Source: Caballeronia cordobensis
Lineage (GTDB): Bacteria; Pseudomonadota; Gammaproteobacteria; Burkholderiales; Burkholderiaceae
DNA: 64,000 nt
Assembly: GCF_001544575.2 (NCBI RefSeq)
Contig: NZ_FCNY02000008.1
Coordinates: forward strand, 1 to 64,000
Reading direction: 5' to 3'
A model generated the notes under the pieces. The model saw only the letters and a list, made by a program, of their open reading frames with translations, made no database searches and was not told the origin of the DNA. Shown here in pieces: positions 1-64,000 of the stretch. Position 1 is the first letter of the stretch; each line of letters opens with the position of its first letter. Both the position numbers and the translations under genes were made by a program.

Positions 1-1095
1 TGGCGTCCGCTCGAAGGCTTCGTCTATGCGGTGTCGCCGTTCAACTTCACGGCCATCGGCGGCAATCTGACGACCGCGCCCGCGATCATGGGCAATACCG
101 TGCTGTGGAAGCCGTCGGAGAAATCGGCACTGGCCAACTACATCTTTTTCGAAGCGCTGGAAGAGGCGGGTCTGCCGCCGGGCGTCATCAATTTCGTGCC
201 GGGCGATGCCGAGTTGACCACGCGTGTCGCGCTGTCGTCGCCGGATCTGGCGGGCATTCACTTCACGGGTTCGTCGGCGGTGTTTCAGTCGCTGTGGAAA
301 GGCGTCGCGTCGAAGGTCGATGCGTTCCGTACGATTCCGCGCCTGGTCGGCGAGACGGGCGGCAAGGACTTCGTGCTTGCGCATGCGTCGGCGAATGCGT
401 CGGAAGTGGCGATCGCGCTGATTCGCGGCGCGTTCGAATACTGCGGGCAGAAGTGCAGCGCGGCGTCGCGGGCGTATATCCCGAAGAGCTTGTGGGGCGC
501 GGTCAGTAAGGAAATCCGTGAGCGTCTGTCGCAACTGAAAGTCGGCGATGTGGCGAACCACGACACGTTCATGGGCGCGGTGATCTCGCAGGCTTCTCAC
601 CAGAAGCTTTCGCGCGTGCTGGCGGCGGCCAAGGACGACGCGGCGGTCAAGTTCGTCTCCGGCGGCAAGACCTGGTCCGATCCGGGCTATTTCGTCGAGC
701 CGACCGTGCTCGAAGTCAGCGACCCGCATCACGCGCTGATGAAGGAAGAACTGTTCGGCCCCGTGCTCTCCGTGTTCGTCTACGAGGACGACGCGTGGAA
801 CGAAACGCTCGACCTCATCGACGCGACGAGCCCCTACGCGCTCACCGGCTCGATCTTCTGCACGGACCGCTTCGCGCTGCATCACGCGGAAAGCGTGCTC
901 GTGAATGCGGCCGGCAATCTGTATCTGAACGACAAGCCCACGGGCGCGATGATCGGCCAGCAGCCCTTCGGCGGCGGCCGCGCGAGCGGCACGAACGACA
1001 AGGCGGGCTCGTATCTGAACCTGCTGCGCTGGGCGTCGCCGCGCGTGGTGAAGGAAACGTATCTGCCGCAGCGCGACTGGACCTTCGGCGCTTGA
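1..1095 (+). CDS. L-glutamate gamma-semialdehyde (P5C) dehydrogenase, ALDH4A1 type, 5' end outside window
   Basis: This is the C-terminal two thirds of an aldehyde dehydrogenase that oxidises glutamate semialdehyde (from pyrroline-5-carboxylate) to glutamate with NAD+. The reading frame is open from base 1, so the gene begins upstream. The Asn-containing SPFNFT motif, the general base Glu in GETGGKD (codon 352-354) and the nucleophile Cys in CGQKCSAASR (codon 454-456) are all present. GQQPFGGGRASGTNDKAG and RWASPRVVKETY near the end closely match the animal ALDH4A1 and bacterial group 1 P5C dehydrogenases rather than the domain found in PutA. It lies 31 bases before an ABC importer and in the same gene run as a PutA whose own dehydrogenase domain looks dead, so it probably supplies the missing second step of proline oxidation. 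Family assignment is secure; coupling to PutA is inferred. Confidence 0.93.
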   Translation, partial: WRPLEGFVYAVSPFNFTAIGGNLTTAPAIMGNTVLWKPSEKSALANYIFFEALEEAGLPPGVINFVPGDAELTTRVALSSPDLAGIHFTGSSAVFQSLWKGVASKVDAFRTIPRLVGETGGKDFVLAHASANASEVAIALIRGAFEYCGQKCSAASRAYIPKSLWGAVSKEIRERLSQLKVGDVANHDTFMGAVISQASHQKLSRVLAAAKDDAAVKFVSGGKTWSDPGYFVEPTVLEVSDPHHALMKEELFGPVLSVFVYEDDAWNETLDLIDATSPYALTGSIFCTDRFALHHAESVLVNAAGNLYLNDKPTGAMIGQQPFGGGRASGTNDKAGSYLNLLRWASPRVVKETYLPQRDWTFGA

Positions 1096-1126
1096 GTTCG
1101 ACCCCGGCTTCTCCTGAGGACACATC

Positions 1127-2203
1127 ATGTCAACCATTGTTTCTTTCAAGAACGTACAGAAGACCTACGACGGCGAAACTCTCGTCGTCAAGAATCTCAA
1201 TCTCGACATCGAGGAAGGCGAGTTTCTGACGATGCTCGGGCCGTCCGGATCTGGAAAGACGACATGTCTGATGATGCTCGCGGGCTTCGAAACCGCCACG
1301 CATGGCGAGATTCTGCTTCAGGGGAAGCCGATCAACCGTATTCCGCCCGAGCGCCGCAACATCGGCATGGTCTTTCAAAGCTATGCGCTCTTTCCGCACA
1401 AGTCGGTTGCGGAGAACCTCGCGTTCCCGCTCAAGGTTCGCAAGATAGCGAAGGACGAGATCGCCCGTAAGGTCAAGCGCGCGCTCAACATGGTGAATAT
1501 GGAAAAGTTCGCCAACCGCATGCCCGGCCAGCTTTCCGGCGGGCAGCAGCAGCGCATCGCGGTTGCGCGCGCGCTGGTGTTCGAACCGGCGCTCGTGCTC
1601 ATGGACGAACCGCTTGGCGCGCTCGACAAGCAGCTTCGAGAGCAGATGCAGTACGAGATCAAGCAGATTCACGAGCAAAGCGGCCTGACCGTGGTCTATG
1701 TCACGCACGACCAGAGCGAGGCCATGACTATGTCGGACCGTATCGCCGTGTTCAACAACGGCATCATCCAGCAACTCGCGCCGCCGCCCGCGTTGTATGA
1801 ACGCCCCGAGAACGCCTTCGTCGCGCGATTCATCGGCGAAAGCAACGAGCTCACGGGAACGGTCTCCGTGATGGACAAGGAGCGCTGCACCGTGAAGCTG
1901 GCGAGCGGACAGAGCATCAAGGCAAGCATCGGGCCGACCATTCGGGAAACCGGGTCCGCCAGCATTTCCCTGCGGCCCGAGCGCGTTGCCGTCGGCGATC
2001 TGGCCAAAAATTGCGACAACGTCTTTCAGGGCGGCGTGAAGGATCTCATTTATTACGGCGACCATCTTCGTGTCGTGATGCAGGTGTGCGGACAGAACGA
2101 CTTCATCGTGAAGCTGCCGAACGACGGCGCCGCGCGTCAGTTGCGTGTCGGCGATTCGGTGCATATCGGCTGGATGGCGGAAGCGTGCCGCGCGTTGCAA
2201 TGA
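1127..2203 (+). CDS. ABC importer ATPase, spermidine/putrescine (PotA) type
   Basis: This 358-residue cytoplasmic ATPase would drive import of a small cationic or zwitterionic compound. The Walker A motif GPSGSGKTT lies at residues 38-46, the signature LSGGQQQ near 136, Walker B VLMDEP near 157-162, and the H-loop sits in VTHDQSEAM. The last 120 residues form a TOBE-like regulatory region. An AGGA ribosome site precedes the ATG. It is followed by two PotB/PotC-like permease genes, and the matching solute-binding protein gene is probably the one at 9336, beyond PutA and the TetR gene. The Pot/CUT1-related ATPases are too similar to reveal the substrate. The neighbours suggest proline, proline betaine or a hydroxyproline. 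Confidence 0.92.
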
Positions 2204-2323
2204 GCGAGCGCGCCCTGCCGTAACCCGATCAGAACACGCAAGCGCGACAAGGTTGCTGCGCACATAGTTAGGCATACATAGCAATAGAATCGATCAGGAG
2301 GACGCGGCCCACGCCGCACGACC

Positions 2324-3610
2324 ATGATGATGCTTCCCCACGATATTGCCGTTCCCGCGGATCAGCCAGCGGCACCGTTGACCCTCAAAGACTCGAAGAG
2401 TCTGAAAGCCAGGCTCCGCAACGCGGAACGCGCTGAACGAGTGAAGGCATTGCTGCTCGTCGCGCCCTTGCTGATCTTCCTCGTCGTCACCTTCCTCGTG
2501 CCCATTGGAAGTCTGTTGATGAAGAGCTTTCGCGACGCCACGCTGTCTCAGGAGCTTCCCCACGCCGCGGCATTGCTGAGGGAATGGGACCCTGCCCAAG
2601 GCAAGCTGCCGGGCGAAGCGGTATTCGACGCCTTCGCGCGCGACCTCATCGCCGCAAAGGGTGGCGAGGGCGTCAGTCGAGTCGCGTCCCGGCTCAACTA
2701 TGACGAGGCGGGCATGCGCAGCCTCGTCATGAAAACGGCGCGCCGCCTGAGCGACGACGGCGCCGGCACATGGCACACGCGTCTTGCCGCCATCGATGAA
2801 CGCTGGAACGACATCGGCGCATGGTCGACGCTGAAATACGCATCGTCGCCGTGGACGCTGGGCTATTACCTGAAGGCCTTCGATTTCAAACGAGACGACC
2901 ACGGCGCGATCGTGCGCGAAGGACCGGGCGAGCGCCTGTATGTCGATGTATTCGTGCGCACCGCGTGGGTCAGTATCGCCGTGAGCGCGCTGTGCCTGCT
3001 GTTCGGTTATCCGGTCGCGTACTTTCTCGCGACCATTCCGGCTCGCTTCAGCAACCTGCTCATGATCATGGTGCTGCTGCCGTTCTGGACATCGATTCTC
3101 GTGCGCACGACGTCCTGGGTCGTCGTGTTGCAGCAGCATGGCGTATTGAACGATCTGCTCAAGACGCTCGGGCTCACGGAGCACGGCTTTCAGCTCATCT
3201 ACAACCGCTTCGGCGTGCTGGTCGCGATGACGCATATCCTGCTGCCCTACGCGATCTTGTCGCTGTATTCCGTGATGAAGGGCGTTCCCAACATCTACAT
3301 GAAGGCGGCGCGTTCTCTCGGCGCCGGACCAATCCGCTCGTTCTTTCAGGCGTATTTCCCGCAGACGCTGCCGGGCGTGGGCGCCGCGGGCATGCTCACG
3401 TTCATTCTCGCGGTCGGCTACTACATCACGCCGGCCATCGTGGGCGGCCCCGACGATCAGCTCGCCAGTTACTACATCGCCAATCACGTCAACAACACGC
3501 TGAACTGGGGATTGGCTTGTGCGCTCGCTTCGATCCTGCTGGCCGGCGTGCTGGCGATCTACGCGATCTTCGTTCGTATGACCGGCGGCGCCGGTGTCAA
3601 GCTGGGGTGA
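2324..3610 (+). CDS. ABC importer permease, PotB type, with enlarged periplasmic loop
   Basis: This is an inner-membrane permease of 428 residues. The first membrane segment (about residues 44-65) is followed by an unusual soluble stretch of about 130 residues (roughly 73-205), then about five more segments. The EAA-type cytoplasmic loop that contacts the ATPase lies around MKAARSLGAGPIRSF. Ordinary PotB proteins are near 280-300 residues, so the insertion accounts for the extra length. Some other proteobacterial PotB-like permeases also carry such an insertion. A strong AGGAGG site lies about 20 bases upstream of the chosen ATG at 2324, so an ATG triplet 3 or 6 bases further on could also be used. 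The 120 bases before it hold no other gene. Confidence 0.9.
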   Translation: MMMLPHDIAVPADQPAAPLTLKDSKSLKARLRNAERAERVKALLLVAPLLIFLVVTFLVPIGSLLMKSFRDATLSQELPHAAALLREWDPAQGKLPGEAVFDAFARDLIAAKGGEGVSRVASRLNYDEAGMRSLVMKTARRLSDDGAGTWHTRLAAIDERWNDIGAWSTLKYASSPWTLGYYLKAFDFKRDDHGAIVREGPGERLYVDVFVRTAWVSIAVSALCLLFGYPVAYFLATIPARFSNLLMIMVLLPFWTSILVRTTSWVVVLQQHGVLNDLLKTLGLTEHGFQLIYNRFGVLVAMTHILLPYAILSLYSVMKGVPNIYMKAARSLGAGPIRSFFQAYFPQTLPGVGAAGMLTFILAVGYYITPAIVGGPDDQLASYYIANHVNNTLNWGLACALASILLAGVLAIYAIFVRMTGGAGVKLG

Positions 3611-3615
3611 ATCGA

Positions 3616-4449
3616 ATGTTCAACTTTCCTGCCTATGTCACGGTCTGGGGACGGCTCGGACGCTGGTCGCACGTCGTTCTGTCGATGGCGGTTCTCGTAT
3701 TCCTGATCTCGCCGATTCTCGTCGTGATGCCGCTGTCGTTCAATTCGCAGCCTTACTTCACGTATCCGCTGCCCGGCGTGAGCCTGCGCTGGTATCGGGA
3801 CTTCATCGATAGCCCGGAATGGATGCTCGCGCTGAAGAACACGCTGATCGTAGGCTCCGCCTCGACGATTCTCGCGACGACGCTCGGCATCATGGCGTCG
3901 CTCGGGCTTACGCATCCGCGCTTGAAGGGCCGCGCGCTGATCACCGGCATTCTGGTCTCGCCGATGATCGTGCCTTTGATCATCACGGCGGTCGGCGTGT
4001 ATTTCGCCTTCAGCCCGTTCGGCCTCGTGAATAGCCTCACCGGTCTGATTCTGGCGCATGCCGCGCTTGGCGTGCCGTTTGTCGTGGTGACGGTCACGGC
4101 CACGCTGGCGGGCTTCAACGAAACGCTCTCGAGAGCCGGCCGCAGCCTGGGCGCGTCGCCGTTGCGCGTGTTCCTGCAGGTGAAGCTGCCGATCATCGCG
4201 CCGGGCGTGATCTCCGGCGCGCTCTTTGCCTTCGCCACGTCCTTCGATGAAATCGTCGTCGCGCTGTTCCTGACCGGCACCGATCAGCGCACGGTGCCAA
4301 GGCAGATGTGGGCGGGCATTCGCGAGCAGCTCAGCCCCACGATTCTGGCCGTTGCGAGCGTGCTTGTCGTGATCTCGACCTTGCTGCTCGTCACGCTGGA
4401 ACTTCTGCGTCGCAGGACCGAACGCTTGCGCGGTACGGCGAGCTTCTGA
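3616..4449 (+). CDS. ABC importer permease, PotC type
   Basis: This is the second permease subunit, 277 residues, with about six hydrophobic segments starting at HVVLSMAVLVFLISPILVV. The EAA-type loop GRSLGASPLRVFLQVKLP is clear. The chosen ATG at 3616 follows the stop of the first permease by five bases. An in-frame GTG at 3607 overlaps that stop codon and could equally be the start, which would give translational coupling. Together with 1127-2203 and 2324-3610 it makes a complete membrane importer core. It ends 40 bases before putA, so transporter and catabolic genes are probably co-transcribed. Confidence 0.92.
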   Translation: MFNFPAYVTVWGRLGRWSHVVLSMAVLVFLISPILVVMPLSFNSQPYFTYPLPGVSLRWYRDFIDSPEWMLALKNTLIVGSASTILATTLGIMASLGLTHPRLKGRALITGILVSPMIVPLIITAVGVYFAFSPFGLVNSLTGLILAHAALGVPFVVVTVTATLAGFNETLSRAGRSLGASPLRVFLQVKLPIIAPGVISGALFAFATSFDEIVVALFLTGTDQRTVPRQMWAGIREQLSPTILAVASVLVVISTLLLVTLELLRRRTERLRGTASF

Positions 4450-4489
4450 TCATCCATTCAGGCCCAAGAGTCCATCAGGTATCCTCATC

Positions 4490-7400
4490 ATGCTGTCGCC
4501 AATCCAATCGACGAATACCGCCGCAACCCATCTCGAGACGCTGCGCCAACGCATCCGCGACGCATCGTCCTTACCCGAAGACGTCGTCGTTCAAGCGCTG
4601 ATGAAAGAGGCGCAGTTCGATGCCGCAACGTTGAAAAAGACGCAGGATCTCGCGGCGCGGCTCGCGCAGGGCGTGCGGGACGCGCGCATCGACGCGGGCG
4701 GCGTGGACCTGCTCACACAGGAATTTTCGCTCGACAGCCGTGAGGGCATCGCGCTGATGTGTCTCGCCGAAGCCATGCTGCGCATTCCCGACACCGAGAC
4801 GCGCAATCAGCTGATTCGCGACAAGATCGTCGATGCGGACTGGCGCGCGCATCTCGGCAAGTCGCCGTCGCTGTTCGTCAATGCCACGGCGTGGGGCTTG
4901 CTCGTGACGGGCAAGCTCCTGAAGCAGCCCGACGAAAACGCGCTGGCCGAAGCGCTGACGCGCGTCGTGCGCAAAGGCGGGGAAGCGGTCGTGCGCGGCG
5001 GCGTGGCCTACGCCATGCGCATGCTCGGCAAGCAGTTCGTCACCGGCCAGACGATCGAAGAGGCGATCGGCGTGGCGAAGGGCCGCGAGTCGAACGGCTA
5101 TCGCTACTCATACGACATGCTCGGCGAGGCCGCGCTGACCGACGAGGACGCGCAGGCTTATTTCGAGTCGTATCGGCACGCCATCGAAGCCATCGGCAAG
5201 GATGCGAAGGGTCAGGGGCCGATCGACGGGCCGGGCGTTTCGGTCAAGATCTCGGGCCTGCATCCGCGCTACGAGCTTGCTCAGCGCGAGCGGGTGCTGG
5301 CCGAAATGTATCCGCGCCTGCTGCAACTGGCGCAGATCGCGAAGCAGTATGGCATCGGCTTTCACCTCGATCAGGAAGAGTCGGCGCGTTTCGACCTGAC
5401 GCTCGAAATGCTCGAACGGCTGTGCTCGGAGCCGACGCTCAGCGGCTGGAACGGTATCGGCATCTCGCTTCAGGCCTATCAGAAGCGCGGGCGCGCCGTG
5501 GCCGAGTGGATCATCGCGCTGGCGCGCGCGAATGGCCGCCGCATCAACATCCGTCTCGTGAAGGGCGCGTACTGGGACACGGAAATCAAGCTGGCGCAGG
5601 ATGCCGGTGCGGCGGGTTATCCGGTTTTCACGCGCAAGGTGCATTCGGACGTGAGTTATATCGCCTGCGCGAAGGCCTTGCTCGACGCGCCGGACGCCAT
5701 CTTCCCGCAGTTCGCCACGCACAATGCGTTCACGCTGGCCGCGGCGCATACGCTGGCCGGCGACAAGCCGTACGAGTTCCAGTGTCTGCACGGCATGGGC
5801 GAAACGGTGTACGACCAGGTCGTGAGCGCGTCGAAGCTCGGCAGGCCTTGCCGGATCTACGCGCCCGTGGGGCCGCACGCGACCTTGCTCGCGTATCTCG
5901 TTCGCCGCCTGCTGGAGAACGGGGCGAATTCGTCGTTCGTCAATCAGATCGTCGATCCGGCGGTGAGCATCGCCGATATCGTGCAGGACCCGGTGGCGAA
6001 AGCGGCGCGCACGGGCGGCAAGCCGCATGCGGGCATCGTGTCGCCGCGCGGATTGCTGCCGGGCCGGCTGAATGCCGCATCGATGGACTTCGCGGATTCG
6101 CAGGCGTTTGCGCAGGCCGTCGCGGCGATCCGGGCGAACCGGATCAACGCGAGGCCCATCGTCGCGACGGCGGCGGATGCGTCCGGCGATGCCACCGCGC
6201 TCGTGCACAGCGCCGGCAACCTCGCCGAAACGATCGGCAGCGTGACGACGAGCACGGTGAGCGCCGCGGCGGGCGCGGTGGCATCCGCAGCGCAGGCGTT
6301 GGCGGCGTGGGCGGGCACGCCGGTCCGCGAGCGTGCGGACGTGCTCGAACGCGCGGCTGCATCGCTGGAAAGCAAAGGCGCGCACTTCGGCGCCGTGCTG
6401 GCGCTCGAGAGTGGCGCAACGCTGTCCGAGGCGGCCGAAGAAGTCCGGCGGGCCGTCAACCTGTGCCGCCTCTACGCGCATCAGCTCGTGAGCGATCCGC
6501 GCCTCGGCGATGCGAAGCCGCTCGGCGTGGTGGCGAGCATCAGTCCGTCGGCGTCGCCGCTGTCGTGCTTCGTCGGCCAGGCGGCCGCGGCGCTCGCCTC
6601 GGGCAATGCGGTCGTGGCGAAGCCGTCATCGAATGCGTCGTTGACGGCGTTCGAAGCCACGCGCGTATTCATCGACGCTGGCTTGCCTGCCGGCGTCATG
6701 CAACTGATGCCGGGCCACGGCACGACGATCGGCCGCGCCCTGGTTTCCGACTCGCGCGTCGCCGCCGTCCTGTTCGGCGGATCGCGCGACGTGGCCGCAT
6801 CGATTTCGGCACGGCTTGCGGAACGCGCGCAGCCCGCGCGGCTCATCGCGTCTCATGGCAGCGTGAACGCGATGATCGTGGATAGCTCGGCGCTGCCCGA
6901 GCAGGTTATCTCGGACGCGATCCAGTCCGCGTTCCACGGTGCGGGGCAATCGCTCGCATCGTTGCGCGTGCTCTGCCTTCAGGATTCGACGGCGGACAGA
7001 GTCTTGCGCATGCTCAACGGCATGCTCAGCGAGCGCAACACGGGTGATCCGCTCAGCGCCGCCACCGATATCGGGCCGCTCACGAACCGGGCGGCGAAGG
7101 ACCGCGCGGAGACCTACCTCGCGCAGATGCGGCGGCAGGGATTCGCGGTCACGCGCGGCACGCTGTCGGCCGAGTGTGCGGACGGCAATTTCGTCGCGCC
7201 GGCCATCGTCGATCTGAAGGATGTGGCGTCGCTCGGCGTCATCGATCCGGGCGTCGTGGGGCCCATTCTTCATGTCGTCCGCTTCAGGACGGGCGCGATG
7301 GACGATCTGATCCGCCGCCTCGATGCGCTCGATTGCGCCGTGCTCGGTCTTCACACGCGCATCAACGAAGCGAGCGGCAAGCTGCTGTCGTTCTCGAAGG

Positions 7401-8257
7401 CGAACAGCGTGTGCATCAACCGGTCCATTCATCAGGCGTTCCCGGGCATGCAGCCGGCTGGCGGCTCTGGTGCGGCCGGCACCGGTCCGATGAGCGGCGG
7501 GCCGCTGACGCTCTTCAGCCTCACGCGCGGGGAACCGTCCTCGTATGAAGCGCCGCAAGGGCCGTTCGGCGGATCGAAGGCGGCCGTCAGCGAAAAGTTC
7601 TTCGAGTTTCCGGTCGAGAGCGCCGATGGGCGTCTGACCGCGCGCAACACCGCTCAGGCGCAGGCGCGCGCCGAGCGCCAGCAGATGCTGGATGCGCTGC
7701 TGCACGCGCCGGCATTGCGGCGCATGAACGCGTCGCAACGGACGTCGGCGGAAGCGTTCCGCTCGCGCCTCGGCCAGTTGATCGACGCGTCGAAGCCGTT
7801 CAGCCTGCCGGCGCTGACGGGCGAGGAAAACACGCTCGAACTGCTGCCTCGCGGACAGGTGCTCTGCACGGGAGAATCGGCCTTCGCGCTGGCCATGCAG
7901 GCGATGGCGGCGGTGGCCTTCGGCAATGACGCCGTGCTGACGAAGTCCGCTTTCGCGGATGAGATCGCCGCCGTGCTGGGCCGCGCATGCCGGGTGATCG
8001 ATTCGTCGCAAGTGCAGCAGGCGCTGTCCGGTGAATTGCGCGCTGTGCGCGTGGAAGCCGTGCTGGCCGAGGCCGATCTCCCGGATCTCGGCAAGCTGCG
8101 CCGCGCGGCGGCCGCGCGCCTGACCAGTGTGATCGTCGCGGACGCTTCGGGTCGATACGACTGGACGCAACTCGTGCGCGAGCGCGTGACCACCGTGAAC
8201 GCGAGCGCGGCGGGCGGGAACACGCAACTCATGGTCATGAGCGAGGATGCAATGTAA
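4490..8257 (+). CDS. putA: PutA-like proline dehydrogenase with degenerate P5C dehydrogenase domain
   Basis: This large PutA-type protein has 1255 residues. The N-terminal FAD-dependent proline dehydrogenase looks intact: RLVKGAYWDTEI from residue 355, FATHNAFT, FQCLHGMGE and YAPVGPHATLLAYLVRRLLE are all conserved. There is no N-terminal ribbon-helix-helix domain, so it should not act as its own repressor. The second half is an aldehyde dehydrogenase fold in which every catalytic position I can align is changed. The usual SPWNFP reads SPSASP (685-690, oxyanion Asn to Ala688), the general base Glu of the ETGG motif is Ser788 (SHGS), and the nucleophile Cys of GQRCSALR is Leu822 (GQSLASLR). Length and a further C-terminal domain match trifunctional PutAs otherwise. 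A separate, intact P5C dehydrogenase lies upstream at 1-1095. The gene name rests on the proline dehydrogenase half. Confidence 0.93.
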   Translation: MLSPIQSTNTAATHLETLRQRIRDASSLPEDVVVQALMKEAQFDAATLKKTQDLAARLAQGVRDARIDAGGVDLLTQEFSLDSREGIALMCLAEAMLRIPDTETRNQLIRDKIVDADWRAHLGKSPSLFVNATAWGLLVTGKLLKQPDENALAEALTRVVRKGGEAVVRGGVAYAMRMLGKQFVTGQTIEEAIGVAKGRESNGYRYSYDMLGEAALTDEDAQAYFESYRHAIEAIGKDAKGQGPIDGPGVSVKISGLHPRYELAQRERVLAEMYPRLLQLAQIAKQYGIGFHLDQEESARFDLTLEMLERLCSEPTLSGWNGIGISLQAYQKRGRAVAEWIIALARANGRRINIRLVKGAYWDTEIKLAQDAGAAGYPVFTRKVHSDVSYIACAKALLDAPDAIFPQFATHNAFTLAAAHTLAGDKPYEFQCLHGMGETVYDQVVSASKLGRPCRIYAPVGPHATLLAYLVRRLLENGANSSFVNQIVDPAVSIADIVQDPVAKAARTGGKPHAGIVSPRGLLPGRLNAASMDFADSQAFAQAVAAIRANRINARPIVATAADASGDATALVHSAGNLAETIGSVTTSTVSAAAGAVASAAQALAAWAGTPVRERADVLERAAASLESKGAHFGAVLALESGATLSEAAEEVRRAVNLCRLYAHQLVSDPRLGDAKPLGVVASISPSASPLSCFVGQAAAALASGNAVVAKPSSNASLTAFEATRVFIDAGLPAGVMQLMPGHGTTIGRALVSDSRVAAVLFGGSRDVAASISARLAERAQPARLIASHGSVNAMIVDSSALPEQVISDAIQSAFHGAGQSLASLRVLCLQDSTADRVLRMLNGMLSERNTGDPLSAATDIGPLTNRAAKDRAETYLAQMRRQGFAVTRGTLSAECADGNFVAPAIVDLKDVASLGVIDPGVVGPILHVVRFRTGAMDDLIRRLDALDCAVLGLHTRINEASGKLLSFSKANSVCINRSIHQAFPGMQPAGGSGAAGTGPMSGGPLTLFSLTRGEPSSYEAPQGPFGGSKAAVSEKFFEFPVESADGRLTARNTAQAQARAERQQMLDALLHAPALRRMNASQRTSAEAFRSRLGQLIDASKPFSLPALTGEENTLELLPRGQVLCTGESAFALAMQAMAAVAFGNDAVLTKSAFADEIAAVLGRACRVIDSSQVQQALSGELRAVRVEAVLAEADLPDLGKLRRAAAARLTSVIVADASGRYDWTQLVRERVTTVNASAAGGNTQLMVMSEDAM

Positions 8258-8263
8258 AGCAAC

Positions 8264-8293
8264 GGCGACGCCTAGCGCGCGTGAGGCGTCGCC
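8264..8293. terminator. Convergent hairpin between putA and the TetR gene
   Basis: The arms GGCGACGCC (8264-8272) and GGCGTCGCC (8285-8293) form a perfect nine-base-pair stem with a 12-base loop. The element spans the last codons of the minus-strand TetR gene and lies just after the putA stop, so it could end transcription from both sides. There is no strong T-run on the plus side. Confidence 0.6.
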
Positions 8294-8931
8294 ATGTTCA
8301 TTTTCCAGATCCGATGAGTCGCATCGTCGATCATGCCGTGGAATATGCCGATCGCTTCATCGATGCTGATGGTCGCCGCGACCCGGTGTTCGATCCAAAG
8401 CCCGTGAACCAGCGCCATCGCCTGAATGGCGTGAATGCGGGACATCACCGGATCGCATCCGGCGCGGCGGAAGTCGAAAACGAAGTTGGAGCGCAGCCGC
8501 CTCGAAAACGCCGTGCAGAGCCGCCGCACGTCCTGTTCGTGCGCGGACGAGCTCCACATGTGCGGCCAGACGTTGGCCGCGCCCTGACTCATGACTTCGT
8601 CGTTGAAACACATGTCGGCGGTGAATTTCATCCGCACGATGGGATCGGCGATGTCCCGCCGCCCGTCGGTGAGCTGTTCCCGCACTCGCCGGATCAGATG
8701 TTCGAACGTCTTGTAGACGAGGCTTTGCTTGTTCTCGAAATGATGATGGACGAGACCCACCGATACCCCGGCGTGTTCGCTGACGCGCCTGATCGTCAGA
8801 TTTTCAAGGCCGACTTCACCGACCACGGCCAGCGTGGCGTCGATGAGCTTGAGCCGCATCCCTTCATAGGGACCGGCTTCGTCCTTGCGGCCGGGTCCTG
8901 CAACGACGGCTGCCTTCACGATGATTTCCAC
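8272..8931 (-). CDS. TetR-family regulator, BetI-like
   Basis: This is a 219-residue DNA-binding repressor. The helix-turn-helix LTIRRVSEHAGVSVGLVHHH (about residues 45-64) followed by HFENKQSLVYKTF is typical of TetR proteins and closest in style to BetI, which controls choline and glycine betaine genes. The C-terminal ligand domain has the BetI-like WPHMWSSSAHEQDVRRL stretch. It is transcribed away from the solute-binding protein gene at 9336. The space between them contains three copies of a TGAAC-N4-GTTCA palindrome, the likely operators, suggesting autoregulation and control of the importer. The ligand is unknown; a betaine or proline derivative would fit the neighbours. Confidence 0.88.
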   Translation of the reverse strand: MEIIVKAAVVAGPGRKDEAGPYEGMRLKLIDATLAVVGEVGLENLTIRRVSEHAGVSVGLVHHHFENKQSLVYKTFEHLIRRVREQLTDGRRDIADPIVRMKFTADMCFNDEVMSQGAANVWPHMWSSSAHEQDVRRLCTAFSRRLRSNFVFDFRRAGCDPVMSRIHAIQAMALVHGLWIEHRVAATISIDEAIGIFHGMIDDATHRIWKMNMATPHAR

Positions 8932-9019
8932 TTGTGTGCTCTAGCGTGCCGGCCTCGGGGCGATCGTCTGGCCGGTCGGGTCTCGCTAGTTTATCCGAAT
9001 GCCTGGGCGCGTCGACCGC

Positions 9020-9033
9020 TGAACAGATGTTCA
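9020..9033. promoter_or_regulatory. Putative TetR operator 1
   Basis: The sequence TGAACAGATGTTCA is a palindrome of two five-base arms around a four-base centre. It is the first of three such sites in the 404-base divergent space between the TetR gene and the solute-binding protein gene and is nearest the TetR start. Confidence 0.65.
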
Positions 9034-9134
9034 CGGAAATTACCTCTGGCATAGGGATAAACCGGATGCTACGGCGCTAAAAATCCCTTTTTCGGTCCGA
9101 AATTCACGTATATAGTGGCGGAAAGGATTGAAAT

Positions 9135-9152
9135 GCTGAACGCATGTTCAGC
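9135..9152. promoter_or_regulatory. Putative TetR operator 2 (longest palindrome)
   Basis: GCTGAACGCATGTTCAGC has seven-base arms GCTGAAC and GTTCAGC around GCAT and shares the TGAAC-N4-GTTCA core with the other two sites. Its centre is 117 bases from site 1 and 43 bases from site 3, both close to whole turns of DNA. Confidence 0.72.
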
Positions 9153-9179
9153 GATGTGGATTCAGGCAAAAGGTAGCAC

Positions 9180-9193
9180 TGAACGACAGTTCA
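9180..9193. promoter_or_regulatory. Putative TetR operator 3
   Basis: TGAACGACAGTTCA is the third copy of the same palindromic core, about 140 bases before the solute-binding protein start, followed by a lone half site (TGAAC near 9199). Together the three sites fill much of the 8932-9335 gap, which otherwise shows no gene. Confidence 0.65.
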
Positions 9194-9335
9194 ACGTCTG
9201 AACTATCTAATTTCAAACGAGAGCGCGTAAGTCATATAAGTAGGAACCCTAACAATAACAAACCGAAGCACCGTGTTTTTTAACCGAGACGATTGGCATC
9301 GCGTTGCCCCACGTCGCTATGAAGGAACCCACAGC

Positions 9336-10412
9336 ATGAAACTGAAGACCCGATACTCAGCCACGATTGCGATGCTGATTGCCACCTCCGTGGCGAGCGT
9401 CTCCGCCAGCGCAGCCGACATTGTCTTTGCCAGTTGGGGCGGCTCCTATCAGGACGCCCAGAACGCCACCGCGGTCAAGCCGTTCGCCGCGCAGACCGGA
9501 ACGAACGTCAAGTCCGATGTGTACAACGGCGGCATTGCCCAGATCCGCAGCCAGGTCCAGACCAACAACGTGACATGGGACGTCGTCGACATACAGTACG
9601 CGGACGCCATCCGCGCCTGCGACGAAGGGCTGCTGGAAAAGATCAATCCGGCTGCGCTGCCGGCCGGAAAGTCGGGCGAGCCCGCGAAGTCGGATTTCAT
9701 GTCGGGCGGCCTGTCCGAATGCATGGTCGGCAACGTCGCGTGGTCGACCGTGATCACCTACAACAAGGACGCGTTCAAGAGCGGCGAGCCGTCGAAAGTG
9801 GCCGACTTCTTCGATCTGAAGAAGTACCCCGGCAAGCGCGGACTGAGAAAGTCTCCCGAAGGCGCGCTCGAATGGGCGTTGCTGGCGGACGGCGTCAAGC
9901 CGGCCGATGTCTACAAGGTGCTCGGCACCAAGGAAGGCGTCGCGCGTGCGTTCAAGAAGCTGGACACGATCAAGTCGTCCATCGTGTGGTGGGAAGCGGG
10001 CGCTCAGCCGCCTCAGCTTCTGGCCGACCGCGAAGTCACGATGACGAGCGCCTACTGCAACCGCATCTGGACGGCGATCGCCCAGGACAAGAAGCCGTTC
10101 GGCTTCGTCTGGGACGGCGAAGTGAAGAACATCGAAGGACTGGCGATCGTCAAGGGCACGAAGAACCTGAAGGCCGCACAGGAGTTCCTGAAGTTCTCGA
10201 CCGCGACGGAGCAGCTTGCGAAGCTGAGCTCTTCCACCGCGCTCGGCCCGATGCGCACGTCTTCGCTTTCGCTCGTCGATCCGGCGGTGAAGCCCTATCT
10301 GCCGACGCATCCGGATAACCAGAAGACCGCGGTCGATGTCGACGTTGCATTCTGGGCGGATCATTCCGACGACCTGAACCAGAAGTTCGCCGTCTGGCTC
10401 GGGGCGAAGTAA
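9336..10412 (+). CDS. ABC transporter periplasmic solute-binding protein, PotD-like
   Basis: This protein has 358 residues with a Sec signal peptide (MKLKTRYSATIAMLIATSVA, cleavage probably after SASA). The mature part starts ADIVFASWGGSYQDA, the standard opening of polyamine-type binding proteins, and carries YNGGIAQIRSQV and FGFVWDGEVKNIEGLAIVKG. The ATG at 9336 is chosen because AAGGA lies eight bases upstream and the signal peptide begins there. An earlier in-frame GTG at 9273 has no ribosome site. It is the only binding protein near the PotABC-like core at 1127-4449 and probably serves it, although PutA and the TetR gene intervene. The upstream palindromes suggest strong induction by substrate. 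Confidence 0.92.
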   Translation: MKLKTRYSATIAMLIATSVASVSASAADIVFASWGGSYQDAQNATAVKPFAAQTGTNVKSDVYNGGIAQIRSQVQTNNVTWDVVDIQYADAIRACDEGLLEKINPAALPAGKSGEPAKSDFMSGGLSECMVGNVAWSTVITYNKDAFKSGEPSKVADFFDLKKYPGKRGLRKSPEGALEWALLADGVKPADVYKVLGTKEGVARAFKKLDTIKSSIVWWEAGAQPPQLLADREVTMTSAYCNRIWTAIAQDKKPFGFVWDGEVKNIEGLAIVKGTKNLKAAQEFLKFSTATEQLAKLSSSTALGPMRTSSLSLVDPAVKPYLPTHPDNQKTAVDVDVAFWADHSDDLNQKFAVWLGAK

Positions 10413-10525
10413 GGCAGAACCAGACCATACGAAGCCGACGCGCGAAGCGTATCTTAGAACCTGAATCGCGCGCGCAATCATGCAGCGACACCGCGCGCGA
10501 TGCCGATGTCAACCAAGAGAACACC

Positions 10526-11578
10526 ATGACTTTCAAGCGTACCTTTCATGCGGTCGAGACGCACTCGGGCGAGCCGATGCGGGTGATCACGGGAGGCGTG
10601 CCGCATATTCCGGGCAATACGGTCTATGAGCAGATGAAGTGGCTGGAAGAGCACGACGATCAGATCCGCATGCTCATGCTGCGCGAGCCGCGCGGTTATC
10701 CGCCGCTGTGCTGCAATCTGATCGTGCCGGCCAAGCATCCCGATGCGGCGGCGGGTTACATCATCATGGAGCAGGTGGAGTATCCGGTGATGAGCGGCGG
10801 CAACACGATCTCGGTCGCGACCGTGCTGCTGGAAACCGGCATGCTGCCGATGCAGGAGCCCGTCACGGAGTTCCAGCTCGAAGCGCCCGCGGGTCTCATC
10901 GGCATCCGCGCCGAGTGCAAGAACGGGAAAGTGACCTCGGTCACGTTCAAGAACGTGCCGGCGTTCGCGCCGTATCTCGAGAAGGTCATCGACGTGCCGC
11001 ATCTCGGCAAGGTCACGGTAGATGTCGGCTGGGGCGGCATGTTCTATGTGATCGCCGATGTGCGCCAGTTCAAGGGGCTGGAACTGAAGCCTGAGCATGG
11101 CAAGGAAATCACGCGCGTGTCGGCGCTCATCCTCAAGGCGGCGCAGGAACAGTTGCCGGTCGCTCATCCTCACTATCCGGGGTATGGCATCACGATCGCG
11201 CAGTTGTCCGGGCCGACGGAGAATCCGAACGCGGACTGGAAAAACGCGGTCACGGTCGCGAGCGGCGCCATCGATTTCGATAATCCGGCGACATGGACCG
11301 GCGCGATCGATCGTTGTCCGTGCGGCACCGGCACGTCGGCCAAGATGGCCACGCTGCACGCCAAGGGCGAACTGGACCTGAACCAGCCGTTCCGGCACGA
11401 GGGCGTATTGGGTACGGTCTTTACGGGCAAACTCGTGGAGCAGGTCAGGATCGGCGATATTCCGGCGGTCGTGCCGACCATTTCCGGCCGCTCGTGGATT
11501 TACGGCTTCAACACCTACGTGCTCGATCCGGACGATCCCTTCACCCACGGTTACACGCTGGGAGACATCTGGGCATGA
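10526..11578 (+). CDS. Proline racemase superfamily enzyme with Ser/Cys pair: candidate trans-3-hydroxy-L-proline dehydratase
   Basis: This 350-residue cytoplasmic protein belongs to the proline racemase superfamily. The second catalytic motif is intact (DRCPCGTGTSAKMA, Cys266). At the first catalytic position the usual MCGHG motif reads MSGGNTI, placing Ser90 where racemases and 4-hydroxyproline epimerases have Cys. Family members with an altered first or second residue are, to my knowledge, mostly trans-3-hydroxyproline dehydratases or bifunctional enzymes. A dehydratase would yield pyrroline-2-carboxylate, which the next gene could reduce to proline. The GAGAACACC before the ATG is a weak ribosome site. 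No DapA-like deaminase, needed for the 4-hydroxyproline route, is in the window, which favours the dehydratase reading. Superfamily is certain; reaction is inferred. Confidence 0.87.
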   Translation: MTFKRTFHAVETHSGEPMRVITGGVPHIPGNTVYEQMKWLEEHDDQIRMLMLREPRGYPPLCCNLIVPAKHPDAAAGYIIMEQVEYPVMSGGNTISVATVLLETGMLPMQEPVTEFQLEAPAGLIGIRAECKNGKVTSVTFKNVPAFAPYLEKVIDVPHLGKVTVDVGWGGMFYVIADVRQFKGLELKPEHGKEITRVSALILKAAQEQLPVAHPHYPGYGITIAQLSGPTENPNADWKNAVTVASGAIDFDNPATWTGAIDRCPCGTGTSAKMATLHAKGELDLNQPFRHEGVLGTVFTGKLVEQVRIGDIPAVVPTISGRSWIYGFNTYVLDPDDPFTHGYTLGDIWA

Positions 11579-11602
11579 TGCATCGAGGACGGTGACGAAA
11601 CC

Positions 11603-12580
11603 ATGCGATACGAGCGTGAAGAAGCAAAGCAGATCGCGTACGGCGCGATCAGGGCAGCCGGCGCGAACGACGCCGTCGCCCATTCCCTGACCGAAGCGGT
11701 CCTGTCCGCCGAACTCGCCGGCAGCAAGGCGGTGGGTTTCGCTCACTTGTCCGACTATCTCGATGGCTTCCTGAAGGGGCGAATAGCCGTCGATGCGGAC
11801 CCGGCGATCGCTTTTCCCGCGCCTGCCGTCATCACGGTCGATGCGCGAAAGGGCATCGCGCAGCTCGGGTTCGATCAGGCCTTCGATGAGTTGACGACGC
11901 GGGCGGCGACCTACGGGATCGTCGCTTTGTCGATATCGAACAGCTTCACCGTCGGCGAACTCGGTTATTACACGAGACGCCTCGCGGAGCGTGGGCTCGT
12001 TTCGATCGCCACATGCAACGCGACGGCGCAGATGACCACGCTCGAAAGCGGCCGCGCGGTGTACGGAACCAATCCGGTTTCGTTCGCCGCGCCCGTGGCT
12101 GACGGACGGCCGCTCGTCATCGATCAGGCATCGAGCGCGACGGCTTTCGTCAACGTGCGCAACGCCGCCGAGCGCAACGAACCCATTCCTGAAGGCTGGG
12201 CCGTCGATCAGAACGGCAAGCCGACCACGGATGCCAGGGAAGCCGTGAAAGGCCTGCTCGTCGCATTCGGCGGCGCACGCGGCGCCAACATCGCGATGAT
12301 GATGGAAGTTCTCGCGGCGGGCGTCACCGGAGCCAACTGGTCGATGGATGCGCCTTCGTTTGCGGAAGGCAGTGAAAGCCCGGGGGTCGGGCTCTTTCTC
12401 GTCGCGCTCAAACCCGAGATCTTCTCGCCCGGCTTCCCCGAGCGGCTTGCGGCGGAACTCGCCCGGCTGGCTGGCGCGGGCGTGCGTATTCCGGGCAGTC
12501 ACATCCAGGTTCGGGAAATCGACGTGCCCGCGGAAACCATCGACCGGGTGCGTGGCTACGCGCAGCGTTCGCGGTCTTGA
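11603..12580 (+). CDS. Ldh2/malate dehydrogenase-family oxidoreductase, candidate pyrroline-2-carboxylate reductase
   Basis: This 325-residue protein belongs to the type 2 malate/lactate dehydrogenase family, which also contains NADPH-dependent pyrroline-2-carboxylate and piperideine-2-carboxylate reductases. It begins 24 bases after the proline racemase-like gene, so the two are co-transcribed and likely act in sequence (dehydration to the cyclic imine, then reduction to L-proline). GYYTRRLAERGLVSIATCN and VYGTNPVSFAAP are family landmarks. Two places where this family usually shows His appear changed: the N-terminal SHG motif reads AVG in AGSKAVGFAHLSDYL, and the SNH motif reads SNSFTVGELGYY. 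The alignment was done by eye, so the activity call is moderate while the family call is firm. Confidence 0.82.
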   Translation: MRYEREEAKQIAYGAIRAAGANDAVAHSLTEAVLSAELAGSKAVGFAHLSDYLDGFLKGRIAVDADPAIAFPAPAVITVDARKGIAQLGFDQAFDELTTRAATYGIVALSISNSFTVGELGYYTRRLAERGLVSIATCNATAQMTTLESGRAVYGTNPVSFAAPVADGRPLVIDQASSATAFVNVRNAAERNEPIPEGWAVDQNGKPTTDAREAVKGLLVAFGGARGANIAMMMEVLAAGVTGANWSMDAPSFAEGSESPGVGLFLVALKPEIFSPGFPERLAAELARLAGAGVRIPGSHIQVREIDVPAETIDRVRGYAQRSRS

Positions 12581-12597
12581 GCGCGGAGCAATCGAGC

Positions 12598-12625
12598 GGC
12601 GTCAGTCATCGAACCGGCTGACGCC
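12598..12625. terminator. Convergent hairpin between reductase and Rieske genes
   Basis: GGCGTCAG (12598-12605) and CTGACGCC (12618-12625) form a perfect eight-base-pair stem with a 12-base loop in the 54-base gap between two converging genes. TTGTCGTTGT follows on the plus strand, a weak T-rich tail. Confidence 0.6.
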
Positions 12626-12634
12626 TTGTCGTTG

Positions 12635-13894
12635 TCAGATGCCTTGTGCTTTCAGGCGCGCGTCGTACCAGCGGCAGAACTGGTCGAGCGGCGCTTCGGT
12701 GTAGGGCGAGTAAGGCCCCGGCACGTAAGCGGGATCCTGCGTTCCGCTATGCGTGTTCGCCACCAGATCGGCGTCTTGCTGATTGGTTGCGAGCCAGACT
12801 TCCGTCAGTGTCTTGAGATCGTAATCGACGCCCTCGACGGCGTCTTCGTGAACGAGCCACTTGGTCCGCACGAGCGTCTTGTCCGGTGCGATCGGAAGAA
12901 TGAAGGCGACGATGGAATGATCGCTCATGACATGAGTCCACGAATTATGGCCCCACATATGCACGTCTCCGAGGTCGCGGCGTTGCAGATCGCCAAGCAG
13001 CTTCGTGCTCGCGACCTTCGTGCTCAGCGTCTGCGACTCGTTGCTGCCGGCGATGACCAGACGCTGCGTGCGGAAATTCGTGTGCACGCTTTCGTCGAGC
13101 GATTCGAACAGCGCGCAGATATACCCTTCGCTTTCCCAGTCCTCGCGGTTCTTCGCATTGCGGGCCAGGTAGGCGTCGTAGTTCTTCATCGCCTCTTCGC
13201 CGAGCCCGTCGGGACAGAAGCCGAAGTCTTCGGGCAAGAACGAGTTGGTCAGTTCCGGATGCGTGGCTTCGCAGTGATAGCACTCGCGATTGTTTTCCAT
13301 CACGAGTTTCCAGTTGCCGTTCTCGATGAGTTCCGACTCGAAGGCGATCTTGGTGCGCTGCATGTGATGCGGCGCGAAGCGCGGCGTCATCACCTGTTCG
13401 AGCTTCGCGATGTCTTCCGGCGGATCGTCCGAGAGGCAGACGAAAATGTGCGCGCCGATCACTTTCGTGTGAACCGGAATCAGGCTTCGGCATGTCTTGT
13501 CGAAATCCTGTCCCATGTGCGTGGCGTGCTTCAGGCTGCCGTCGAGCTCATAGGTCCATTGATGATACGGGCAGACCAGCATGCCGACGCTGGCCTTGCC
13601 GGGCTGTTTCATGATTCTCGAACCGCGATGGCGGCAGACGTTGCGATACGTGCGGATGTTCTCGTCGTCGTCGCGCACGATCATGATCGACGCTTTCCCG
13701 ACCTCGACGGTGGAGACGTCGCCCGGTTCCGGCACGTCGGCCGTCACGCCGGCGAGAATCCAGAGCTTGTTGAAGAAGACATCGACATCATTGTCGAAAA
13801 CATCCGGACGACTGAATATTTCGCCGGGAAAACCGCAGCCGGGCGCGCGGCTGTCGATCAGTTCGCGATGCGTTTTGGGGGGCGTGGCAGACAC
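12635..13894 (-). CDS. Rieske non-heme iron oxygenase, GbcA/stachydrine demethylase-like
   Basis: This 419-residue oxygenase subunit resembles glycine betaine (GbcA) and proline betaine (Stc2) demethylases. The Rieske cluster ligands are Cys87 and His89 (CRHRGS) and Cys108 and His111 (CPYHQWTY). The mononuclear iron site is ENNRECYHCEATHPEL with His207 and His212. The start is a GTG at 13894, because GGAG lies seven bases upstream and the family alignment begins there; a longer open frame upstream reads through the promoter region. These enzymes remove a methyl group from quaternary amines as formaldehyde, using electrons from a separate ferredoxin-type reductase, which is not seen nearby. 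It is divergent from a LysR gene across 163 bases. Substrate is inferred from the proline-centred neighbours. Confidence 0.87.
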   Translation of the reverse strand: MSATPPKTHRELIDSRAPGCGFPGEIFSRPDVFDNDVDVFFNKLWILAGVTADVPEPGDVSTVEVGKASIMIVRDDDENIRTYRNVCRHRGSRIMKQPGKASVGMLVCPYHQWTYELDGSLKHATHMGQDFDKTCRSLIPVHTKVIGAHIFVCLSDDPPEDIAKLEQVMTPRFAPHHMQRTKIAFESELIENGNWKLVMENNRECYHCEATHPELTNSFLPEDFGFCPDGLGEEAMKNYDAYLARNAKNREDWESEGYICALFESLDESVHTNFRTQRLVIAGSNESQTLSTKVASTKLLGDLQRRDLGDVHMWGHNSWTHVMSDHSIVAFILPIAPDKTLVRTKWLVHEDAVEGVDYDLKTLTEVWLATNQQDADLVANTHSGTQDPAYVPGPYSPYTEAPLDQFCRWYDARLKAQGI

Positions 13895-14057
13895 GTTTTC
13901 GCTCCAGAAATAAGTGTTCTTGGCAGGCACGGTTCGAATCCGTACGCGCAGTATTGGAGTTCGGATTTTCAGCGTCAACGTCCTTTATTGTTCTGTCCGC
14001 ATTACCCCAGGTTATGCGATACGGGCCCCACGAATTCATGACAGGAGATCTTTCCCG

Positions 14058-14984
14058 ATGAAGGTGACGAGAGGCCCCAAGGGCTACAGGCGGATCATTC
14101 CGTCGATGACCGCGCTGGTCGAGTTCGAGGCGGTCGCCCGGCTCGGCAGTTTCACCAACGCCGCGAGCGAGCTGGGCGTCAGTCAGGCCGCCGTCAGCCG
14201 GCAGGTCAAATGTCTCGAAGAGACGCTGGGCGTGAAGCTGTTTCACCGCCTGCACCGGTCGATCTCGCTCACCGGCGAAGGCGAGTCGCTCTATCTGGTC
14301 GTGGCCGAATCGATGCAGAAAATCGCGGGCGTGTTCGACCGTCTGTCGTCGGGGTTCGAGCAGCAGGAACTCGTTCTGGCGTCCACTGCCGCGTTTTCGC
14401 AGCTTCGCCTCGTGCCGCGCCTCGCGAATCTGAAACGCTTGCAGCCGAAGCTCCGTCTGCGCCTGACCGATCCGATGTTCACGGCGGATTTGCGTCATAA
14501 CGAAGTGGACGTCGCGGTGCGCTTCGGCGACGGATCGTGGGGCGACGGAACCTCGACCCTGCTGTTCGACGAAGAGGTGTTCCCCGTGTGTTCGCCGCGC
14601 TGGCTCCGCGAGAATGAAGCGCCCGATACGCTCGAAACGCTTGCGCGCATGCCCTTGATCGACTCCGACTCGACCTCGCAAGGATGGATGGCGTGGGATA
14701 CGTGGTTCGCCTCCGTCGGGCATCGGCCCGCGCGACTGAATTACGCGCTCCGCTGCAGCATCTACACGGATGCGGTGCTGGCGGCGCGCTGCGGGCAGGG
14801 CGTGGCGCTGGGCTGGGGGCGTCTCGTCACGGACCTCCTGGCATCGGGTGAACTGGTGCGGCTGCATACGGCTTCATGCAAGCCGGTGGATGCTTACTAC
14901 ATCGTCGTGCCGCACGGGCGATCGATCACGTCGTCGATAACCGGGCTCGTCGAATGGCTGCATGGCGATCCCGCTCCGCTTTGA
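14058..14984 (+). CDS. LysR-family regulator, GcvA-like
   Basis: This is a 308-residue transcription factor. The N-terminal winged helix-turn-helix is clear (FEAVARLGSFTNAASELGVS and QAAVSRQVKCLEETLGVKLF), and the rest is the periplasmic-binding-like effector domain. The ATG at 14058 follows AGGAG by about eight bases; the open frame extends further upstream without a ribosome site. It diverges from the Rieske oxygenase gene, the usual arrangement for a LysR regulator and its target, and the FAD oxidase and RidA genes downstream on the same strand may also respond. The effector is unknown. Confidence 0.9.
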   Translation: MKVTRGPKGYRRIIPSMTALVEFEAVARLGSFTNAASELGVSQAAVSRQVKCLEETLGVKLFHRLHRSISLTGEGESLYLVVAESMQKIAGVFDRLSSGFEQQELVLASTAAFSQLRLVPRLANLKRLQPKLRLRLTDPMFTADLRHNEVDVAVRFGDGSWGDGTSTLLFDEEVFPVCSPRWLRENEAPDTLETLARMPLIDSDSTSQGWMAWDTWFASVGHRPARLNYALRCSIYTDAVLAARCGQGVALGWGRLVTDLLASGELVRLHTASCKPVDAYYIVVPHGRSITSSITGLVEWLHGDPAPL

Positions 14985-15106
14985 GCGGACAGGAATACAA
15001 GCGGACACAAAGCTCGACATCAGCTTCGTTGATCCAAGCGTCGTCACGACGTGGCGCCTGCAAAATGGAACGCAACAGTACAACCCTCTTGAGCCGTGTC
15101 GATATC

Positions 15107-16438
15107 ATGAATAGCGCGAAACGCCCTGAGTCTGCGACGGACGCAGCGGGAAAATTTCCGACCTATCAGCAGGACTCGGGCTGGAACGCCATGCTGCCGC
15201 GGCGCGACGCGAGACCGGCCACGAACATTTCACGCTTCGGGACGATCGTCATCGGCGGCGGCTACACCGGTCTCGCAGCGGCGCGGCGGATCGCCGAGTT
15301 GCGGCCCGAAGAACAGGTGCTCGTGCTGGAAGCATCGGTGATCGGCGAAGGTTCGTCGGGGCGCAACTCCGGCTTCGTCATCAACCTGCCGCACAACACG
15401 AAGATGGGCGGCCATACGAGCCCGGTCGAAGTCGCGCGCAAGCAGATCCGCATGTACGACGCCGGTCTCAAGTGGCTGGCCGAACTGGTTCGCGCGCATG
15501 GCATCGACTGCAAGTGGAATCCGGTCGGCAAGTTTCACGCGGCGGCGAGCGAGGCGGGCGTTCAGAATCTGCGTGCGTCGCTGGCCCAGTATCGGGAATG
15601 GGGCGTGGACTACGAGGAATGTGATCGCGACGCCTTGCAGCACAAGCTCGGCACGCGCTACTACCAATACGGCTTCCATTCGTCCAATAACGTCTTCGTG
15701 CAACCCGCCGCGTTGATTCGCGGCCTGGCCGATTCGCTCCCGCCGAATGTCGTGGTGGTCGAGAACGAGGCTGTCCTGTCGCTCAGCGAATCGAGACCAT
15801 TTCAGGTGACGACCAGCCGTGGCGCCTACACCTCGGATCGCGTCATTCTGGCGAACAACGGTTTTGCGAAAGCGTTGGGAATCCTGAATGATAGGCTGAT
15901 TACGATTTTCACCTATGCCGCGCTTACGCCTCGCCTGCCGGAATCCGAGCTCGCAAAAATGGGCGACGCGCCGGAATGGGGCGTCATTCCAGCGAATCGT
16001 CTCGGCACGACGCTGCGGCGCGTGCAAGGCGGGCGCTTCATGGTTCGAAGCGCTTACTCGTATGAGCAGGAACAGTCGCCGGCCGACACGCTGGCGCAAT
16101 TGACCGAGAGCTTCCGGCGGCGCTTTCCGGACCTGAAATCGCATCGCTTCGAGTATGTCTGGGGCGGCACGACGGCGTTGACGCGCAACGGAGCGACTTA
16201 CTTCGGCGAGTTGCGGCCCGGACTCTTTGCATCCTTGGGCTGCAACGGCGCGGGCGTGCTCAAAGGATCGACGTATGGAAAGCTGCTAGGCGAGATGGCA
16301 ATGGGCGCGCAGTCGGCCTGCCTCTCGGACGCCCTCTCGCTGGAAGGCCCTAGCTGGCTGCCGCCGGAGCCGTTCAGGCGCATCGGCGTGGTGTCGTCGA
16401 TCAGATATCAGGCCGCGCGCGCAGGCCTTGAGCGTTGA
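15107..16438 (+). CDS. FAD-dependent amine/amino-acid oxidoreductase, DAO family (PuuB-like)
   Basis: This 443-residue flavoprotein has the dinucleotide motif FGTIVIGGGYTGLAAARRIA and the GEGSSGRNSGFVINLP segment typical of gamma-glutamylputrescine oxidase-like and N-methyl amino acid oxidases. The C-terminal WGGTTALTRNGATYFGEL and LGCNGAGVLKGSTYGKLLGE fit the same group. The start is uncertain: ATG at 15107 gives the usual family length, and an ATG at 15065 adds 14 residues; neither has a strong ribosome site. It runs towards a RidA-type gene 31 bases downstream. In this setting it could oxidise N-methylproline (the product of the Rieske enzyme) or a D-hydroxyproline, generating an imine that RidA would hydrolyse. 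Family is secure; substrate is a guess. Confidence 0.87.
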   Translation: MNSAKRPESATDAAGKFPTYQQDSGWNAMLPRRDARPATNISRFGTIVIGGGYTGLAAARRIAELRPEEQVLVLEASVIGEGSSGRNSGFVINLPHNTKMGGHTSPVEVARKQIRMYDAGLKWLAELVRAHGIDCKWNPVGKFHAAASEAGVQNLRASLAQYREWGVDYEECDRDALQHKLGTRYYQYGFHSSNNVFVQPAALIRGLADSLPPNVVVVENEAVLSLSESRPFQVTTSRGAYTSDRVILANNGFAKALGILNDRLITIFTYAALTPRLPESELAKMGDAPEWGVIPANRLGTTLRRVQGGRFMVRSAYSYEQEQSPADTLAQLTESFRRRFPDLKSHRFEYVWGGTTALTRNGATYFGELRPGLFASLGCNGAGVLKGSTYGKLLGEMAMGAQSACLSDALSLEGPSWLPPEPFRRIGVVSSIRYQAARAGLER

Positions 16439-16469
16439 GCTTTCTTCAATCAAACGTGGAGGATTCGAG

Positions 16470-16820
16470 GTGGCGGAAATCAAGCGGAGTCACGTGGGCA
16501 AGCGGCTGTCCGAAGTCGCTGTGCATCAGGGCACGATCTATCTCGCGGGACAGGTTCCCGGCGACATCACGCAAGACATGGCGGGGCAGACAAGGCAGGT
16601 GCTGGCGTCGATCGACGCGTTGCTGGCCGAGCACGGTTCCGACAAGTCGCGCATTCTGTCGTGTCAAATCTTTCTCTCGGACATGAAGCAGGCCGCCGCA
16701 ATGAACGAGGTCTGGGACGCATGGGTCGCGCCCGGCCATACGCCGCCGCGCGCCACGGTCGGCGCGACGCTGGCGCAACCCGAGAAGCTGATCGAAGTCG
16801 TGATCGTGGCCGCCGCCTGA
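16470..16820 (+). CDS. RidA-family enamine/imine deaminase
   Basis: This small cytoplasmic protein (116 residues from the GTG at 16470) has the family features VAVHQGTIYLAGQVPGD, the Arg-containing PPRATVGATLA and the closing LIEVVIVAAA. GGAGG ends eight bases before the GTG, which fixes the start; the longer frame from 16428 overlaps the preceding gene. RidA proteins trimerise and hydrolyse reactive enamines and imines released by amino acid oxidases and PLP enzymes. Its position directly after the FAD oxidase suggests it clears an imine made by that enzyme. Confidence 0.9.
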   Translation: MAEIKRSHVGKRLSEVAVHQGTIYLAGQVPGDITQDMAGQTRQVLASIDALLAEHGSDKSRILSCQIFLSDMKQAAAMNEVWDAWVAPGHTPPRATVGATLAQPEKLIEVVIVAAA

Positions 16821-17013
16821 GAAACGCCACGACCGGGCGATCTTCTTTTCGTCGAAAGTCCCGAAAAGCCGGTGGTTTCCGAGTCTGATCGCCGGATCGC
16901 CGCTCACGCTCCTCCCTTACGCTGATGACATGGATGCCTGGCTTTTCGAAGCCGCATCCGGTATGTCACGCGCCGCTTGCCGCGGCGCTCCGTTCCTCAT
17001 CAGCAAGGTTATC

Positions 17014-19098
17014 GTGAAGCCCATTTTTCTGACCGCCGCGGCGGGCGCGGCGTTTTCCGTATTTCTCTCCGCGTGCGGCGGATCGACGCCCTCCACGTCG
17101 GGCGGCGTGTATATGGGACCGGTTGCGAACGCATCGGTGGCCGCGCATGAAATCGCCGCGGACGGCACCGTGTCCGACAAACCTTCCGCCATCGCCACCA
17201 CGGCCAGCGACGGCACGTTCAGGCTGCGCGGCGCGCTGCGCTATCCGCTGCTCGTGCGCGTGACGGGCGGCAGCTTCGAGGAGGAAGCGGACGGCGCGGC
17301 CGCGAATCTGTCGGGCGAACTGGACGCGGTCTATCTCAGCGCGCCTGCGCAGATGGTCGTCTCCGCGTATTCGAGCGCGATCGTCGCCGATGCGCGCGCC
17401 GCGGGCGGGCTCGTCGCGGGCAATATCGCGGCGGCGATGTCGCGCGTGAACGCCTTCGCCGGCGATATCGACGTGCAGCAGACCACGCCGGCCTTCGCCG
17501 CCGCGGGCACGGCATCGACGGTCACGGACGGCGCGAAGATGGCGCTCGCGCTCGGCGCGGAATCGGAGAGCCGCACGGCGGATGGCGGCAGCATCGGCGA
17601 GAGCACGCAGGATATCGTCGCGCAGGCGGCCAACGGCGACACGCTGACGTCATGTCACGCGGGCGCGGGCAATATCGCGGCGGACGGCACGCTCGGCGCG
17701 CCCACCGGGGGCAACTGTTCGATCACGGCGGGCGCTTCGGCTTACATGTCGAATCCGCGCAACCGCTCGGGCATCACGGCCGCCGCGCAAATCGAGCCGG
17801 CGATGCCCGGCGCGATCCAGACGGCGAAGGGCAGCGCGCTCGCGTGCGGCGACCGCATCGCGTTGCTGAACGACAATCTCGCGCTCTTCGACGGCCGCCG
17901 GAACGACGTGCAGGCCAAGCTCACCGGCAACATGACAAAGGCCAACTGGGCGACCTTCGTCACGACGAGCAGCTGGGGCCCGCTCGCCGGCCAGTACGGC
18001 GCGATCCAGCCGCCCGCCGGCTGCGCGGATATCGACACGTTCCGGCGCGAGCTCGTGATGGCCGTCGAAAACTACTGGGTCGATCAGAACATCAACTATT
18101 GCCATCACCATATTCCGGGCTGGCTGCCGATGGACGATTCGTCCTCGGCCGATCCGAAATACCGCAACTCGTCCAAGGGCAGCACGTCGGGCGAAAAGGG
18201 CAATTCCACGCAGCAGTACGGCATGACCTGCACCGCGCAGCGCAATGGCATCGACGGCTCGCAGATCGTCCAGCATCAGGGCGAGGCGAGCGCGCAGGCC
18301 TTGCCGTCCGCGCAGATTCAATGGCACGGCGTGGACTGCTCCGACTTCACCGCGTGGGTCTACAACTTCGCGGGGCTCACCACGGACAATCGCGAAGTCG
18401 AAACCGGCATCACCACGCAGGCGTGCATGACGCCCGCGGGCGCGGCGAGCACGCCGAAATGGGCAGGCCCGCAACAGGCGGGCGTGCTGCTCGACATCAA
18501 TCACGGCAACTTCGACGATACCTCGAAGCACCTGCTGCCGGGCGACCTGCTCTATATCACCGTGGCGCCGCCGAAAGTCGGCAATGTGACGGCGCCGGAG
18601 ACGGCCACCTCGACCATCGCGCTGTCGCATGTCGTGACGTGGACGGGCAAGAAGTGGTCCGAATTGCGTAACGGCCCGGACGGCTGGCGTTACGATCCGG
18701 CGCACATCGGCGAGCCGGGCTCGCGTCTGGGCGGCGATCTCGCCTACATCCTCAACGATAACGACGTGCTTCGCGCGCTGACGGCGCTCGATCCCTACAT
18801 GATCGTGGACAGCCATTACGCGGGACCGGCCTACCGTCCGTTCTACGGCTGGTATCGCGGCAGCGTGTCGAACGCGCGGCGCATCATCGGCGCGGACGCC
18901 GCGCGCGCGAATCCGGAGCTTGCGGCGCTGATCATCGAGCAACAGCCGTCGATGGCCCGCCAGGCCGCGAAGGGCACGCTCGGGCAGATCGTGCTGGCGT
19001 CGAAGCACGGTCTCGCGAATGGCGGCTACCGGCTCGCCTACACGCAGGGCAGCAACGGCGCGCTCGCGAGCTGCGAACGCGTCGGCATCGCGAAGTAA
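17014..19098 (+). CDS. Lipoprotein with NlpC/P60-like cysteine peptidase domain
   Basis: This is a 694-residue exported protein. It starts at a GTG (AAGG six bases upstream) so that the lipoprotein signal is MKPIFLTAAAGAAFSVFLSA with the lipobox Cys in LSACGG. The N-terminal 100 residues resemble the carboxypeptidase-regulatory-like repeats common in surface lipoproteins. The C-terminal half has an NlpC/P60-like arrangement: Cys442 in GVDCSDFTAWVYNF, His539 in LSHVVTW and a third polar site in DSHYAGPAYRPFYGW. Such enzymes cut cell-wall peptides or related amides. The region between these parts (about residues 200-420) is not recognised. It is flanked by gaps of 193 and 129 bases with no visible partner gene. 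An in-frame ATG at 16930 would add 28 residues but spoil the lipoprotein signal. Confidence 0.72.
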   Translation: MKPIFLTAAAGAAFSVFLSACGGSTPSTSGGVYMGPVANASVAAHEIAADGTVSDKPSAIATTASDGTFRLRGALRYPLLVRVTGGSFEEEADGAAANLSGELDAVYLSAPAQMVVSAYSSAIVADARAAGGLVAGNIAAAMSRVNAFAGDIDVQQTTPAFAAAGTASTVTDGAKMALALGAESESRTADGGSIGESTQDIVAQAANGDTLTSCHAGAGNIAADGTLGAPTGGNCSITAGASAYMSNPRNRSGITAAAQIEPAMPGAIQTAKGSALACGDRIALLNDNLALFDGRRNDVQAKLTGNMTKANWATFVTTSSWGPLAGQYGAIQPPAGCADIDTFRRELVMAVENYWVDQNINYCHHHIPGWLPMDDSSSADPKYRNSSKGSTSGEKGNSTQQYGMTCTAQRNGIDGSQIVQHQGEASAQALPSAQIQWHGVDCSDFTAWVYNFAGLTTDNREVETGITTQACMTPAGAASTPKWAGPQQAGVLLDINHGNFDDTSKHLLPGDLLYITVAPPKVGNVTAPETATSTIALSHVVTWTGKKWSELRNGPDGWRYDPAHIGEPGSRLGGDLAYILNDNDVLRALTALDPYMIVDSHYAGPAYRPFYGWYRGSVSNARRIIGADAARANPELAALIIEQQPSMARQAAKGTLGQIVLASKHGLANGGYRLAYTQGSNGALASCERVGIAK

Positions 19099-19227
19099 GC
19101 CGATCGGCGCGGCAAAGCCACGAATAGTCGCCTCTTTGGCGTTCTGCTCGGGCTTTTGACCGCGCCGCGCATCGCTACACTCTCCGACGTATTCGAAGCG
19201 GCTCAAACAAAACAACAAGGAACGGCG

Positions 19228-20151
19228 ATGGCCGACGCAGTGAACCATTACTTCGTGGGCTTGACGCAGCAGGCCTCGGCGGGCGGCCTCGCGCGCCTGC
19301 GCGGCCACGGCGCGCTCACGATTCCGGCTTCGCTCGTCTATCCGGTCGGCGCGCGGTTCAGGGACTTCGTGCAGCCGCTCGTCACGCTGCTGAACGGCGA
19401 CGATCGCGTGCACGAAATCGTTTTGCGTCCCGTGCTCGGGCGTTATGGCGCGAGCCAGGAACTTTCCGTCGGCCTCGAAGTGAAAGCTGCAAGCGGCTTC
19501 GACGCCGCCGCGCTCGCCGCGCGCGTGTTCTCGCTCGCCCGCGCCGCCGCTCAGACCGACGCCTTCGTGGGCCGCGTGCTGCCGCCCGGCGAATGGACCG
19601 ACAACGCGCGGCCCGGCCTGACGGTCATGTTCAAGGAGCCGACGCGCATGGCGGATACCGTGGATCTCGTGCGCCGCATCGTCGAATTTCCCGGCGAAGG
19701 CTGGGCCATCGACGGCTTCACGATGATTCCGTCGGCGCAAAGCCGCATCGGCATCGTGCAGGGGTTGCGCTATATCTTTCTGCCCGAGATCAGCATTCGC
19801 TGGGATCTCGACCTGCGCGAACGCCTCGGCGCGAACGACGACGAAATCGACGTGATCCTGCTCGATCAGGCTACGCGCATCGGCCGTCTGTGCAAGGAGC
19901 TTCAGCAGGACCCGACGATCGACGCCGCGTGGCTGAGCTGGTTCGACATCATGGTCGCGGGCATCGAGGATTATCGCGAGGTCATCGGCATTCTGGCGGC
20001 CGAACAGGGCGCGCGCGCCGCCGACCCCAGATCGATGACGCGCATGGCCTTCTCCGAAATTCTCCGGCTGACGAGTTCGGGCGTGCTGCAAAAACGCCTC
20101 GAACATCTCGGCGCGGCTGCCTCTTCATCGAGCGAAACAGCGTATGTCTGA
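19228..20151 (+). CDS. Uncharacterised protein opening a partner-switching operon
   Basis: This soluble protein of 307 residues was not recognised. It has no signal peptide or membrane segment. The chosen ATG (protein starts MADAVNHYFVGLTQQ) follows AAGGA by about seven bases; an upstream in-frame start at 19156 lacks one. The middle is mixed alpha/beta (PGLTVMFKEPTRMADTVDLV, then EISIRWDLDLRERL), and the C-terminus is helical (LLDQATRIGRLCKELQQDPT). The stop overlaps the next gene by eight bases, so translation is coupled to the PP2C phosphatase. By position it may be a scaffold, sensor input or target of the phosphatase/kinase/antagonist module that follows. Confidence 0.8.
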   Translation: MADAVNHYFVGLTQQASAGGLARLRGHGALTIPASLVYPVGARFRDFVQPLVTLLNGDDRVHEIVLRPVLGRYGASQELSVGLEVKAASGFDAAALAARVFSLARAAAQTDAFVGRVLPPGEWTDNARPGLTVMFKEPTRMADTVDLVRRIVEFPGEGWAIDGFTMIPSAQSRIGIVQGLRYIFLPEISIRWDLDLRERLGANDDEIDVILLDQATRIGRLCKELQQDPTIDAAWLSWFDIMVAGIEDYREVIGILAAEQGARAADPRSMTRMAFSEILRLTSSGVLQKRLEHLGAAASSSSETAYV

Positions 20152-22147
20152 TCTGACGGCGGCCTTGTTCGCCCGCTACAACCGCGTCATGCGGATCGCG
20201 TTCGTCGGCGTGCTCGTCGTGGCGTGCGCGCTCGTGTTTCTGCAGTACCGGATGACGTTGCAGGCGCAAACATCGAGCGTCAGTCAGCGCATGCAGGAAC
20301 AGGCCATCGCGCTCGACGCGCTCGTGCGCAGCAGCACCGACGCCGTCAACTCGATGCGCATTCAGGGCGAGACGTGGTTCCGTCTGCATCCGGAAGGCAC
20401 GGCTCCTTCGCCGCTCTTCGCCGCGCTGCGCCCCGGCAAAGATCCCGGCAGCGTCCAGCTCGACGTGCTGCCGCCACCGTGGACCGCCGCCGACGCAGGC
20501 AATCTCACCGGCCTGATCGGCCCGCGCACGCCCGCGCTCGACCGCGAACTCGAAATGGCCTTGAACCTCAACGGCACGTTCAAGACGATCATGGCGAACC
20601 TGCCGGGCGCGACGTGGGTGTATTACACGTCGGCGCGGCGCTTCATCGATATTTATCCGTGGGTCGCCTCGCAAGACTTCTTCTACGCGGATTCGCTCAA
20701 GGAAAAGGACTTCTTCACGGGCGTGCAGAGCAAGGCCGATCCCGGCCGCAATGTGTTCTGGACGCCCGTTTATGTCGACGAAGCCGGCAAGGGCGTGATG
20801 GTCACGGCATCGGCGGGCGTGTTCGACGATGGCCAGTTTCGCGGCTCGGTATCGCTCGATCTGACGCTCGGCTGGCTCAACCAGTTCGTGCGGACGTGGC
20901 CGCCGGGACTGGGCCGCATGTTCATCGTCAACGATCGCGGTCAGTTGCTCGCCGATCCGCACCTCGTGCGCGAGGGCGCGCAACACGTGTTGTCCGCGGT
21001 CGATGCCTTTCCGCCGGAACTGCGCGGCGATGTGCAGGGCGTGCTCGAAGACGCCGCCGGCCGCCTCACGATACGCGGCGACTATTACGTCGAAGCGGTC
21101 GGCATCGAGCATGCGCCGTTTCGTCTCGTGCTGCTGCTGCCGCGCTGGAACCTGCAGCGCGTCGCGCTCGAAACGGGCGTGCCGAGCGTGCTGGTGCTCG
21201 TGCTGAGCCTCACGCTGATGCTCATGATCGCGAGCCGCATGACGTACAACGACGCCATCGTGCCCGCGCAAAAACTCGTGCGCTATATCCAGGACGAAGA
21301 CCGCGGCTCGGTCAAATCGATTCCCGATATTCCGCAGGCATGGCGGCCGTGGTTCCTCACGATTCAGAACGTCTTCAACGCGCATACGAAGCTCGTGTCG
21401 ATCCAGCAGGAACTCGACGTTGCGCGGCGCATGCAGCAATCCATCGTGCCGACGCGCTTTCCGTCGCGTTCCGACCTGCAGATGTTCGCGCGCATGATTC
21501 CGGCGCGCGAAGTCGGCGGCGACTTCTACGATTACTTCTGGCTGTCGGATCAGAAGATCGGCATGGTGATCGCCGATGTGTCGGGCAAGGGCGTGCCGGC
21601 CGCGCTGTTCATGGCGGTGGCCCGCACGCTGCTGCGCGCGATCGCGCCGAGCGCCGCGAGTCCCGGCGCGTGTCTCGCGCTCGCGAACGATCTGCTCGCG
21701 CAGGACAATGAAGCCACGATGTTCGTCACGCTGTTCTACGGCATTCTCGATACATCGACGGGCGAACTCGATTACGCTAACGGCGGGCATAATCCGCCGT
21801 ATCTGATCGGTCCGGACGGCGAGGTATCGCAATTGCCGGGCACGGGCGGCATGGCGCTCGGCGTGCTGGAAGGCACGCCGTTCGCCGAAGGGCGCGCGCG
21901 GCTCGAAGCGGGTTCGACGCTCCTGCTTTATACCGATGGCGTCACCGAAGCGTTCAATCCCGCCGACGAGGAATACGGCGAAGCGCGTCTCGCGCGGCAT
22001 CTCGCGAACGCGAAGGGCGCGGATGTCGAGACGCTGCTGAAGGGCATTTTCGACAGCGTCAATCAGTTCGCCGATGGCGCGCCGCAATCCGACGACATCA
22101 CGTGCCTTGCGGTTCACTACGGCGCTTCCGGATCGACGAACGCATGA
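20144..22147 (+). CDS. Membrane sensor PP2C phosphatase, RsbU/SpoIIE type
   Basis: This 667-residue signalling protein has a first membrane helix at about residues 18-36, a periplasmic Cache-like sensor of about 300 residues, and a second membrane helix at about 347-367. A HAMP-like linker follows, then a SpoIIE-type PP2C domain from about residue 425. Metal-binding signatures are visible: REVGGDFYDYFWL, IADVSGKGVPAALFMA, YANGGHNPPYL and LYTDGVTEAFNP. It would dephosphorylate the STAS antagonist encoded two genes downstream in response to an extracellular signal. It overlaps the previous gene by 8 bases and the kinase gene by 4. Confidence 0.93.
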   Translation: MSDLTAALFARYNRVMRIAFVGVLVVACALVFLQYRMTLQAQTSSVSQRMQEQAIALDALVRSSTDAVNSMRIQGETWFRLHPEGTAPSPLFAALRPGKDPGSVQLDVLPPPWTAADAGNLTGLIGPRTPALDRELEMALNLNGTFKTIMANLPGATWVYYTSARRFIDIYPWVASQDFFYADSLKEKDFFTGVQSKADPGRNVFWTPVYVDEAGKGVMVTASAGVFDDGQFRGSVSLDLTLGWLNQFVRTWPPGLGRMFIVNDRGQLLADPHLVREGAQHVLSAVDAFPPELRGDVQGVLEDAAGRLTIRGDYYVEAVGIEHAPFRLVLLLPRWNLQRVALETGVPSVLVLVLSLTLMLMIASRMTYNDAIVPAQKLVRYIQDEDRGSVKSIPDIPQAWRPWFLTIQNVFNAHTKLVSIQQELDVARRMQQSIVPTRFPSRSDLQMFARMIPAREVGGDFYDYFWLSDQKIGMVIADVSGKGVPAALFMAVARTLLRAIAPSAASPGACLALANDLLAQDNEATMFVTLFYGILDTSTGELDYANGGHNPPYLIGPDGEVSQLPGTGGMALGVLEGTPFAEGRARLEAGSTLLLYTDGVTEAFNPADEEYGEARLARHLANAKGADVETLLKGIFDSVNQFADGAPQSDDITCLAVHYGASGSTNA

Positions 22148-22581
22148 ACGCCACCGACACTTTCGACATGCAACTGGACGCGCAGGCGCCGGATATCGGC
22201 GAACTGGTGAATCGCTTGCAAGTGTGTTTCGATGCGCGCGGCTTGCCGTCGAAGCTGTTTCAAAGCTTCGCGATGGCCTTCGACGAAGTGATCTCGAACA
22301 TCGCCGCTTACGGTTCTGCGCACGATCCGATCCGCATTCGCGTGACGTTCGGCGCGGACGACGTGCGGGCCGAAGTGATCGACGACGGCGTCGCGTTCGA
22401 TCCGCTCCAGTTGCCGGACCCCGATGTGACGAGCAGCGTCGATGAACGCGCGATCGGCGGTCTCGGCGTGTATCTCGTGCGCAAGATGATGGACGAGGTC
22501 GCCTATGAACGCCGCGAGCGCTTCAACTGTTTGATGTTTCGCAAGCGCATCGTCGCTGCGCCGGATCTACCGAGGACTTAA
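22144..22581 (+). CDS. Anti-sigma-type serine kinase (HATPase, RsbW-like)
   Basis: This 145-residue ATP-binding protein of the GHKL type has the N-box AFDEVISNIAAYG (Asn52), the G1 box IDDGVAFDP and the G2 box GGLGVYLVRKMMDEV. In partner switching this kinase phosphorylates the STAS antagonist and otherwise binds a sigma factor or another target. Its ATG overlaps the phosphatase stop as ATGA, and the antagonist gene begins immediately after its stop. No sigma factor gene is adjacent, so the final target is unknown. Confidence 0.92.
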   Translation: MNATDTFDMQLDAQAPDIGELVNRLQVCFDARGLPSKLFQSFAMAFDEVISNIAAYGSAHDPIRIRVTFGADDVRAEVIDDGVAFDPLQLPDPDVTSSVDERAIGGLGVYLVRKMMDEVAYERRERFNCLMFRKRIVAAPDLPRT

Positions 22582-22917
22582 ATGAATATCACCGAAAGCC
22601 GTGAAGGCGAAGTACTGGTCGTTGCTGTGAGCGGACGCATCGACAGCACGACATCGAAACAGCTCGAGGATCTATTGCCGGAACGCGTGCAGGTTACGCC
22701 GCGCGTGCTGCTCGACATGAGCGATGTGCAGTATGTGAGTTCAGCGGGATTGAGGGTGCTGTTGAAGGCGGCGAAGACAGCGCGCAGCACGGGGCATGGT
22801 TTTGTCCTGACGGGTTTGCTGCCGCAGGTGCATGAGGTGTTTCAGGTGATCGGGTTCGATGCGCTGTTTCGGATCGTCGCGGATCGGGGCGAGGCGATGG
22901 GCGCGTTGGCGGGGTAA
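22582..22917 (+). CDS. STAS-domain anti-sigma factor antagonist
   Basis: This single-domain STAS protein of 111 residues carries the phosphorylation loop DVQYVSSAGLRVLLKAA, Ser54 being the likely target. It starts at the base after the kinase stop codon. It is expected to be phosphorylated by 22144-22581 and dephosphorylated by 20144-22147, switching binding partners accordingly. Nothing further of the module is seen downstream; a 162-base gap leads to an unrelated lipoprotein gene. Confidence 0.93.
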   Translation: MNITESREGEVLVVAVSGRIDSTTSKQLEDLLPERVQVTPRVLLDMSDVQYVSSAGLRVLLKAAKTARSTGHGFVLTGLLPQVHEVFQVIGFDALFRIVADRGEAMGALAG

Positions 22918-23079
22918 GTTTGCTGACGTCGTTTCGAAAAGCGAATCGTTTCGGCTATACGGCCAGCGTCTTACGTCTTGACCGAGAACTTACAGATTTA
23001 CGGCGCATCGTTACAATCGTCCTACCATAAGAACGTTAAGCTTCCGTCACTTTCAAACATCACAAAGAATGGTGCGACG

Positions 23080-24240
23080 ATGGTGAGGAAATACTGGAAG
23101 ATCCTGACGTTGGCTATGCCTGTCCTTCTCGCTGCATGCGGCGGTGGCGGGGGCGATAGTAGTCCGAGTACACCGAACGGCACGCTGCATGTGTCGATGA
23201 CCGACGCACCGTCGTGCGGCTTCGAACACGTCTACGTCACCGTATCGCAGGTGCGTGTCAACGCCAATTCGCAGGCGGGCGACAGTGATGCCGGCTGGAC
23301 CAGCATCGTCTTGCCCTCCCCGCAGAAAATCGATCTCCTTTCGTTGACGAACGGCGTGCTTGCCGACCTCGGTCAAACCGCGCTGCCAGCCGGTCAGTAC
23401 CAGCAGGTGCGTCTGTTGCTCGCCTCGAACTCGGGCAACACGCTCGCCAATTCCGTGGTGCCCAACGGCGGCAAGGAAGTGCCCCTCGATACGCCCAGCG
23501 CCACGCAAAGCGGCTACAAGATCATTCAGCCCTTCACGGTGCAACCGAACACGCTCGTTGACCTCGTGCTCGATTTCAATGCCTGCAAGTCGGTCGTGAC
23601 ACGGGGCAACGGCTCTTATGCGCTGAAACCCGTCGTGACCGCCACACCCACGACGGTGAGCGGGCAAATCTCGGGGTATGTTGCGCGCGGGCAAGCTGGC
23701 GCGACGGTCTTTGCCGAACAGAACGGGAAGGTCGTCAAGGGTACGCTTGCCGACAGCACTGGCAAGTTCGTCCTTTCGCCGCTCATTCAAAGCACCACGC
23801 AAGGCAACTACGATGTCGTCATCGTTCAGAACAACGTCGCCTCGGGCGTCGTGCGTTCTGTTCCCGTCGTGGTCAACACGAACACCGCAGTGTCGACATC
23901 CGACGCACCCATTGCACTGCCCGCGTCGTCCATGAGCACGACGAGCGGCACCGTAACGGCGAACGCGGATGCTTCCGTGCGCGCGTTACAGACGATCGGT
24001 GCAAGCCCGTATGAAATCGCGTCCGTCAACGCGAATCTCGACACCGGCGCCTATCAGATGGCCTTACCTGCGGCCGCGCCGTTGGTCAGCACTTACACGG
24101 GCGCGCTGCCGCTTGGTTTCGCGGCGGTGCCTGCTGTAGCCGGCCAATACACACTGGAAGCGGACGCCGCATCGGGCGCGACGCGTTCGACGCCGGTCAA
24201 TGCCGCGACGAGCCAGAGCAACGTCGACTTCGGCTTCTGA
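23080..24240 (+). CDS. DUF4382-type lipoprotein
   Basis: This 386-residue exported lipoprotein has the signal MVRKYWKILTLAMPVLLAAC followed by GGGGG, giving a clear lipobox (LAAC). The segment GTLHVSMTDAPSCGFEHVYV and the following VSQVRVNAN plus IDLLSLTNG are the DUF4382 hallmarks. The C-terminal half contains a carboxypeptidase-regulatory-like repeat (QISGYVARGQAGATVFAEQN). The start at 23080 was chosen for the signal peptide, and the open frame reaches back to 22978. Base composition is less GC-rich than neighbouring genes. Function is unknown; such proteins sit on the cell surface or in the periplasm. A tiny lipoprotein gene follows 35 bases later. Confidence 0.85.
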   Translation: MVRKYWKILTLAMPVLLAACGGGGGDSSPSTPNGTLHVSMTDAPSCGFEHVYVTVSQVRVNANSQAGDSDAGWTSIVLPSPQKIDLLSLTNGVLADLGQTALPAGQYQQVRLLLASNSGNTLANSVVPNGGKEVPLDTPSATQSGYKIIQPFTVQPNTLVDLVLDFNACKSVVTRGNGSYALKPVVTATPTTVSGQISGYVARGQAGATVFAEQNGKVVKGTLADSTGKFVLSPLIQSTTQGNYDVVIVQNNVASGVVRSVPVVVNTNTAVSTSDAPIALPASSMSTTSGTVTANADASVRALQTIGASPYEIASVNANLDTGAYQMALPAAAPLVSTYTGALPLGFAAVPAVAGQYTLEADAASGATRSTPVNAATSQSNVDFGF

Positions 24241-24275
24241 GAAGCGCAATCCTTTCCCTACTTATCGAGAACATC

Positions 24276-24437
24276 ATGAAGAAGGCTGTGCTCCTCGTCA
24301 TTCCGCTCCTCGTCGCCGCCATGACCAGTGGCTGCGCGGTCTACGTTCCCGATGCGCCGCCGGTTGTGGGTAAGCCGCAAGGCGGCCCGGGCAATGGGTT
24401 TTGTCCGCCGGGCCAGGGAAAGAAGGGTAATTGCTAG
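24276..24437 (+). CDS. Small lipoprotein, 53 residues
   Basis: This short gene encodes a protein starting MKKAVLLVIPLLVAAMTSGC, a complete lipoprotein signal with the lipobox Cys at residue 20. The mature part is only about 34 residues, rich in Gly and Pro, with two further Cys near the end (FCPPGQGKKGNC). GAGA about eight bases upstream is a weak ribosome site. It follows the DUF4382 lipoprotein gene and precedes a strong hairpin, so the two are probably one transcript. Function is unknown. Confidence 0.72.
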   Translation: MKKAVLLVIPLLVAAMTSGCAVYVPDAPPVVGKPQGGPGNGFCPPGQGKKGNC

Positions 24438-24454
24438 CCGGGGCTGCTGCCGGG

Positions 24455-24488
24455 GAGGAAACAGCCGCAATTTGCGGCTGATTTCCTC
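24455..24488. terminator. Bidirectional terminator hairpin
   Basis: GAGGAAA then CAGCCGCAA pairs with TTGCGGCTG then TTTCCTC, with a single central T and one unpaired A at 24481. The 16 paired bases with A-rich and T-rich lower arms lie between the converging small lipoprotein gene and the allophanate hydrolase gene, so the element probably stops both transcripts. Confidence 0.82.
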
Positions 24489-24507
24489 ATGACGGCGTAA
24501 GCACAGG

Positions 24508-26310
24508 CTACGCCGCTTTCGCCAGCCACGCGCGCCATCCGCCCAACGCGGAGATGTCCTCTCCGGACTGCACGCCGTAGGGTTCGCACAGAAAGCCGGT
24601 GATCCACGAGCCGTCCCCGAGTTCGATCTTCCCCAACGCGAGCGGAGACGGCACGGTGGCGATGAACGAGCCGAATTCCGAGCTGGGCATCTCCCAGACC
24701 TCGATCGCGATCTCGGCGCCACCGGAATCGACACGCCACAGGCCGGGACGCCGCGTGCCGTCCGCCGATGCCGGCAAGGCGCACAGCCGATAGGACGGCG
24801 CGGTGCGCGTCGCCCGCACGAGACGCGCGTTCCGGCTGAGCAAATCGCGATTCAACGGCAAGCGTTCCATATGCGCGCCGCATACCGCCAGCTGCATGCG
24901 ATCGTTGCTCGCGACGCCTCGCGCGCCCGCATCGATTGCGTTATCGCCGACGCATGCGATGCCGCTCGCGCGCTGAAGCACATCGGCGATGCCGAGCAGA
25001 TATTGATCGGTGAAGGCGCGCCCGAAGACGGTCACGCCGCACGGCAGGCCGTTTTTCATGAAGCCGGTGGGCGCGGCGACCGCCGCATAGTCCAGCAGGT
25101 TCATGAAGTTGGTGTAGTAGCCGAGCAGCGAGTTCGGCCCGATCGGATCGCGTTCCAGTTCGGCGAGCGTCACGGGACGCGGGTAGGTCGGTGTCAGCAC
25201 GAAGTCAAGCGTATCGAGCGCCGCATCGCAGACGGCCTTCAGCGCCTGGAGACGGTATTGCGCGCGAAACAGCTCGACCGCGGTGGCGCCCGGCGCTTTC
25301 GCGAGCACATCGCGGATTACGGGCAGCACGGCGTCGGGCTGCGTGGTGATGAGTTCCTCGGTCACGCTGTAGCGCTCCGCCACCCACGGTCCCTGATAGA
25401 GCAGGCGCGCCGCTTCGACGAAAGGCGCGAAATCGATCTCGACAGCCTCGCCGCCGGCGGCTTCCAGCATCGCGCGAGCCTTGGCGAAGAGCGTGGGGCT
25501 TTCGGTGCATCCGTCGAATTCGAGTTGCGCGGGCACGCCGAAGCGAAACGCGGCAGGCGCGCCGAATGCGCGCGCGCCGTTCCATTGCGGATTGCCGCGG
25601 CTGTACGGGTCGCGCGGATCGGCTTGCGCGGTGAGCGCGAGAAGCTCGCTCGCTTCCGTGGCCGTCGCCGTGAAGAACGTCACGCAATCGAGCGTGCGGC
25701 AGGCCGGCACGACGCCAGCGGTCGAGAGCACGCCCTTCGTCGGCTTCAATCCGACGAGATTGTTCAGCGCGGCAGGCACGCGGCCCGAACCGGCCGTGTC
25801 GGTGCCGAGCGCGAAGCTGGCGACGCCCAGCGCGACCGCAAGCGACGAACCGGCGCTCGATCCGCCCGACGGATAGTCGGGATGCACACTGTTGCGGCAC
25901 TTGCCGTAAGGCGAGCGCGTGCCGTTGAGGCCGGTCGCGAACTGATCGAGATTGGTCTTGCCGAGCGGTATCGCGCCGAGCGCGATCAACCGTGCGACGA
26001 GCGTCGCCGATTCCGTCGGCGTGTACGCGAACGCGGGGCAGGCGGCGGTCGTCTCGATGCCCGCAAGGTCGATGTTGTCCTTGATCGCGAACGGAATGCC
26101 GTAGAGCGGCAGGCTCGCGACATCGTGTTCGTCGAGCCGGTTCAGGAAGGGCGCGACTTCCTCTTCCGTCAGAAGATGGACGAACAGATGAAACTCGGGA
26201 TCGAGCGCGGCGGCTTTTTCACGCAAGCCGGCGATCAGTTCGCGCGGCGTGAGCGTTCCATCGAGATAGGCGCGGCGCAGCGTCGGAAGACGCAGATCGA
26301 ATGACGACAT
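24508..26310 (-). CDS. atzF: Allophanate hydrolase
   Basis: This 600-residue amidase-signature enzyme converts allophanate to two CO2 and two ammonia. The catalytic triad is visible: Lys77 (GIPFAIKDNID), a Ser in PSGGSSAGSSLA (about 151) and the nucleophile Ser175 (GTDTAGSGRVPA). The C-terminal 130 residues form the extra domain typical of AtzF-type enzymes (VWEMPSSEFGSFIATVPSPL). It is the last gene of the minus-strand operon that begins with the guanidine riboswitch near 34337 and is separated from the carboxylase gene by only 18 bases. In this pathway allophanate comes from deimination of carboxyguanidine. Confidence 0.93.
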   Translation of the reverse strand: MSSFDLRLPTLRRAYLDGTLTPRELIAGLREKAAALDPEFHLFVHLLTEEEVAPFLNRLDEHDVASLPLYGIPFAIKDNIDLAGIETTAACPAFAYTPTESATLVARLIALGAIPLGKTNLDQFATGLNGTRSPYGKCRNSVHPDYPSGGSSAGSSLAVALGVASFALGTDTAGSGRVPAALNNLVGLKPTKGVLSTAGVVPACRTLDCVTFFTATATEASELLALTAQADPRDPYSRGNPQWNGARAFGAPAAFRFGVPAQLEFDGCTESPTLFAKARAMLEAAGGEAVEIDFAPFVEAARLLYQGPWVAERYSVTEELITTQPDAVLPVIRDVLAKAPGATAVELFRAQYRLQALKAVCDAALDTLDFVLTPTYPRPVTLAELERDPIGPNSLLGYYTNFMNLLDYAAVAAPTGFMKNGLPCGVTVFGRAFTDQYLLGIADVLQRASGIACVGDNAIDAGARGVASNDRMQLAVCGAHMERLPLNRDLLSRNARLVRATRTAPSYRLCALPASADGTRRPGLWRVDSGGAEIAIEVWEMPSSEFGSFIATVPSPLALGKIELGDGSWITGFLCEPYGVQSGEDISALGGWRAWLAKAA

Positions 26311-26328
26311 AGCTTTTTATCCGATAGT

Positions 26329-29300
26329 TTATTGACGTTCGATGACCGCAACGCGCTGTCCCGCGCGCACCGACGACCCCGGCGCGACGTGGATGGCGCC
26401 GACGGTCCCGGCGCACGGCGCGCAAACGGAGATCTCCATCTTCATCGATTCGATGACGAGCAGCACGTCGCCCGCCGCGACCCTGTCGCCGGGGGCGGCT
26501 TTCACTTGCCACAGGCTGCCCGCAATCTCGCTATCGACCGCGATTTCGCCGTCTTTCAGCGACGCCAGTTCGATCTCCTCGGCGACGGTCACATCGATCG
26601 ATTCCTCGGACGCGCCCGCTTCGCGCCAGCGCTCGCGTTCGGCCTGAAACGCCGACTGCTGACGCGCGCGGAACGCATCGATGCTCGACGATTCACGCGC
26701 CAGAAACGCCTGATAGTCCGGCAGCGACAACTCGGCATCGTCGATACGCAGCGGATAGCGCCCGAGCGGAAAGTCCGCGCGGATGCGCATGAGCTCATCG
26801 GCGGAGACTTCGAAGAAGCGGATCTGATCGAAGAAGCGCAGAAGGTAGGGCTGGCCGCCGAAATCCGCCACTTCGCGATAGCGATTCCACATCTGCAAGG
26901 TCCGGCCGATGAACTGGTATCCGCCCGGCCCTTCCATGCCGTACACGCACAGATACGCGCCGCCGATGCCCACCGAGTTCTCCGCGGTCCAGGTGCGCGC
27001 CGGGTTGTACTTCGTCGTTACGAGACGATGACGCGGATCGAGCGGCGTCGCGACCGGCGCGCCGAGATAGACATCGCCCAGACCCATCACGAGATAGCTC
27101 GCATCGAAAACGACGTTCCTGACGGCGTCGATGGAATCGAGATCGTTGATGCGGCGAATGAATTCCAGATTGCTCGGGCACCACGGCGCATCGCGGCGCA
27201 CGGTGGTCATGTATTTCTCGATCGCGAGCCGGCAGGCCGGGTCGTCCCACGAAAGCGGCAGATGCACCACGCGCGACGGCACGCGCAGATCGTTTTGCAG
27301 CAGCACGTCCTGCCATGTTTCCGCGACGATCTCGAGCAGGCGCGCGAGCGGCAGATCGTCGGGCCGATAGTGCACCTGCAGCGAACGAATGCCGGGTGTC
27401 AGATCGATCACGCCAGCGAGCGCCCTGGCTTCGAGCGACTGCATCAGCGCATGACCACGAAACCGCGACACGAGATCGAGTTCCGCCGGACCGATTTCGA
27501 GCAGCAGATGCGTATCGCCCGACACGCGCGCGACGAGTCTTTCGTGATCCGCGCCGGTGTCGAGCACGATGGGCGAGGTGAGCGCCGCGCGGCGTTCGGC
27601 GATCGCGTGCGGCTCGATCTCGAGCGTGTCGATTTCACGATGACGCCTGCGCGCGGCTTCCCGCGCTTCATCGATCCGTACCGGCACGAAGCGGACCTTG
27701 TCGCCCGCCTTCAACTGGCCGATATGCCACAGGTCCGCCTCGATGATCGTCACCGGACACACGAAGCCGCCGAGGCTCGGTCCGTCGGGCCCGAGTATCA
27801 CCGGCATGTCGCCCGTGAAGTCGATCGCGCCGACGGCGTACGGATTGTCGTGAATGTTCGACGGATGCAGGCCCGCTTCTCCGCCGTCCTCGCGCGCCCA
27901 TTCCGGCTTCGGACCGATGAGCCGCACGCCGGTACGGCTCGAGTTGAAGTGAATCTCCCATTCCGTATCGAGAAAGCGCTCGATATACCGGTTGCTGAAA
28001 TACTCGGGTGCGCCATGCGGACCGTAGACGACGCGAATCGTACGGACGTGTTCGAGCGTCGGCACGTTGTCGAGCGCCGCGCCGGCGCGTGCGTCGTCGA
28101 GCGGATACAGATGCAGGACATCGCCCGCGCGGATGGCGCGCCCGCCATGCCCGCCGAACTGGCCGAGCGTGAACGTGCTGCGGCTGCCGAGATAGCACGC
28201 GACATCGAGGCCGCCGCGCACGCAGAGATAGGCGCGCGCGCCCGCGCCGCGTATCGTGCCGAGCGCGAGCGTCGAACCGGCCGCAACGTGAAGGCTCGTG
28301 TGCATGGGCTGCGCGATGTCGTTGAGCAGGATCGGAATATCGGCGCCGGTGACGGCGATGACCGCATCGGTGTTGAAGCGCAGCGTGGGTCCGCTCATCG
28401 TCACTTCGAGCGCGGCGGCGTCGGCGGCGTTGCCGAGCAGGCGATTGCCGAGGCGCATCGCGCGATCGTCCATCGGTCCCGATGGCGGAATGCCGACGGC
28501 CCAGTACCCGAGTCGTCCCGGATAGTCCTGCACGGTCGTCTGCGTGCCGCCGCTCACGACCTCGACCGTGCTCGCGCGGTACTTCAGCCCTTCGAGACAG
28601 CGCGTCCACGGCTCGCCGGATGCGAACGGCGCGTCGGCGAGAATCTGTTTCAGATAATCGCGATTCGTCTCCACGCCATACAGGCGCGTGTTCGCGAGCG
28701 CGGCGTCGAGCGCATGGCGCGCTTCGTCGCGCGTCGGCGACCAGGCGATGATCTTCGCGAGCATCGGATCGAAGTAAGGCGGCACTTCGCAGCCGGCCTC
28801 GATCCACGTGTCGATGCGCAGCGCGTGGCCGTCCGCCTGCGGAAACGCGACGTCGGTCAGCAGGCCGGGGCTGGGCTTGAAGTCGCGGCCCGGATCTTCC
28901 GCATAGAGGCGCGCCTGGATCGCGTGGCCGCGCGGCGTGAGCCCGGCCGCGAGCGCCGGCAGCGGCGGCAGCGTTCCAGCGGCGAGTTCGATCATCCAGC
29001 GAACCAGATCGACGTTCCAGACCTGTTCCGTGACGCCGTGCTCGACCTGCAGGCGCGTGTTCACTTCGAGAAAATAGAAGCGTTGCGCCGCGCTGTCGTA
29101 CACGAATTCGACGGTGCCCGCCGAGCGGTAATCGACGGCTTTCGCGAGCCGGATCGCCGCATCGCAGAGCGCCTGCGGGATACCTTCCGGCAGCGCGGGC
29201 GCAGGCGTTTCCTCCAGCACTTTCTGATTGCGCCGCTGCACCGAGCAGTCGCGCACGCCGAGCGCGATCGCGTCGCCTTGTCCGTCGCCGAATACCTGAA

Positions 29301-29928
29301 CTTCCAGATGTCGCGCCCGTTCGATGTACTTCTCCAGAAAAACGCCCGCATCGCTGAAGTTGTTTTCGCCGAGCCGCCTGACGGCGTCGAAATGCGTGGC
29401 GAGTTCATCGGCGTTCCAGCACACGCGCATGCCGATGCCCCCGCCGCCCGCCGTGCTCTTGAGCATCACCGGATAGGTGATCGACTGCGCGGCGTCGAGC
29501 GCGGCCTGCACGCCGTCGAGCAGGCCGGTGCCTTCGAGCATCGGCACACCCTGTTGCGCTGCGATCTCGCGCGCGGTGTGCTTCAGGCCGAACGCACGCA
29601 ATTGCGCGGGCGTCGGTCCGATGAACGCGATCCCCGCCGCTTCGCACGCTTCGCCGAACGCGGCGTTTTCCGACAGGAAGCCGTATCCCGGATGAATCGC
29701 CTGCACGCCTTCGCGGCGCGCGATATCGAGAATCTTCGCCGTGTCGAGATAGGTCGTCGATGCGGGGCCGTCGCCGAGCGCATGCGCGATCGATGCTTCG
29801 CTGACGTGACGGCTCGCGCGGTCGGCTTCGGCGTACACGGCGACGCCGGTGACGTCGAGCACGCGCAAGGTTCTGAGTATGCGGCACGCGATCGCGCCGC
29901 GATTGGCAATCAGGATCTTCTCGAACAT
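26329..29928 (-). CDS. Biotin-dependent guanidine/urea carboxylase
   Basis: This cytoplasmic enzyme of 1199 residues has three parts. A biotin carboxylase occupies about 1-450 (KILIANRGAIACRILRTL, KSTAGGGGIGMR). A carboxyltransferase built of KipA/KipI-like domains spans about 470-1050 (GGTQTTVQDYPGRLGYWAVG, FTGDMPVILGPDGPSLGG). A C-terminal biotin carrier holds the biotinylated Lys1163 in VIESMKMEI. Proteins of this family are annotated as urea carboxylase. Those linked to the two deiminase subunits and a guanidine riboswitch carboxylate guanidine instead, as has been shown in pseudomonads. The start at 29928 is the family start; the upstream open frame has no family similarity. The 172 bases before it hold no gene I can support. 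Confidence 0.93.
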   Translation of the reverse strand: MFEKILIANRGAIACRILRTLRVLDVTGVAVYAEADRASRHVSEASIAHALGDGPASTTYLDTAKILDIARREGVQAIHPGYGFLSENAAFGEACEAAGIAFIGPTPAQLRAFGLKHTAREIAAQQGVPMLEGTGLLDGVQAALDAAQSITYPVMLKSTAGGGGIGMRVCWNADELATHFDAVRRLGENNFSDAGVFLEKYIERARHLEVQVFGDGQGDAIALGVRDCSVQRRNQKVLEETPAPALPEGIPQALCDAAIRLAKAVDYRSAGTVEFVYDSAAQRFYFLEVNTRLQVEHGVTEQVWNVDLVRWMIELAAGTLPPLPALAAGLTPRGHAIQARLYAEDPGRDFKPSPGLLTDVAFPQADGHALRIDTWIEAGCEVPPYFDPMLAKIIAWSPTRDEARHALDAALANTRLYGVETNRDYLKQILADAPFASGEPWTRCLEGLKYRASTVEVVSGGTQTTVQDYPGRLGYWAVGIPPSGPMDDRAMRLGNRLLGNAADAAALEVTMSGPTLRFNTDAVIAVTGADIPILLNDIAQPMHTSLHVAAGSTLALGTIRGAGARAYLCVRGGLDVACYLGSRSTFTLGQFGGHGGRAIRAGDVLHLYPLDDARAGAALDNVPTLEHVRTIRVVYGPHGAPEYFSNRYIERFLDTEWEIHFNSSRTGVRLIGPKPEWAREDGGEAGLHPSNIHDNPYAVGAIDFTGDMPVILGPDGPSLGGFVCPVTIIEADLWHIGQLKAGDKVRFVPVRIDEAREAARRRHREIDTLEIEPHAIAERRAALTSPIVLDTGADHERLVARVSGDTHLLLEIGPAELDLVSRFRGHALMQSLEARALAGVIDLTPGIRSLQVHYRPDDLPLARLLEIVAETWQDVLLQNDLRVPSRVVHLPLSWDDPACRLAIEKYMTTVRRDAPWCPSNLEFIRRINDLDSIDAVRNVVFDASYLVMGLGDVYLGAPVATPLDPRHRLVTTKYNPARTWTAENSVGIGGAYLCVYGMEGPGGYQFIGRTLQMWNRYREVADFGGQPYLLRFFDQIRFFEVSADELMRIRADFPLGRYPLRIDDAELSLPDYQAFLARESSSIDAFRARQQSAFQAERERWREAGASEESIDVTVAEEIELASLKDGEIAVDSEIAGSLWQVKAAPGDRVAAGDVLLVIESMKMEISVCAPCAGTVGAIHVAPGSSVRAGQRVAVIERQ

Positions 29929-30100
29929 GGCAGGATGGGTGATTCGGAGGCGGGCCGTCCCGCCGTGGGCATGGCGAGCCGCGGTCGTCCGCGGCTGCAT
30001 TCGGATCAGCGATAGCTCTCGTTCAGGCGATCGCGCGTGAGCGTGCAGCAGCGTCCCGAGCGCACGAGCATCACGCGGTATATCCAGCGGCGCACGCGCG

Positions 30101-30742
30101 TCAGTTCCATATGATCAGCTCCGCCGGAGTCGGGTTGTACGCGTTGCACGGATTGTTCAGCTGCGGGCAGTTCGAAATCAGCACGATGACGTCCATCTCC
30201 GCGCGCAGCTCGACATACTTGCCCGGCGCGGAAATGCCGTCCTCGAACGTGAGACCGCCTGTGGCCGTCACCGGCACGTTCATGAAGAAGTTGACGTTCG
30301 CGCCGATGTCGCGCTTCGACAGCCGCCCGTCGTGCGCGCACGCGCGCAGGAAGTTGTCGCGGCAGCTATGCATATAGCGCTTCTCGAGCGCATAGCGCAC
30401 GGTGTTGCTTTCCTGCGCACATGCGCCACCGAGCGTGTCGTGACGGCCGCACGTATCGGCGACGATGGTCAGCATCGGATTGCCGAGGTTCGAGTACAGC
30501 ACCGAACCCGTCGTCAGATACAGGCTTTGCTGCCGGCGCAACGTGCGCTGCGGGTCGAAGCGTTCGCGCGGATCGTCGAGGCGGTAGAACAGCGTATCGA
30601 CGGCCTGATTGCCTTCGAGATCGACGATGCGCAACGTTTGTCCGGCCTTCACTTCATGCAGCCACGGTTCGCCCGCGGCGAGCGTTTCGCGATGAATCGC
30701 GTTGTCGGGATGTTTCTCGCTGACGGTAAGCATGTTCGTCAT
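30101..30742 (-). CDS. Carboxyguanidine deiminase subunit (urea carboxylase-associated protein 1)
   Basis: This 213-residue protein belongs to the DUF1989 family. Conserved segments include [40 protein letters not shown] and [19 protein letters not shown]. Two paralogous DUF1989 proteins accompany guanidine carboxylases and together form carboxyguanidine deiminase, which removes ammonia to give allophanate; earlier annotations call them urea carboxylase-associated proteins. An in-frame ATG at 30733 is an alternative start. It follows its partner gene (30755-31459) by 12 bases. Confidence 0.9.
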
Positions 30743-30754
30743 GTCGGGTTTCGC

Positions 30755-31459
30755 TCAAAGAAAGAATCGTTCCGTGTTGATGAAACCGCGCACGTTTTCC
30801 TCGCATGCGGTGCGGCACATCTCGGCCACTTCGGAACCCGACTCGCGCAATTCGAGCTGGACGGGTTTCGGTGCGTATTCGGGGTTCGGGTCGAGCGGAT
30901 GCTGGATCGCCGTGAGCACGACGAGCGTGTTCATCGGCGCATACAGCTCGACCGTGTCGCCGGCTTTCGAATTGCCGGGCACGAAGGCGAGCGCGCCTTC
31001 ATCGGTCACATCGACACGGCTGAAGAGATTGAGCGTCATCATCAGATCGGAAACCGTGAGTCCCCACTTGCTCATTTCGACGAGCAGGTTGTCCGTGCCG
31101 TTGCGATAAAACGCGTTGCGCAGTTCCTGATAGCGGCCCGCGCCGTATCGTTCGAACACTTCCTGCGCGTTCGACACGCCACCGATGCTGTCATGCCAGC
31201 CGCAGGTATCCGCGACGATCGCGGCCAGCACGCGGCCCATGTCGGAATAGAGGCAATGGCCGGCGGTGAGCTTCGCGGTGTGCTGGCACTTCAGCGAATC
31301 CGGCAGGTTCAGACGTTCGCTTTTCTCGGCGGCGTTGACCATCATCACGCTGACATTCGCGCCGCCGCGCAAGTCGGTAATGCGCAGCGACTGCCCGCGT
31401 TTGACGATGAGCGACGTATGACCGCCGCCGGGAACGGCTTCTTCGAGTAGCAATGTCAT
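30755..31459 (-). CDS. Carboxyguanidine deiminase subunit (urea carboxylase-associated protein 2)
   Basis: This 234-residue DUF1989 paralogue of the preceding entry has the same architecture: KRGQSLRITDLRGGANVSVM, LYSDMGRVLAAIVADTCGWH and LNLFSRVDVTDEGALAFVPG. The shared VADTCG(R/W)H motif, with Cys and His, is a likely metal or catalytic site. It sits between the importer ATPase gene (16-base gap) and its partner subunit gene. The pair would deiminate carboxyguanidine made by the carboxylase. Assignment follows from gene context and the riboswitch as well as sequence. Confidence 0.9.
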   Translation of the reverse strand: MTLLLEEAVPGGGHTSLIVKRGQSLRITDLRGGANVSVMMVNAAEKSERLNLPDSLKCQHTAKLTAGHCLYSDMGRVLAAIVADTCGWHDSIGGVSNAQEVFERYGAGRYQELRNAFYRNGTDNLLVEMSKWGLTVSDLMMTLNLFSRVDVTDEGALAFVPGNSKAGDTVELYAPMNTLVVLTAIQHPLDPNPEYAPKPVQLELRESGSEVAEMCRTACEENVRGFINTERFFL

Positions 31460-31475
31460 GGGATTGAGCTTCCTT

Positions 31476-32267
31476 TCAGTCGGAGACCAGTTCGATGCTG
31501 GATGCGCCCTGCACGGCGGCCTGTGCCATATGCACCGCCGACGCGGACGCGCGCGACCGGTCGAGCGGAATGTCGTAGGTGATGCGTGCGCCGTATGCGC
31601 CCGGCGCCTGCGGATCGACGCGCACCTTGTCGAAGACGAGCACGCGGCTGCCCAGCGTGAAGCCTTCCTTGAGGTCGTGCGTGACCATGAAGATGGTGAG
31701 TTTCGATTCGCGCCACAGGTCCGACAGCAGCAGGTGCATGTCCTTGCGGATGCCGGGATCGAGCGCGCCGAACGGTTCGTCGAGCAGCAGCACGCGCGGC
31801 TTCATCATGAGTGCCTGCGCGATGGCGAGCCGTTGCTGCATGCCGCCCGAGAGTTGCTGCGGATACTTGTTCAACGAGGCGCCGAGGCCGACGCGTTCGA
31901 GCATCGCGGCGGCTTCGTCGCGTGCCGCGCGGCGTCGCGCGCCGAACAGGCGTCCGGTGAATTTCGCACGCGGCAATTCGAGACCGAGCATCACGTTGCG
32001 CAGCACGCTCAGATGATCGAACACGGAGTAGCGCTGAAACACGACGCCGCGATGCGCGTCCGGTTCGGCGGGAAGCGCCGCGCCGTCGAGCAGGATCTCG
32101 CCGCGCGTCGCGCGTTCCTGACCGAGCAGAAGACGCAGAAACGTCGACTTGCCGCAGCCGGAGGCGCCGACCATCGAACAGAATTCGCCTTCTTTCACCG
32201 AGAGATTCAGGCGTTCGAGCACGACCTGATCGCCGTACTGCTTCCACAGATTGCGCACTTCGATCAT
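31476..32267 (-). CDS. ABC importer ATPase (nitrate/sulfonate/taurine class) of guanidine operon
   Basis: This 263-residue ATPase has Walker A GASGCGKST at residues 34-42, signature LSGGMQQRLAIA and Walker B VLLLDEPFGALD. The ATG at 32267 overlaps the permease stop as ATGA, fixing the start; the open frame continues into the permease gene only as an overlap. The C-terminal 40 residues are variable. With the permease and binding protein it completes an importer found with guanidine carboxylase genes, presumably for guanidine or a related compound. Confidence 0.92.
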   Translation of the reverse strand: MIEVRNLWKQYGDQVVLERLNLSVKEGEFCSMVGASGCGKSTFLRLLLGQERATRGEILLDGAALPAEPDAHRGVVFQRYSVFDHLSVLRNVMLGLELPRAKFTGRLFGARRRAARDEAAAMLERVGLGASLNKYPQQLSGGMQQRLAIAQALMMKPRVLLLDEPFGALDPGIRKDMHLLLSDLWRESKLTIFMVTHDLKEGFTLGSRVLVFDKVRVDPQAPGAYGARITYDIPLDRSRASASAVHMAQAAVQGASSIELVSD

Positions 32268-33079
32268 CGCGCGCCTCCGCCGTACCACGGAAAGCACCAC
32301 TGCGTGATACGTCGCAGCAGTTCGTCGGTGAGCCACGCGAGCAGCGTGATCCATGCGACGTACGGAAGGATCAGATCCATCGACAGATAACGCCGCACGA
32401 GGAAGATGCGATAGCCGAGCCCGTCGGTCGATGCGATCGCTTCCGCCGCGATGAGAAAGAGCCAGGCCGCGCCGAGCGACAGACGCAGCGCGACGAGCAG
32501 GCGCGGCAGCAGTTGCGGCAGCACGAGACGCAGGATCAGCGTCCAGCTCGTCGCGCCGAGCGTTTGCGCTTTCACCCACAATTCGGCGGGAATCTCGCCG
32601 GCGCGGGCGTGCAGGTCGCGGATGATCATCGGCGTGATGCCGACCACGATAAGCACGACCTTCGACAGCTCGTCCAGGCCGAAGACGATGAACAGAATCG
32701 GCAGTACGGCGAGCGGCGGCACCATCGACATGACGGTGATGAAGGGCGACAGCGTCGCGCTCACGAGCGGCAACGATCCCGTGGCGATGGCGGCGACGAG
32801 CGCGATCGCCGCGCTCACGGCGAGCCCGATGCCGAGCCGCCGCAAGCTCGACACGGTATCGGCCCACAACAGATAGTCGCCGGTGCGCCGGTCTTCGGTG
32901 AACGCGGCCGAGCGCATCGCGTCGCTCATTTGCGCGGCGCTCGGCAGCAGCTTGTCGTCGGGGTTGAGCGCGAGCCGCATCGACGAGCCGGTGAAATAGA
33001 CCGCGAGCAACACCACGAACGGCAGCAGAAGCAGCATCAGGCCGCCGGTCCTGCTCGGATGTCGATTGATGAGTCGCAT
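32264..33079 (-). CDS. ABC importer permease of guanidine operon
   Basis: This 271-residue inner-membrane permease of the SsuC/TauC class has about six membrane segments. A first helix (LMLLLLPFVVLLAVYFTG) and a periplasmic stretch precede the core. The ATPase-coupling loop includes VKAQTLGATSWTLILRLVLP, and LRLSLGAAWLFLIAAEAIAS is a class hallmark. It lies 37 bases after the binding protein gene and overlaps the ATPase gene. Confidence 0.92.
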   Translation of the reverse strand: MRLINRHPSRTGGLMLLLLPFVVLLAVYFTGSSMRLALNPDDKLLPSAAQMSDAMRSAAFTEDRRTGDYLLWADTVSSLRRLGIGLAVSAAIALVAAIATGSLPLVSATLSPFITVMSMVPPLAVLPILFIVFGLDELSKVVLIVVGITPMIIRDLHARAGEIPAELWVKAQTLGATSWTLILRLVLPQLLPRLLVALRLSLGAAWLFLIAAEAIASTDGLGYRIFLVRRYLSMDLILPYVAWITLLAWLTDELLRRITQWCFPWYGGGAR

Positions 33080-33116
33080 GATGACCGCCTCGTATCTAGC
33101 GCGTGTGTTCTCGGAT

Positions 33117-34184
33117 TCAGAGCTTGCCGGACGCCGCCATGTCGACGTAGGTCGGATCGAAGCGCAATTTCACGTTGCCCTTGTTGCCGATCACGACGCC
33201 CTTGTCGAACGCCATGCCGACGGCATCCGCGCTTTTCGCGTCCTGTCCGAGCAGGCCGTGATCGAACGAGAACTTCGCGACGCGCGTCATGATCTTCGGC
33301 ATGTCCGGGCTGGTGACGAAATCGAGCGCGGCCTTCGGCGTGTAGAAGAGGGCGGTCGTCGAGAGCTGGCCCTTGAAGTTGGCGAGATCGGTGCCGGACG
33401 CCTTCGCCATCGACGTCAGTGCGCCCGTGGTTTGCGTCGAATCGCCGTGCATCAGCGCGACCATCTCGAACCACGCGCCGGTGAGGGCCTTGCCGAGCGC
33501 CGGGTTCTCCTTCAGCGTCTTCGTGTTGACGACCATCATGTCCATGATCTCGCCGGGAATCTTGCTGGAGTCGAAAACTTCGGTGACGTTCGGGCGCACC
33601 TTGAGATCGGCGAGCATCGGGTTCCATGTGACGGTGTTGTGCACCGCGGGCGTGGCGAATGCGCCGGAGATATCGGCATCGGACGTATTGACGACCTTGA
33701 GATCGCGCTCGCTCATGTGCGCGCTTTCGAGGGCGCGAACGAGCAGGTAATGCGAGACGGAGAACTGGACGAGATTGATTTGCTGGCCTTTCAGATCGGC
33801 GATCTGCTTGCCTTTGCCCTTCATCAGCACGCCGTCGTTGCCGTTCGAATAGTCGCTGACGATGAGCGCCGTCGAGTCCACGCCGCCCGATGCCGGAATG
33901 GTGAGCGCGTCCATGTTGGTCATGGCGCAGCCGTCGAACTTGCCTGCCGTGTATTGATTGATCGACTCGACGTAGTCGTTCAACTGCACGACATCGATAT
34001 TGATGCCGTACTTCTTCGCCCACTTGGAAACGATGCCTTGCGTCTTCGCTTCGCCCCACGGCATCCAGCCTGCGTAAATGGTCCAGCAGACCTTGAAGTC
34101 GTTGCGAGGCGCGGCGGACGCGGCGCCGGAAGCGAAGGCGAGGAAGACGGCGGCGATGCCAAGACAGCGAGCGAGCTTGCGCAT
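33117..34184 (-). CDS. ABC importer solute-binding protein of guanidine operon
   Basis: This periplasmic protein of 355 residues has the signal peptide MRKLARCLGIAAVFLAFASG, cleaved near ASAA, and mature start APRNDFKVCWTIYAGWMPWG. That opening and the NQYTAGKFDGCAMTNMDALT segment fit the NMT1/SsuA-like binding proteins linked to urea/guanidine carboxylase operons. The ATG at 34184 is chosen because the signal peptide begins there and GAGG lies eight bases upstream. It is the first gene after the riboswitch. The bound solute is probably guanidine or a compound that releases it. Confidence 0.91.
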   Translation of the reverse strand: MRKLARCLGIAAVFLAFASGAASAAPRNDFKVCWTIYAGWMPWGEAKTQGIVSKWAKKYGINIDVVQLNDYVESINQYTAGKFDGCAMTNMDALTIPASGGVDSTALIVSDYSNGNDGVLMKGKGKQIADLKGQQINLVQFSVSHYLLVRALESAHMSERDLKVVNTSDADISGAFATPAVHNTVTWNPMLADLKVRPNVTEVFDSSKIPGEIMDMMVVNTKTLKENPALGKALTGAWFEMVALMHGDSTQTTGALTSMAKASGTDLANFKGQLSTTALFYTPKAALDFVTSPDMPKIMTRVAKFSFDHGLLGQDAKSADAVGMAFDKGVVIGNKGNVKLRFDPTYVDMAASGKL

Positions 34185-34196
34185 GAGGTTGACCTC
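34185..34196 (-). promoter_or_regulatory. Palindrome covering the ribosome site of the first guanidine-operon gene
   Basis: Read on the minus strand, GAGGTCAACCTC lies directly before the ATG at 34184. GAGG is the probable ribosome site, and CCTC could pair with it around a TCAA loop. The four-pair stem alone is weak, but it could form part of the riboswitch's output structure. Confidence 0.4.
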
Positions 34197-34240
34197 GAAG
34201 GAGACGGTTGACGACGGCAGGGAGCAGCGCAAACATCGCG

Positions 34241-34337
34241 TTCTCTCCCGGGCTTTTATCCCGCCGTGTAACCTCGCCTGAGGTCGACAGCTCTCGGACC
34301 AGCATCTGCGGGAAGCAGATCGGAACCCTAGCCGTCC
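34241..34337 (-). promoter_or_regulatory. Guanidine-I (ykkC) riboswitch aptamer
   Basis: On the minus strand the leader contains CTAGGGTTCCG (34320-34330 region), then GCTGGTCCGAGAGCTG (34288-34303 region), then ACACGGCGGGATAAAAGCCC followed by GGGAGA. These are the conserved blocks of the ykkC subtype 1 aptamer in the right order and spacing. The aptamer ends about 57 bases before the binding protein ATG. Guanidine binding turns expression on in characterised examples. The rest of the 401-base gap up to the ChrA gene (34338-34585) shows no gene and should contain the operon promoter, which I could not fix. Confidence 0.93.
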
Positions 34338-34585
34338 ATTGCCAGATTGTTTGATGAACCGGATGATGCGCCGGCTCCGTGCAGACGTATCAAAGCGGGA
34401 AGCGTGCCAGCGATGGAATCAGCGTGTCCGCGCGCAATGTGGGGCGTTGCGTGCCCTGTGGCGGTGAACGCGTGCACTCCAAGCTTGCCGCGCTGCACCG
34501 CGTTCGAGCGTTTGCGCGCCGGTAGAATCCTGAGCTTTGGCGATGTCCACCCGTTGCGGCGGACGCGAGGTCATTCGAAGACTGT

Positions 34586-35830
34586 ATGGAAACCGGCATG
34601 ACATCATCGATCCCGGCCAGAAGCAGCACTGCACTTCAAGTTCTTGGGGTCTTTCTCAGGCTGGGATTGACGTGTTTCGGCGGCCCCATTGCCCACATCG
34701 GCTACTTTCGCCGGGAGTTCGTCGAGCGCCGCCGATGGCTCGACGACGAGACGTTCACGGACCTGGTCGGGCTGTGTCAGTTTCTTCCCGGACCCGCCAG
34801 CAGCCAGGTTGGATTCTCCATCGGCCTGCTCAGGGCCGGGTGGCTCGGCGGACTTGCCGCCTGGTGCGGGTTCACGCTGCCCTCTGTCTTGCTGTTGCTC
34901 GCTTTCGCGGCCATCGCACCGCGCCTTGGCGGACCCGCCGGCGCGGGCTTGATTCATGGCCTCAAACTCGTGGCCGTCGCGGTCGTGGCCCAAGCCGTGT
35001 GGGACATGGCGCGGCGCCTCTGCCCCGATCGCCGCCGCGCCTTCATCGCCCTTGCCGCGCTCGCTGTCCTCAGTCTCCTGACGACCGTGTACGCGCAACT
35101 CATCGTGATCGCCTTCGGCGCAGTGCTCGGCTTCGTTCTTTGCCGGACCACGGCATCGGCAGGCACGGCCGGCGTAAGTCGACACGCTCATGAATTTCGC
35201 GTTTCGCGCATAGCTGGAGCCATGGCGCTTCTGCTGTTCTGCGTACTGCTCGTCGGGCTTCCGGTGCTGGCGAACTCGGGCGCTCAGCATGCCGTCAGCG
35301 TTTTCGCGGGCTTCTATCGGGCCGGCGCACTGGTCTTCGGCGGCGGCCATGTCGTTCTGCCGCTCCTGCAACAGCAGACGGTCGCAACAGGCTGGGTCTC
35401 GTCGAATGACTTTCTCGCGGGTTACGGCGCCGCGCAGGCCGTTCCCGGCCCGCTGTTCACATTCGCCGCCTTTCTCGGCTGGATGATGGCGGACACGCCG
35501 CATCACTGGGCGGGGGCGCTTCTTGCCACCGTGGGCATCTTTCTGCCGGGGCTGCTGCTCGTTCTTGCGGCGCTACCGTACTGGCAAGCGCTGCGAGCAC
35601 GGCCGTCGATGGTCGCCGTCCTTTCCGGCGTGAACGCAGCGGTTGTCGGACTGCTGGCGGCAGCGCTCTACTCGCCCGTGTGGACCAGCGCCGTCCGCAC
35701 GGAGATCGACTTCGCCATCGCGACGATCGGTCTATTGTTGTTGACGCGCTGGAAGATGCCGCCACTCGTGGTCGTCATGATCTGCGCATTGGCGGGTGTC
35801 ACGCAGGCCATCGTCACGAAAGCAGGCTAG
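34586..35830 (+). CDS. chrA: Chromate transporter, ChrA/CHR family (two-domain)
   Basis: This 414-residue inner-membrane protein has about ten hydrophobic segments in two homologous halves. The first half has the family motif LRLGLTCFGGPIAHIGYFRR and LCQFLPGPASSQVGFSIG. The second half repeats it as GALVFGGGHVVLPLLQQ and YGAAQAVPGPLFTFAAFLGW. The length matches long-chain ChrA proteins, which export chromate. An in-frame ATG at 34598 would give a protein four residues shorter. It stands alone, divergent from the guanidine operon, with no chrB regulator beside it. Actual chromate export is inferred from family. Confidence 0.9.
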   Translation: METGMTSSIPARSSTALQVLGVFLRLGLTCFGGPIAHIGYFRREFVERRRWLDDETFTDLVGLCQFLPGPASSQVGFSIGLLRAGWLGGLAAWCGFTLPSVLLLLAFAAIAPRLGGPAGAGLIHGLKLVAVAVVAQAVWDMARRLCPDRRRAFIALAALAVLSLLTTVYAQLIVIAFGAVLGFVLCRTTASAGTAGVSRHAHEFRVSRIAGAMALLLFCVLLVGLPVLANSGAQHAVSVFAGFYRAGALVFGGGHVVLPLLQQQTVATGWVSSNDFLAGYGAAQAVPGPLFTFAAFLGWMMADTPHHWAGALLATVGIFLPGLLLVLAALPYWQALRARPSMVAVLSGVNAAVVGLLAAALYSPVWTSAVRTEIDFAIATIGLLLLTRWKMPPLVVVMICALAGVTQAIVTKAG

Positions 35831-35858
35831 CGATGGCCAGCACGAAGTACGTTCACCC

Positions 35859-36986
35859 CTACCACCGGTGCCTCAAACCAGCGACGGCGGAGACTTGCGT
35901 CTTCGTCGTCGATGGCGACAGCGTATAGATCTGCGCATACGGCGCGTCTTTCGCCGCATGCTGATAGATGCCGACGAGAAAGAGGTCCGTCCGCTTGCTG
36001 AGGAAGTAGTTCAGGCCCGCATTCACCTGATGCCACGCGGGCGACACGTCCTGCGGATGGTACTGGCCGGTCGTGTAGATATACGCCGCGCCCAGCAGCA
36101 GGTCGGGCAAGACATAGTCCGTCAGCGAGACTTCGAAGTTCTGCAGCGTCAGCCGCGATTCGTCGAGATAGTCGAAGCGCGCATTCGTGTACAGGAACGA
36201 GGCGCTCGCGCTGCCGAACGCATACGCGCCGCCTGCGCCGTACATCATCTGGCGGCGCACGCCCGAGCCCGTCGCCGGATTGGTGATGAAGGGCGACGTG
36301 AAGCCGTAGTCGCCGACTACCGCGCCGTTCTGATTGTTCGCGTCGTTCGGTTCGTTGACGAGCAGGAACGCCGCGCCGAGCGTCAGCGGGCCTCGTCGAT
36401 ACTGCGCCCCCGCGCTATAGGCATTGTTGTCGGAGAAGCCGCCCGCCTTGTTCGAGAAGCCGTACAGCGCTTCCGCCTGGAAGCCGTTGTAGTCGATCGT
36501 CTTGTACTGGACCGCATTGTTGATGCGGAAGGTGTCGAACACGTTGTCGCTGTCGCCGATATGCGCGCCGTACGCCGCGAACTGGCACGCCGATTCGAAC
36601 ACGCACAGCGTGACCGCCTCGTCGTACTGACGCCCGAACGTGATTGTGCCGAGCGTATTCGACGACAGCCCGACGAACGCCTGCCGACCGAACTCGCGTC
36701 CGCCCTGCGACAGCGTGCCGTTGCCGATGTTGTAGCCGCTTTCCAGCGTGAAGATGGCCTTCACGCCGCCGCCCAGATCCTCCGTGCCCTTCATGCCCCA
36801 GCGCGGCGTCTGCATCGGCCCGCTCGCGAATTGCCAGGTCGAATGGCCCTGTTTGTCCGCGCCGCGCTGGTTGTTCGCATAGACGATGCCCGTTGAAACC
36901 AGCCCATAGAGCGTCACGCTGCTCTGGGCGAACGCGCTCTGAACGCACAGCGCGCTTGCGGCGATGACCAACAAACGTCGTTTCAT
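35859..36986 (-). CDS. Gram-negative outer membrane porin
   Basis: This 375-residue porin of the Burkholderia/Bordetella type has the signal peptide MKRRLLVIAASALCVQSAFA and mature start QSSVTLYGLVSTGIVYANN. Alternating beta-strand pattern, REFGRQAFVGLSSNTLGTITFGRQYD and the terminal aromatic tail (VAGLRHRW) are typical of trimeric general porins. The ATG at 36986 is chosen for the signal peptide; the longer open frame upstream is not protein-like. It converges with chrA over a 28-base gap. Permeability is unknown. Confidence 0.93.
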   Translation of the reverse strand: MKRRLLVIAASALCVQSAFAQSSVTLYGLVSTGIVYANNQRGADKQGHSTWQFASGPMQTPRWGMKGTEDLGGGVKAIFTLESGYNIGNGTLSQGGREFGRQAFVGLSSNTLGTITFGRQYDEAVTLCVFESACQFAAYGAHIGDSDNVFDTFRINNAVQYKTIDYNGFQAEALYGFSNKAGGFSDNNAYSAGAQYRRGPLTLGAAFLLVNEPNDANNQNGAVVGDYGFTSPFITNPATGSGVRRQMMYGAGGAYAFGSASASFLYTNARFDYLDESRLTLQNFEVSLTDYVLPDLLLGAAYIYTTGQYHPQDVSPAWHQVNAGLNYFLSKRTDLFLVGIYQHAAKDAPYAQIYTLSPSTTKTQVSAVAGLRHRW

Positions 36987-37394
36987 GGCTTTCCTGTTGT
37001 ATGTGCTGGAAGGGAGAAGTCTGGATCGATAGGACGACGAATCAAGCGGCGTGGACGCCCACGCTCGCTGTCGATCGCATTCCGCCTGATGCCCGCATGC
37101 ATCGGCGAAACAGCGATTCGCCCCGGATGCGACAGATTCTTGCGGAACAAAAAACGCGCCGGATAGCACCGAATTTGGCCACCAGCGAGCGAATTATTAG
37201 CGCGCATGCCAGCCGTGGCTGCACGCATTGCGTACGCTTTTCACCGCCGTCCGCGTCGCGGGTTTACCCACCCCGATCTAATTTCGGCATCACTCAGCGC
37301 AAAAAATGATGCTATGCGGGGACACTTTTGGCTGCTGACAATGGCCTCACTCGGCATCACCCGGCCGTCGAAAGACGGTTGAAAAGGGGAGCCC
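36987..37394. other. Divergent intergenic region, porin / ABC operon
   Basis: These 408 bases hold no gene that I can support. They must contain the promoters of the porin (leftwards) and of the long ABC/CoA operon (rightwards). AT-rich patches occur at about 37146-37160 and 37270-37310. A short perfect hairpin CCGTC-GAAA-GACGG (37365-37378) lies just before the AAGGGGAG ribosome site of the next gene and could influence its translation. Confidence 0.5.
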
Positions 37395-38447
37395 ATGCAG
37401 GACACACCGGAGACGAAGATGGCAATGATCGAAGACGCAGGACGACGGCGCGCGCTGCGCACGCTGACTGCAGGCGCGCTCGCGGCGGGCGGCGGCCTGC
37501 TGTCGGTGCGCGCGTTCGCCGGCGGCCTCGCGACCGTGAACATGCAGCTCGGCTGGGTGCCGGGCGGCAATCAGGTCGGTGAAGTGGTGGCGAAGCGCCT
37601 CGGCTATTACGAAAAGGAAGGCATCGACTTTCACATCCAGCCGGGCGGCCCGAACATCGACGGCGTTGCGATCGTCGCGTCGGGGCGATTCCAGACCGGC
37701 GAGATTTCGTCGAGTCCGTCGATCATGCTGGCGGTGTCGGAAGGGCTGCCCATCAAGTGCATCGCGGTCGGGCTGCAACAGCATCCGTATACGTTCTTCT
37801 CGCTGAAGAAGGCGCCGATCCGCTCGCCGCAGGACATGATCGGCAAGCGCATCGGCATTCAGTCGACGGGCATGGTCCTGCTGCGCGCGCTGCTCGCGAA
37901 GCACAAGATTCCCGAGAATCAGGTGAAGATCGTGCCGATCGGCGCGGACATGATGCCACTCGTCGCCGGACAGGTCGATGCCGTCACCGGCTGGCAGACC
38001 AACACCACGGCGCTCAAGCCGCTCGGCGCGGACCGCGTCGATCTGCGCCTGTGGGACACCGGCGTGCGTCTCTACGCGCTGCCGTATTACGCGACCACGT
38101 CCATGCTGAAAGAGCATCCGGAAACGGTTCAGGGCTTCCTGCGCGCCACCGCGCGCGGCTGGATGTATGCCAACCAGAACCGCGATCAGGCCATCGACAT
38201 GCTCGTGAAGGACTATCCGAACCTGAACCGCGCGGACGAGCGCGTCGCCATCGACTCGCTGATGCATTACGCATTCGACCAGACCACGCAGACGCAAGGC
38301 TGGGGCGCGATGGACGCGGCCGTCTGGGAAGAGCAGATCGCGATGTATGGCCAGCTCGGCCAGTTCCGCGCGGCGCAACCGAAAGTCGATGACGTCATGA
38401 CGCTCGACGTGCTCAAGGCCACCCATTCCTCTCGCCTGAAGGTGTAA
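37395..38447 (+). CDS. ABC transporter solute-binding protein, NMT1/ThiY-like
   Basis: This 350-residue exported protein has an N-terminal RRRALRTLTAGALAAGG that looks like a twin-arginine or long Sec signal, with cleavage probably after VRAFA. The mature part (LATVNMQLGWVPGGNQVGE, then RLGYYEKEGIDFHIQPGGP) matches the NMT1 class, which binds pyrimidines, sulfonates, nitrate-like and other small acids. AAGGGGAG sits five bases before the ATG. It heads an eight-gene operon (to 44744) that includes its permease and ATPase and a set of CoA-linked enzymes. The ligand is presumably the acid those enzymes degrade; it is not identifiable by eye. Confidence 0.88.
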   Translation: MQDTPETKMAMIEDAGRRRALRTLTAGALAAGGGLLSVRAFAGGLATVNMQLGWVPGGNQVGEVVAKRLGYYEKEGIDFHIQPGGPNIDGVAIVASGRFQTGEISSSPSIMLAVSEGLPIKCIAVGLQQHPYTFFSLKKAPIRSPQDMIGKRIGIQSTGMVLLRALLAKHKIPENQVKIVPIGADMMPLVAGQVDAVTGWQTNTTALKPLGADRVDLRLWDTGVRLYALPYYATTSMLKEHPETVQGFLRATARGWMYANQNRDQAIDMLVKDYPNLNRADERVAIDSLMHYAFDQTTQTQGWGAMDAAVWEEQIAMYGQLGQFRAAQPKVDDVMTLDVLKATHSSRLKV

Positions 38448-38450
38448 CCC

Positions 38451-39284
38451 ATGCATGCTGCCACTTTGAATCCGCCGCGCGCGGAGCGGGGAAGCTCGCA
38501 CTTCGCGTTGCCGCAAGGCATCGATTGCGCGGTCAGTTGCCGCGATATCAACGTGCGCTTTTTCACGGACCGCCGCAGCGTCACCGCGATCGAAGGACTG
38601 AGCCTCGATATCGCGTCGGGCGAGTTCCTCACGCTGCTCGGGCCGTCGGGCTGCGGCAAGTCCACATTCCTGCGCGTGGTCGCCGATCTCGTCAAGCCGA
38701 GCCGCGGCAGCATCAACGTGCTCGGTTCCGCGCCGCAGGCCGCGCGCGAACGGCGCGATATCGGCTTCGTGTTTCAGGACGCGGCGCTGCTGCCGTGGCG
38801 CACCGCGATCGAGAACGTCGCGTTGCCGCTCGAAGTCGCGAACGGCAGGGCGCGCGCCGGACGCGCCACGCCGCGCGAACTGCTGGAGCTTGTCGGTCTG
38901 AAGGGCCGCGAGGACGCGTTTCCGCACGAGATGTCGGGCGGCATGCGCCAGCGCGTCGCGATTGCGCGCGCGCTCGTCTGCGATCCGAAAGTGCTGCTGA
39001 TGGACGAGCCCTTCGGCGCGCTCGATGAAATCACGCGCGACCGGCTCAACGAAGAACTGCGCCGCGTCTGGAAGGAACTTGGCCTGACGACGCTCTTCGT
39101 CACCCACAGCATCTATGAAGCCGCGTTCCTCGGCCAGCGCGTGCTGATGCTCGCCGCCAATCCGGGGCGCGTGAAGGAGATCATCCCCGTGGACCTCCCG
39201 GAAGACCGCACGCTCGATATCCGCGAGACGCGCGAATTCGTCGAACTCACCGCGCGCCTGCGTCGCGTACTGGAGACCTGCTGA
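38451..39284 (+). CDS. ABC importer ATPase, SsuB/TauB class
   Basis: This 277-residue ATPase starts three bases after the binding protein stop. It has an extra N-terminal extension of about 30 residues, then Walker A GPSGCGKST at residues 64-72, the Q-loop region FVFQDAALLPWRT, signature MSGGMRQRVAIARAL and Walker B VLLMDEPFGALDEI. It energises uptake of the solute bound by 37395-38447. Confidence 0.92.
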   Translation: MHAATLNPPRAERGSSHFALPQGIDCAVSCRDINVRFFTDRRSVTAIEGLSLDIASGEFLTLLGPSGCGKSTFLRVVADLVKPSRGSINVLGSAPQAARERRDIGFVFQDAALLPWRTAIENVALPLEVANGRARAGRATPRELLELVGLKGREDAFPHEMSGGMRQRVAIARALVCDPKVLLMDEPFGALDEITRDRLNEELRRVWKELGLTTLFVTHSIYEAAFLGQRVLMLAANPGRVKEIIPVDLPEDRTLDIRETREFVELTARLRRVLETC

Positions 39285-40123
39285 TGGCTACCTCCGAAAT
39301 GAACCTGAATGTGCCGGCCAGCATGCCGGACGAGGAATCGCTCGCGTGGCGCGCGCGCCGCCGCCAGCAGATGTGGCGTGCGCGCATGCTGCCCGCGCTG
39401 GGTGTCGCGAGCCTGATCTTCGCGTGGTGGGCGATCGTCGCGGGCTTTCATGTGAAGCCGTTCATCGCGCCATCGCCGGCGCTCGTGTTCGAGACGCTCT
39501 TCGCCAAGAGCGACGTGCTGCTGCAGAACCTCGTGCCGACCGCCATCGAAGCCTCGCTCGGCTTTCTGCTCGGCAATCTCGCGGCCATCGTGCTCGCGAC
39601 GATCTTCGTGCACAACAAGACGCTGCAGGACATCTTCTACCCGGTCGCGGTGATGATCAACTCGATCCCGGTGGTCGCGAAAGCGCCGATTCTCGTGCTC
39701 ATCATGGGCAACGGACTGGAGCCGAAGATCACCATCGCGGCGATTGTCTGCTTCTTCCCGACGCTCGTGAACATGGTGCGCGGCCTTGAAGCCGTCAACC
39801 CGCAGGCGATGGAACTGATGCACGTGCTCTCCGCGAGCAAGCGCGAAATCTTCTTCAAGCTGCGCCTCTATGCATCGCTGCCGTATCTGTTCTCCGCGCT
39901 GCGCATCGCGGCGTCGATGTCGGTGATCGGCGCGGTGGTGGGCGAGTGGATCGGTGCGACCGAAGGCATCGGCGCGATGATCATCCAGGCGACCTACGCC
40001 TTCGACTCGGCGCTGCTCTACACGGCGATCATCATGAGCGCCGTCCTCTCGGGCTTCTTTTTCCTCGTGATCGCGGCACTCGAGCGCTGGCTCGTCAAGT
40101 GGCAGCCGGAAGGCGTCCGCTGA
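39284..40123 (+). CDS. ABC importer permease, SsuC/TauC class
   Basis: This 279-residue permease starts on the last base of the ATPase stop codon (TGATG), showing tight coupling. About six membrane segments are visible, the first at LPALGVASLIFAWWAIVAG. The coupling loop is ELMHVLSASKREIFFKLRLY, and VIGAVVGEWIGATEGIGAMI is a hallmark of this class. It completes the importer. Confidence 0.92.
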   Translation: MATSEMNLNVPASMPDEESLAWRARRRQQMWRARMLPALGVASLIFAWWAIVAGFHVKPFIAPSPALVFETLFAKSDVLLQNLVPTAIEASLGFLLGNLAAIVLATIFVHNKTLQDIFYPVAVMINSIPVVAKAPILVLIMGNGLEPKITIAAIVCFFPTLVNMVRGLEAVNPQAMELMHVLSASKREIFFKLRLYASLPYLFSALRIAASMSVIGAVVGEWIGATEGIGAMIIQATYAFDSALLYTAIIMSAVLSGFFFLVIAALERWLVKWQPEGVR

Positions 40124-40160
40124 ATCCCGCGCGACACGAAACATCAACACTGGAGACGAA

Positions 40161-41546
40161 ATGAACATGATCAGCGACTGGATTCAGGAACCCGCACGCG
40201 ACGTGCGCGTGGCGGCGCAGGCGAACGTCGTCGTGGTGGGCGGCGGCCCGGCGGGATTGTCGGCGGCGCTCGCGGCGGCGCGCAACGGGGCGGAAGTGAT
40301 TCTGCTCGAACGCTACAACCATCTGGGCGGTCTTGCATCGGGCGGCATGGTGCTCGTGCTCGACGACATGTGGGACAACCATCTGCAAGAGATTTCGGTG
40401 CGCGGCACTTGCATGACCTTCATCGAGCGCATGGCGGCGCGCAAGCTCGCCACCTTCCCGCGCTCGCACGAGTGGGGCGAAGACCCGGCGGCGTACCGGC
40501 AGTGGGGACGCTGGGGCACGTTCGATTTCCATAGCCAGAAGAACCCGCATCCGGTGTGCTTCGCGGCGGCCTTCGATCCCGATGCGATGAAGCGCGTCGC
40601 GCTCGAAATGGTCGAGTCGCTCGGCGTCAAGCTGCGGCTGCATTCGTGGTTCTCGCGCACGCTCGTGGAGGACGGCCGTGTCAAGGGCGTCATCTGCGAG
40701 ACGAAGAACGGGCGCGAGGCGATTCTGGCCGATGTCGTTATCGATGCGACCGGCGATCTCGATGTCGCCGCATCGGCAGGCGTGCCGCATGTGGGCGGCA
40801 GCTACATCACGACGACGGTGTTCCGTCTCGGCGGCGTCGACACGGATGCGGCCGAACGCTTCGAAGAGCAGGAGCCGGAAGCGTTCGCGGCGCTCGATCG
40901 CCAGATCAAGCGGATTCTCGGCGGCTCGTGGGGCTACTGGTGGCTGAAGACGCCGCTGCCGGGCGTCGTGTGGTGCAACTGCCCGCACATGGCGGGTCTC
41001 GACGGTCTCAATCCCGAGGACCTCACGCGCGCCGAAATGCAGGGCCGCAAGCACATTCATGCGGTCGTCGAGTTCGCGCGCGAGAAATTGCCGGGCTTCG
41101 AGCAGTGCTATGTGATCGATGTCGCGCCGCAGACCGGCGTGCGCCAGACGCGCCTGCTGCAAGGCGAATACGTGATGACGAAGGAAGACCTCGCGCAACG
41201 CACGCGCTTCACCGACAGCATCGCGCGCGGCCGCGACTACTACATGCCGTATCGCGTACTGCTGCCGAAGGAGATCGACAACCTGCTCGTCGCGGGCCGT
41301 CACTACTCGGCGACCTCGCAGGCGCAGAAGATGTCGCGCGAGATTCCGCCCTGCATGGCGATGGGCGAAGCCGCGGGCGTCGCGGCGGCGCTCGCGCTGA
41401 ACGCGGGCGTCACGGTACGCGACGTCGATGTGCCCGCGCTGCAGAAAACGCTGCGCGCGCAGGGCGCGGACCCCGGCGACCAGAGCGGACGCAATGCGGA
41501 CATTCCGCCGCTTGCCGTGCATGTCGATGCGAGGGAAGCAGCATGA
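40161..41546 (+). CDS. FAD-dependent oxidoreductase
   Basis: This 461-residue cytoplasmic flavoprotein has the motif NVVVVGGGPAGLSAALAAAR with ARNGAEVILLERYNHLGGLA, and closes with DNLLVAGRHYSATSQAQKMS and CMAMGEAAGVAAALA. This layout is the FAD-dependent oxidoreductase family (PF12831 type) of largely unknown substrates. GGAGA lies seven bases before the ATG. It overlaps the CoA-transferase gene by four bases (ATGA), so it acts with it. It may oxidise or desaturate the imported acid before or after CoA activation, perhaps with the small ferredoxin encoded downstream as electron partner. Substrate unknown. Confidence 0.87.
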   Translation: MNMISDWIQEPARDVRVAAQANVVVVGGGPAGLSAALAAARNGAEVILLERYNHLGGLASGGMVLVLDDMWDNHLQEISVRGTCMTFIERMAARKLATFPRSHEWGEDPAAYRQWGRWGTFDFHSQKNPHPVCFAAAFDPDAMKRVALEMVESLGVKLRLHSWFSRTLVEDGRVKGVICETKNGREAILADVVIDATGDLDVAASAGVPHVGGSYITTTVFRLGGVDTDAAERFEEQEPEAFAALDRQIKRILGGSWGYWWLKTPLPGVVWCNCPHMAGLDGLNPEDLTRAEMQGRKHIHAVVEFAREKLPGFEQCYVIDVAPQTGVRQTRLLQGEYVMTKEDLAQRTRFTDSIARGRDYYMPYRVLLPKEIDNLLVAGRHYSATSQAQKMSREIPPCMAMGEAAGVAAALALNAGVTVRDVDVPALQKTLRAQGADPGDQSGRNADIPPLAVHVDAREAA

Positions 41547-42715
41547 GCCATGTGGAGAACAACATGAAGAAGCAGCACGATCTTCCCCTCACGGGCGTGC
41601 GCGTGATCGACCTCACGCAGGTGATGATGGGCCCCGTCTGCACGCAGATGCTCGCCGACTACGGCGCCGATGTCGTCAAGGTCGAGCGCCACGGCGCGGG
41701 CGATCTGAGCCGCTCGACCTTCGAGCCGGTCGCGGGCGCGGACAACCCTATCTTCTGCAGCCTGAACCGCAACAAGCGCAGCGTCGCGCTGGATCTGCGC
41801 GATGCATCGCAGCTGGACGCGCTGAAGGCATTGATCGCGGACGCCGATGTCGTCGTGAACAATTTCCGCGCGGGTGTGATGGATCGTCTCGGCCTCGGCT
41901 ATGAAGACTGCCGCGCGCTGAATCCGCGCATCATCTATGCGGTCGGCACGGGCTTCGGCGAGACGGGCCCCTATGCGCACAAGGGTGGCCAGGACGTGCT
42001 CGCGCAGGCGATGAGCGGCGTGATGGCGCGCCGCGCCGACGACTCGCTGCCCGTCTCCGTCTATCCGACGGCGCTCGCGGACTACTCGGCGGGCATGCAC
42101 ATGGTGCAGGGCATTTTGCTCGCGCTCCTGCACCGGGAGCGCACGGGCGAGGGGCAGAAGGTCAACGTGTCGCTCTACAACTCGATGCTCGCGATGCAGA
42201 TGCAGGAAGCCGCGATGATCATGATGGCCGACTCCGAAGTCAACTGGGCCGCGATGCCGCTGTCCGGCGTGTTCGAGACGACGACGGGCCCGCTCGTGCT
42301 GGTCGGCGCGTTCAAGCCGAACCCGCTGCGTGACATCTGCGCGGCGCTGCAGATCGAAGACATGTCGATCGATCCGCGCTTTTGCAACCTGAACCAGCAG
42401 TTCGCGCACAAGGCCGAGTTGCAGCGCACATTCGTCGAGCGTTTCGCGAGCAACAGCCGCGAGTACTGGCTCGCGCGACTCGAAGAACAGGATTTGCTGT
42501 GCGCGCCGGTGCGCGATCTGCGCGAGGCGCTCGTCGATCCGCAGACGCTGCACAACCGGCTCGTCATCGAAGGCGACGGGGAAGGGCAGCCGGTGCGCCT
42601 GATCGGCAGCCCCATCGAGCTCTCGAACGCGCCGGTCACGCTGCGCCGCGCGCCGCCGCGGCTCGGTCAGCACACCGCGGAGATTCTCGGCGTCACGACG
42701 ACGGAGGCCGTATGA
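41543..42715 (+). CDS. Class III CoA-transferase (CaiB/BaiF family)
   Basis: This 390-residue enzyme moves CoA between carboxylic acids. The N-terminal GVRVIDLTQVMMGPVCTQML and SLNRNKRSVALDLRD are family signatures, and the covalent catalytic Asp is probably Asp180 in TALADYSAGMH. Start and stop overlap both neighbours by four bases. It probably activates the acid imported by the upstream transporter so that the following hydratase can act on it. Family is certain, substrate unknown. Confidence 0.93.
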   Translation: MSHVENNMKKQHDLPLTGVRVIDLTQVMMGPVCTQMLADYGADVVKVERHGAGDLSRSTFEPVAGADNPIFCSLNRNKRSVALDLRDASQLDALKALIADADVVVNNFRAGVMDRLGLGYEDCRALNPRIIYAVGTGFGETGPYAHKGGQDVLAQAMSGVMARRADDSLPVSVYPTALADYSAGMHMVQGILLALLHRERTGEGQKVNVSLYNSMLAMQMQEAAMIMMADSEVNWAAMPLSGVFETTTGPLVLVGAFKPNPLRDICAALQIEDMSIDPRFCNLNQQFAHKAELQRTFVERFASNSREYWLARLEEQDLLCAPVRDLREALVDPQTLHNRLVIEGDGEGQPVRLIGSPIELSNAPVTLRRAPPRLGQHTAEILGVTTTEAV

Positions 42716-43485
42716 GCGTGCGCCTCGTCATCGATCGACACGTCGCGACCGTGACGCTCGCGCGTCCCGAAGCGCTCAACGCCGTCGATCTGCAAACCGA
42801 AGCCGAGCTGCAACGCATCTGGACCGAGCTCGAACATAACCGCGACGTGCGCGTCGTCGTGCTGACGGGCGAAGGCGAGCGCGCGTTCTGCGTCGGCGCG
42901 GATCTCAAGAACCCCTCAATGAGCGGCCTCGAATACTGGGCCGCGCCGCGTCCCGGCGGCTTCGGCGGCATTGCGTTGCGCGAGACGCTGAACGTGCCGG
43001 TCATCGCCCGCGTGAACGGCTACGCGCTCGGCGGCGGCTTCGAAATGGTGCTCGGCTGCGATCTCGTGATCGCGTGCGAGGAAGCGAGCTTTGGCTTGCC
43101 CGAGGCGCTCGTCGGCCGCATGCCGCTCGACGGCGGCATGACGCTGCTGCAACGGCAGATTCCGTATCGCCAGGCGATGGCGATGCTGATGACGGGACGG
43201 CGCATCTCTGCGCGCGATGCGCTTTCGATGGGCCTCGTCAACGAAGTCGTGCCGCGCGCCGAACTGGACGCCGCCGTCGACCGATGGGTCGAAGCCGTGC
43301 TGGCCTGTGCGCCGCTCTCGGTGCAGGCGGTCAAGCAGGTCGTGCGCCGCACCTCGACGCTCTCCGCGAGCGAGGCGCAGGCGCTGAGGCTGCCCGCGCT
43401 CGTCAGCGCGCTGCAATCCGAGGATGCGCAAGAGGGCGTGCGCGCGTTCCAGGAAAAGCGCAAGCCGCAATGGAGGGGACGCTGA
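42712..43485 (+). CDS. Enoyl-CoA hydratase/isomerase (crotonase family)
   Basis: This crotonase has 257 residues. The oxyanion-hole residues lie in AFCVGADLK and NGYALGGGFEM. Both catalytic glutamates of true hydratases are present, one in GGGFEMVLG and one in FGLPEALVG, so a hydratase reaction is plausible. It overlaps the CoA-transferase gene by four bases and the ferredoxin gene by one. It presumably hydrates the CoA ester formed upstream. Confidence 0.92.
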   Translation: MSVRLVIDRHVATVTLARPEALNAVDLQTEAELQRIWTELEHNRDVRVVVLTGEGERAFCVGADLKNPSMSGLEYWAAPRPGGFGGIALRETLNVPVIARVNGYALGGGFEMVLGCDLVIACEEASFGLPEALVGRMPLDGGMTLLQRQIPYRQAMAMLMTGRRISARDALSMGLVNEVVPRAELDAAVDRWVEAVLACAPLSVQAVKQVVRRTSTLSASEAQALRLPALVSALQSEDAQEGVRAFQEKRKPQWRGR

Positions 43486-43820
43486 TGGCTTACGTGATCG
43501 GGTCGCCGTGCATCGACGTGAAGGACGGCGCGTGCGTGCAGTGCTGTCCGGTCGACTGCATCTACGAAGGGGGGCGCACGCTCTACATCCATCCGGAGGA
43601 GTGCATCAACTGCGGCGTGTGCGTTTCCGTGTGTCCGACCGAGGCGATCTATCACGAGGAGGAGTTGCCACGGGCGGAAGCGGCGTTCGCGGCGGTGAAC
43701 CGCGTGTTCTTCGACGCGAGCGTGAGCGCGCTCGGTTCGCCGGGTGGCGCTTCGGACGTCGGCAAGGTAGCCTTCGATCATCCCGTGGTCGCGTCGTGGC
43801 CGGTGCGGGTCATGGACTGA
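43485..43820 (+). CDS. Ferredoxin, 7Fe or 8Fe type
   Basis: This is a 111-residue iron-sulphur protein. The first cluster region is CIDVKDGACVQCCPVDC (Cys9, 17, 20/21, 25) and the second CINCGVCVSVCP (Cys40, 43, 46, 50). The spacing resembles FdI-type ferredoxins with one 3Fe-4S and one 4Fe-4S cluster. It starts on the last base of the hydratase stop (TGATG). A dedicated ferredoxin inside a CoA-ester operon suggests a redox step, probably with the FAD oxidoreductase at 40161. Confidence 0.92.
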   Translation: MAYVIGSPCIDVKDGACVQCCPVDCIYEGGRTLYIHPEECINCGVCVSVCPTEAIYHEEELPRAEAAFAAVNRVFFDASVSALGSPGGASDVGKVAFDHPVVASWPVRVMD

Positions 43821-43829
43821 GGGCTGGCG

Positions 43830-44744
43830 ATGCACGCGAACGTTCTGAGGTATTTCGTCGAGGTCGCGCGGTGCGGATCGATCCGCAAGGCCGCGCAGAA
43901 TCTCTATGTGGCATCGAGCGCGGTGAACCGGCAAATACTCAAGCTCGAATCGGAGATGGGCACCGAGCTGTTCGACCGGCTGCCCAACGGCATTCGCCTC
44001 AACGCCGCCGGCGAGCGCGTGCTGCAGCACATTCGCGGCACGCTGAACGATTTCCACCTCATGCGCAGCGAGCTCGACGAACTGAAGGGCGAGCGCAAGG
44101 GTCACGTATCGGTGGTGGCGATGGATTCGCTATTCGTCGATTTCCTGCCGGCGACGGTCGAAGAGTTTTCGGACGCGTATCCGGCCGTCACGTATTCGAT
44201 CGCCGCCGTGCCGCCGCACGATGTGCCGCCGCGCGTGCTGAGCGGCGAGTACGACGTCGGCATCACGTACATCACGAAGCTGCCCGCCGGACTCGATGTC
44301 GTGACCGAAGTGCCGTTGCCGCCGGGCGTCGTCATGGCGTCGTCGCATCCGCTCGCCAGGCGCGAGCGCGTCACGTTTGAAGAGTGCCGGCATCATGCAT
44401 TCCTGCGTCTCGAAGGCCGCTCGCCCATTCAGGGTGTCATGAGCAACGACTTCCCCGCCTTCTGGGAATCGCTGCAGCCGAGCGTCACCTGCAACTCGAC
44501 GACGCTGCTCAAGCGCCTGATCGCATCGGGGCGCGGCATATCGTTCTTCTCGAAGCTCGCGTTCCTCGACGAGCTTTCACGCGGCGATGTGGTGTGGCGC
44601 CCCATCGACGACGAGAACATCAACGAACTGACCGTCGGCATCATCGTGCCGAATCAGCGTGTGCTGCCGCATGTGACGGGCGAGTTCGTCGAGCGCATCG
44701 TGCGCAGACTGAAGCATGTCGAGCTGACGCTGCGGGAGTTTTGA
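43830..44744 (+). CDS. LysR-family regulator
   Basis: This 304-residue protein has the helix-turn-helix YFVEVARCGSIRKAAQNLYV then ASSAVNRQILKLESEMGTEL. It is the last gene of the ABC/CoA operon, nine bases after the ferredoxin gene and on the same strand, so it may regulate the operon from within; this differs from the usual divergent LysR arrangement. The effector domain is complete. Ligand is presumably the operon's substrate or its CoA ester. Confidence 0.9.
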   Translation: MHANVLRYFVEVARCGSIRKAAQNLYVASSAVNRQILKLESEMGTELFDRLPNGIRLNAAGERVLQHIRGTLNDFHLMRSELDELKGERKGHVSVVAMDSLFVDFLPATVEEFSDAYPAVTYSIAAVPPHDVPPRVLSGEYDVGITYITKLPAGLDVVTEVPLPPGVVMASSHPLARRERVTFEECRHHAFLRLEGRSPIQGVMSNDFPAFWESLQPSVTCNSTTLLKRLIASGRGISFFSKLAFLDELSRGDVVWRPIDDENINELTVGIIVPNQRVLPHVTGEFVERIVRRLKHVELTLREF

Positions 44745-44746
44745 GT

Positions 44747-44798
44747 GCCTGACCCGGCGTGAGCGGCGCACTTGCGTTGCCTCGAACGCGGGTCAGGC
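44747..44798 (+). terminator. Inverted repeat after the ABC/CoA operon
   Basis: GCCTGACCCG (44747-44756) and CGGGTCAGGC (44789-44798) are perfect ten-base complements separated by 32 bases, directly after the LysR stop. There is no T-run, so it may be a weak or Rho-assisted terminator. Confidence 0.45.
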
Positions 44799-44847
44799 GC
44801 GTTCGCCGATGCCAACGAACCGCGACGCCGCGCTCGCGGTCGCCTGT

Positions 44848-45936
44848 TCAGCTCGATGTTCCACCCATATAGAAGTCGTCGCGGTTATTGCCGGTGGTGC
44901 GCACGCATATCGGCGAGCGGTACAACGGCTCCGCGTACTTCGTGCCGGGTAGCTGGTCACGAATCTTCATGAACAGCGGCGACAGACCGTTGTCGAGCCA
45001 CGCGCCCCAGATGGCGTCGTGGTGGTCGGGCAAGTAGAGTTTCGGCTTGAACAGTTGCAGGTGCTGGAAGGTATAGCCCAACTGCGTCTCGGCGATCGGA
45101 TGCGGCGTCCATGGAAAGATGCCGACATCCACGCCCGGCGCGACGATCTGCGCGAGTTGACTCTCTTCCGGACTCGGGTTGCTCACGCTGTCGAACCAGA
45201 CGATGCGAAAGCCGTTGGGAAACGTGAACGTGAAGCCCATCGTGCCCTGCGTGATGATGTTCGGATCGTTCGAGCCGCGAGCGGCGACCGCGTCGTGCTG
45301 CTGCTGTTCGGCCGCCGTGAGGGGCGGTGCATCCAGTGCGTAGAGCGCGGCGAGCTGTGTCGTGAGTCCGGCCTCGATCGTGCTGTGGATGATATGCGTC
45401 GGACTGATCGTGATATCGCCATAGGTGAATTTCTCGGTATTGTCGCCTTTGACCGTCACCGTCTGCGATGCGGGTACGCCCAGCACCTGTGCCTCCTGCG
45501 TGGTGATCGCCGAGCCGATCACCTGTGCCTTCGTCTGAGCGGCCACCGCGGCCACGTCGCTGATGTGATCCGAGTGCGCGTGTCCGATCAGGATCACATT
45601 GGCGCGCGTCACCTGCGACACGGTGAAGCCCACGGACGGCGTGCGCGCCGGGCGATCGTAATAGGTGTCCATAATAATGACGACACCGTGATAAGCGAGC
45701 TCGTAGTTTGCCGTGCCGAGCCAGCGAAGAACGGCTGTATCTCCTTGCGGCAACGGTCCGCCCTGCGAAGCGGGCGTGAGGCTCTGACAGGCCGGGTCGT
45801 TGGCGAGCGGTGCGTCGGCGGCGTTCGCCGGCGTCATACCGGAGTCATCGCTGCTATGACACGCGGTGACGGTCAAGAGAACGCCGAAGGCAAGGGAGGT
45901 CGCGGCGAGCGTCCGTAAAAAACCCACTGTCTGCAT
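44848..45936 (-). CDS. Exported metallo-beta-lactamase-fold hydrolase (lipoprotein)
   Basis: This 362-residue protein has an N-terminal signal with lipobox Cys26 (LLTVTACHSS), so it is probably membrane-anchored in the periplasm. The metal site HAHSDH (His119, His121, Asp123, His124) and later residues HIIHSTIEAGL and YLPDHHDAIWG identify the metallo-beta-lactamase fold of the UlaG-like type. The start at 45936 follows GGAG by seven bases. It diverges from a LysR gene across 222 bases, which may control it. The substrate is unknown; the fold serves lactones, phosphoesters and others. Confidence 0.85.
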   Translation of the reverse strand: MQTVGFLRTLAATSLAFGVLLTVTACHSSDDSGMTPANAADAPLANDPACQSLTPASQGGPLPQGDTAVLRWLGTANYELAYHGVVIIMDTYYDRPARTPSVGFTVSQVTRANVILIGHAHSDHISDVAAVAAQTKAQVIGSAITTQEAQVLGVPASQTVTVKGDNTEKFTYGDITISPTHIIHSTIEAGLTTQLAALYALDAPPLTAAEQQQHDAVAARGSNDPNIITQGTMGFTFTFPNGFRIVWFDSVSNPSPEESQLAQIVAPGVDVGIFPWTPHPIAETQLGYTFQHLQLFKPKLYLPDHHDAIWGAWLDNGLSPLFMKIRDQLPGTKYAEPLYRSPICVRTTGNNRDDFYMGGTSS

Positions 45937-46158
45937 GGTGTGACTCCGGTAAGGATTACTGACGAAAAAATCGAAGTGACGATGCAAGACAGCTTTGGGC
46001 GGATGTTAGGCGCGAGTTAATGAAGTGTCTATGTGCTTCGCACCATTGCCGCGGAAGATGACGGCCGTGTTGGCGACACGCCACCTGACTGTCATGTGCC
46101 GGTCGTGGAAGAATCGCGAATACGTCACAATCCCAATGTGCTTTCTACCGGACATGCC

Positions 46159-47043
46159 ATGGAGCGTCGCGCACACCTTCCCCCGCTGAATCCGACCCGC
46201 GCGTTCGAGGCGACCGGGCGCCTTTTGAGCATCTCCAAGGCCGCCGACGAACTGGCCGTGACGCCCGCCGCCGTCAGCCGGCAGGTCCGCACGCTCGAAG
46301 CGTATCTGGGCGTCGATCTGTTCGAGCGCGTGAAAGGGCGGCTGGAACTGACATCGGCGGGCGCCCGGTATCTGGCGGAATTGATGCCGCTGTTCGCAGC
46401 GCTGCGCGAAGCGACCGACAGCCTGCGTTCGCCCGAACGCCGTGCGCGCGTGCTCAAGATCCGCTCGCCTGCGACGTTCGCGGTGCGCTGGCTGATTCCG
46501 CGTCTCGCGAGCTTTCATCGGCTGCACGAAAACATCGACGTGCAACTGACCACCTCCCCGGCACCGCTCAATTTCGCGCGCGAGGACATCGACGGCGGTA
46601 TCCAGCTGGGCGACGGCAAGTGGCCCGGCCTGCGCGTCCAGCGTCTGATCGCCAACGAACTGGTGCCGGTCGCGGCCCCGTCCAGACAGGTCAAGGCCCG
46701 CTCGCAGTTGCAGGGTGAAACGCTCTTGCACACGCTCGCGCGCCCGGAAGACTGGACGTTGTGGCTCAAGGCAGCGGGCCTTCCGTTGAGCGGGCGGCGC
46801 CGCGAGATGCGCTACGAGACGTCGCTGCTCGCGTATCAGGCGGCCATCGAAGGGCACGGTGTGGCGATCGCGCAAAAGGCGCTGGTGCGCGGCGAACTGG
46901 AAAGCGGCGCCCTCGTCGCACCGTTTTCTTTCGAGCTCGATCGCGGACATCACACTTACTACTTCGCGTGGCCCACGGCGCGTCCGCAATCGGATGCGCT
47001 GAAAATTTTCCGCCGCTGGCTGCTCACGCTGCTCAACGAATAG
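46159..47043 (+). CDS. LysR-family regulator, GcvA-like
   Basis: This 294-residue transcription factor has the helix-turn-helix FEATGRLLSISKAADELAVT and PAAVSRQVRTLEAYLGVDLF. ATG at 46159 gives the standard N-terminus; the open frame from 46033 adds 42 residues without family similarity. It lies between the divergent metallo-hydrolase gene and the CoA-transferase/crotonase set that starts 138 bases downstream on the same strand, so either could be the target. Confidence 0.9.
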   Translation: MERRAHLPPLNPTRAFEATGRLLSISKAADELAVTPAAVSRQVRTLEAYLGVDLFERVKGRLELTSAGARYLAELMPLFAALREATDSLRSPERRARVLKIRSPATFAVRWLIPRLASFHRLHENIDVQLTTSPAPLNFAREDIDGGIQLGDGKWPGLRVQRLIANELVPVAAPSRQVKARSQLQGETLLHTLARPEDWTLWLKAAGLPLSGRRREMRYETSLLAYQAAIEGHGVAIAQKALVRGELESGALVAPFSFELDRGHHTYYFAWPTARPQSDALKIFRRWLLTLLNE

Positions 47044-47181
47044 CGTGCGCGAGCCGCCGACCTTTTAACAAAAAGTCAACGGTTCGTTTCTAAATAGTCG
47101 ATTGTCCGGACGGCCTTCGAGTACGTAATCTCGTCGGCATGATTCGCTGCGGTGGCGAGTCAGGAGACAGGACAATCACAA

Positions 47182-48423
47182 ATGCCAAGAGACAGCCTCA
47201 ACGGCGTGCGGGTGATCGATTTCTCGCATGTCCTCGCCGGACCCGTCTGCTCGATGACGCTCGCCGATCTCGGCGCGCACGTCGTCAAAATAGAGCCGCC
47301 GGATGGTGAAATCGGCCGGCGTATCGGACCGCCGTGGATCAGCGGCGAAAGCCCGGCCTTCATCGGCGTCAACCGGAACAAATACAGCGTCGCGATCGAT
47401 CTGAAAACCGACGCCGGGCGCGAGGCCGTTCGCCGCATGGTGCGCGAGGCGGACGTGCTCGTCGAGAACTTCCGTCCGGGCGTGATGGCGTCGATGGAAC
47501 TCGACTTCGACGCATTGCGCGAACTGAATCCACGGCTCGTCTACTGCTCGATCTCCGCGTTCGGGCAGACCGGCGCGAATCGCAAGCGGCCTGGCGTCGA
47601 TGGCGTGATACAGGCCGTGAGCGGCTTGATGAGCACGCTCGGCACGGCGAACGACGAGCCGCTGAAAGTGCCGACGCCTGTCGCCGACATGATGGGCGGC
47701 TATCTCGCGTCGATCGCGATTCTTGCCGCGCTGCATCAGGTCCGCGCGGGCGGGGCCGGGCAGCATCTCGACGTGAGCCTCTTCAACGCCACGCTGATGC
47801 TTCAGCAAATCGGCTTCGCCGCGTTCTTCGCGTCCGGACGCGAGCCGGACAAGACCGGCAGCGCCGCGCCCTATGCGTGTCCGAACGAAGCGTTCCCCAC
47901 GGAAGACGGCTGGATGATGGTCGTTGCCTACCATCCCGAGCGGTGGCGCGCGCTATGTGAAGTGCTGGCAATGCCCGCGCTCGAAGCCGATCCGAGGTTC
48001 GCCACCAACGACGATCGCGTGCGCCATCGCGCGGCGCTGCATCATGTGCTCGCCGCGCGCTTCGTCGAACGGACGACCGCGGAATGGATGGAACGGCTCG
48101 CGGCGCGGGACATTCTGTGCGCGCCCGTCGCAAGTTATGGCGATGTCGTCGAATCGGCGGAGTACGCCGAGTGCGGACTGGCGCGGACGATCGATCATCC
48201 CGTCGCGGGCACGATGCGCACGCACGGCTTCGCGCTCGGGCCGTCCGACCGGCCGGCCGCGCCGGACCTGCCCGCACCGCTGACGGGCCAGCACACGCTG
48301 GCGATGCTGGAGCGATACGGCTTCACCGAAAGCGAGATCGCGGGCTTGCTGAATGCGGGCGTGATCCGCGTGGGCCGCGCGCCGCGCGAGACCCGCGACG
48401 ACGACCGCAAGGTGATCGCATGA
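47182..48423 (+). CDS. Class III CoA-transferase (CaiB/BaiF family)
   Basis: This 413-residue enzyme has the N-terminal GVRVIDFSHVLAGPVCSMTL and VNRNKYSVAIDLKTD signatures. The likely catalytic residue is Asp169 (TPVADMMGGYL), the same number as in formyl-CoA transferase. A CAGGAGACAGGA tract precedes the ATG at 47182; a GTG at 47152 would be less well placed. The C-terminal 30 residues form an extra tail. It overlaps the next crotonase gene by four bases. It probably activates an acid imported by the MFS protein encoded at 50121. Confidence 0.92.
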   Translation: MPRDSLNGVRVIDFSHVLAGPVCSMTLADLGAHVVKIEPPDGEIGRRIGPPWISGESPAFIGVNRNKYSVAIDLKTDAGREAVRRMVREADVLVENFRPGVMASMELDFDALRELNPRLVYCSISAFGQTGANRKRPGVDGVIQAVSGLMSTLGTANDEPLKVPTPVADMMGGYLASIAILAALHQVRAGGAGQHLDVSLFNATLMLQQIGFAAFFASGREPDKTGSAAPYACPNEAFPTEDGWMMVVAYHPERWRALCEVLAMPALEADPRFATNDDRVRHRAALHHVLAARFVERTTAEWMERLAARDILCAPVASYGDVVESAEYAECGLARTIDHPVAGTMRTHGFALGPSDRPAAPDLPAPLTGQHTLAMLERYGFTESEIAGLLNAGVIRVGRAPRETRDDDRKVIA

Positions 48424-49196
48424 GCGCCGCGCTGATCCGAAGCGAGCGGCGCGGGCAGGTCGCGCTCGTTCGACTGGCATCGGATAACCCGCTCAATCCG
48501 CTGACCGACGCGTTGATGGACGCGCTGATCGATGAACTGCTGCGCAATGAAACCGACCCGCAGGTTCACGCGACGGTTGTGACGGGATCCGACAAGGCCT
48601 TCGCCGCCGGCGCGGACATTGTCGCGATGTCGAAGCTCGATTACGCGCGCGCCTTTTCCGATGACTACATCGGCCGTAGCTGGGACCGTATCCGCACGAT
48701 TCGCAAGCCGCTGATCGCGGCCGTGGGCGGCTATGCGCTCGGCGGCGGCTGCGAGCTCGCGATGATGTGCGACATCGTCATCGCCGCCGACGACGCGCGC
48801 TTCGGCCAGCCCGAGATCAGGCTCGGCATCGTCCCGGGCGCGGGTGGCACGCAACGTCTGCCGCGCGCGGCCGGCAAATCGACCGCGATGCTCGCGTGTC
48901 TCACCGGCGAGCCGATGGGCGCAAGCGATGCATTGGCCTGCGGACTCGTGTCGATGGTCGTCGCCCGCGAGCGGTTGATCGACGAAGCGATGCGCGTCGG
49001 AGAACAGATCGCCCGTCATTCGCTGCCGGTGATCGTCGCGATCAAGGAAGCCGTCGATCGCGCGTTCGAGTCGTCGCTCACCGAAGGGCTTCTATTCGAA
49101 CGAAGGCTATTTCACGCGGGCTTTTCACTCGCCGATCAGAAAGAAGGCATGGCCGCGTTTCTGGAACGCCGTCAGGCCGCGTTCCTCAACCGGTAG
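48420..49196 (+). CDS. Enoyl-CoA hydratase
   Basis: This 258-residue crotonase has an intact active site: AFAAGADIVAM and GGYALGGGCELAMMCDIVIA supply the oxyanion hole and the first Glu, FGQPEIRLGIVPGAGGTQRL the second Glu. It closely resembles classic short-chain enoyl-CoA hydratases. Translation is coupled to the CoA-transferase (ATGA overlap), and a second, divergent crotonase follows 28 bases later. Confidence 0.92.
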   Translation: MSAALIRSERRGQVALVRLASDNPLNPLTDALMDALIDELLRNETDPQVHATVVTGSDKAFAAGADIVAMSKLDYARAFSDDYIGRSWDRIRTIRKPLIAAVGGYALGGGCELAMMCDIVIAADDARFGQPEIRLGIVPGAGGTQRLPRAAGKSTAMLACLTGEPMGASDALACGLVSMVVARERLIDEAMRVGEQIARHSLPVIVAIKEAVDRAFESSLTEGLLFERRLFHAGFSLADQKEGMAAFLERRQAAFLNR

Positions 49197-49224
49197 TGCC
49201 CGAGAACAACCAGGAGACTTTTTC

Positions 49225-50046
49225 GTGTCAGCTTATTCAAACGAGGCCAGTTCACGGGTCGAATCATCCGTCGATGACGGCGTGCTTACGCTCACGCTCA
49301 ACAGCCCAAGCGATGGAAACGCGCTCGACGTCGCAATGACGGAGGCGTTGTCGGACGCACTGGAGCAGGTCAACGATCAGCGCGATGTGCTTTGCGTGCT
49401 GCTGCGTTCATCGTCGCGGCACTTCTGCACGGGCGGCAACGTGAAGGACATGCAAAGCGGCAGCGATCTCATGCGCGGCAGCGTCGAGGACGTGCGCGAG
49501 CGCCTGCTTCGCAGCCTGCACCGGATCACGCGCGCACTGAGCGGGCTCGATGTGCCGTCGGTGTGCGCGGTCAATGGTGCCGCGGTCGGCGCGGGCTGCG
49601 ATCTCGCGCTGATGTGCGATATCCGTCTGGCCAGCACGAGCGCCGTGTTCGCGGAAAGCTTCCTGCGGCTCGGGCTGGTGTCGGGCATCGGCGGATCGTG
49701 GTTCCTCACGCGGATCGTGGGTTACGCGAAGGCGCTCGAACTGACGTTGACCAGCGAGTTCATCGATGCCGAAGCGGCGCTCGGTCTGGGCATCGTGGCG
49801 AAGGTGCTGCCGGATGCCACGCTCGACAGCGAGGCCCGCGCGCTCGCGAAGCGCATCGCGCAGAATCCGCCGACAGCGCTGCGCATGGCGAAGCGGCTCG
49901 TACGCGAAGCAGCCGATGTCTCGCTTTCGACGACGCTCGAGATGGCGGCAGGCATGCAGGCCATGCTCTTGTGCGGTCAGGAACACAAGGCGGCCGTCGG
50001 CCGGTTTCTCGATCGACAAGCGGCGAAAAAGCGCACAAGCGCGTGA
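49225..50046 (+). CDS. Crotonase-family protein lacking the hydratase glutamates (isomerase-like)
   Basis: This 273-residue crotonase starts at GTG with AGGAG 11-15 bases upstream. HFCTGGNVKDM and NGAAVGAGCDLALMCD keep the CoA oxyanion hole. The first catalytic Glu of hydratases is replaced by Asp (GCDLAL), and the PE of the second motif reads ESF (FAESFLRLGLVSGIGGSWFL). This pattern is closer to PaaG-like isomerases than to hydratases. It probably isomerises or otherwise processes the product made by the adjacent hydratase. Confidence 0.88.
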   Translation: MSAYSNEASSRVESSVDDGVLTLTLNSPSDGNALDVAMTEALSDALEQVNDQRDVLCVLLRSSSRHFCTGGNVKDMQSGSDLMRGSVEDVRERLLRSLHRITRALSGLDVPSVCAVNGAAVGAGCDLALMCDIRLASTSAVFAESFLRLGLVSGIGGSWFLTRIVGYAKALELTLTSEFIDAEAALGLGIVAKVLPDATLDSEARALAKRIAQNPPTALRMAKRLVREAADVSLSTTLEMAAGMQAMLLCGQEHKAAVGRFLDRQAAKKRTSA

Positions 50047-50120
50047 TGCGCCGATACGGCCACGGCGTCATCGCGCGTGGCTTTACAGCCTAAAACAGAC
50101 TGAAACAGATGGAGACGACC

Positions 50121-51494
50121 ATGTCCATGACGTCCGGAGACAGCCATCCGAAGCCCGGTATGCTGCGGATCATCGCTACATCGAGCCTCGGCACGATGCT
50201 CGAGTACTACGATTTCTTCGTCTATGTCGCGCTGACATCGACCTTGACGCACTTGTTTCTTCCATCGACCGACCGGACCGTCGCCGCCATGGCGGGCGTG
50301 GCCACGTTCGGCATCGCGTATGTCGCGCGGCCCCTGGGCACGATCATCTTCAGCCCGATGGCCGACCGGATCGGGCGCAAGAAGACCTTCGTCGTCACGC
50401 TCGTGATCATGGGTATCGCGACGGTGGGAATCGGCTGTCTGCCGACCTACGCGGCCGCGGGCGTGCTTGCGCCGGTCGGCCTCATTACGCTGCGCGTGTT
50501 GCAGGGCGTCGCGCTCGGCGGCGAATACGGCTCGGCGGTGGTCTACGTGATGGAGCATGCGCCCGCGGGCCGCAAAGGCATGGCGACCAGCGTGCTGCAA
50601 AGCACCGCGAGCGTCGGCCTGCTGCTTGCGCTGGCGATCGTGTCGGCGCTCAAGTTCGCGCTCGATGCATCCGCATTCGAAGCCTGGGGCTGGCGCGTCC
50701 CGTTCCTGATCTCGGCGCCGATCGTCGCGGTGGCGACGTGGATCCGGCTCGGCATGACGGAAACGCCCGTGTTCGCGGAGATGAAGCAGGCCGGCCGTCT
50801 GTCGAAATCGCCGTTGCAGGACACCTTGTCGAGCGCGACGTCGTGGAAGGCGATTCTTGTCGCGATGTTCGGCGCGCAGGGCGGAACCTCGGTGTCGCTC
50901 TATACGTCGATCGTCTACATGCTGTATTTCCTGCAGAACGTCTTGAAGGTCGATCCTTCGCGCGCGAATCTATGCCTCGGTGTCGCGATCGTCGTCGCCG
51001 CGCCGCTCTACCCGGTGTTCGGCCGCCTGTCCGATGCGATCGGCCGCGCACGCGTCATGCTCATCGGCATCGTGCTCTGGATTCTTGCAGCCTATCCGGC
51101 GTTCGCGGGTATCAGGACGCAAGCGCTCGCGGGCGGCTGGATCGCCGTCACGCTGCTCATCGCGTTGCTGGCCGTGTTGACCGCGATGATCATGGCGCCG
51201 CTGCCGGCATTTATCGCCGAATGTTTTCCGCCGCAAAGCCGGACGACAGGTTTCGGATTGTCGCAACAACTCGGCAATGTGCTGTTCGGCGGCTTCCTTC
51301 CGTTGATCAGTCTTTCGCTCGTCAACCTGACGGGCAATCCGCTGGCGGGCGTCGGCTATTCGATCGTGTCGCTGTTGCCGTGTCTCGCCGTCACGTACTT
51401 CTGGGGACTGCGGCAGGATCGGCTCACGCGGCAGAGCAATCACGACATTCGGCGCGCAAGCCCTGCCGACGCGGCGCAGTTGCCGGTGCGTTGA
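50121..51494 (+). CDS. MFS metabolite:H+ symporter (ShiA/KgtP-like)
   Basis: This is a 457-residue inner-membrane transporter with about twelve hydrophobic segments. The sugar/metabolite-symporter signatures are present: MADRIGRKKTFVVTLVIMGI and LQGVALGGEYGSAVVYVMEH. Members of this group import dicarboxylates, shikimate, proline betaine and other acids. The ATG at 50121 is preceded by GGAG at 50111-50114; an ATG at 50109 has no ribosome site. It follows the CoA-transferase/crotonase genes and ends at a strong hairpin terminator, so it likely supplies their substrate. Confidence 0.9.
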   Translation: MSMTSGDSHPKPGMLRIIATSSLGTMLEYYDFFVYVALTSTLTHLFLPSTDRTVAAMAGVATFGIAYVARPLGTIIFSPMADRIGRKKTFVVTLVIMGIATVGIGCLPTYAAAGVLAPVGLITLRVLQGVALGGEYGSAVVYVMEHAPAGRKGMATSVLQSTASVGLLLALAIVSALKFALDASAFEAWGWRVPFLISAPIVAVATWIRLGMTETPVFAEMKQAGRLSKSPLQDTLSSATSWKAILVAMFGAQGGTSVSLYTSIVYMLYFLQNVLKVDPSRANLCLGVAIVVAAPLYPVFGRLSDAIGRARVMLIGIVLWILAAYPAFAGIRTQALAGGWIAVTLLIALLAVLTAMIMAPLPAFIAECFPPQSRTTGFGLSQQLGNVLFGGFLPLISLSLVNLTGNPLAGVGYSIVSLLPCLAVTYFWGLRQDRLTRQSNHDIRRASPADAAQLPVR

Positions 51495-51508
51495 TCCAGC
51501 GATGACAC

Positions 51509-51538
51509 GAGACGCGGCATCTCGATGCCGCGTCTCGC
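51509..51538. terminator. Strong convergent hairpin terminator
   Basis: CGAGACGCGGCAT (51509-51521) and ATGCCGCGTCTCG (51526-51538) form a perfect 13-base-pair stem with a four-base CTCG loop in the 49-base gap between the MFS and aldehyde dehydrogenase genes, which converge. Confidence 0.85.
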
Positions 51539-51543
51539 GCCGT

Positions 51544-52920
51544 TCAGGCGAGACCGCCCATCAACGTGTACTTCACGTGCACATATTCCTCGATCCCATG
51601 ATGACTGCCTTCGCGTCCGTATCCGGACTGCTTCACGCCGCCGAACGGCACCGAAGCCGTGCCGACCGAGCCGGAGTTCAGAATCACCATGCCGGCTTCG
51701 AGATCGCGCGAAAGGCGAAACGCGCGGCCCAGATCGCGCGTGAACGCATAGGCGACGAGGCCATATTCGGTGGCGTTGCTGCGCGAGATGACTTCGGCTT
51801 CCGTGGAGAAGCGATAGACCGGGAAGACGGGACCGAAGATTTCGGTGGAGGCGATCGGCATATCGTCCGCGACATCGACGAGAATCGTGGGCGCGTAGAA
51901 GAGCCCGCCTTTCGCGTGCGGATGTCCGCCGAGCATGACCGCGGCGCCGCGCTGGCGGGAATCGTCGACGAGTTCACCGACCTTGTCGATGGCCGCGCGG
52001 TTGATCAGCGGACCGACCACGAAGCGTTCCTGCAGCCCTTGATCGACCGGAATGGCCTCGACGAGCGCCTTGACGCGCTGAACGAATGCGTCGTGCACGC
52101 TCGCCTGCACATACACGCGGTTCGGCGAAATGCAGACTTGCCCGCTGTTGCGCAACTTCGCGGACACGAGCGCGCTGGCGGCTGCATCGAGATCGGCGTC
52201 TTCGAAGACGATGAACGGCGCGTTGCCGCCCAGTTCCATCGTCATCTTCTTGAGCGTGCCGGCGCACTGTGCGGCGAGCAGCTTGCCCACGGCGGTGGAA
52301 CCGGTGAACGAGATCTTGCGGATGCGCGGGTCGCCGGTGATCAGCTTGCCGATCTGCACGGGGTCGCCCGTCACCATCTCGAACACGCCTTCCGGAATGC
52401 CGGCGCGACGCGCGTATTCGAGCAGCTTGTAGGCGGTCAGCGGGGTTTCCTCGGCCGGCTTCAGGAGGATCGTGCAACCCGCCGCGAGGGCGGTCGCCAC
52501 CTTGCGCGTGATCATCATGAACGGGAAATTCCACGGCGTGATCGACGCGACCGGCCCGACCGCTTCTTTCGTGACGATCACCGCCGCGTCTTTCGCGTGC
52601 GTGGGGATGGTATCGCCATACACGCGCTTGGCTTCCTCCGCATACCATTCGATGAAGCCGAGTCCATAGTCAATTTCGCCGAGGGCTTCCGACAAGCACT
52701 TGCCGTTCTCGCGGCACATCAGCTCGGCGAATGCGGTCTTGTCGGCACTGACCAGATCGAACCACTTGCGCAACACTTCGCTGCGTTCGCGCGCCAGCGT
52801 GCGCGACCAGGCCGGAAAGGCCGCGCACGTGCGATCGATGGCCGCGCGCACCTGTGCTTCCGAATGCTGTTCGACCTGCCCGACGATGGTTCCGTCGGCG
52901 GGATTGAGTACATCGATCAT
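51544..52920 (-). CDS. NAD(P)-dependent aldehyde dehydrogenase, succinate-semialdehyde dehydrogenase-like
   Basis: This 458-residue aldehyde dehydrogenase has all catalytic motifs: ITPWNFPFMM, FTGSTAVGKLL, general base Glu in MTMELGGNAPFIVF and nucleophile Cys in NSGQVCISPNRVYV. Overall similarity is to GabD-type succinate semialdehyde dehydrogenases. The start at 52920 follows GGAG; the track-like upstream extension of 20 residues is not family-like. It diverges from an AraC-type regulator gene across 137 bases, the probable regulator. Confidence 0.92.
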   Translation of the reverse strand: MIDVLNPADGTIVGQVEQHSEAQVRAAIDRTCAAFPAWSRTLARERSEVLRKWFDLVSADKTAFAELMCRENGKCLSEALGEIDYGLGFIEWYAEEAKRVYGDTIPTHAKDAAVIVTKEAVGPVASITPWNFPFMMITRKVATALAAGCTILLKPAEETPLTAYKLLEYARRAGIPEGVFEMVTGDPVQIGKLITGDPRIRKISFTGSTAVGKLLAAQCAGTLKKMTMELGGNAPFIVFEDADLDAAASALVSAKLRNSGQVCISPNRVYVQASVHDAFVQRVKALVEAIPVDQGLQERFVVGPLINRAAIDKVGELVDDSRQRGAAVMLGGHPHAKGGLFYAPTILVDVADDMPIASTEIFGPVFPVYRFSTEAEVISRSNATEYGLVAYAFTRDLGRAFRLSRDLEAGMVILNSGSVGTASVPFGGVKQSGYGREGSHHGIEEYVHVKYTLMGGLA

Positions 52921-53057
52921 GCTGTTCTCCAATGAGTGAATGAGACTGCTCAGCGCATCGACGCGTCGTGATGCACGCATGCGGATGCATGATCGAATGC
53001 TAAGACTGACGCGATCGTGCGAGAACGTCAGATCGTCTGCGAAGCTTGCCCGATCCT

Positions 53058-54047
53058 ATGAACGTCATGAAAACCCACCACTTGCCCGAACTGCCGACAC
53101 TGGAAACCGAAGCCATAGCACTGGCTCGCGTGCACGCTTCGATGGTGAGCCGCCTGCTGCAACTGGCGCCGAACGAAGGCTACAACGCGACGCCGATGCC
53201 GGACATTCGCCTGTTGCGCTCGAATCGCCCGCTCACGCGCACGCCGGTGCTGTATGAGCCGGGTATCGTCGTTATCGCGCAAGGTCGCAAGCGCGGCTAC
53301 CTCGGCAGCAAGGTGTACATCTACGATGCGCAGCACTATCTGGCCGTCGCCTTGCCGCTGCCGTTCTCCATGGAGACCGACGCGAGCGCCGCTGAGCCGC
53401 TGCTCGCGGTGTACGTGCGCCTCGATGCGGCGCTTGCCGCCGACGTGCTGCTGCAGATCGACGAGCGCAACGGCGTGGTGCCGGGCGAGCCGGGCGGCAT
53501 GGCGACGACGCGGCTCGATCTGGCGCTCGGCGAAACCGTGTTGCGCTTTCTCGCTGCGATGCGCGATCCGCTCGAAGCCGCGCTATTGGGGCCATCGCTC
53601 GTGCGGGAAATGTACTTTCGCGTTTTCATCGGAGAGCAGGGGGCTTCGATGCGCGCGGCGCTTTGCCTGAATGGAAGCTTCGGGCGCATTTCGAGAGTGT
53701 TGCGCATGATTCATTCGTGCTATGCCGAAGCGTTGACGATCGAAGCGCTCGCCAAGGAAGCGATGATGAGCGTGCCGTCGTTTCACACGCATTTCAAGGC
53801 GGCCACGAAGACGTCGCCGCTGCAGTACATCAAGTCGACACGGCTGCATCAGGCGCGGCTTCTGATGGCCAGACAAGGCATGACGGCCGCTGCGGCAAGC
53901 GCGCAGGTGGGTTATGAGAGCGCATCGCAATTCAGCCGCGAATTCAAGCGGCTCTTTGGCGGCACGCCTTCGGAAGAGTTGCGAAGAATGAAGCGAAATT
54001 TCGCGGTGCCGGAGGCGGGGCCGTCGATTTACGTTTCGTCGCATTGA
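53058..54047 (+). CDS. AraC-family regulator
   Basis: This 329-residue regulator has an N-terminal AraC_N-type cupin-like ligand domain (LLRSNRPLTRTPVLYEPGIV, FSMETDASAAEP). The C-terminal double helix-turn-helix includes LTIEALAKEAMMSVPSFHTH and VGYESASQFSREFKRLFGGT. Three possible starts lie close together (53046 TTG, 53058 ATG, 53067 ATG) and none has a clear ribosome site. It is divergent from the aldehyde dehydrogenase gene, which it likely activates in response to an aldehyde or alcohol. Confidence 0.87.
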   Translation: MNVMKTHHLPELPTLETEAIALARVHASMVSRLLQLAPNEGYNATPMPDIRLLRSNRPLTRTPVLYEPGIVVIAQGRKRGYLGSKVYIYDAQHYLAVALPLPFSMETDASAAEPLLAVYVRLDAALAADVLLQIDERNGVVPGEPGGMATTRLDLALGETVLRFLAAMRDPLEAALLGPSLVREMYFRVFIGEQGASMRAALCLNGSFGRISRVLRMIHSCYAEALTIEALAKEAMMSVPSFHTHFKAATKTSPLQYIKSTRLHQARLLMARQGMTAAAASAQVGYESASQFSREFKRLFGGTPSEELRRMKRNFAVPEAGPSIYVSSH

Positions 54048-54150
54048 GCGGAGCAGGGTTTACCGCTACTGAATCCGGCTTGACGCTCCCCTGCATGCCA
54101 GACGATACTTTGTCCGTACAAAGCAACGTTTGAGACAGGAGACGTGACAG

Positions 54151-54654
54151 ATGCGTTCGGAAAAAGTGGGTGAGCAGCGATACCGGGCCAGCTACGGCCG
54201 TTATCTGGAAGATTTCACGGTAGGCGATATCTATGAACATCGTCCGGGCCGCACCATCACGGACGCGGACAACATCCAGTTCTCGCTGCTGACGATGAAC
54301 TTTCACCCGATGCATTGCGACGCGCATCACGCATCGAAGAGCGAGTTCGGCAAGCTTCTCGTGAGCAGCGGCCTGACCGTTGCGATCGTGCTCGGCATGT
54401 CGGTGAACGACGTGAGCGGCAAGGCGATCGCCAACCTCGGCTGGAAGGAAATCCGCCTGACGGGCCCCGTTTTCGCGGGCGACACGCTCTATGCGGAGTC
54501 GGAAGTGCTCGAAGTGCGCGAATCGAAATCGCGTCCCACGCAGGGCATCGTGACGGTGCACACGCGTGCGTTCAATCAGGATGGCAAGCCCGTCATGGAC
54601 TTCATCCGCACGGCGCTGATCGCCAAGCGCGGTCACGGCACCGCCGAAGACTGA
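54151..54654 (+). CDS. MaoC-family acyl-CoA hydratase, itaconyl-/mesaconyl-CoA hydratase-like
   Basis: This hot-dog fold protein has 167 residues. The hydratase dyad region is ITDADNIQFSLLTMNFHPMH with Asp and His of the MaoC motif, and the core helix continues SEFGKLLVSSGLTVAIVLGM. Single-domain proteins of this type hydrate branched dicarboxyl-CoA esters such as itaconyl-CoA. CAGGAGACGTGACAG precedes the ATG. It lies 146 bases upstream of a long operon with a CoA-transferase and a CitE-like lyase, the two partners needed with it for itaconate or mesaconate breakdown. Substrate inferred from context. Confidence 0.88.
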   Translation: MRSEKVGEQRYRASYGRYLEDFTVGDIYEHRPGRTITDADNIQFSLLTMNFHPMHCDAHHASKSEFGKLLVSSGLTVAIVLGMSVNDVSGKAIANLGWKEIRLTGPVFAGDTLYAESEVLEVRESKSRPTQGIVTVHTRAFNQDGKPVMDFIRTALIAKRGHGTAED

Positions 54655-54800
54655 AGGCTTCAATCCGCATACCGAAGATCAAGCCCATACCGCCGGCGCC
54701 ATTCCCGCCGGCGTCCAGTTTCCGTTTCGCGCACAAGACCGTTTCGGCACATCGACACGCGGCAGCGCGACGGTTCATCGTCACAGTACTGGAGACAACT

Positions 54801-56192
54801 GTGAGTCATTACGTAAGCTCGGGCGCCCGGCTGGACCGGCTGCCGATGTCGCGTTTTCACTGGAAGATTCTAGGTCTCATCAGCGCGGGCGCGTGCCTCG
54901 ACGCATTCGATGTCTATCTCGCGGGCGGCGTGTCCGCCGCGATGCTCAAGACGGGTTTCTCGACGCTGCAGCTCAACGCGCTGTTCGTATCGTCGGGCTT
55001 TCTCGGCATGGTGATCGGCGCGGGTTTGTCGGGTTATCTCGGCGACCGCTTCGGACGCCGCTCGTCGTATCAGTTCAATCTCGCGCTCTTCGGGCTGATG
55101 TCGTTCGTCGCCGCCTTCGCGCCGAACATTCAATGGCTGATCGGCGCGCGCTTCATCATGGGCATCGGGCTCGGCGCGGAATTGGTCGTGGCGGCGGGCA
55201 CCTTGTGCGAATTCATTCCTCCCGCGTATCGCGGACGCTGGATCTCGCTGCTCGGCCTCATCGTCAATTCGGGTCTCGTGATCGCGACGAGCGTGGGCTA
55301 TGTCGTCATTCCGCATCTCGGCTGGCGCTGGATGTTCGGCATCGCGGGCATTGGCGCGGTGATCGTGTGGGCGCTGCGTCATCGCATGCCGGAGTCGCCG
55401 CGCTGGCTCGAATCGGTCGGACGCACGCGGGAGGCGGAGGAAACCGTCAGCGCGATCGAAGCCGAAGTCGCCGCGCTCAAAGGACCGCTTTCCGACGTCC
55501 CGCGCACGCAGAATCTGGAAGTGCCGCGCGTGCCGTTGTCGTCGCTGTTTCGCCGCGGCATGATCGGGCGCACGCTCACGGCGGCATTGACGGCGATCGC
55601 GGTGAATGTCGCGGTGTACGGCTTCGTTGCGTGGCTGCCGACCTTCTTCGTGCATGAAGGGCGCGATGTCGTGACCTCGCTCGGCTTCACGACGCTGATG
55701 TCCTTCGGTGCGCCCTTCGGCGCGGTGCTCGGCTACCTGACCGCCGACCGTCTGGGCCGCGCGAAAGGACTCGTGTTCTATAGCGTCATCGCCATCGTGC
55801 TGGGCTTCGTCTATCCGCAGATGACGGCCAATGTGTCGATCGCCATCGTGGGCTTCACGCTCGTCAGCTGCATCTACGGCATCGTCACGCTGGGACTGTT
55901 CGGCTATGTGCCCGAGTTGTTCCCGACCGCGCTGCGCTTGCGCGGCACGGGCGTGGCGGGCGTATGCGGACGCGTCGCGTCGATGCTCACTTCGTATGCC
56001 GCCGTGATTCTGTTCGCGCAACTCGGTGTGTTCGGCGTGCTCGGCATGGTCGCGGGCATTCTCATTCTGCTCGTGATCGCGGTGCTGGCTCTGGGCGTCG
56101 ATTCGAACCAGTTTTCACTGGAAGACGTCTCGCCCGACGAGGAAGTCACCGCCAACGATCTGCCGCTTCAACATCAGGGAGTCACGCGATGA
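54801..56192 (+). CDS. MFS transporter, aromatic acid/metabolite:H+ symporter type
   Basis: This 463-residue membrane protein starts at a GTG with GGAG six bases upstream. About twelve membrane segments are visible. Signatures of the AAHS/sugar-porter group include GYLGDRFGRRSSYQFNLALF in the 2-3 loop and DAFDVYLAGGVSAAML in the first helix. It overlaps the MmgE/PrpD gene by four bases, opening a ten-gene run. It probably imports the organic acid degraded by that operon. Confidence 0.9.
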   Translation: MSHYVSSGARLDRLPMSRFHWKILGLISAGACLDAFDVYLAGGVSAAMLKTGFSTLQLNALFVSSGFLGMVIGAGLSGYLGDRFGRRSSYQFNLALFGLMSFVAAFAPNIQWLIGARFIMGIGLGAELVVAAGTLCEFIPPAYRGRWISLLGLIVNSGLVIATSVGYVVIPHLGWRWMFGIAGIGAVIVWALRHRMPESPRWLESVGRTREAEETVSAIEAEVAALKGPLSDVPRTQNLEVPRVPLSSLFRRGMIGRTLTAALTAIAVNVAVYGFVAWLPTFFVHEGRDVVTSLGFTTLMSFGAPFGAVLGYLTADRLGRAKGLVFYSVIAIVLGFVYPQMTANVSIAIVGFTLVSCIYGIVTLGLFGYVPELFPTALRLRGTGVAGVCGRVASMLTSYAAVILFAQLGVFGVLGMVAGILILLVIAVLALGVDSNQFSLEDVSPDEEVTANDLPLQHQGVTR

Positions 56193-57589
56193 ACGCACGC
56201 AACGACATTCAGCAGCAGGCACAGACCGTTTCGCAACGGCTGGCTTCCTTCACGACGCATCTGCAACTGAGCGATGTGCCGCAAAGCGTGCGCGATCGCG
56301 CGAAGCATCTGATTCTCGACAGCATCGGCCTCGCTTATGCGACGCTGAATCTGCCTTACGCGACCTCGACGCTCGCCGCGATGCAGGAACTCGGCAACGG
56401 CGAGGCGACCGTGTTCGGGCACAAGCAGAAGCTCGCCCTGCGCGATGCGATGCTGCTCAACGGTCTGCTGATCCACAGCCTCGATTTCGACGATACGCAT
56501 GCACGCGGCGTGATTCATTCGACCGCGAGCGCGTTGCCCGTCGCGTTCAATCTCGCGGAGCGCGAGCAGGCGAGCGGCGCGGATCTGCTCACCGCCTATC
56601 TCTGCGCGATGGAAGTATCGACGCGCGTGGGCTCCGCGGCTAAGAGCGGCTTTCACCACGCGGGCTTTCATCCGACGGGACTCGTCGGCGCATTCGGCTG
56701 CTCGCTGGGCGCGGCGCGGCTGCTTGGCCTTTCCGTCGAGCAGGCGCAACACGCGCAAGGCATTGTCCTGTCGATGGCGTCGGGCAATCTCGAGTTCCTG
56801 CAGGATGGCGCATGGACCAAGCGTCTGCATCCCGGCTGGGCGGCGGTTGCGGGCACGACATCGGCCACGCTCGCGAAGCACGGCTATATCGGTCCGGGCG
56901 CGGCGTATGAAGGCCGCTTCGGCCTCTATGCGCTCTACATGAATCAGTCGCTCGAAGCGGGCGATATCGACATCGCCACGGCGGGTCTGGGCGAAACCTG
57001 GGAGATCGACGGCGTCGCGCTCAAGCCGATTCCCGCCTGTCACTTCACGCATGCATCGTCGGATGCGGCTATCGCGCTGCATCGCGCGCATGGTTTGAAG
57101 GCAAGCGATATCGAACGCGTGATCGTGCGCGTGCCGGGTCCGACGATCCCGATCGTCTGCGAGCCGGTCGCGCCGAAGCAGAAGCCGTCGAACAGCTACG
57201 ACGCGCAGTTCAGCATTCCGTACATCGTGGCGACCGGGCTGCTGCGCGGCCGCTTCGCGCTCGACGATCTCGAAGCCGATGCGCTCGCCGACGAAAGCGT
57301 GCGCGCCGTGGCGGCCCGCGTGACGCACGAGGCGGACCCGGACTCGACGTTCCCGCTTCACTACTCGGGCGAAGTGATCGTGCATACGCGCGATGGCCGC
57401 ACGCTTTCGCATCGCGAGGCGATCAACCGCGGCTCGTCGGACAAGCCGCTCACGAACGGCGACATCGTCGCGAAGTTCTTCGACAACGCACAGCGCAACG
57501 TTTCGCGCGATGCCGCCGAGCGCATCTGCGAAGCCGTGCTCTCGCTCGACACGCAGCCCGCGCGCTCGCTCGCGCAAGCGCTCGCATAA
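56189..57589 (+). CDS. MmgE/PrpD-family protein
   Basis: This 466-residue protein belongs to the MmgE/PrpD family, which includes 2-methylcitrate dehydratase, cis-aconitate decarboxylase and relatives. Conserved segments are LILDSIGLAYAT, LIHSLDFDDTHARGVIHSTA (family DFDDTH motif), SGFHHAGFHPTGLVGAFGCS and PIPACHFTHASSDAAI. The C-terminal HYSGEVIVHTRDGRTLSHR matches the lid domain. It is translationally coupled to the MFS gene. The surrounding C5-acid enzyme set suggests a dehydratase, isomerase or decarboxylase of a tricarboxylic or branched dicarboxylic acid; the exact reaction is not visible from sequence. Confidence 0.9.
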   Translation: MNARNDIQQQAQTVSQRLASFTTHLQLSDVPQSVRDRAKHLILDSIGLAYATLNLPYATSTLAAMQELGNGEATVFGHKQKLALRDAMLLNGLLIHSLDFDDTHARGVIHSTASALPVAFNLAEREQASGADLLTAYLCAMEVSTRVGSAAKSGFHHAGFHPTGLVGAFGCSLGAARLLGLSVEQAQHAQGIVLSMASGNLEFLQDGAWTKRLHPGWAAVAGTTSATLAKHGYIGPGAAYEGRFGLYALYMNQSLEAGDIDIATAGLGETWEIDGVALKPIPACHFTHASSDAAIALHRAHGLKASDIERVIVRVPGPTIPIVCEPVAPKQKPSNSYDAQFSIPYIVATGLLRGRFALDDLEADALADESVRAVAARVTHEADPDSTFPLHYSGEVIVHTRDGRTLSHREAINRGSSDKPLTNGDIVAKFFDNAQRNVSRDAAERICEAVLSLDTQPARSLAQALA

Positions 57590-57616
57590 GACGTACACAC
57601 GCATACAGGAGAAGCA

Positions 57617-58810
57617 ATGGCCACCATCGATGCCGATCAACAGCAGGACATGCGCGACATGAGCGACGATCAAGAGAACGAGACGCTCATTCTCGACATG
57701 CTCGACCGCTTCCTCAAGACCGAAGTGAAGCCCTACGTGCACGAGCTCGACGCGAAGGACGAATATCCGCATGCGATCGTCGAGAAGATGAAGGAGATGG
57801 GGCTCTTCGGCTGCCTGATCTCGACGGAGTACGGCGGTCTGGGTCTCTCGACCGCGACCTACGCGAAGATCGTCGATCGCATTTCGGCGGTGTGGATGTC
57901 GGTGAGCGGCATCATCAACTCGCACCTCATCATGGCGATGACGATCCAGCGCAACGGCACGGAAGCGCAAAAGCGCGAGTTTCTGCCGCGCATGGCGACC
58001 GGCGAGCTGCGTGGCGGCATTGCGCTGACCGAGCCGGATTGCGGCACGGACCTGCAGGCGATTCGCACCGTCGCGCGCCGCGAAGGCGACGAGTATGTCG
58101 TCAACGGCAGCAAGACGTGGATCACCAACAGCAAGTACGGCAACATCCTCGCGCTGCTCGTCAAGACCGATCCGGAAGCGCAGCCGCGTCACAAGGGCAT
58201 GAGCCTCCTGATCGTCGAGAAGGGGCCGGGCTTCGAAGTGAGCCGTCAATTGCAGAAGCTCGGCTACAAGGGCATCGATACCTGCGAGCTCACGTTCAGC
58301 GATTTCCGCGTGCCGGTAGCGCGCGTGATCGGCGCGCAGGAAGGCCTGGGGCTCAAGCAGATTCTGAGCGGGCTGGAGCTGGGGCGCATCAACGTGGCGG
58401 CGCGCGGCGTCGGCGTCGCGCAGGCCGCGCTCGATGAGGCGGTCGCGTATTCGCAGCAGCGCAAGACCTTCGGCAAGCCGATCTGCGAGCATCAGGCGAT
58501 CGCGCTCAAGCTCGGTGAAATGGCGACGCGCGTGCAGGCCGCGCGCCTGCTGACCGACTCCGCCGCGCGCGCCTACGACCGTGGCCAGCGTTGCGACATG
58601 GAAGCGGGCATGGCGAAGTACTTCGCGACCGAGGCCGCCGTCGAGAACAGCATGGAAGCGATGCGCATTCATGGCGCGTATGGCTATTCGAAGGAATACA
58701 ACGTCGAGCGGCTGTATCGCGATGCGCCGCTTCTGACCATTGGCGAAGGCACGAACGAGATGCAGCGCCTGATCATCGCCAAGATGCTGATTGCGAGGAA
58801 CCCCGCATGA
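57617..58810 (+). CDS. Acyl-CoA dehydrogenase
   Basis: This 397-residue flavoenzyme oxidises an acyl-CoA to the 2-enoyl-CoA. GGIALTEPDCGTDLQAIRTV and NGSKTWITNSKYGN bind FAD and substrate, and the catalytic base is Glu377 in LTIGEGTNEMQR. AGGAG lies about eight bases before the ATG. It overlaps the CoA-transferase gene by four bases, and EtfB/EtfA, its natural electron acceptors, are encoded four genes downstream. In this operon a branched dicarboxylic substrate such as methylsuccinyl-CoA is plausible. Confidence 0.92.
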   Translation: MATIDADQQQDMRDMSDDQENETLILDMLDRFLKTEVKPYVHELDAKDEYPHAIVEKMKEMGLFGCLISTEYGGLGLSTATYAKIVDRISAVWMSVSGIINSHLIMAMTIQRNGTEAQKREFLPRMATGELRGGIALTEPDCGTDLQAIRTVARREGDEYVVNGSKTWITNSKYGNILALLVKTDPEAQPRHKGMSLLIVEKGPGFEVSRQLQKLGYKGIDTCELTFSDFRVPVARVIGAQEGLGLKQILSGLELGRINVAARGVGVAQAALDEAVAYSQQRKTFGKPICEHQAIALKLGEMATRVQAARLLTDSAARAYDRGQRCDMEAGMAKYFATEAAVENSMEAMRIHGAYGYSKEYNVERLYRDAPLLTIGEGTNEMQRLIIAKMLIARNPA

Positions 58811-59997
58811 GCCTGCCTCTTTCCGGCGTACGTATCGTCGCCATCGAACAATACGGCGCGGGTCCGTTCGCGACGCAACATCTCGCCGATCTCGGCGCCG
58901 AAGTCATCAAGATCGAGAACTTCCGCGAGGGCGGCGACGTGGGCCGCAACGTGGGACCGTATTTCTTCGGCGAGGGCGACAGCCATTTCTTCGAGGCGTT
59001 CAATCGCAACAAATGCAGCCTGACGCTCGATCTGAAGAAGCCCGAAGCACGCGAAGTGCTGCTCGATCTCGTCAAGTCGAGCGATGCGGTCTTCAACAAT
59101 CTGCGCGGCGATCTGCCCGGCAAGCTGGGCCTCACCTACGACCAGTTGAAGGAGGCGAATCCGGCGATCGTCTGCGCGCATCTGTCGGCGTACGGACGTA
59201 CGGGCAGCCGCGCGTCGTGGCCCGGCTACGACTATCTGATGCAGGCAGAAGCGGGCTATCTCTCGGTGACCGGCGAGCCTGACAGCCCGCCTGCGCGCTT
59301 CGGCCTCTCGATCATCGATCTGATGACAGGCACCACGGCCGCGATGGCGTTGCTCGCGGGTCTCGTGGAGGCGCGCGCGACGGGCATCGGCCGCGATATC
59401 GACACGAGCCTCTTCGATGTCGCGCTGCATAACCTCGCGTATGTCGGCACGTGGTATCTGAACGGCGGCACGGTGACCGGGCGCGACCGGCGCTCGGCGC
59501 ATCCTTCGCTCACGCCGAGCCAGTTGTACAAGACGCAGGACGGCTGGATCTTCCTGATGTGCAACAAGGAGAAGTTCTGGGGCGTGCTGGCCGAGATCCT
59601 CGACAAGCCGTCGTGGATCACCGATGAGCGCTTCTGTAACTTCAAGGCGCGGCTCGCGAATCGCGCGCTCGTCGAGCAGGAACTGGATGCGGCGCTCTCG
59701 CGCGCGACGACCGCGCAATGGCTCGAACGCCTGGGCGGCCGCGTGCCCGCCGCGCCGGTCTACGACATCAAGCAGGCGCTCGACAATCCGTTCGTCGCGG
59801 AGCGTCAGGGCGTGACCGAAGCGGAGCATCCGCGCTTTGGCCGCGTGCGCAACGTGGCCGCGCCGGTTCGCGTGAACGAGACCCTGCCCGCGCGTTCGGC
59901 GCCCGAGCTCGGTCAGGACAATGCGAGGCTTCTGTCGGAACTCGGTTACGATGCTGATCGGATTGCCGAATTGCGCGAAAGCGGTGCGGTGCAATGA
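58807..59997 (+). CDS. Class III CoA-transferase (CaiB/BaiF family)
   Basis: This 396-residue enzyme has the N-terminal GVRIVAIEQYGAGPFATQHL and FNRNKCSLTLDLKKP signatures. The catalytic Asp is probably Asp171 in LSIIDLMTGTT. It overlaps the genes on both sides by four bases. It likely activates the operon's acid substrate using succinyl-CoA or acetyl-CoA. This is the third CoA-transferase of the same family in the window; the three are clearly different in sequence. Confidence 0.93.
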   Translation: MSLPLSGVRIVAIEQYGAGPFATQHLADLGAEVIKIENFREGGDVGRNVGPYFFGEGDSHFFEAFNRNKCSLTLDLKKPEAREVLLDLVKSSDAVFNNLRGDLPGKLGLTYDQLKEANPAIVCAHLSAYGRTGSRASWPGYDYLMQAEAGYLSVTGEPDSPPARFGLSIIDLMTGTTAAMALLAGLVEARATGIGRDIDTSLFDVALHNLAYVGTWYLNGGTVTGRDRRSAHPSLTPSQLYKTQDGWIFLMCNKEKFWGVLAEILDKPSWITDERFCNFKARLANRALVEQELDAALSRATTAQWLERLGGRVPAAPVYDIKQALDNPFVAERQGVTEAEHPRFGRVRNVAAPVRVNETLPARSAPELGQDNARLLSELGYDADRIAELRESGAVQ

Positions 59998-60818
59998 TGA
60001 CGCTTGCACCGGACGATGTCGCGCGAAAGGCGGTCCCGTCCGTCAATCCTTCATCGTGCGTGCAAAAGATGGTCAACGTGCTCGGTCAGCAGCCGCGCTA
60101 TCTGCAACTGGCGCAGACGCTCATCAACGAAATCCAGAGCGGGCGTTTTCCGGTGGGGTCCACCATCCCCACCGAGTTCGAGCTTTGCGAACAGTTCGGC
60201 GCAAGCCGTTCGACCGTGCGCGAGGCGGTCAAGCAACTGGTGCAGCTCGGCATGGTGGTGCGGCAGGCCGGTATCGGCACGACCGTCAAGGCCTTGAATT
60301 CGGAAGGCAGCTATCGCCAGGTCATGCAGCAACTGAGCGACCTGCATCGCTATTCCGCCGATACCGCGCTTCAGGTCCTGAAGAAAGAGACCGTCGAAGT
60401 CAGCGATGCCGCGCTCTGTGCAATGTTGCAGGCCAAACCCGGCGAAACGTGGCTGCGTCTGGAGGGTATCCGGCGCTCGCCCGAAAGCGTCGATCCGATC
60501 TGTCATACCGAGGTCTATATCCAGCCCGCGTTCCGTTCGCTGACGGGCATCGAGGACGAACCGCACACGCCCATCTTCACGATGATCGAGCGCCAGTTCG
60601 GCGAGCAGATCGCGCAGGTGCAGCAGGAGATTCGCGCGGTGGCCTTACCCGTCAACATCGCGCGTCTGGTCAACGCCAAGGCGCGCTCGCCCGCGCTGTG
60701 GCTGTCGCGCCGCTATTTCAACAAGCGGGGCGAGATCGTCGAGGCGGCGGTCAGCATTCATCCCGCCGACCGCTTCAGCTATTCGGAGACGTTCCAGCGC
60801 GGCTGGAGCGGCGCCTGA
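59994..60818 (+). CDS. GntR-family regulator, HutC/UTRA type
   Basis: This 274-residue regulator has a winged helix-turn-helix (LINEIQSGRFPVGSTIPTEF, then FGASRSTVREAVKQLVQLGM) and a C-terminal UTRA-like ligand domain ending with LWLSRRYFNKRGEIVEAAVS. It lies inside the operon it presumably controls, overlapping the CoA-transferase gene by four bases, with 19 bases to the lyase gene. Such regulators usually repress until a pathway intermediate binds. Confidence 0.9.
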   Translation: MMTLAPDDVARKAVPSVNPSSCVQKMVNVLGQQPRYLQLAQTLINEIQSGRFPVGSTIPTEFELCEQFGASRSTVREAVKQLVQLGMVVRQAGIGTTVKALNSEGSYRQVMQQLSDLHRYSADTALQVLKKETVEVSDAALCAMLQAKPGETWLRLEGIRRSPESVDPICHTEVYIQPAFRSLTGIEDEPHTPIFTMIERQFGEQIAQVQQEIRAVALPVNIARLVNAKARSPALWLSRRYFNKRGEIVEAAVSIHPADRFSYSETFQRGWSGA

Positions 60819-60837
60819 GGCATTCGAGGAATTCCGC

Positions 60838-61641
60838 ATGATTGAACGCAGTTTTCTGTTCGTTCCCGGCGATCGTCCGGAACGATTCGGCAAGGCATTG
60901 GCGACCGAGGCGCACCGCGTGGTCATCGATCTGGAAGATGCCGTCGCCATCGACGTGAAAGCGCAGGCACGCGCGCAAATCGCGGAGTGGTTGCGAGCGC
61001 AGGGCGATGTGCGCGAGCGCATCGTGATACGCGTGAACGGGTATGGCACGCCGTGGCATGAGGAAGACGTGGTGATGGTGCGCGCCGCGAACGTGCGCGC
61101 CGTGATGGCGCCAAAGGCCGAAGACGCGGCACAACTCGCCGATATCGCCGCGCGTTGCGCCGAGGGCGTCGAATTGATCGCGCTGGTGGAAAGCGTCGCG
61201 GGTGTGGTGCGCATGCGTGAGATCGCGCAGTGCGGGCGCGTGGCGCGGCTCGCGTTCGGTTCGTTCGATTTCGGCGTGGACGCGGGCATCGACGGCACCG
61301 GGCGCGAACTGGACTCTGTGCGTTCGCAGTTCGTCCTGGAGTCGCGTTTTGCGGGCTTGCCGCCGCCGATCGACGGCGTGACGCTCGCCACGAATGATAT
61401 CGACGCGATCGACGCCGATGTGCTCGATGCGCGCCGTTTCGGTTTCGGCGGCAAGCTGTGCATCCATCCGAAGCAGGTGGATGCGGTGAACAGGGGCTTC
61501 GCGCCGAGCGCGGCCGAACGCGAATGGGCCGCTCGGGTCTTGGCCGCGCTGGAAGCTAACCCGCGCGGTGCGATTTCGGTGGATGGAAAGCTGGTCGACA
61601 AGCCGATCGTCGATCGTGCGCGAAGAATTCAGGCCGCTTGA
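60838..61641 (+). CDS. HpcH/HpaI aldolase/citrate lyase beta-like (CitE-like) lyase
   Basis: This 267-residue protein of the CitE-like group includes citramalyl-CoA, malyl-CoA and beta-methylmalyl-CoA lyases. RSFLFVPGDRPERFGKALA with VVIDLEDAV binds CoA ester and metal, LIALVESVAGVVRMREI and AFGSFDFGVDAGID supply the Mg ligands Glu and Asp, and GGKLCIHPKQVDAVN is a CitE hallmark. With the MaoC hydratase at 54151 and the CoA-transferase at 58807 it would complete cleavage of a C5 hydroxy-dicarboxyl-CoA to acetyl- or propionyl-CoA plus pyruvate or glyoxylate. Confidence 0.92.
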   Translation: MIERSFLFVPGDRPERFGKALATEAHRVVIDLEDAVAIDVKAQARAQIAEWLRAQGDVRERIVIRVNGYGTPWHEEDVVMVRAANVRAVMAPKAEDAAQLADIAARCAEGVELIALVESVAGVVRMREIAQCGRVARLAFGSFDFGVDAGIDGTGRELDSVRSQFVLESRFAGLPPPIDGVTLATNDIDAIDADVLDARRFGFGGKLCIHPKQVDAVNRGFAPSAAEREWAARVLAALEANPRGAISVDGKLVDKPIVDRARRIQAA

Positions 61642-61665
61642 AGCGGATATGGGGAGAGGACAAGG

Positions 61666-62415
61666 ATGAAGGTTCTGGTGCCGGTGAAGCGCGTGGTCGA
61701 CTACAACGTGAAGGTCCGGGTGAAGTCGGATAACACGGGCGTCGATATCGCCAACGTGAAGATGTCGATGAACCCGTTCGACGAGATCGCCGTGGAAGAG
61801 GCGGTGCGTCTGAGGGAAGCGGGTGTTGCTACGGAAGTGATCGCCGTGTCGTGCGGCGTGACGCAGTGTCAGGAGACGTTGCGCACGGCGCTGGCGATTG
61901 GTGCGGATCGCGCTGTGTTGATCGAAAGCGATGCAGAGTTGCAGCCTTTGGCGGTGGCGAAATTGTTGAAGGCGCTGGTCGATCAGGAAAAGCCCGAGCT
62001 CGTGATCCTGGGCAAGCAGGCGATCGACGACGATTCGAATCAGACGGGCCAGATGCTTGCTGCATTGGCAGGTTTGCCGCAAGCGACGTTCGCATCGAAA
62101 GTCGTGATCGCCGATGGCAAAGCCACGGTGTCGCGTGAAGTCGATGGCGGCGCGGAAACGCTGTCGCTGAAGCTGCCCGCTGTTGTCACGACCGATTTGC
62201 GCCTGAACGAGCCGCGTTATGTGACGCTGCCGAACATCATGAAGGCGAAGAAGAAGCCGTTGACGACGGTGAAGCCTGCTGATCTGGGCGTCGATGTCGC
62301 GCCGCGTCTCAAGACGCTGAAGGTCACAGAGCCGCCCAAGCGCAGCGCCGGCATCACGGTGCCGGACGTGAAGACGCTGGTCGAAAAACTGAAAACCGAA
62401 GCGAAGGTGATCTGA
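61666..62415 (+). CDS. etfB: Electron transfer flavoprotein beta subunit
   Basis: This 249-residue subunit binds AMP in the ETF heterodimer. [19 protein letters not shown] and the [20 protein letters not shown] segment are characteristic, as is the [20 protein letters not shown] motif. GGAGAGGACAAGG lies before the ATG. It is separated from etfA by only two bases and accepts electrons from acyl-CoA dehydrogenases such as 57617-58810, passing them to ETF-quinone oxidoreductase. Confidence 0.95.
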
Positions 62416-62417
62416 GC

Positions 62418-63350
62418 ATGACGATTCTCGTAGTTGCGGAACACGACCATGCGTCGATCAAGGCAGCGACGCTGAACACGGTTGCGGCTGCCGCGAAGAT
62501 CGGCGGCGATATTCATGTGCTGGTTGCGGGCTCGAACGCGCAAGGCGCGGCGGACGCTGCGGCGAAAATCGCGGGCGTGGCGAAAGTGCTGCTGGCCGAC
62601 GCGCCTCAACTCGCCGATGGCCTCGCCGAAAACGTCGAAGGCACGGTGCTGAACATCGCGAAGAATTATTCGCACATTCTGGTTCCGGCCACGGCGTACG
62701 GTAAGAACATCGCGCCGCGTATCGCCGCGCATCTGGATGTCGCGCAGATCAGCGACATCACCGCCGTCGATAGCCCCGACACCTTCGAGCGCCCGATTTA
62801 CGCAGGCAATGCGATCGCGATCGTACAGTCGATCGATCCGATCAAGGTCATTACGGTGCGTGCGACGGGCTTCGATCCCGTGGCGGCGGAAGGCGGCAGC
62901 GCGGCGGTCGAGAAGATCGAAGCCGCGGCGGATGCCGGCATCTCGCAGTTCGTCAGCCGTGAAGTCACGAAGCTCGATCGTCCGGAATTGACGAGCGCGC
63001 ACATCATCGTGTCGGGCGGCCGTGGCTTGGGCAGTGGCGAGAACTACACGAAGACGCTGGAGCCGCTGGCGGACAAACTCGGTGCGGCGCTGGGCGCATC
63101 GCGCGCAGCGGTCGATGCGGGCTATGTGCCGAACGACTTCCAGGTCGGTCAAACGGGCAAGATCGTCGCGCCGCAACTGTATGTGGCAGTCGGCATCTCG
63201 GGCGCGATTCAACACTTGGCCGGCATGAAAGACAGCAAGGTCATCGTCGCGATCAACAAAGACCCTGAAGCGCCGATCTTCAGCGTCGCCGATTACGGTC
63301 TCGTCGGCGATCTGTTCGCGGTCGTGCCGGAACTCGTGGGCACGTTGTGA
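62418..63350 (+). CDS. etfA: Electron transfer flavoprotein alpha subunit
   Basis: This 310-residue subunit carries the FAD. The N-terminal domain begins MTILVVAEHDHASIKAATLN. The FAD-binding C-terminal domain has VSGGRGLGSGENYTKTLEPL, GQTGKIVAPQLYVAVGISGA and NKDPEAPIFSVADYGLVGDL. It pairs with the preceding EtfB. The stop overlaps the start of the DUF2889 gene (GTGA). Confidence 0.95.
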   Translation: MTILVVAEHDHASIKAATLNTVAAAAKIGGDIHVLVAGSNAQGAADAAAKIAGVAKVLLADAPQLADGLAENVEGTVLNIAKNYSHILVPATAYGKNIAPRIAAHLDVAQISDITAVDSPDTFERPIYAGNAIAIVQSIDPIKVITVRATGFDPVAAEGGSAAVEKIEAAADAGISQFVSREVTKLDRPELTSAHIIVSGGRGLGSGENYTKTLEPLADKLGAALGASRAAVDAGYVPNDFQVGQTGKIVAPQLYVAVGISGAIQHLAGMKDSKVIVAINKDPEAPIFSVADYGLVGDLFAVVPELVGTL

Positions 63351-63877
63351 CGACGGAACGCGTTCCGCTGCATACGCGGCATATCACGCTGCAAGGCTTC
63401 AGGCGCGCCGACAACCTCTACGACATCGAAGGCCGCTTGCGCGACACGAAGTCGTACGATCGCGCGTCGCACGGCGTGGTCGTCAAGGCGGGCGATCCGG
63501 TGCACGAGATGATGCTGCGCATCACCATCGGCATCGACTTCGTGATACGCGACGCGCATGCCGAATCGATCACCGTGCCATACGTCGGCCATTGTGAAAC
63601 GATCACACCCGAGTATCGCAAGCTGAAGGGCATGAAGCTCGCGCCGGGTTTCATGCGCGACATCAGAAGCCTGTTCGGCGGCACTCAGGGCTGCACGCAT
63701 CTGACCGAACTGATCGGCGCGGTGGCGACGGCCGCATTCCAGACCATGAGCGAGGAAATCAACGCGAGCGGCGCCACGCGGCCGTTCCAGCTCGACGGTT
63801 GCCATGCGCTGCGAACCGATGGTCCGCTCGTCGCGGCGTTTCATCCCCGATGGTACAAGGCGCCGCCGCGCGCCTGA
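63347..63877 (+). CDS. DUF2889 protein
   Basis: This 176-residue cytoplasmic protein of the DUF2889 family has the N-terminal RHITLQGFRRADNLYDIEGR, the middle GDPVHEMMLRITIGIDFVIR and the C-terminal GCTHLTELIGAVATAAFQTM with GFMRDIRSLFGGTQG. It starts at GTG overlapping the EtfA stop by four bases, so it belongs to the same operon. Function is unknown. Members often sit in CoA-ester or aromatic acid clusters. The conserved His and Cys (GHCETI, QGCTHL) could bind a metal, but this is a guess. Confidence 0.87.
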   Translation: MTTERVPLHTRHITLQGFRRADNLYDIEGRLRDTKSYDRASHGVVVKAGDPVHEMMLRITIGIDFVIRDAHAESITVPYVGHCETITPEYRKLKGMKLAPGFMRDIRSLFGGTQGCTHLTELIGAVATAAFQTMSEEINASGATRPFQLDGCHALRTDGPLVAAFHPRWYKAPPRA

Positions 63878-63917
63878 TCATGGCAGGCGAATCTTCGCTG
63901 TCCTCGCTCATCGCGCT

Positions 63918-64000
63918 TCAGATAAAAATCAACAACGCAGCGCCATACACGATCGCACCGACGGCGAACGTCATGACCGTGAAGCCGAGCACGCGCTGCA
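63918..64000 (-). CDS. C-terminal end of a membrane protein gene, 5' part outside window
   Basis: Only the last 26 codons are present. Read on the minus strand they end in a hydrophobic helix with TVMTFAVGAIVYGAALLIFI before the stop at 63918-63920. This is a terminal membrane segment of an inner-membrane protein, but too little remains to name the family. It converges with the DUF2889 gene across 40 bases. Confidence 0.55.
   Translation of the reverse strand, partial: QRVLGFTVMTFAVGAIVYGAALLIFI

Follow-up and report, generated by a model that had tools for sequence, protein, structure and literature searches.

The window, a stretch of 64,000 nucleotides of Caballeronia cordobensis DNA, opens with a run in which a gene for an ALDH4A1-type dehydrogenase (P5CDH) is followed by ABC transporter genes and a putA homologue. 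The product of the latter, a PutA with a pseudo-GSALDH domain, is named PutA* here. Scan loci are the 21 PutA* loci of the scan described below.

1..1095, + strand: P5C/GSA dehydrogenase, ALDH4A1 type (TIGR01236, 546.3 bits, cut-off 613.6), C-terminal 364 aa
1127..2203, + strand: ABC transporter ATPase, PotA type (ABC_tran and TOBE_2); homologue in 21/21 scan loci
2324..3610, + strand: ABC transporter permease 1 (BPD_transp_1, 36.1 bits); homologue in 21/21 scan loci
3616..4449, + strand: ABC transporter permease 2 (BPD_transp_1, 53.3 bits); homologue in 21/21 scan loci
4490..8257, + strand: PutA*, 1255 aa, frame without internal stop
8272..8931, - strand: TetR-family regulator, BetI-like (PRK00767, 125.7 bits, cut-off 118; TIGR03384, 121.6 bits, below the 201.3 cut-off)
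9336..10412, + strand: ABC solute-binding protein, polyamine-type (SBP_bac_8; best solved relative 4eq7)
10526..11578, + strand: gene matching PF05544 (NF047722, 336.2 bits, cut-off 550)
11603..12580, + strand: Ldh_2 family gene (PF02615; nearest solved relative 1wtj, a delta1-piperideine-2-carboxylate reductase)
12635..13930, - strand: Rieske oxygenase (NF058607, 388.4 bits, cut-off 670; best solved relative 4qup, a monoxygenase/demethylase by name)

The P5CDH of the window is without its N-terminal part because the window starts at base 1 of its contig (C58). The initial annotation had taken it for an intact enzyme; a separate gene is indeed nearby and its visible catalytic motifs (SPFNF, GETGG, GQKCS and QQPFGG) are intact, but it is a fragment. 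Full-length orthologues have 528-535 aa, and one of them (L047:4965-6551, genome G062) scores 713.5 bits against TIGR01236, above the cut-off for the ALDH4A1 type. At the same locus the ATPase orthologue (L047:6583-7659) scores 378.2 bits against TIGR01187 (cut-off 355.6). The start of permease 2 was set from the L043 orthologue. The neighbours of PutA* in the scan loci include genes for HutG (16/21), HutD (17/21), ETF (17/21) and an FAD oxidoreductase (18/21), which go beyond the needs of proline oxidation and weigh against the function proposed below. N-methylproline or N-formyl chemistry would be a purely speculative role for them.

A PutA homologue without the GSALDH catalytic triad

The features of PutA* were mapped by alignment with intact PutAs and by Pfam search.

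4667..5989, + strand: PRODH region, residues 60-500 (Pro_dh PF01619, 333.7 bits), substrate and gate residues intact
6167..7519, + strand: pseudo-GSALDH domain, residues 560-1010
6551..6553, + strand: codon 688, Ala in place of the oxyanion Asn
6851..6853, + strand: codon 788, Ser in place of the general-base Glu
6893..6949, + strand: residues 802-820, counterpart by alignment of the SmPutA tunnel-wall helix 824-842
6953..6955, + strand: codon 822, Leu in place of the nucleophile Cys
7595..7669, + strand: residues 1036-1060, clade insert starting K[FY]xE[FVY]P
7757..8254, + strand: C-terminal domain (CTD), residues 1090-1255, with the C-terminal motif RERVTTVNASAAGGNTQLM (by alignment)

The loss of all three catalytic residues, read in the initial annotation as Ala688, Ser788 and Leu822, was borne out by the alignment, in which 64/64 intact PutAs have N, E and C at the corresponding positions. 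A passage in PMC12398946 gives the catalytic residues of SmPutA as Asn707, Glu810 and Cys844 and reports that C844S disables its GSALDH activity. From the lost triad, PutA* is most likely inactive as a GSALDH. The PRODH half had been described as conserved, and every substrate and gate residue checked is kept: E213, K253, R300, L433, Y457, R472 and R473, like the tunnel residues, are retained in 26/26 distinct PutA* proteins and E297 in 25/26.

Tyr457 corresponds to SmPutA Tyr473 and, we assume, to Tyr540 of E. coli PutA, the position at which PRODH2 has Ser. The title of PDB entry 3e2q describes the E. coli PutA Y540S mutant crystallised with hydroxyproline. The retention of Tyr457 in all 26 proteins disfavours hydroxyproline as the true substrate of PutA*; proline is therefore the more likely substrate, judging from this residue.

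Against TIGR01238, PutA* scores 398.4 bits, below the 485.2 cut-off, and the GSALDH catalytic residues of a bifunctional PutA are missing. It nevertheless passes PRK11904, a whole-protein model of bifunctional PutA (1101.9 bits, cut-off 747), triad loss notwithstanding, and falls below the cut-off of the trifunctional model PRK11809 (1238.5 bits versus 1750). PRK11904 takes PutA* for bifunctional although one of the two activities has most likely been lost, and metabolic reconstructions of these genomes may therefore credit P5C oxidation to a gene that does not carry it out.

A Pfam search of PutA* for the RHH domain (PF21775, 'PutA, RHH domain') found none, while the normal PutA of the genome matches. 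PutA* thus lacks the N-terminal DNA-binding domain of type C PutAs and is not trifunctional; derivation from a trifunctional PutA, as first worded, is unsupported. It does have the traits of type B, namely a PRODH domain with its proline-binding residues and a CTD with the C-terminal motif, seen in the alignment, in the structural model and in a mean conservation of 0.94 over residues 1228-1250. On these features PutA* is, putatively, a type-B-like PutA that has become a monofunctional proline dehydrogenase and carries a pseudo-GSALDH module, while a separate enzyme takes over the second step.

PutA* forms a clade under purifying selection

Relatives were collected by a peptide-pattern scan of genome contigs with two patterns from a conserved stretch. 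The scan kept 80 of 204 relatives: 21 PutA*, 58 intact PutAs and one locus without an open frame (L086), which was dropped. There were 32 PutA* rows in all; as six of them (L143 and L147-L151) duplicate scan loci exactly, the number of distinct proteins is 26. The 64 intact rows, close relatives among them, comprise the 58 scan loci, L153 and five normal PutAs; the CTD is present in only 10 of them, and only 24 were used for the tree.

The triple loss occurs in all 26 distinct orthologues, which are betaproteobacterial, and none retains any residue of the triad. On a tree of the PRODH region, 22 PutA* rows form a single clade against 24 intact ones (support 100/100), so that the distinct PutA class proposed initially holds. 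The change of QPFGG to QPAGG, also reported there, is confirmed for the protein of the window by alignment with intact PutAs but is not a trait of the clade, the Phe being retained in 11/26. In a class-wide sample no further PutA* was found at the threshold used (1/274, the window genome's own).

The module has diverged faster than the PRODH half, as would be expected if PutA* were a pseudogene or a sequencing artefact. Among columns conserved in intact PutAs, PutA* keeps 71/76 in the PRODH part and 59/130 in the GSALDH part. The frames are nevertheless open in all 26 distinct proteins, dN/dS of the domain is 0.10-0.32 in 11 pairs (in-house Nei-Gojobori script), well below 1, and across 22 members 125 of its columns reach a conservation of 95% or more. 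The pseudogene reading was rejected on the open frames and dN/dS, in keeping with the earlier reading of a full-length, non-decaying gene, and we give it practically no weight. The module is under purifying selection. With catalytic residues lost, selection present and the fold predicted to be conserved, PutA* has the hallmarks of a pseudoenzyme.

PutA* co-occurs with a stand-alone P5CDH

A gene for an ALDH4A1-type P5CDH is found no more than 12 kb from every PutA* gene, and the two usually belong to a single run in the order P5CDH, ABC transporter, PutA*. P5CDH is on the PutA* contig in 4/4 genus genomes, 11/11 family-sample genomes and 21/21 scan loci, which are overlapping sets (L071 was counted via the matching contig in G027). 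A survey of homologues for the triple loss without a separate P5CDH, proposed in the initial annotation, yielded no case in these sets. P5CDH is on the opposite strand in one of the 21 scan loci (L074) and more than 11 kb from PutA* in L071 and G129.

The family sample consisted of 200 genomes of a larger group, and both searches of it were treated as covering the same 200. P5CDH of at least 79% identity was present in 11/11 genomes with PutA* and in 2/189 without (Fisher 2e-16, kinship ignored), the 79% line having been set after the hits were seen, in a gap between 57% and 79%. With homologues of 55-57% identity added, P5CDH was present in 11/189 genomes without PutA* (Fisher 2e-12, kinship ignored). 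Within the genus, 2/54 genomes carry P5CDH without PutA*. The P5CDHs found without PutA* in G007, G008, G093 and G087 are 79-88% identical and adjoin another ABC operon, and P5CDH therefore works without PutA*.

The pseudo-GSALDH module keeps tunnel-wall residues and, by prediction, its fold

The full-length model of PutA* (pLDDT 86.7, pTM 0.89) can be overlaid on crystal structures of PutA, with 1023 residues matched at 2.1-2.2 A and a Foldseek TM of 0.85. Since its input alignment included intact PutAs, its resemblance to PutA is in part a product of that input. An earlier model, made from the clade alone, had pLDDT below 50 in much of the PRODH half, and only its GSALDH/CTD half was used. 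The module is thus predicted to keep the ALDH fold.

Mean conservation of the tunnel-wall helix (residues 802-820) is 0.87, versus 0.70 for the whole domain and 0.52 around the lost Glu. Because the scan probes came from a conserved stretch, conservation was recomputed on the 14 members from a whole-length search, with similar values for the helix (0.88) and the lost-Glu region (0.50). Asp809, aligned here with BjPutA Asp779 (known from a PDB title as D779W), is present in 26/26. Tunnel-wall residues may also be retained for packing alone. The 25-residue insert is a further feature of the clade: positions 1036-1040 and 1045-1060 are gapped in 10/10 intact PutAs with the CTD and positions 1041-1044 in 9/10, and K1036 and E1039 are invariant in 26/26 PutA*.

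Lys711, which presumably has a role in NAD binding, is retained in 97% of 32 PutA* rows, and residues 919-925, which we take to be a cofactor-holding motif, have a conservation of 0.59. Conservation around the lost Asn (0.72) and the lost Cys (0.80) equals or exceeds the domain mean, and the Cys column is Ala in 23/26. This Ala and these two regions leave room for some function of the pocket. The Glu column, by contrast, is occupied by T, S, A, Q, I, M, R or N. The second aromatic-box position varies as well, with F, Y, A, V and S among its residues.

An emptied pocket could sense a ligand (proline, betaine or NAD) and thereby regulate PRODH. PDB titles record L-proline and hydroxyprolines bound in the PutA GSALDH site, and the kept Lys711, the mostly Ala Cys column and an Asn region no less conserved than the domain are consistent with a sensor; the variable Glu and aromatic-box positions and the low conservation of 919-925 argue against it, and we regard it as improbable. 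It is harder still to credit that the domain remains an enzyme, with changed chemistry or a migrated triad. Candidates for the latter are Cys659 and Cys975, present in 97% and 94% of the 32 rows; in intact PutAs the first of these positions is mostly Leu and the second always Tyr. No full replacement set was found by sequence, however, and all three ALDH motifs are altered.

Another reading is that the module and the CTD only support the PRODH half, in stability, membrane association or quinone access, while P5CDH takes P5C from solution. Both the CTD and the C-terminal motif are retained in PutA*, and a passage in PMC5293562 suggests the CTD as a component of the machinery by which PutAs bind lipid (functional switching). 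According to PDB titles, however, E. coli PutA PRODH domains and minimal PutA designs were crystallised without the GSALDH domain, which is therefore dispensable for folding. Furthermore, a structural role alone gives no reason to expect a P5CDH gene near each PutA*, although operon logic could supply one. We consider a purely supporting role rather unlikely.

Proposed function

We favour the reading that PutA* is a PRODH with a folded pseudo-GSALDH that likely holds P5C/GSA for hand-over to the separate P5CDH, with a probability of roughly 0.6. Substrates would be imported by the ABC transporter encoded between P5CDH and PutA*, its transport substrate being surmised. PutA* would then act as a flavin-dependent proline dehydrogenase that produces P5C, having lost its own GSA oxidation, and the ALDH4A1-type P5CDH encoded in the same gene run would carry out the second step. 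The pseudo-GSALDH, presumably still folded and still followed by the CTD, would wall the PutA tunnel together with the PRODH half. Its active site appears to have been emptied to mostly small residues, and it would most probably confine P5C/GSA in a chamber and then pass it to P5CDH, the hand-over and docking being conjectural. A more specific version, which we offer tentatively, is a naturally split channelling enzyme in which the module is a conduit, the K[FY]xEFP insert and the CTD dock the ALDH4A1-type P5CDH, and GSA passes between proteins.

PutA is studied as a model of substrate channelling in which the tunnel leads to its second domain, itself an enzyme. In the PutA* lineage catalysis has probably gone from that domain, while the domain itself, the tunnel-wall residues and the C-terminal motif have been kept under selection. 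PutA* may thus allow conduit and docking roles to be told apart from catalysis with no need for engineered mutants. It is a natural test of what the module does besides catalysis, and it comes as a testable protein pair.

Comparison with known systems

The same genome also holds a normal PutA (C72:693088), so that PutA* is a paralogue and not the sole PutA. The two are 49% identical over residues 17-1017; unlike PutA*, the normal protein has the RHH domain and an intact triad. Type B bifunctional PutAs (SmPutA, PDB 5KF6, and RcPutA) are closest in architecture: they share with PutA* the domain order, the lack of an RHH domain, the CTD, the PRODH and tunnel-wall residues, the C-terminal motif and the fold, predicted for PutA*. 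PutA* differs from them in the missing GSALDH triad, the lost or variable aromatic box, the 25-residue insert and the P5CDH gene nearby.

Pseudo-ALDHs are already known. Human ALDH16A1, in the portion of PMC10650815 that describes it, has the ALDH fold and none of the three catalytic residues, as in PutA*, but it belongs to another ALDH family and is without a PRODH half. The open-licence PMC literature searched yielded no PutA with a dead second domain and no account of two PutAs. Monofunctional PRODH/P5CDH pairs, as outlined for M. tuberculosis PruB/PruA and for Thermus, resemble the PutA* system in dividing two steps between two polypeptides. For the separate M. tuberculosis enzymes, a passage in PMC10537722 reports channelling and notes that earlier work had not demonstrated a stable complex. 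Unlike the monofunctional PRODH of such pairs, PutA* still has a whole pseudo-GSALDH module and the CTD attached.

Catalytic residues and domain content

Contig C58, at whose start the window begins, belongs to an 8.2 Mb genome. Its first genes form one run, here with a PutA lacking GSALDH (P5C/GSA dehydrogenase domain) catalytic residues, termed, like its orthologues, dead-domain PutA:

1-1095, +, P5CDH (stand-alone ALDH4A1-type P5C/GSA dehydrogenase), 5' part cut off by the contig start
1127-2203, +, ABC ATPase
2324-3610 and 3616-4449, +, two permeases
4490-8257, +, dead-domain PutA, 1255 aa, no internal stop

Alignment confirmed the triple loss proposed in the initial annotation: the GSALDH-site Asn, Glu and Cys are Ala688, Ser788 and Leu822. 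Numbering of S. meliloti PutA (SmPutA) was mapped onto the protein through alignments, as chain index minus 2. According to PMC12398946, the SmPutA equivalents are Asn707, Glu810 and Cys844, and a C844S variant is without GSALDH activity. Aromatic-box Phe708 of SmPutA is also lost (Ser689), and QPFGG reads QPAGG. Judged by these residues, the second step, P5C/GSA dehydrogenation, is predicted to be excluded within the protein itself. The proline dehydrogenase (PRODH) half is conserved, as had been claimed, with a complete site (Lys253, Leu433, Tyr457, Arg472 and Arg473) and the gate pair Glu213-Arg472. From this complete set, the PRODH half would carry out the first step, proline to P5C.

Pfam matched the PRODH domains and the ALDH domain. 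The protein passes the bifunctional PutA model PRK11904 (NCBIfam; 1101.9 bits, cut-off 747) and fails the P5CDH-domain model TIGR01238 (398.4, cut-off 485.2). The origin from a trifunctional PutA proposed earlier is not supported, as Pfam found no RHH domain here, whereas the intact-triad paralogue of the same genome (normal PutA) matches PF21775.

Some other positions also distinguish the clade. Cys659 and Cys975 (window 6464-6466 and 7412-7414) are conserved in it and are mostly Leu and always Tyr, respectively, in intact PutAs. PRODH positions 256, 295, 301 and 386 are fixed across the clade and carry other residues in intact PutAs; by our mapping, 295 and 301 flank a loop equivalent to part of the SmPutA tunnel roof.

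Distribution and origin

Within the genus, 4 of 58 genomes match the protein at E <= 1e-299, namely the window's own plus three others with 63-88% identity. It was present in 11 of 200 genomes of the family sample, window's own included, and in 1 of 274 of the class sample, which is the window's own. A named-genome scan, in which the best 80 of 204 relatives were kept, gave 21 dead-domain PutAs, 58 with an intact triad and 1 without a frame; the 21 come from Caballeronia, Paraburkholderia, Trinickia, Pandoraea, Burkholderia, Cupriavidus, Aromatoleum and Azohydromonas. Once identical proteins were merged, none of the 26 distinct orthologues retained any triad residue. The Asn column holds Ser 12, Ala 10, Thr 2, Gly 1 and Phe 1, the Glu column Thr 7, Ser 5, Ala 4, Gln 3, Ile 3, Met 2, Arg 1 and Asn 1, and the Cys column Ala 23, Leu 2 and Gly 1.

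In a PRODH-region tree, which omits the dead domain and uses 24 intact rows for comparison, some of them long-branched, 22 dead-domain rows fall on a single branch (length 0.57, support 100/100). No half-way forms of triad loss occurred among the rows examined. A single origin is the simplest reading.

The neighbouring P5CDH

In all 21 scan loci (best 80 of 204) the genes for the ATPase and the two permeases come before the dead-domain PutA, and P5CDH lies within the available flank in 20 of these, 19 times upstream on the same strand. At the remaining locus, L071, it lies 11.4 kb upstream, as taken from the matching contig G027:C12, so the expected neighbour is on the same contig in all 21. 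In four further distinct members (L144, L145, L146 and L152) it is 3.7-11.5 kb off, and in the window 3.4 kb. In the family sample, P5CDH at >=79% identity occurs in 11/11 genomes with dead-domain PutA vs 2/189 others (Fisher 2e-16, kinship ignored), or 11/189 others when 55-57% homologues are counted (2e-12, kinship ignored). The genus gives 4/4 vs 2/54 (3.5e-5, kinship ignored), or 3/54 genomes without dead-domain PutA if a 55% homologue in G020 is counted.

All of the 20 scan-locus copies, the G027 copy, the ten family-sample copies checked and the window fragment have the catalytic motifs. The claim of an intact P5CDH at 1-1095 thus stands for the motifs, but the gene itself is cut by the contig start. 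Co-occurrence and intact motifs suggest that this enzyme may perform the second step. In G007, G008, G093 and G087, P5CDH adjoins another ABC operon with no dead-domain PutA there, which argues against an exclusive partnership; the G007 operon also carries dapA-family, GlcD-like and LldD-like genes.

At L178:3848-17753, L179, L180 and L181 the same P5CDH sits in a different operon, with an ABC transporter and no dead-domain PutA; L178 additionally has dapA-family, GlcD-like, LldD-like and two HutG-like genes. Contigs C58 (window 1-77) and C23 (L048) both end within a P5CDH gene with an exact 77-base end in common and diverge past it, 1079 of the first 1200 bases being identical. The genome carries a pair of closely similar P5CDH genes, inside which the assembly seems to have broken.

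Pathway context

After the run come a BetI-like regulator and a polyamine-type binding protein, and further downstream a member of the proline racemase superfamily closest to trans-3-hydroxyproline dehydratase, a reductase of the Ldh_2 family related to delta1-piperideine-2-carboxylate reductase, and a Rieske oxygenase; for the last of these, the best solved relative carries the name demethylase. These genes hint, and no more than that, at a supply of proline from betaines or hydroxyprolines. In relatives the run continues with HutG (16/21), ETF genes (17/21) and an FAD oxidoreductase (18/21 scan loci, best 80 of 204), which cannot be fitted to the proposed pathway.

At L047:13977-18319 and L056:12336-19892, HutG, ETF alpha/beta, a HutD-like protein and a sarcosine-oxidase-like FAD enzyme follow the dead-domain PutA, L056 adding an ETF-QO-like protein; this set follows in most relatives, not directly in the window. 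Window ETF genes (61666-63350, +) lie far from PutA, a few genes past acyl-CoA dehydrogenase and CoA-transferase genes. At 24508-29928 (-) a urea-carboxylase-like biotin enzyme adjoins an allophanate-hydrolase-like amidase.

Selection and possible role of the dead domain

Across 11 dead-domain PutA pairs dN/dS was 0.10-0.32 in the dead domain vs 0.02-0.06 in the PRODH region; in 4 normal-PutA pairs the live domain gave 0.10-0.12 and PRODH 0.06-0.07. The dead domain is therefore somewhat relaxed and far from neutral, and with 1255 aa free of stops the gene is, as first annotated, not a decaying pseudogene.

Retention is non-random. Of the columns that 63 intact rows conserve to at least 95%, the dead-domain PutAs retain 71/76 in PRODH and 59/130 in GSALDH. 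Residues 792-810 are the most conserved of 433 19-residue windows in the dead domain; 802-820, the equivalent of SmPutA tunnel-wall helix 824-842, ranks 19th (0.87 vs domain mean 0.70). At the Glu motif, conservation is 0.98 among intact PutAs but has dropped to 0.52 here. Because the scan probe was this same stretch, the count was redone on 14 members from a whole-length search, giving ranks 1 and 20, helix 0.88 and Glu motif 0.50. Windows at the Asn (0.72), Cys (0.80) and anchor loop (0.81) are not under the domain mean and, with Ala at the Cys column in 23/26, count against a simply drifting pocket: it is emptied to small residues, not randomised. That the Glu and second aromatic-box positions differ among orthologues makes a pocket serving as a sensor less likely.

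The C-terminal motif is conserved at 0.94; in SmPutA the C terminus covers part of the tunnel as a lid (PMC12398946). Lys1036 and Glu1039, present in 26/26, belong to an insert (1036-1060) that is absent from 10/10 intact PutAs bearing the C-terminal domain (CTD), save four residues in one. Since the catalytic residues are lost while the tunnel wall, the gate and the C-terminal motif persist, our preferred though tentative reading (probability roughly 0.4 for this part on its own) is that the dead module may be a conduit or chamber handing P5C/GSA to P5CDH. Its main rival gives the module a support or membrane role for PRODH and CTD.

Comparison with known systems

Searches of open-licence papers turned up no subclass of PutA whose GSALDH domain is dead. 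The proposal of a distinct PutA class is borne out by the 26 distinct proteins and their branch in the PRODH-region tree (22 rows, 100/100). Pseudo-ALDHs are already known, as PMC10650815 describes for ALDH16A1, and PMC10537722 reports channelling between proline enzymes that are separate proteins.
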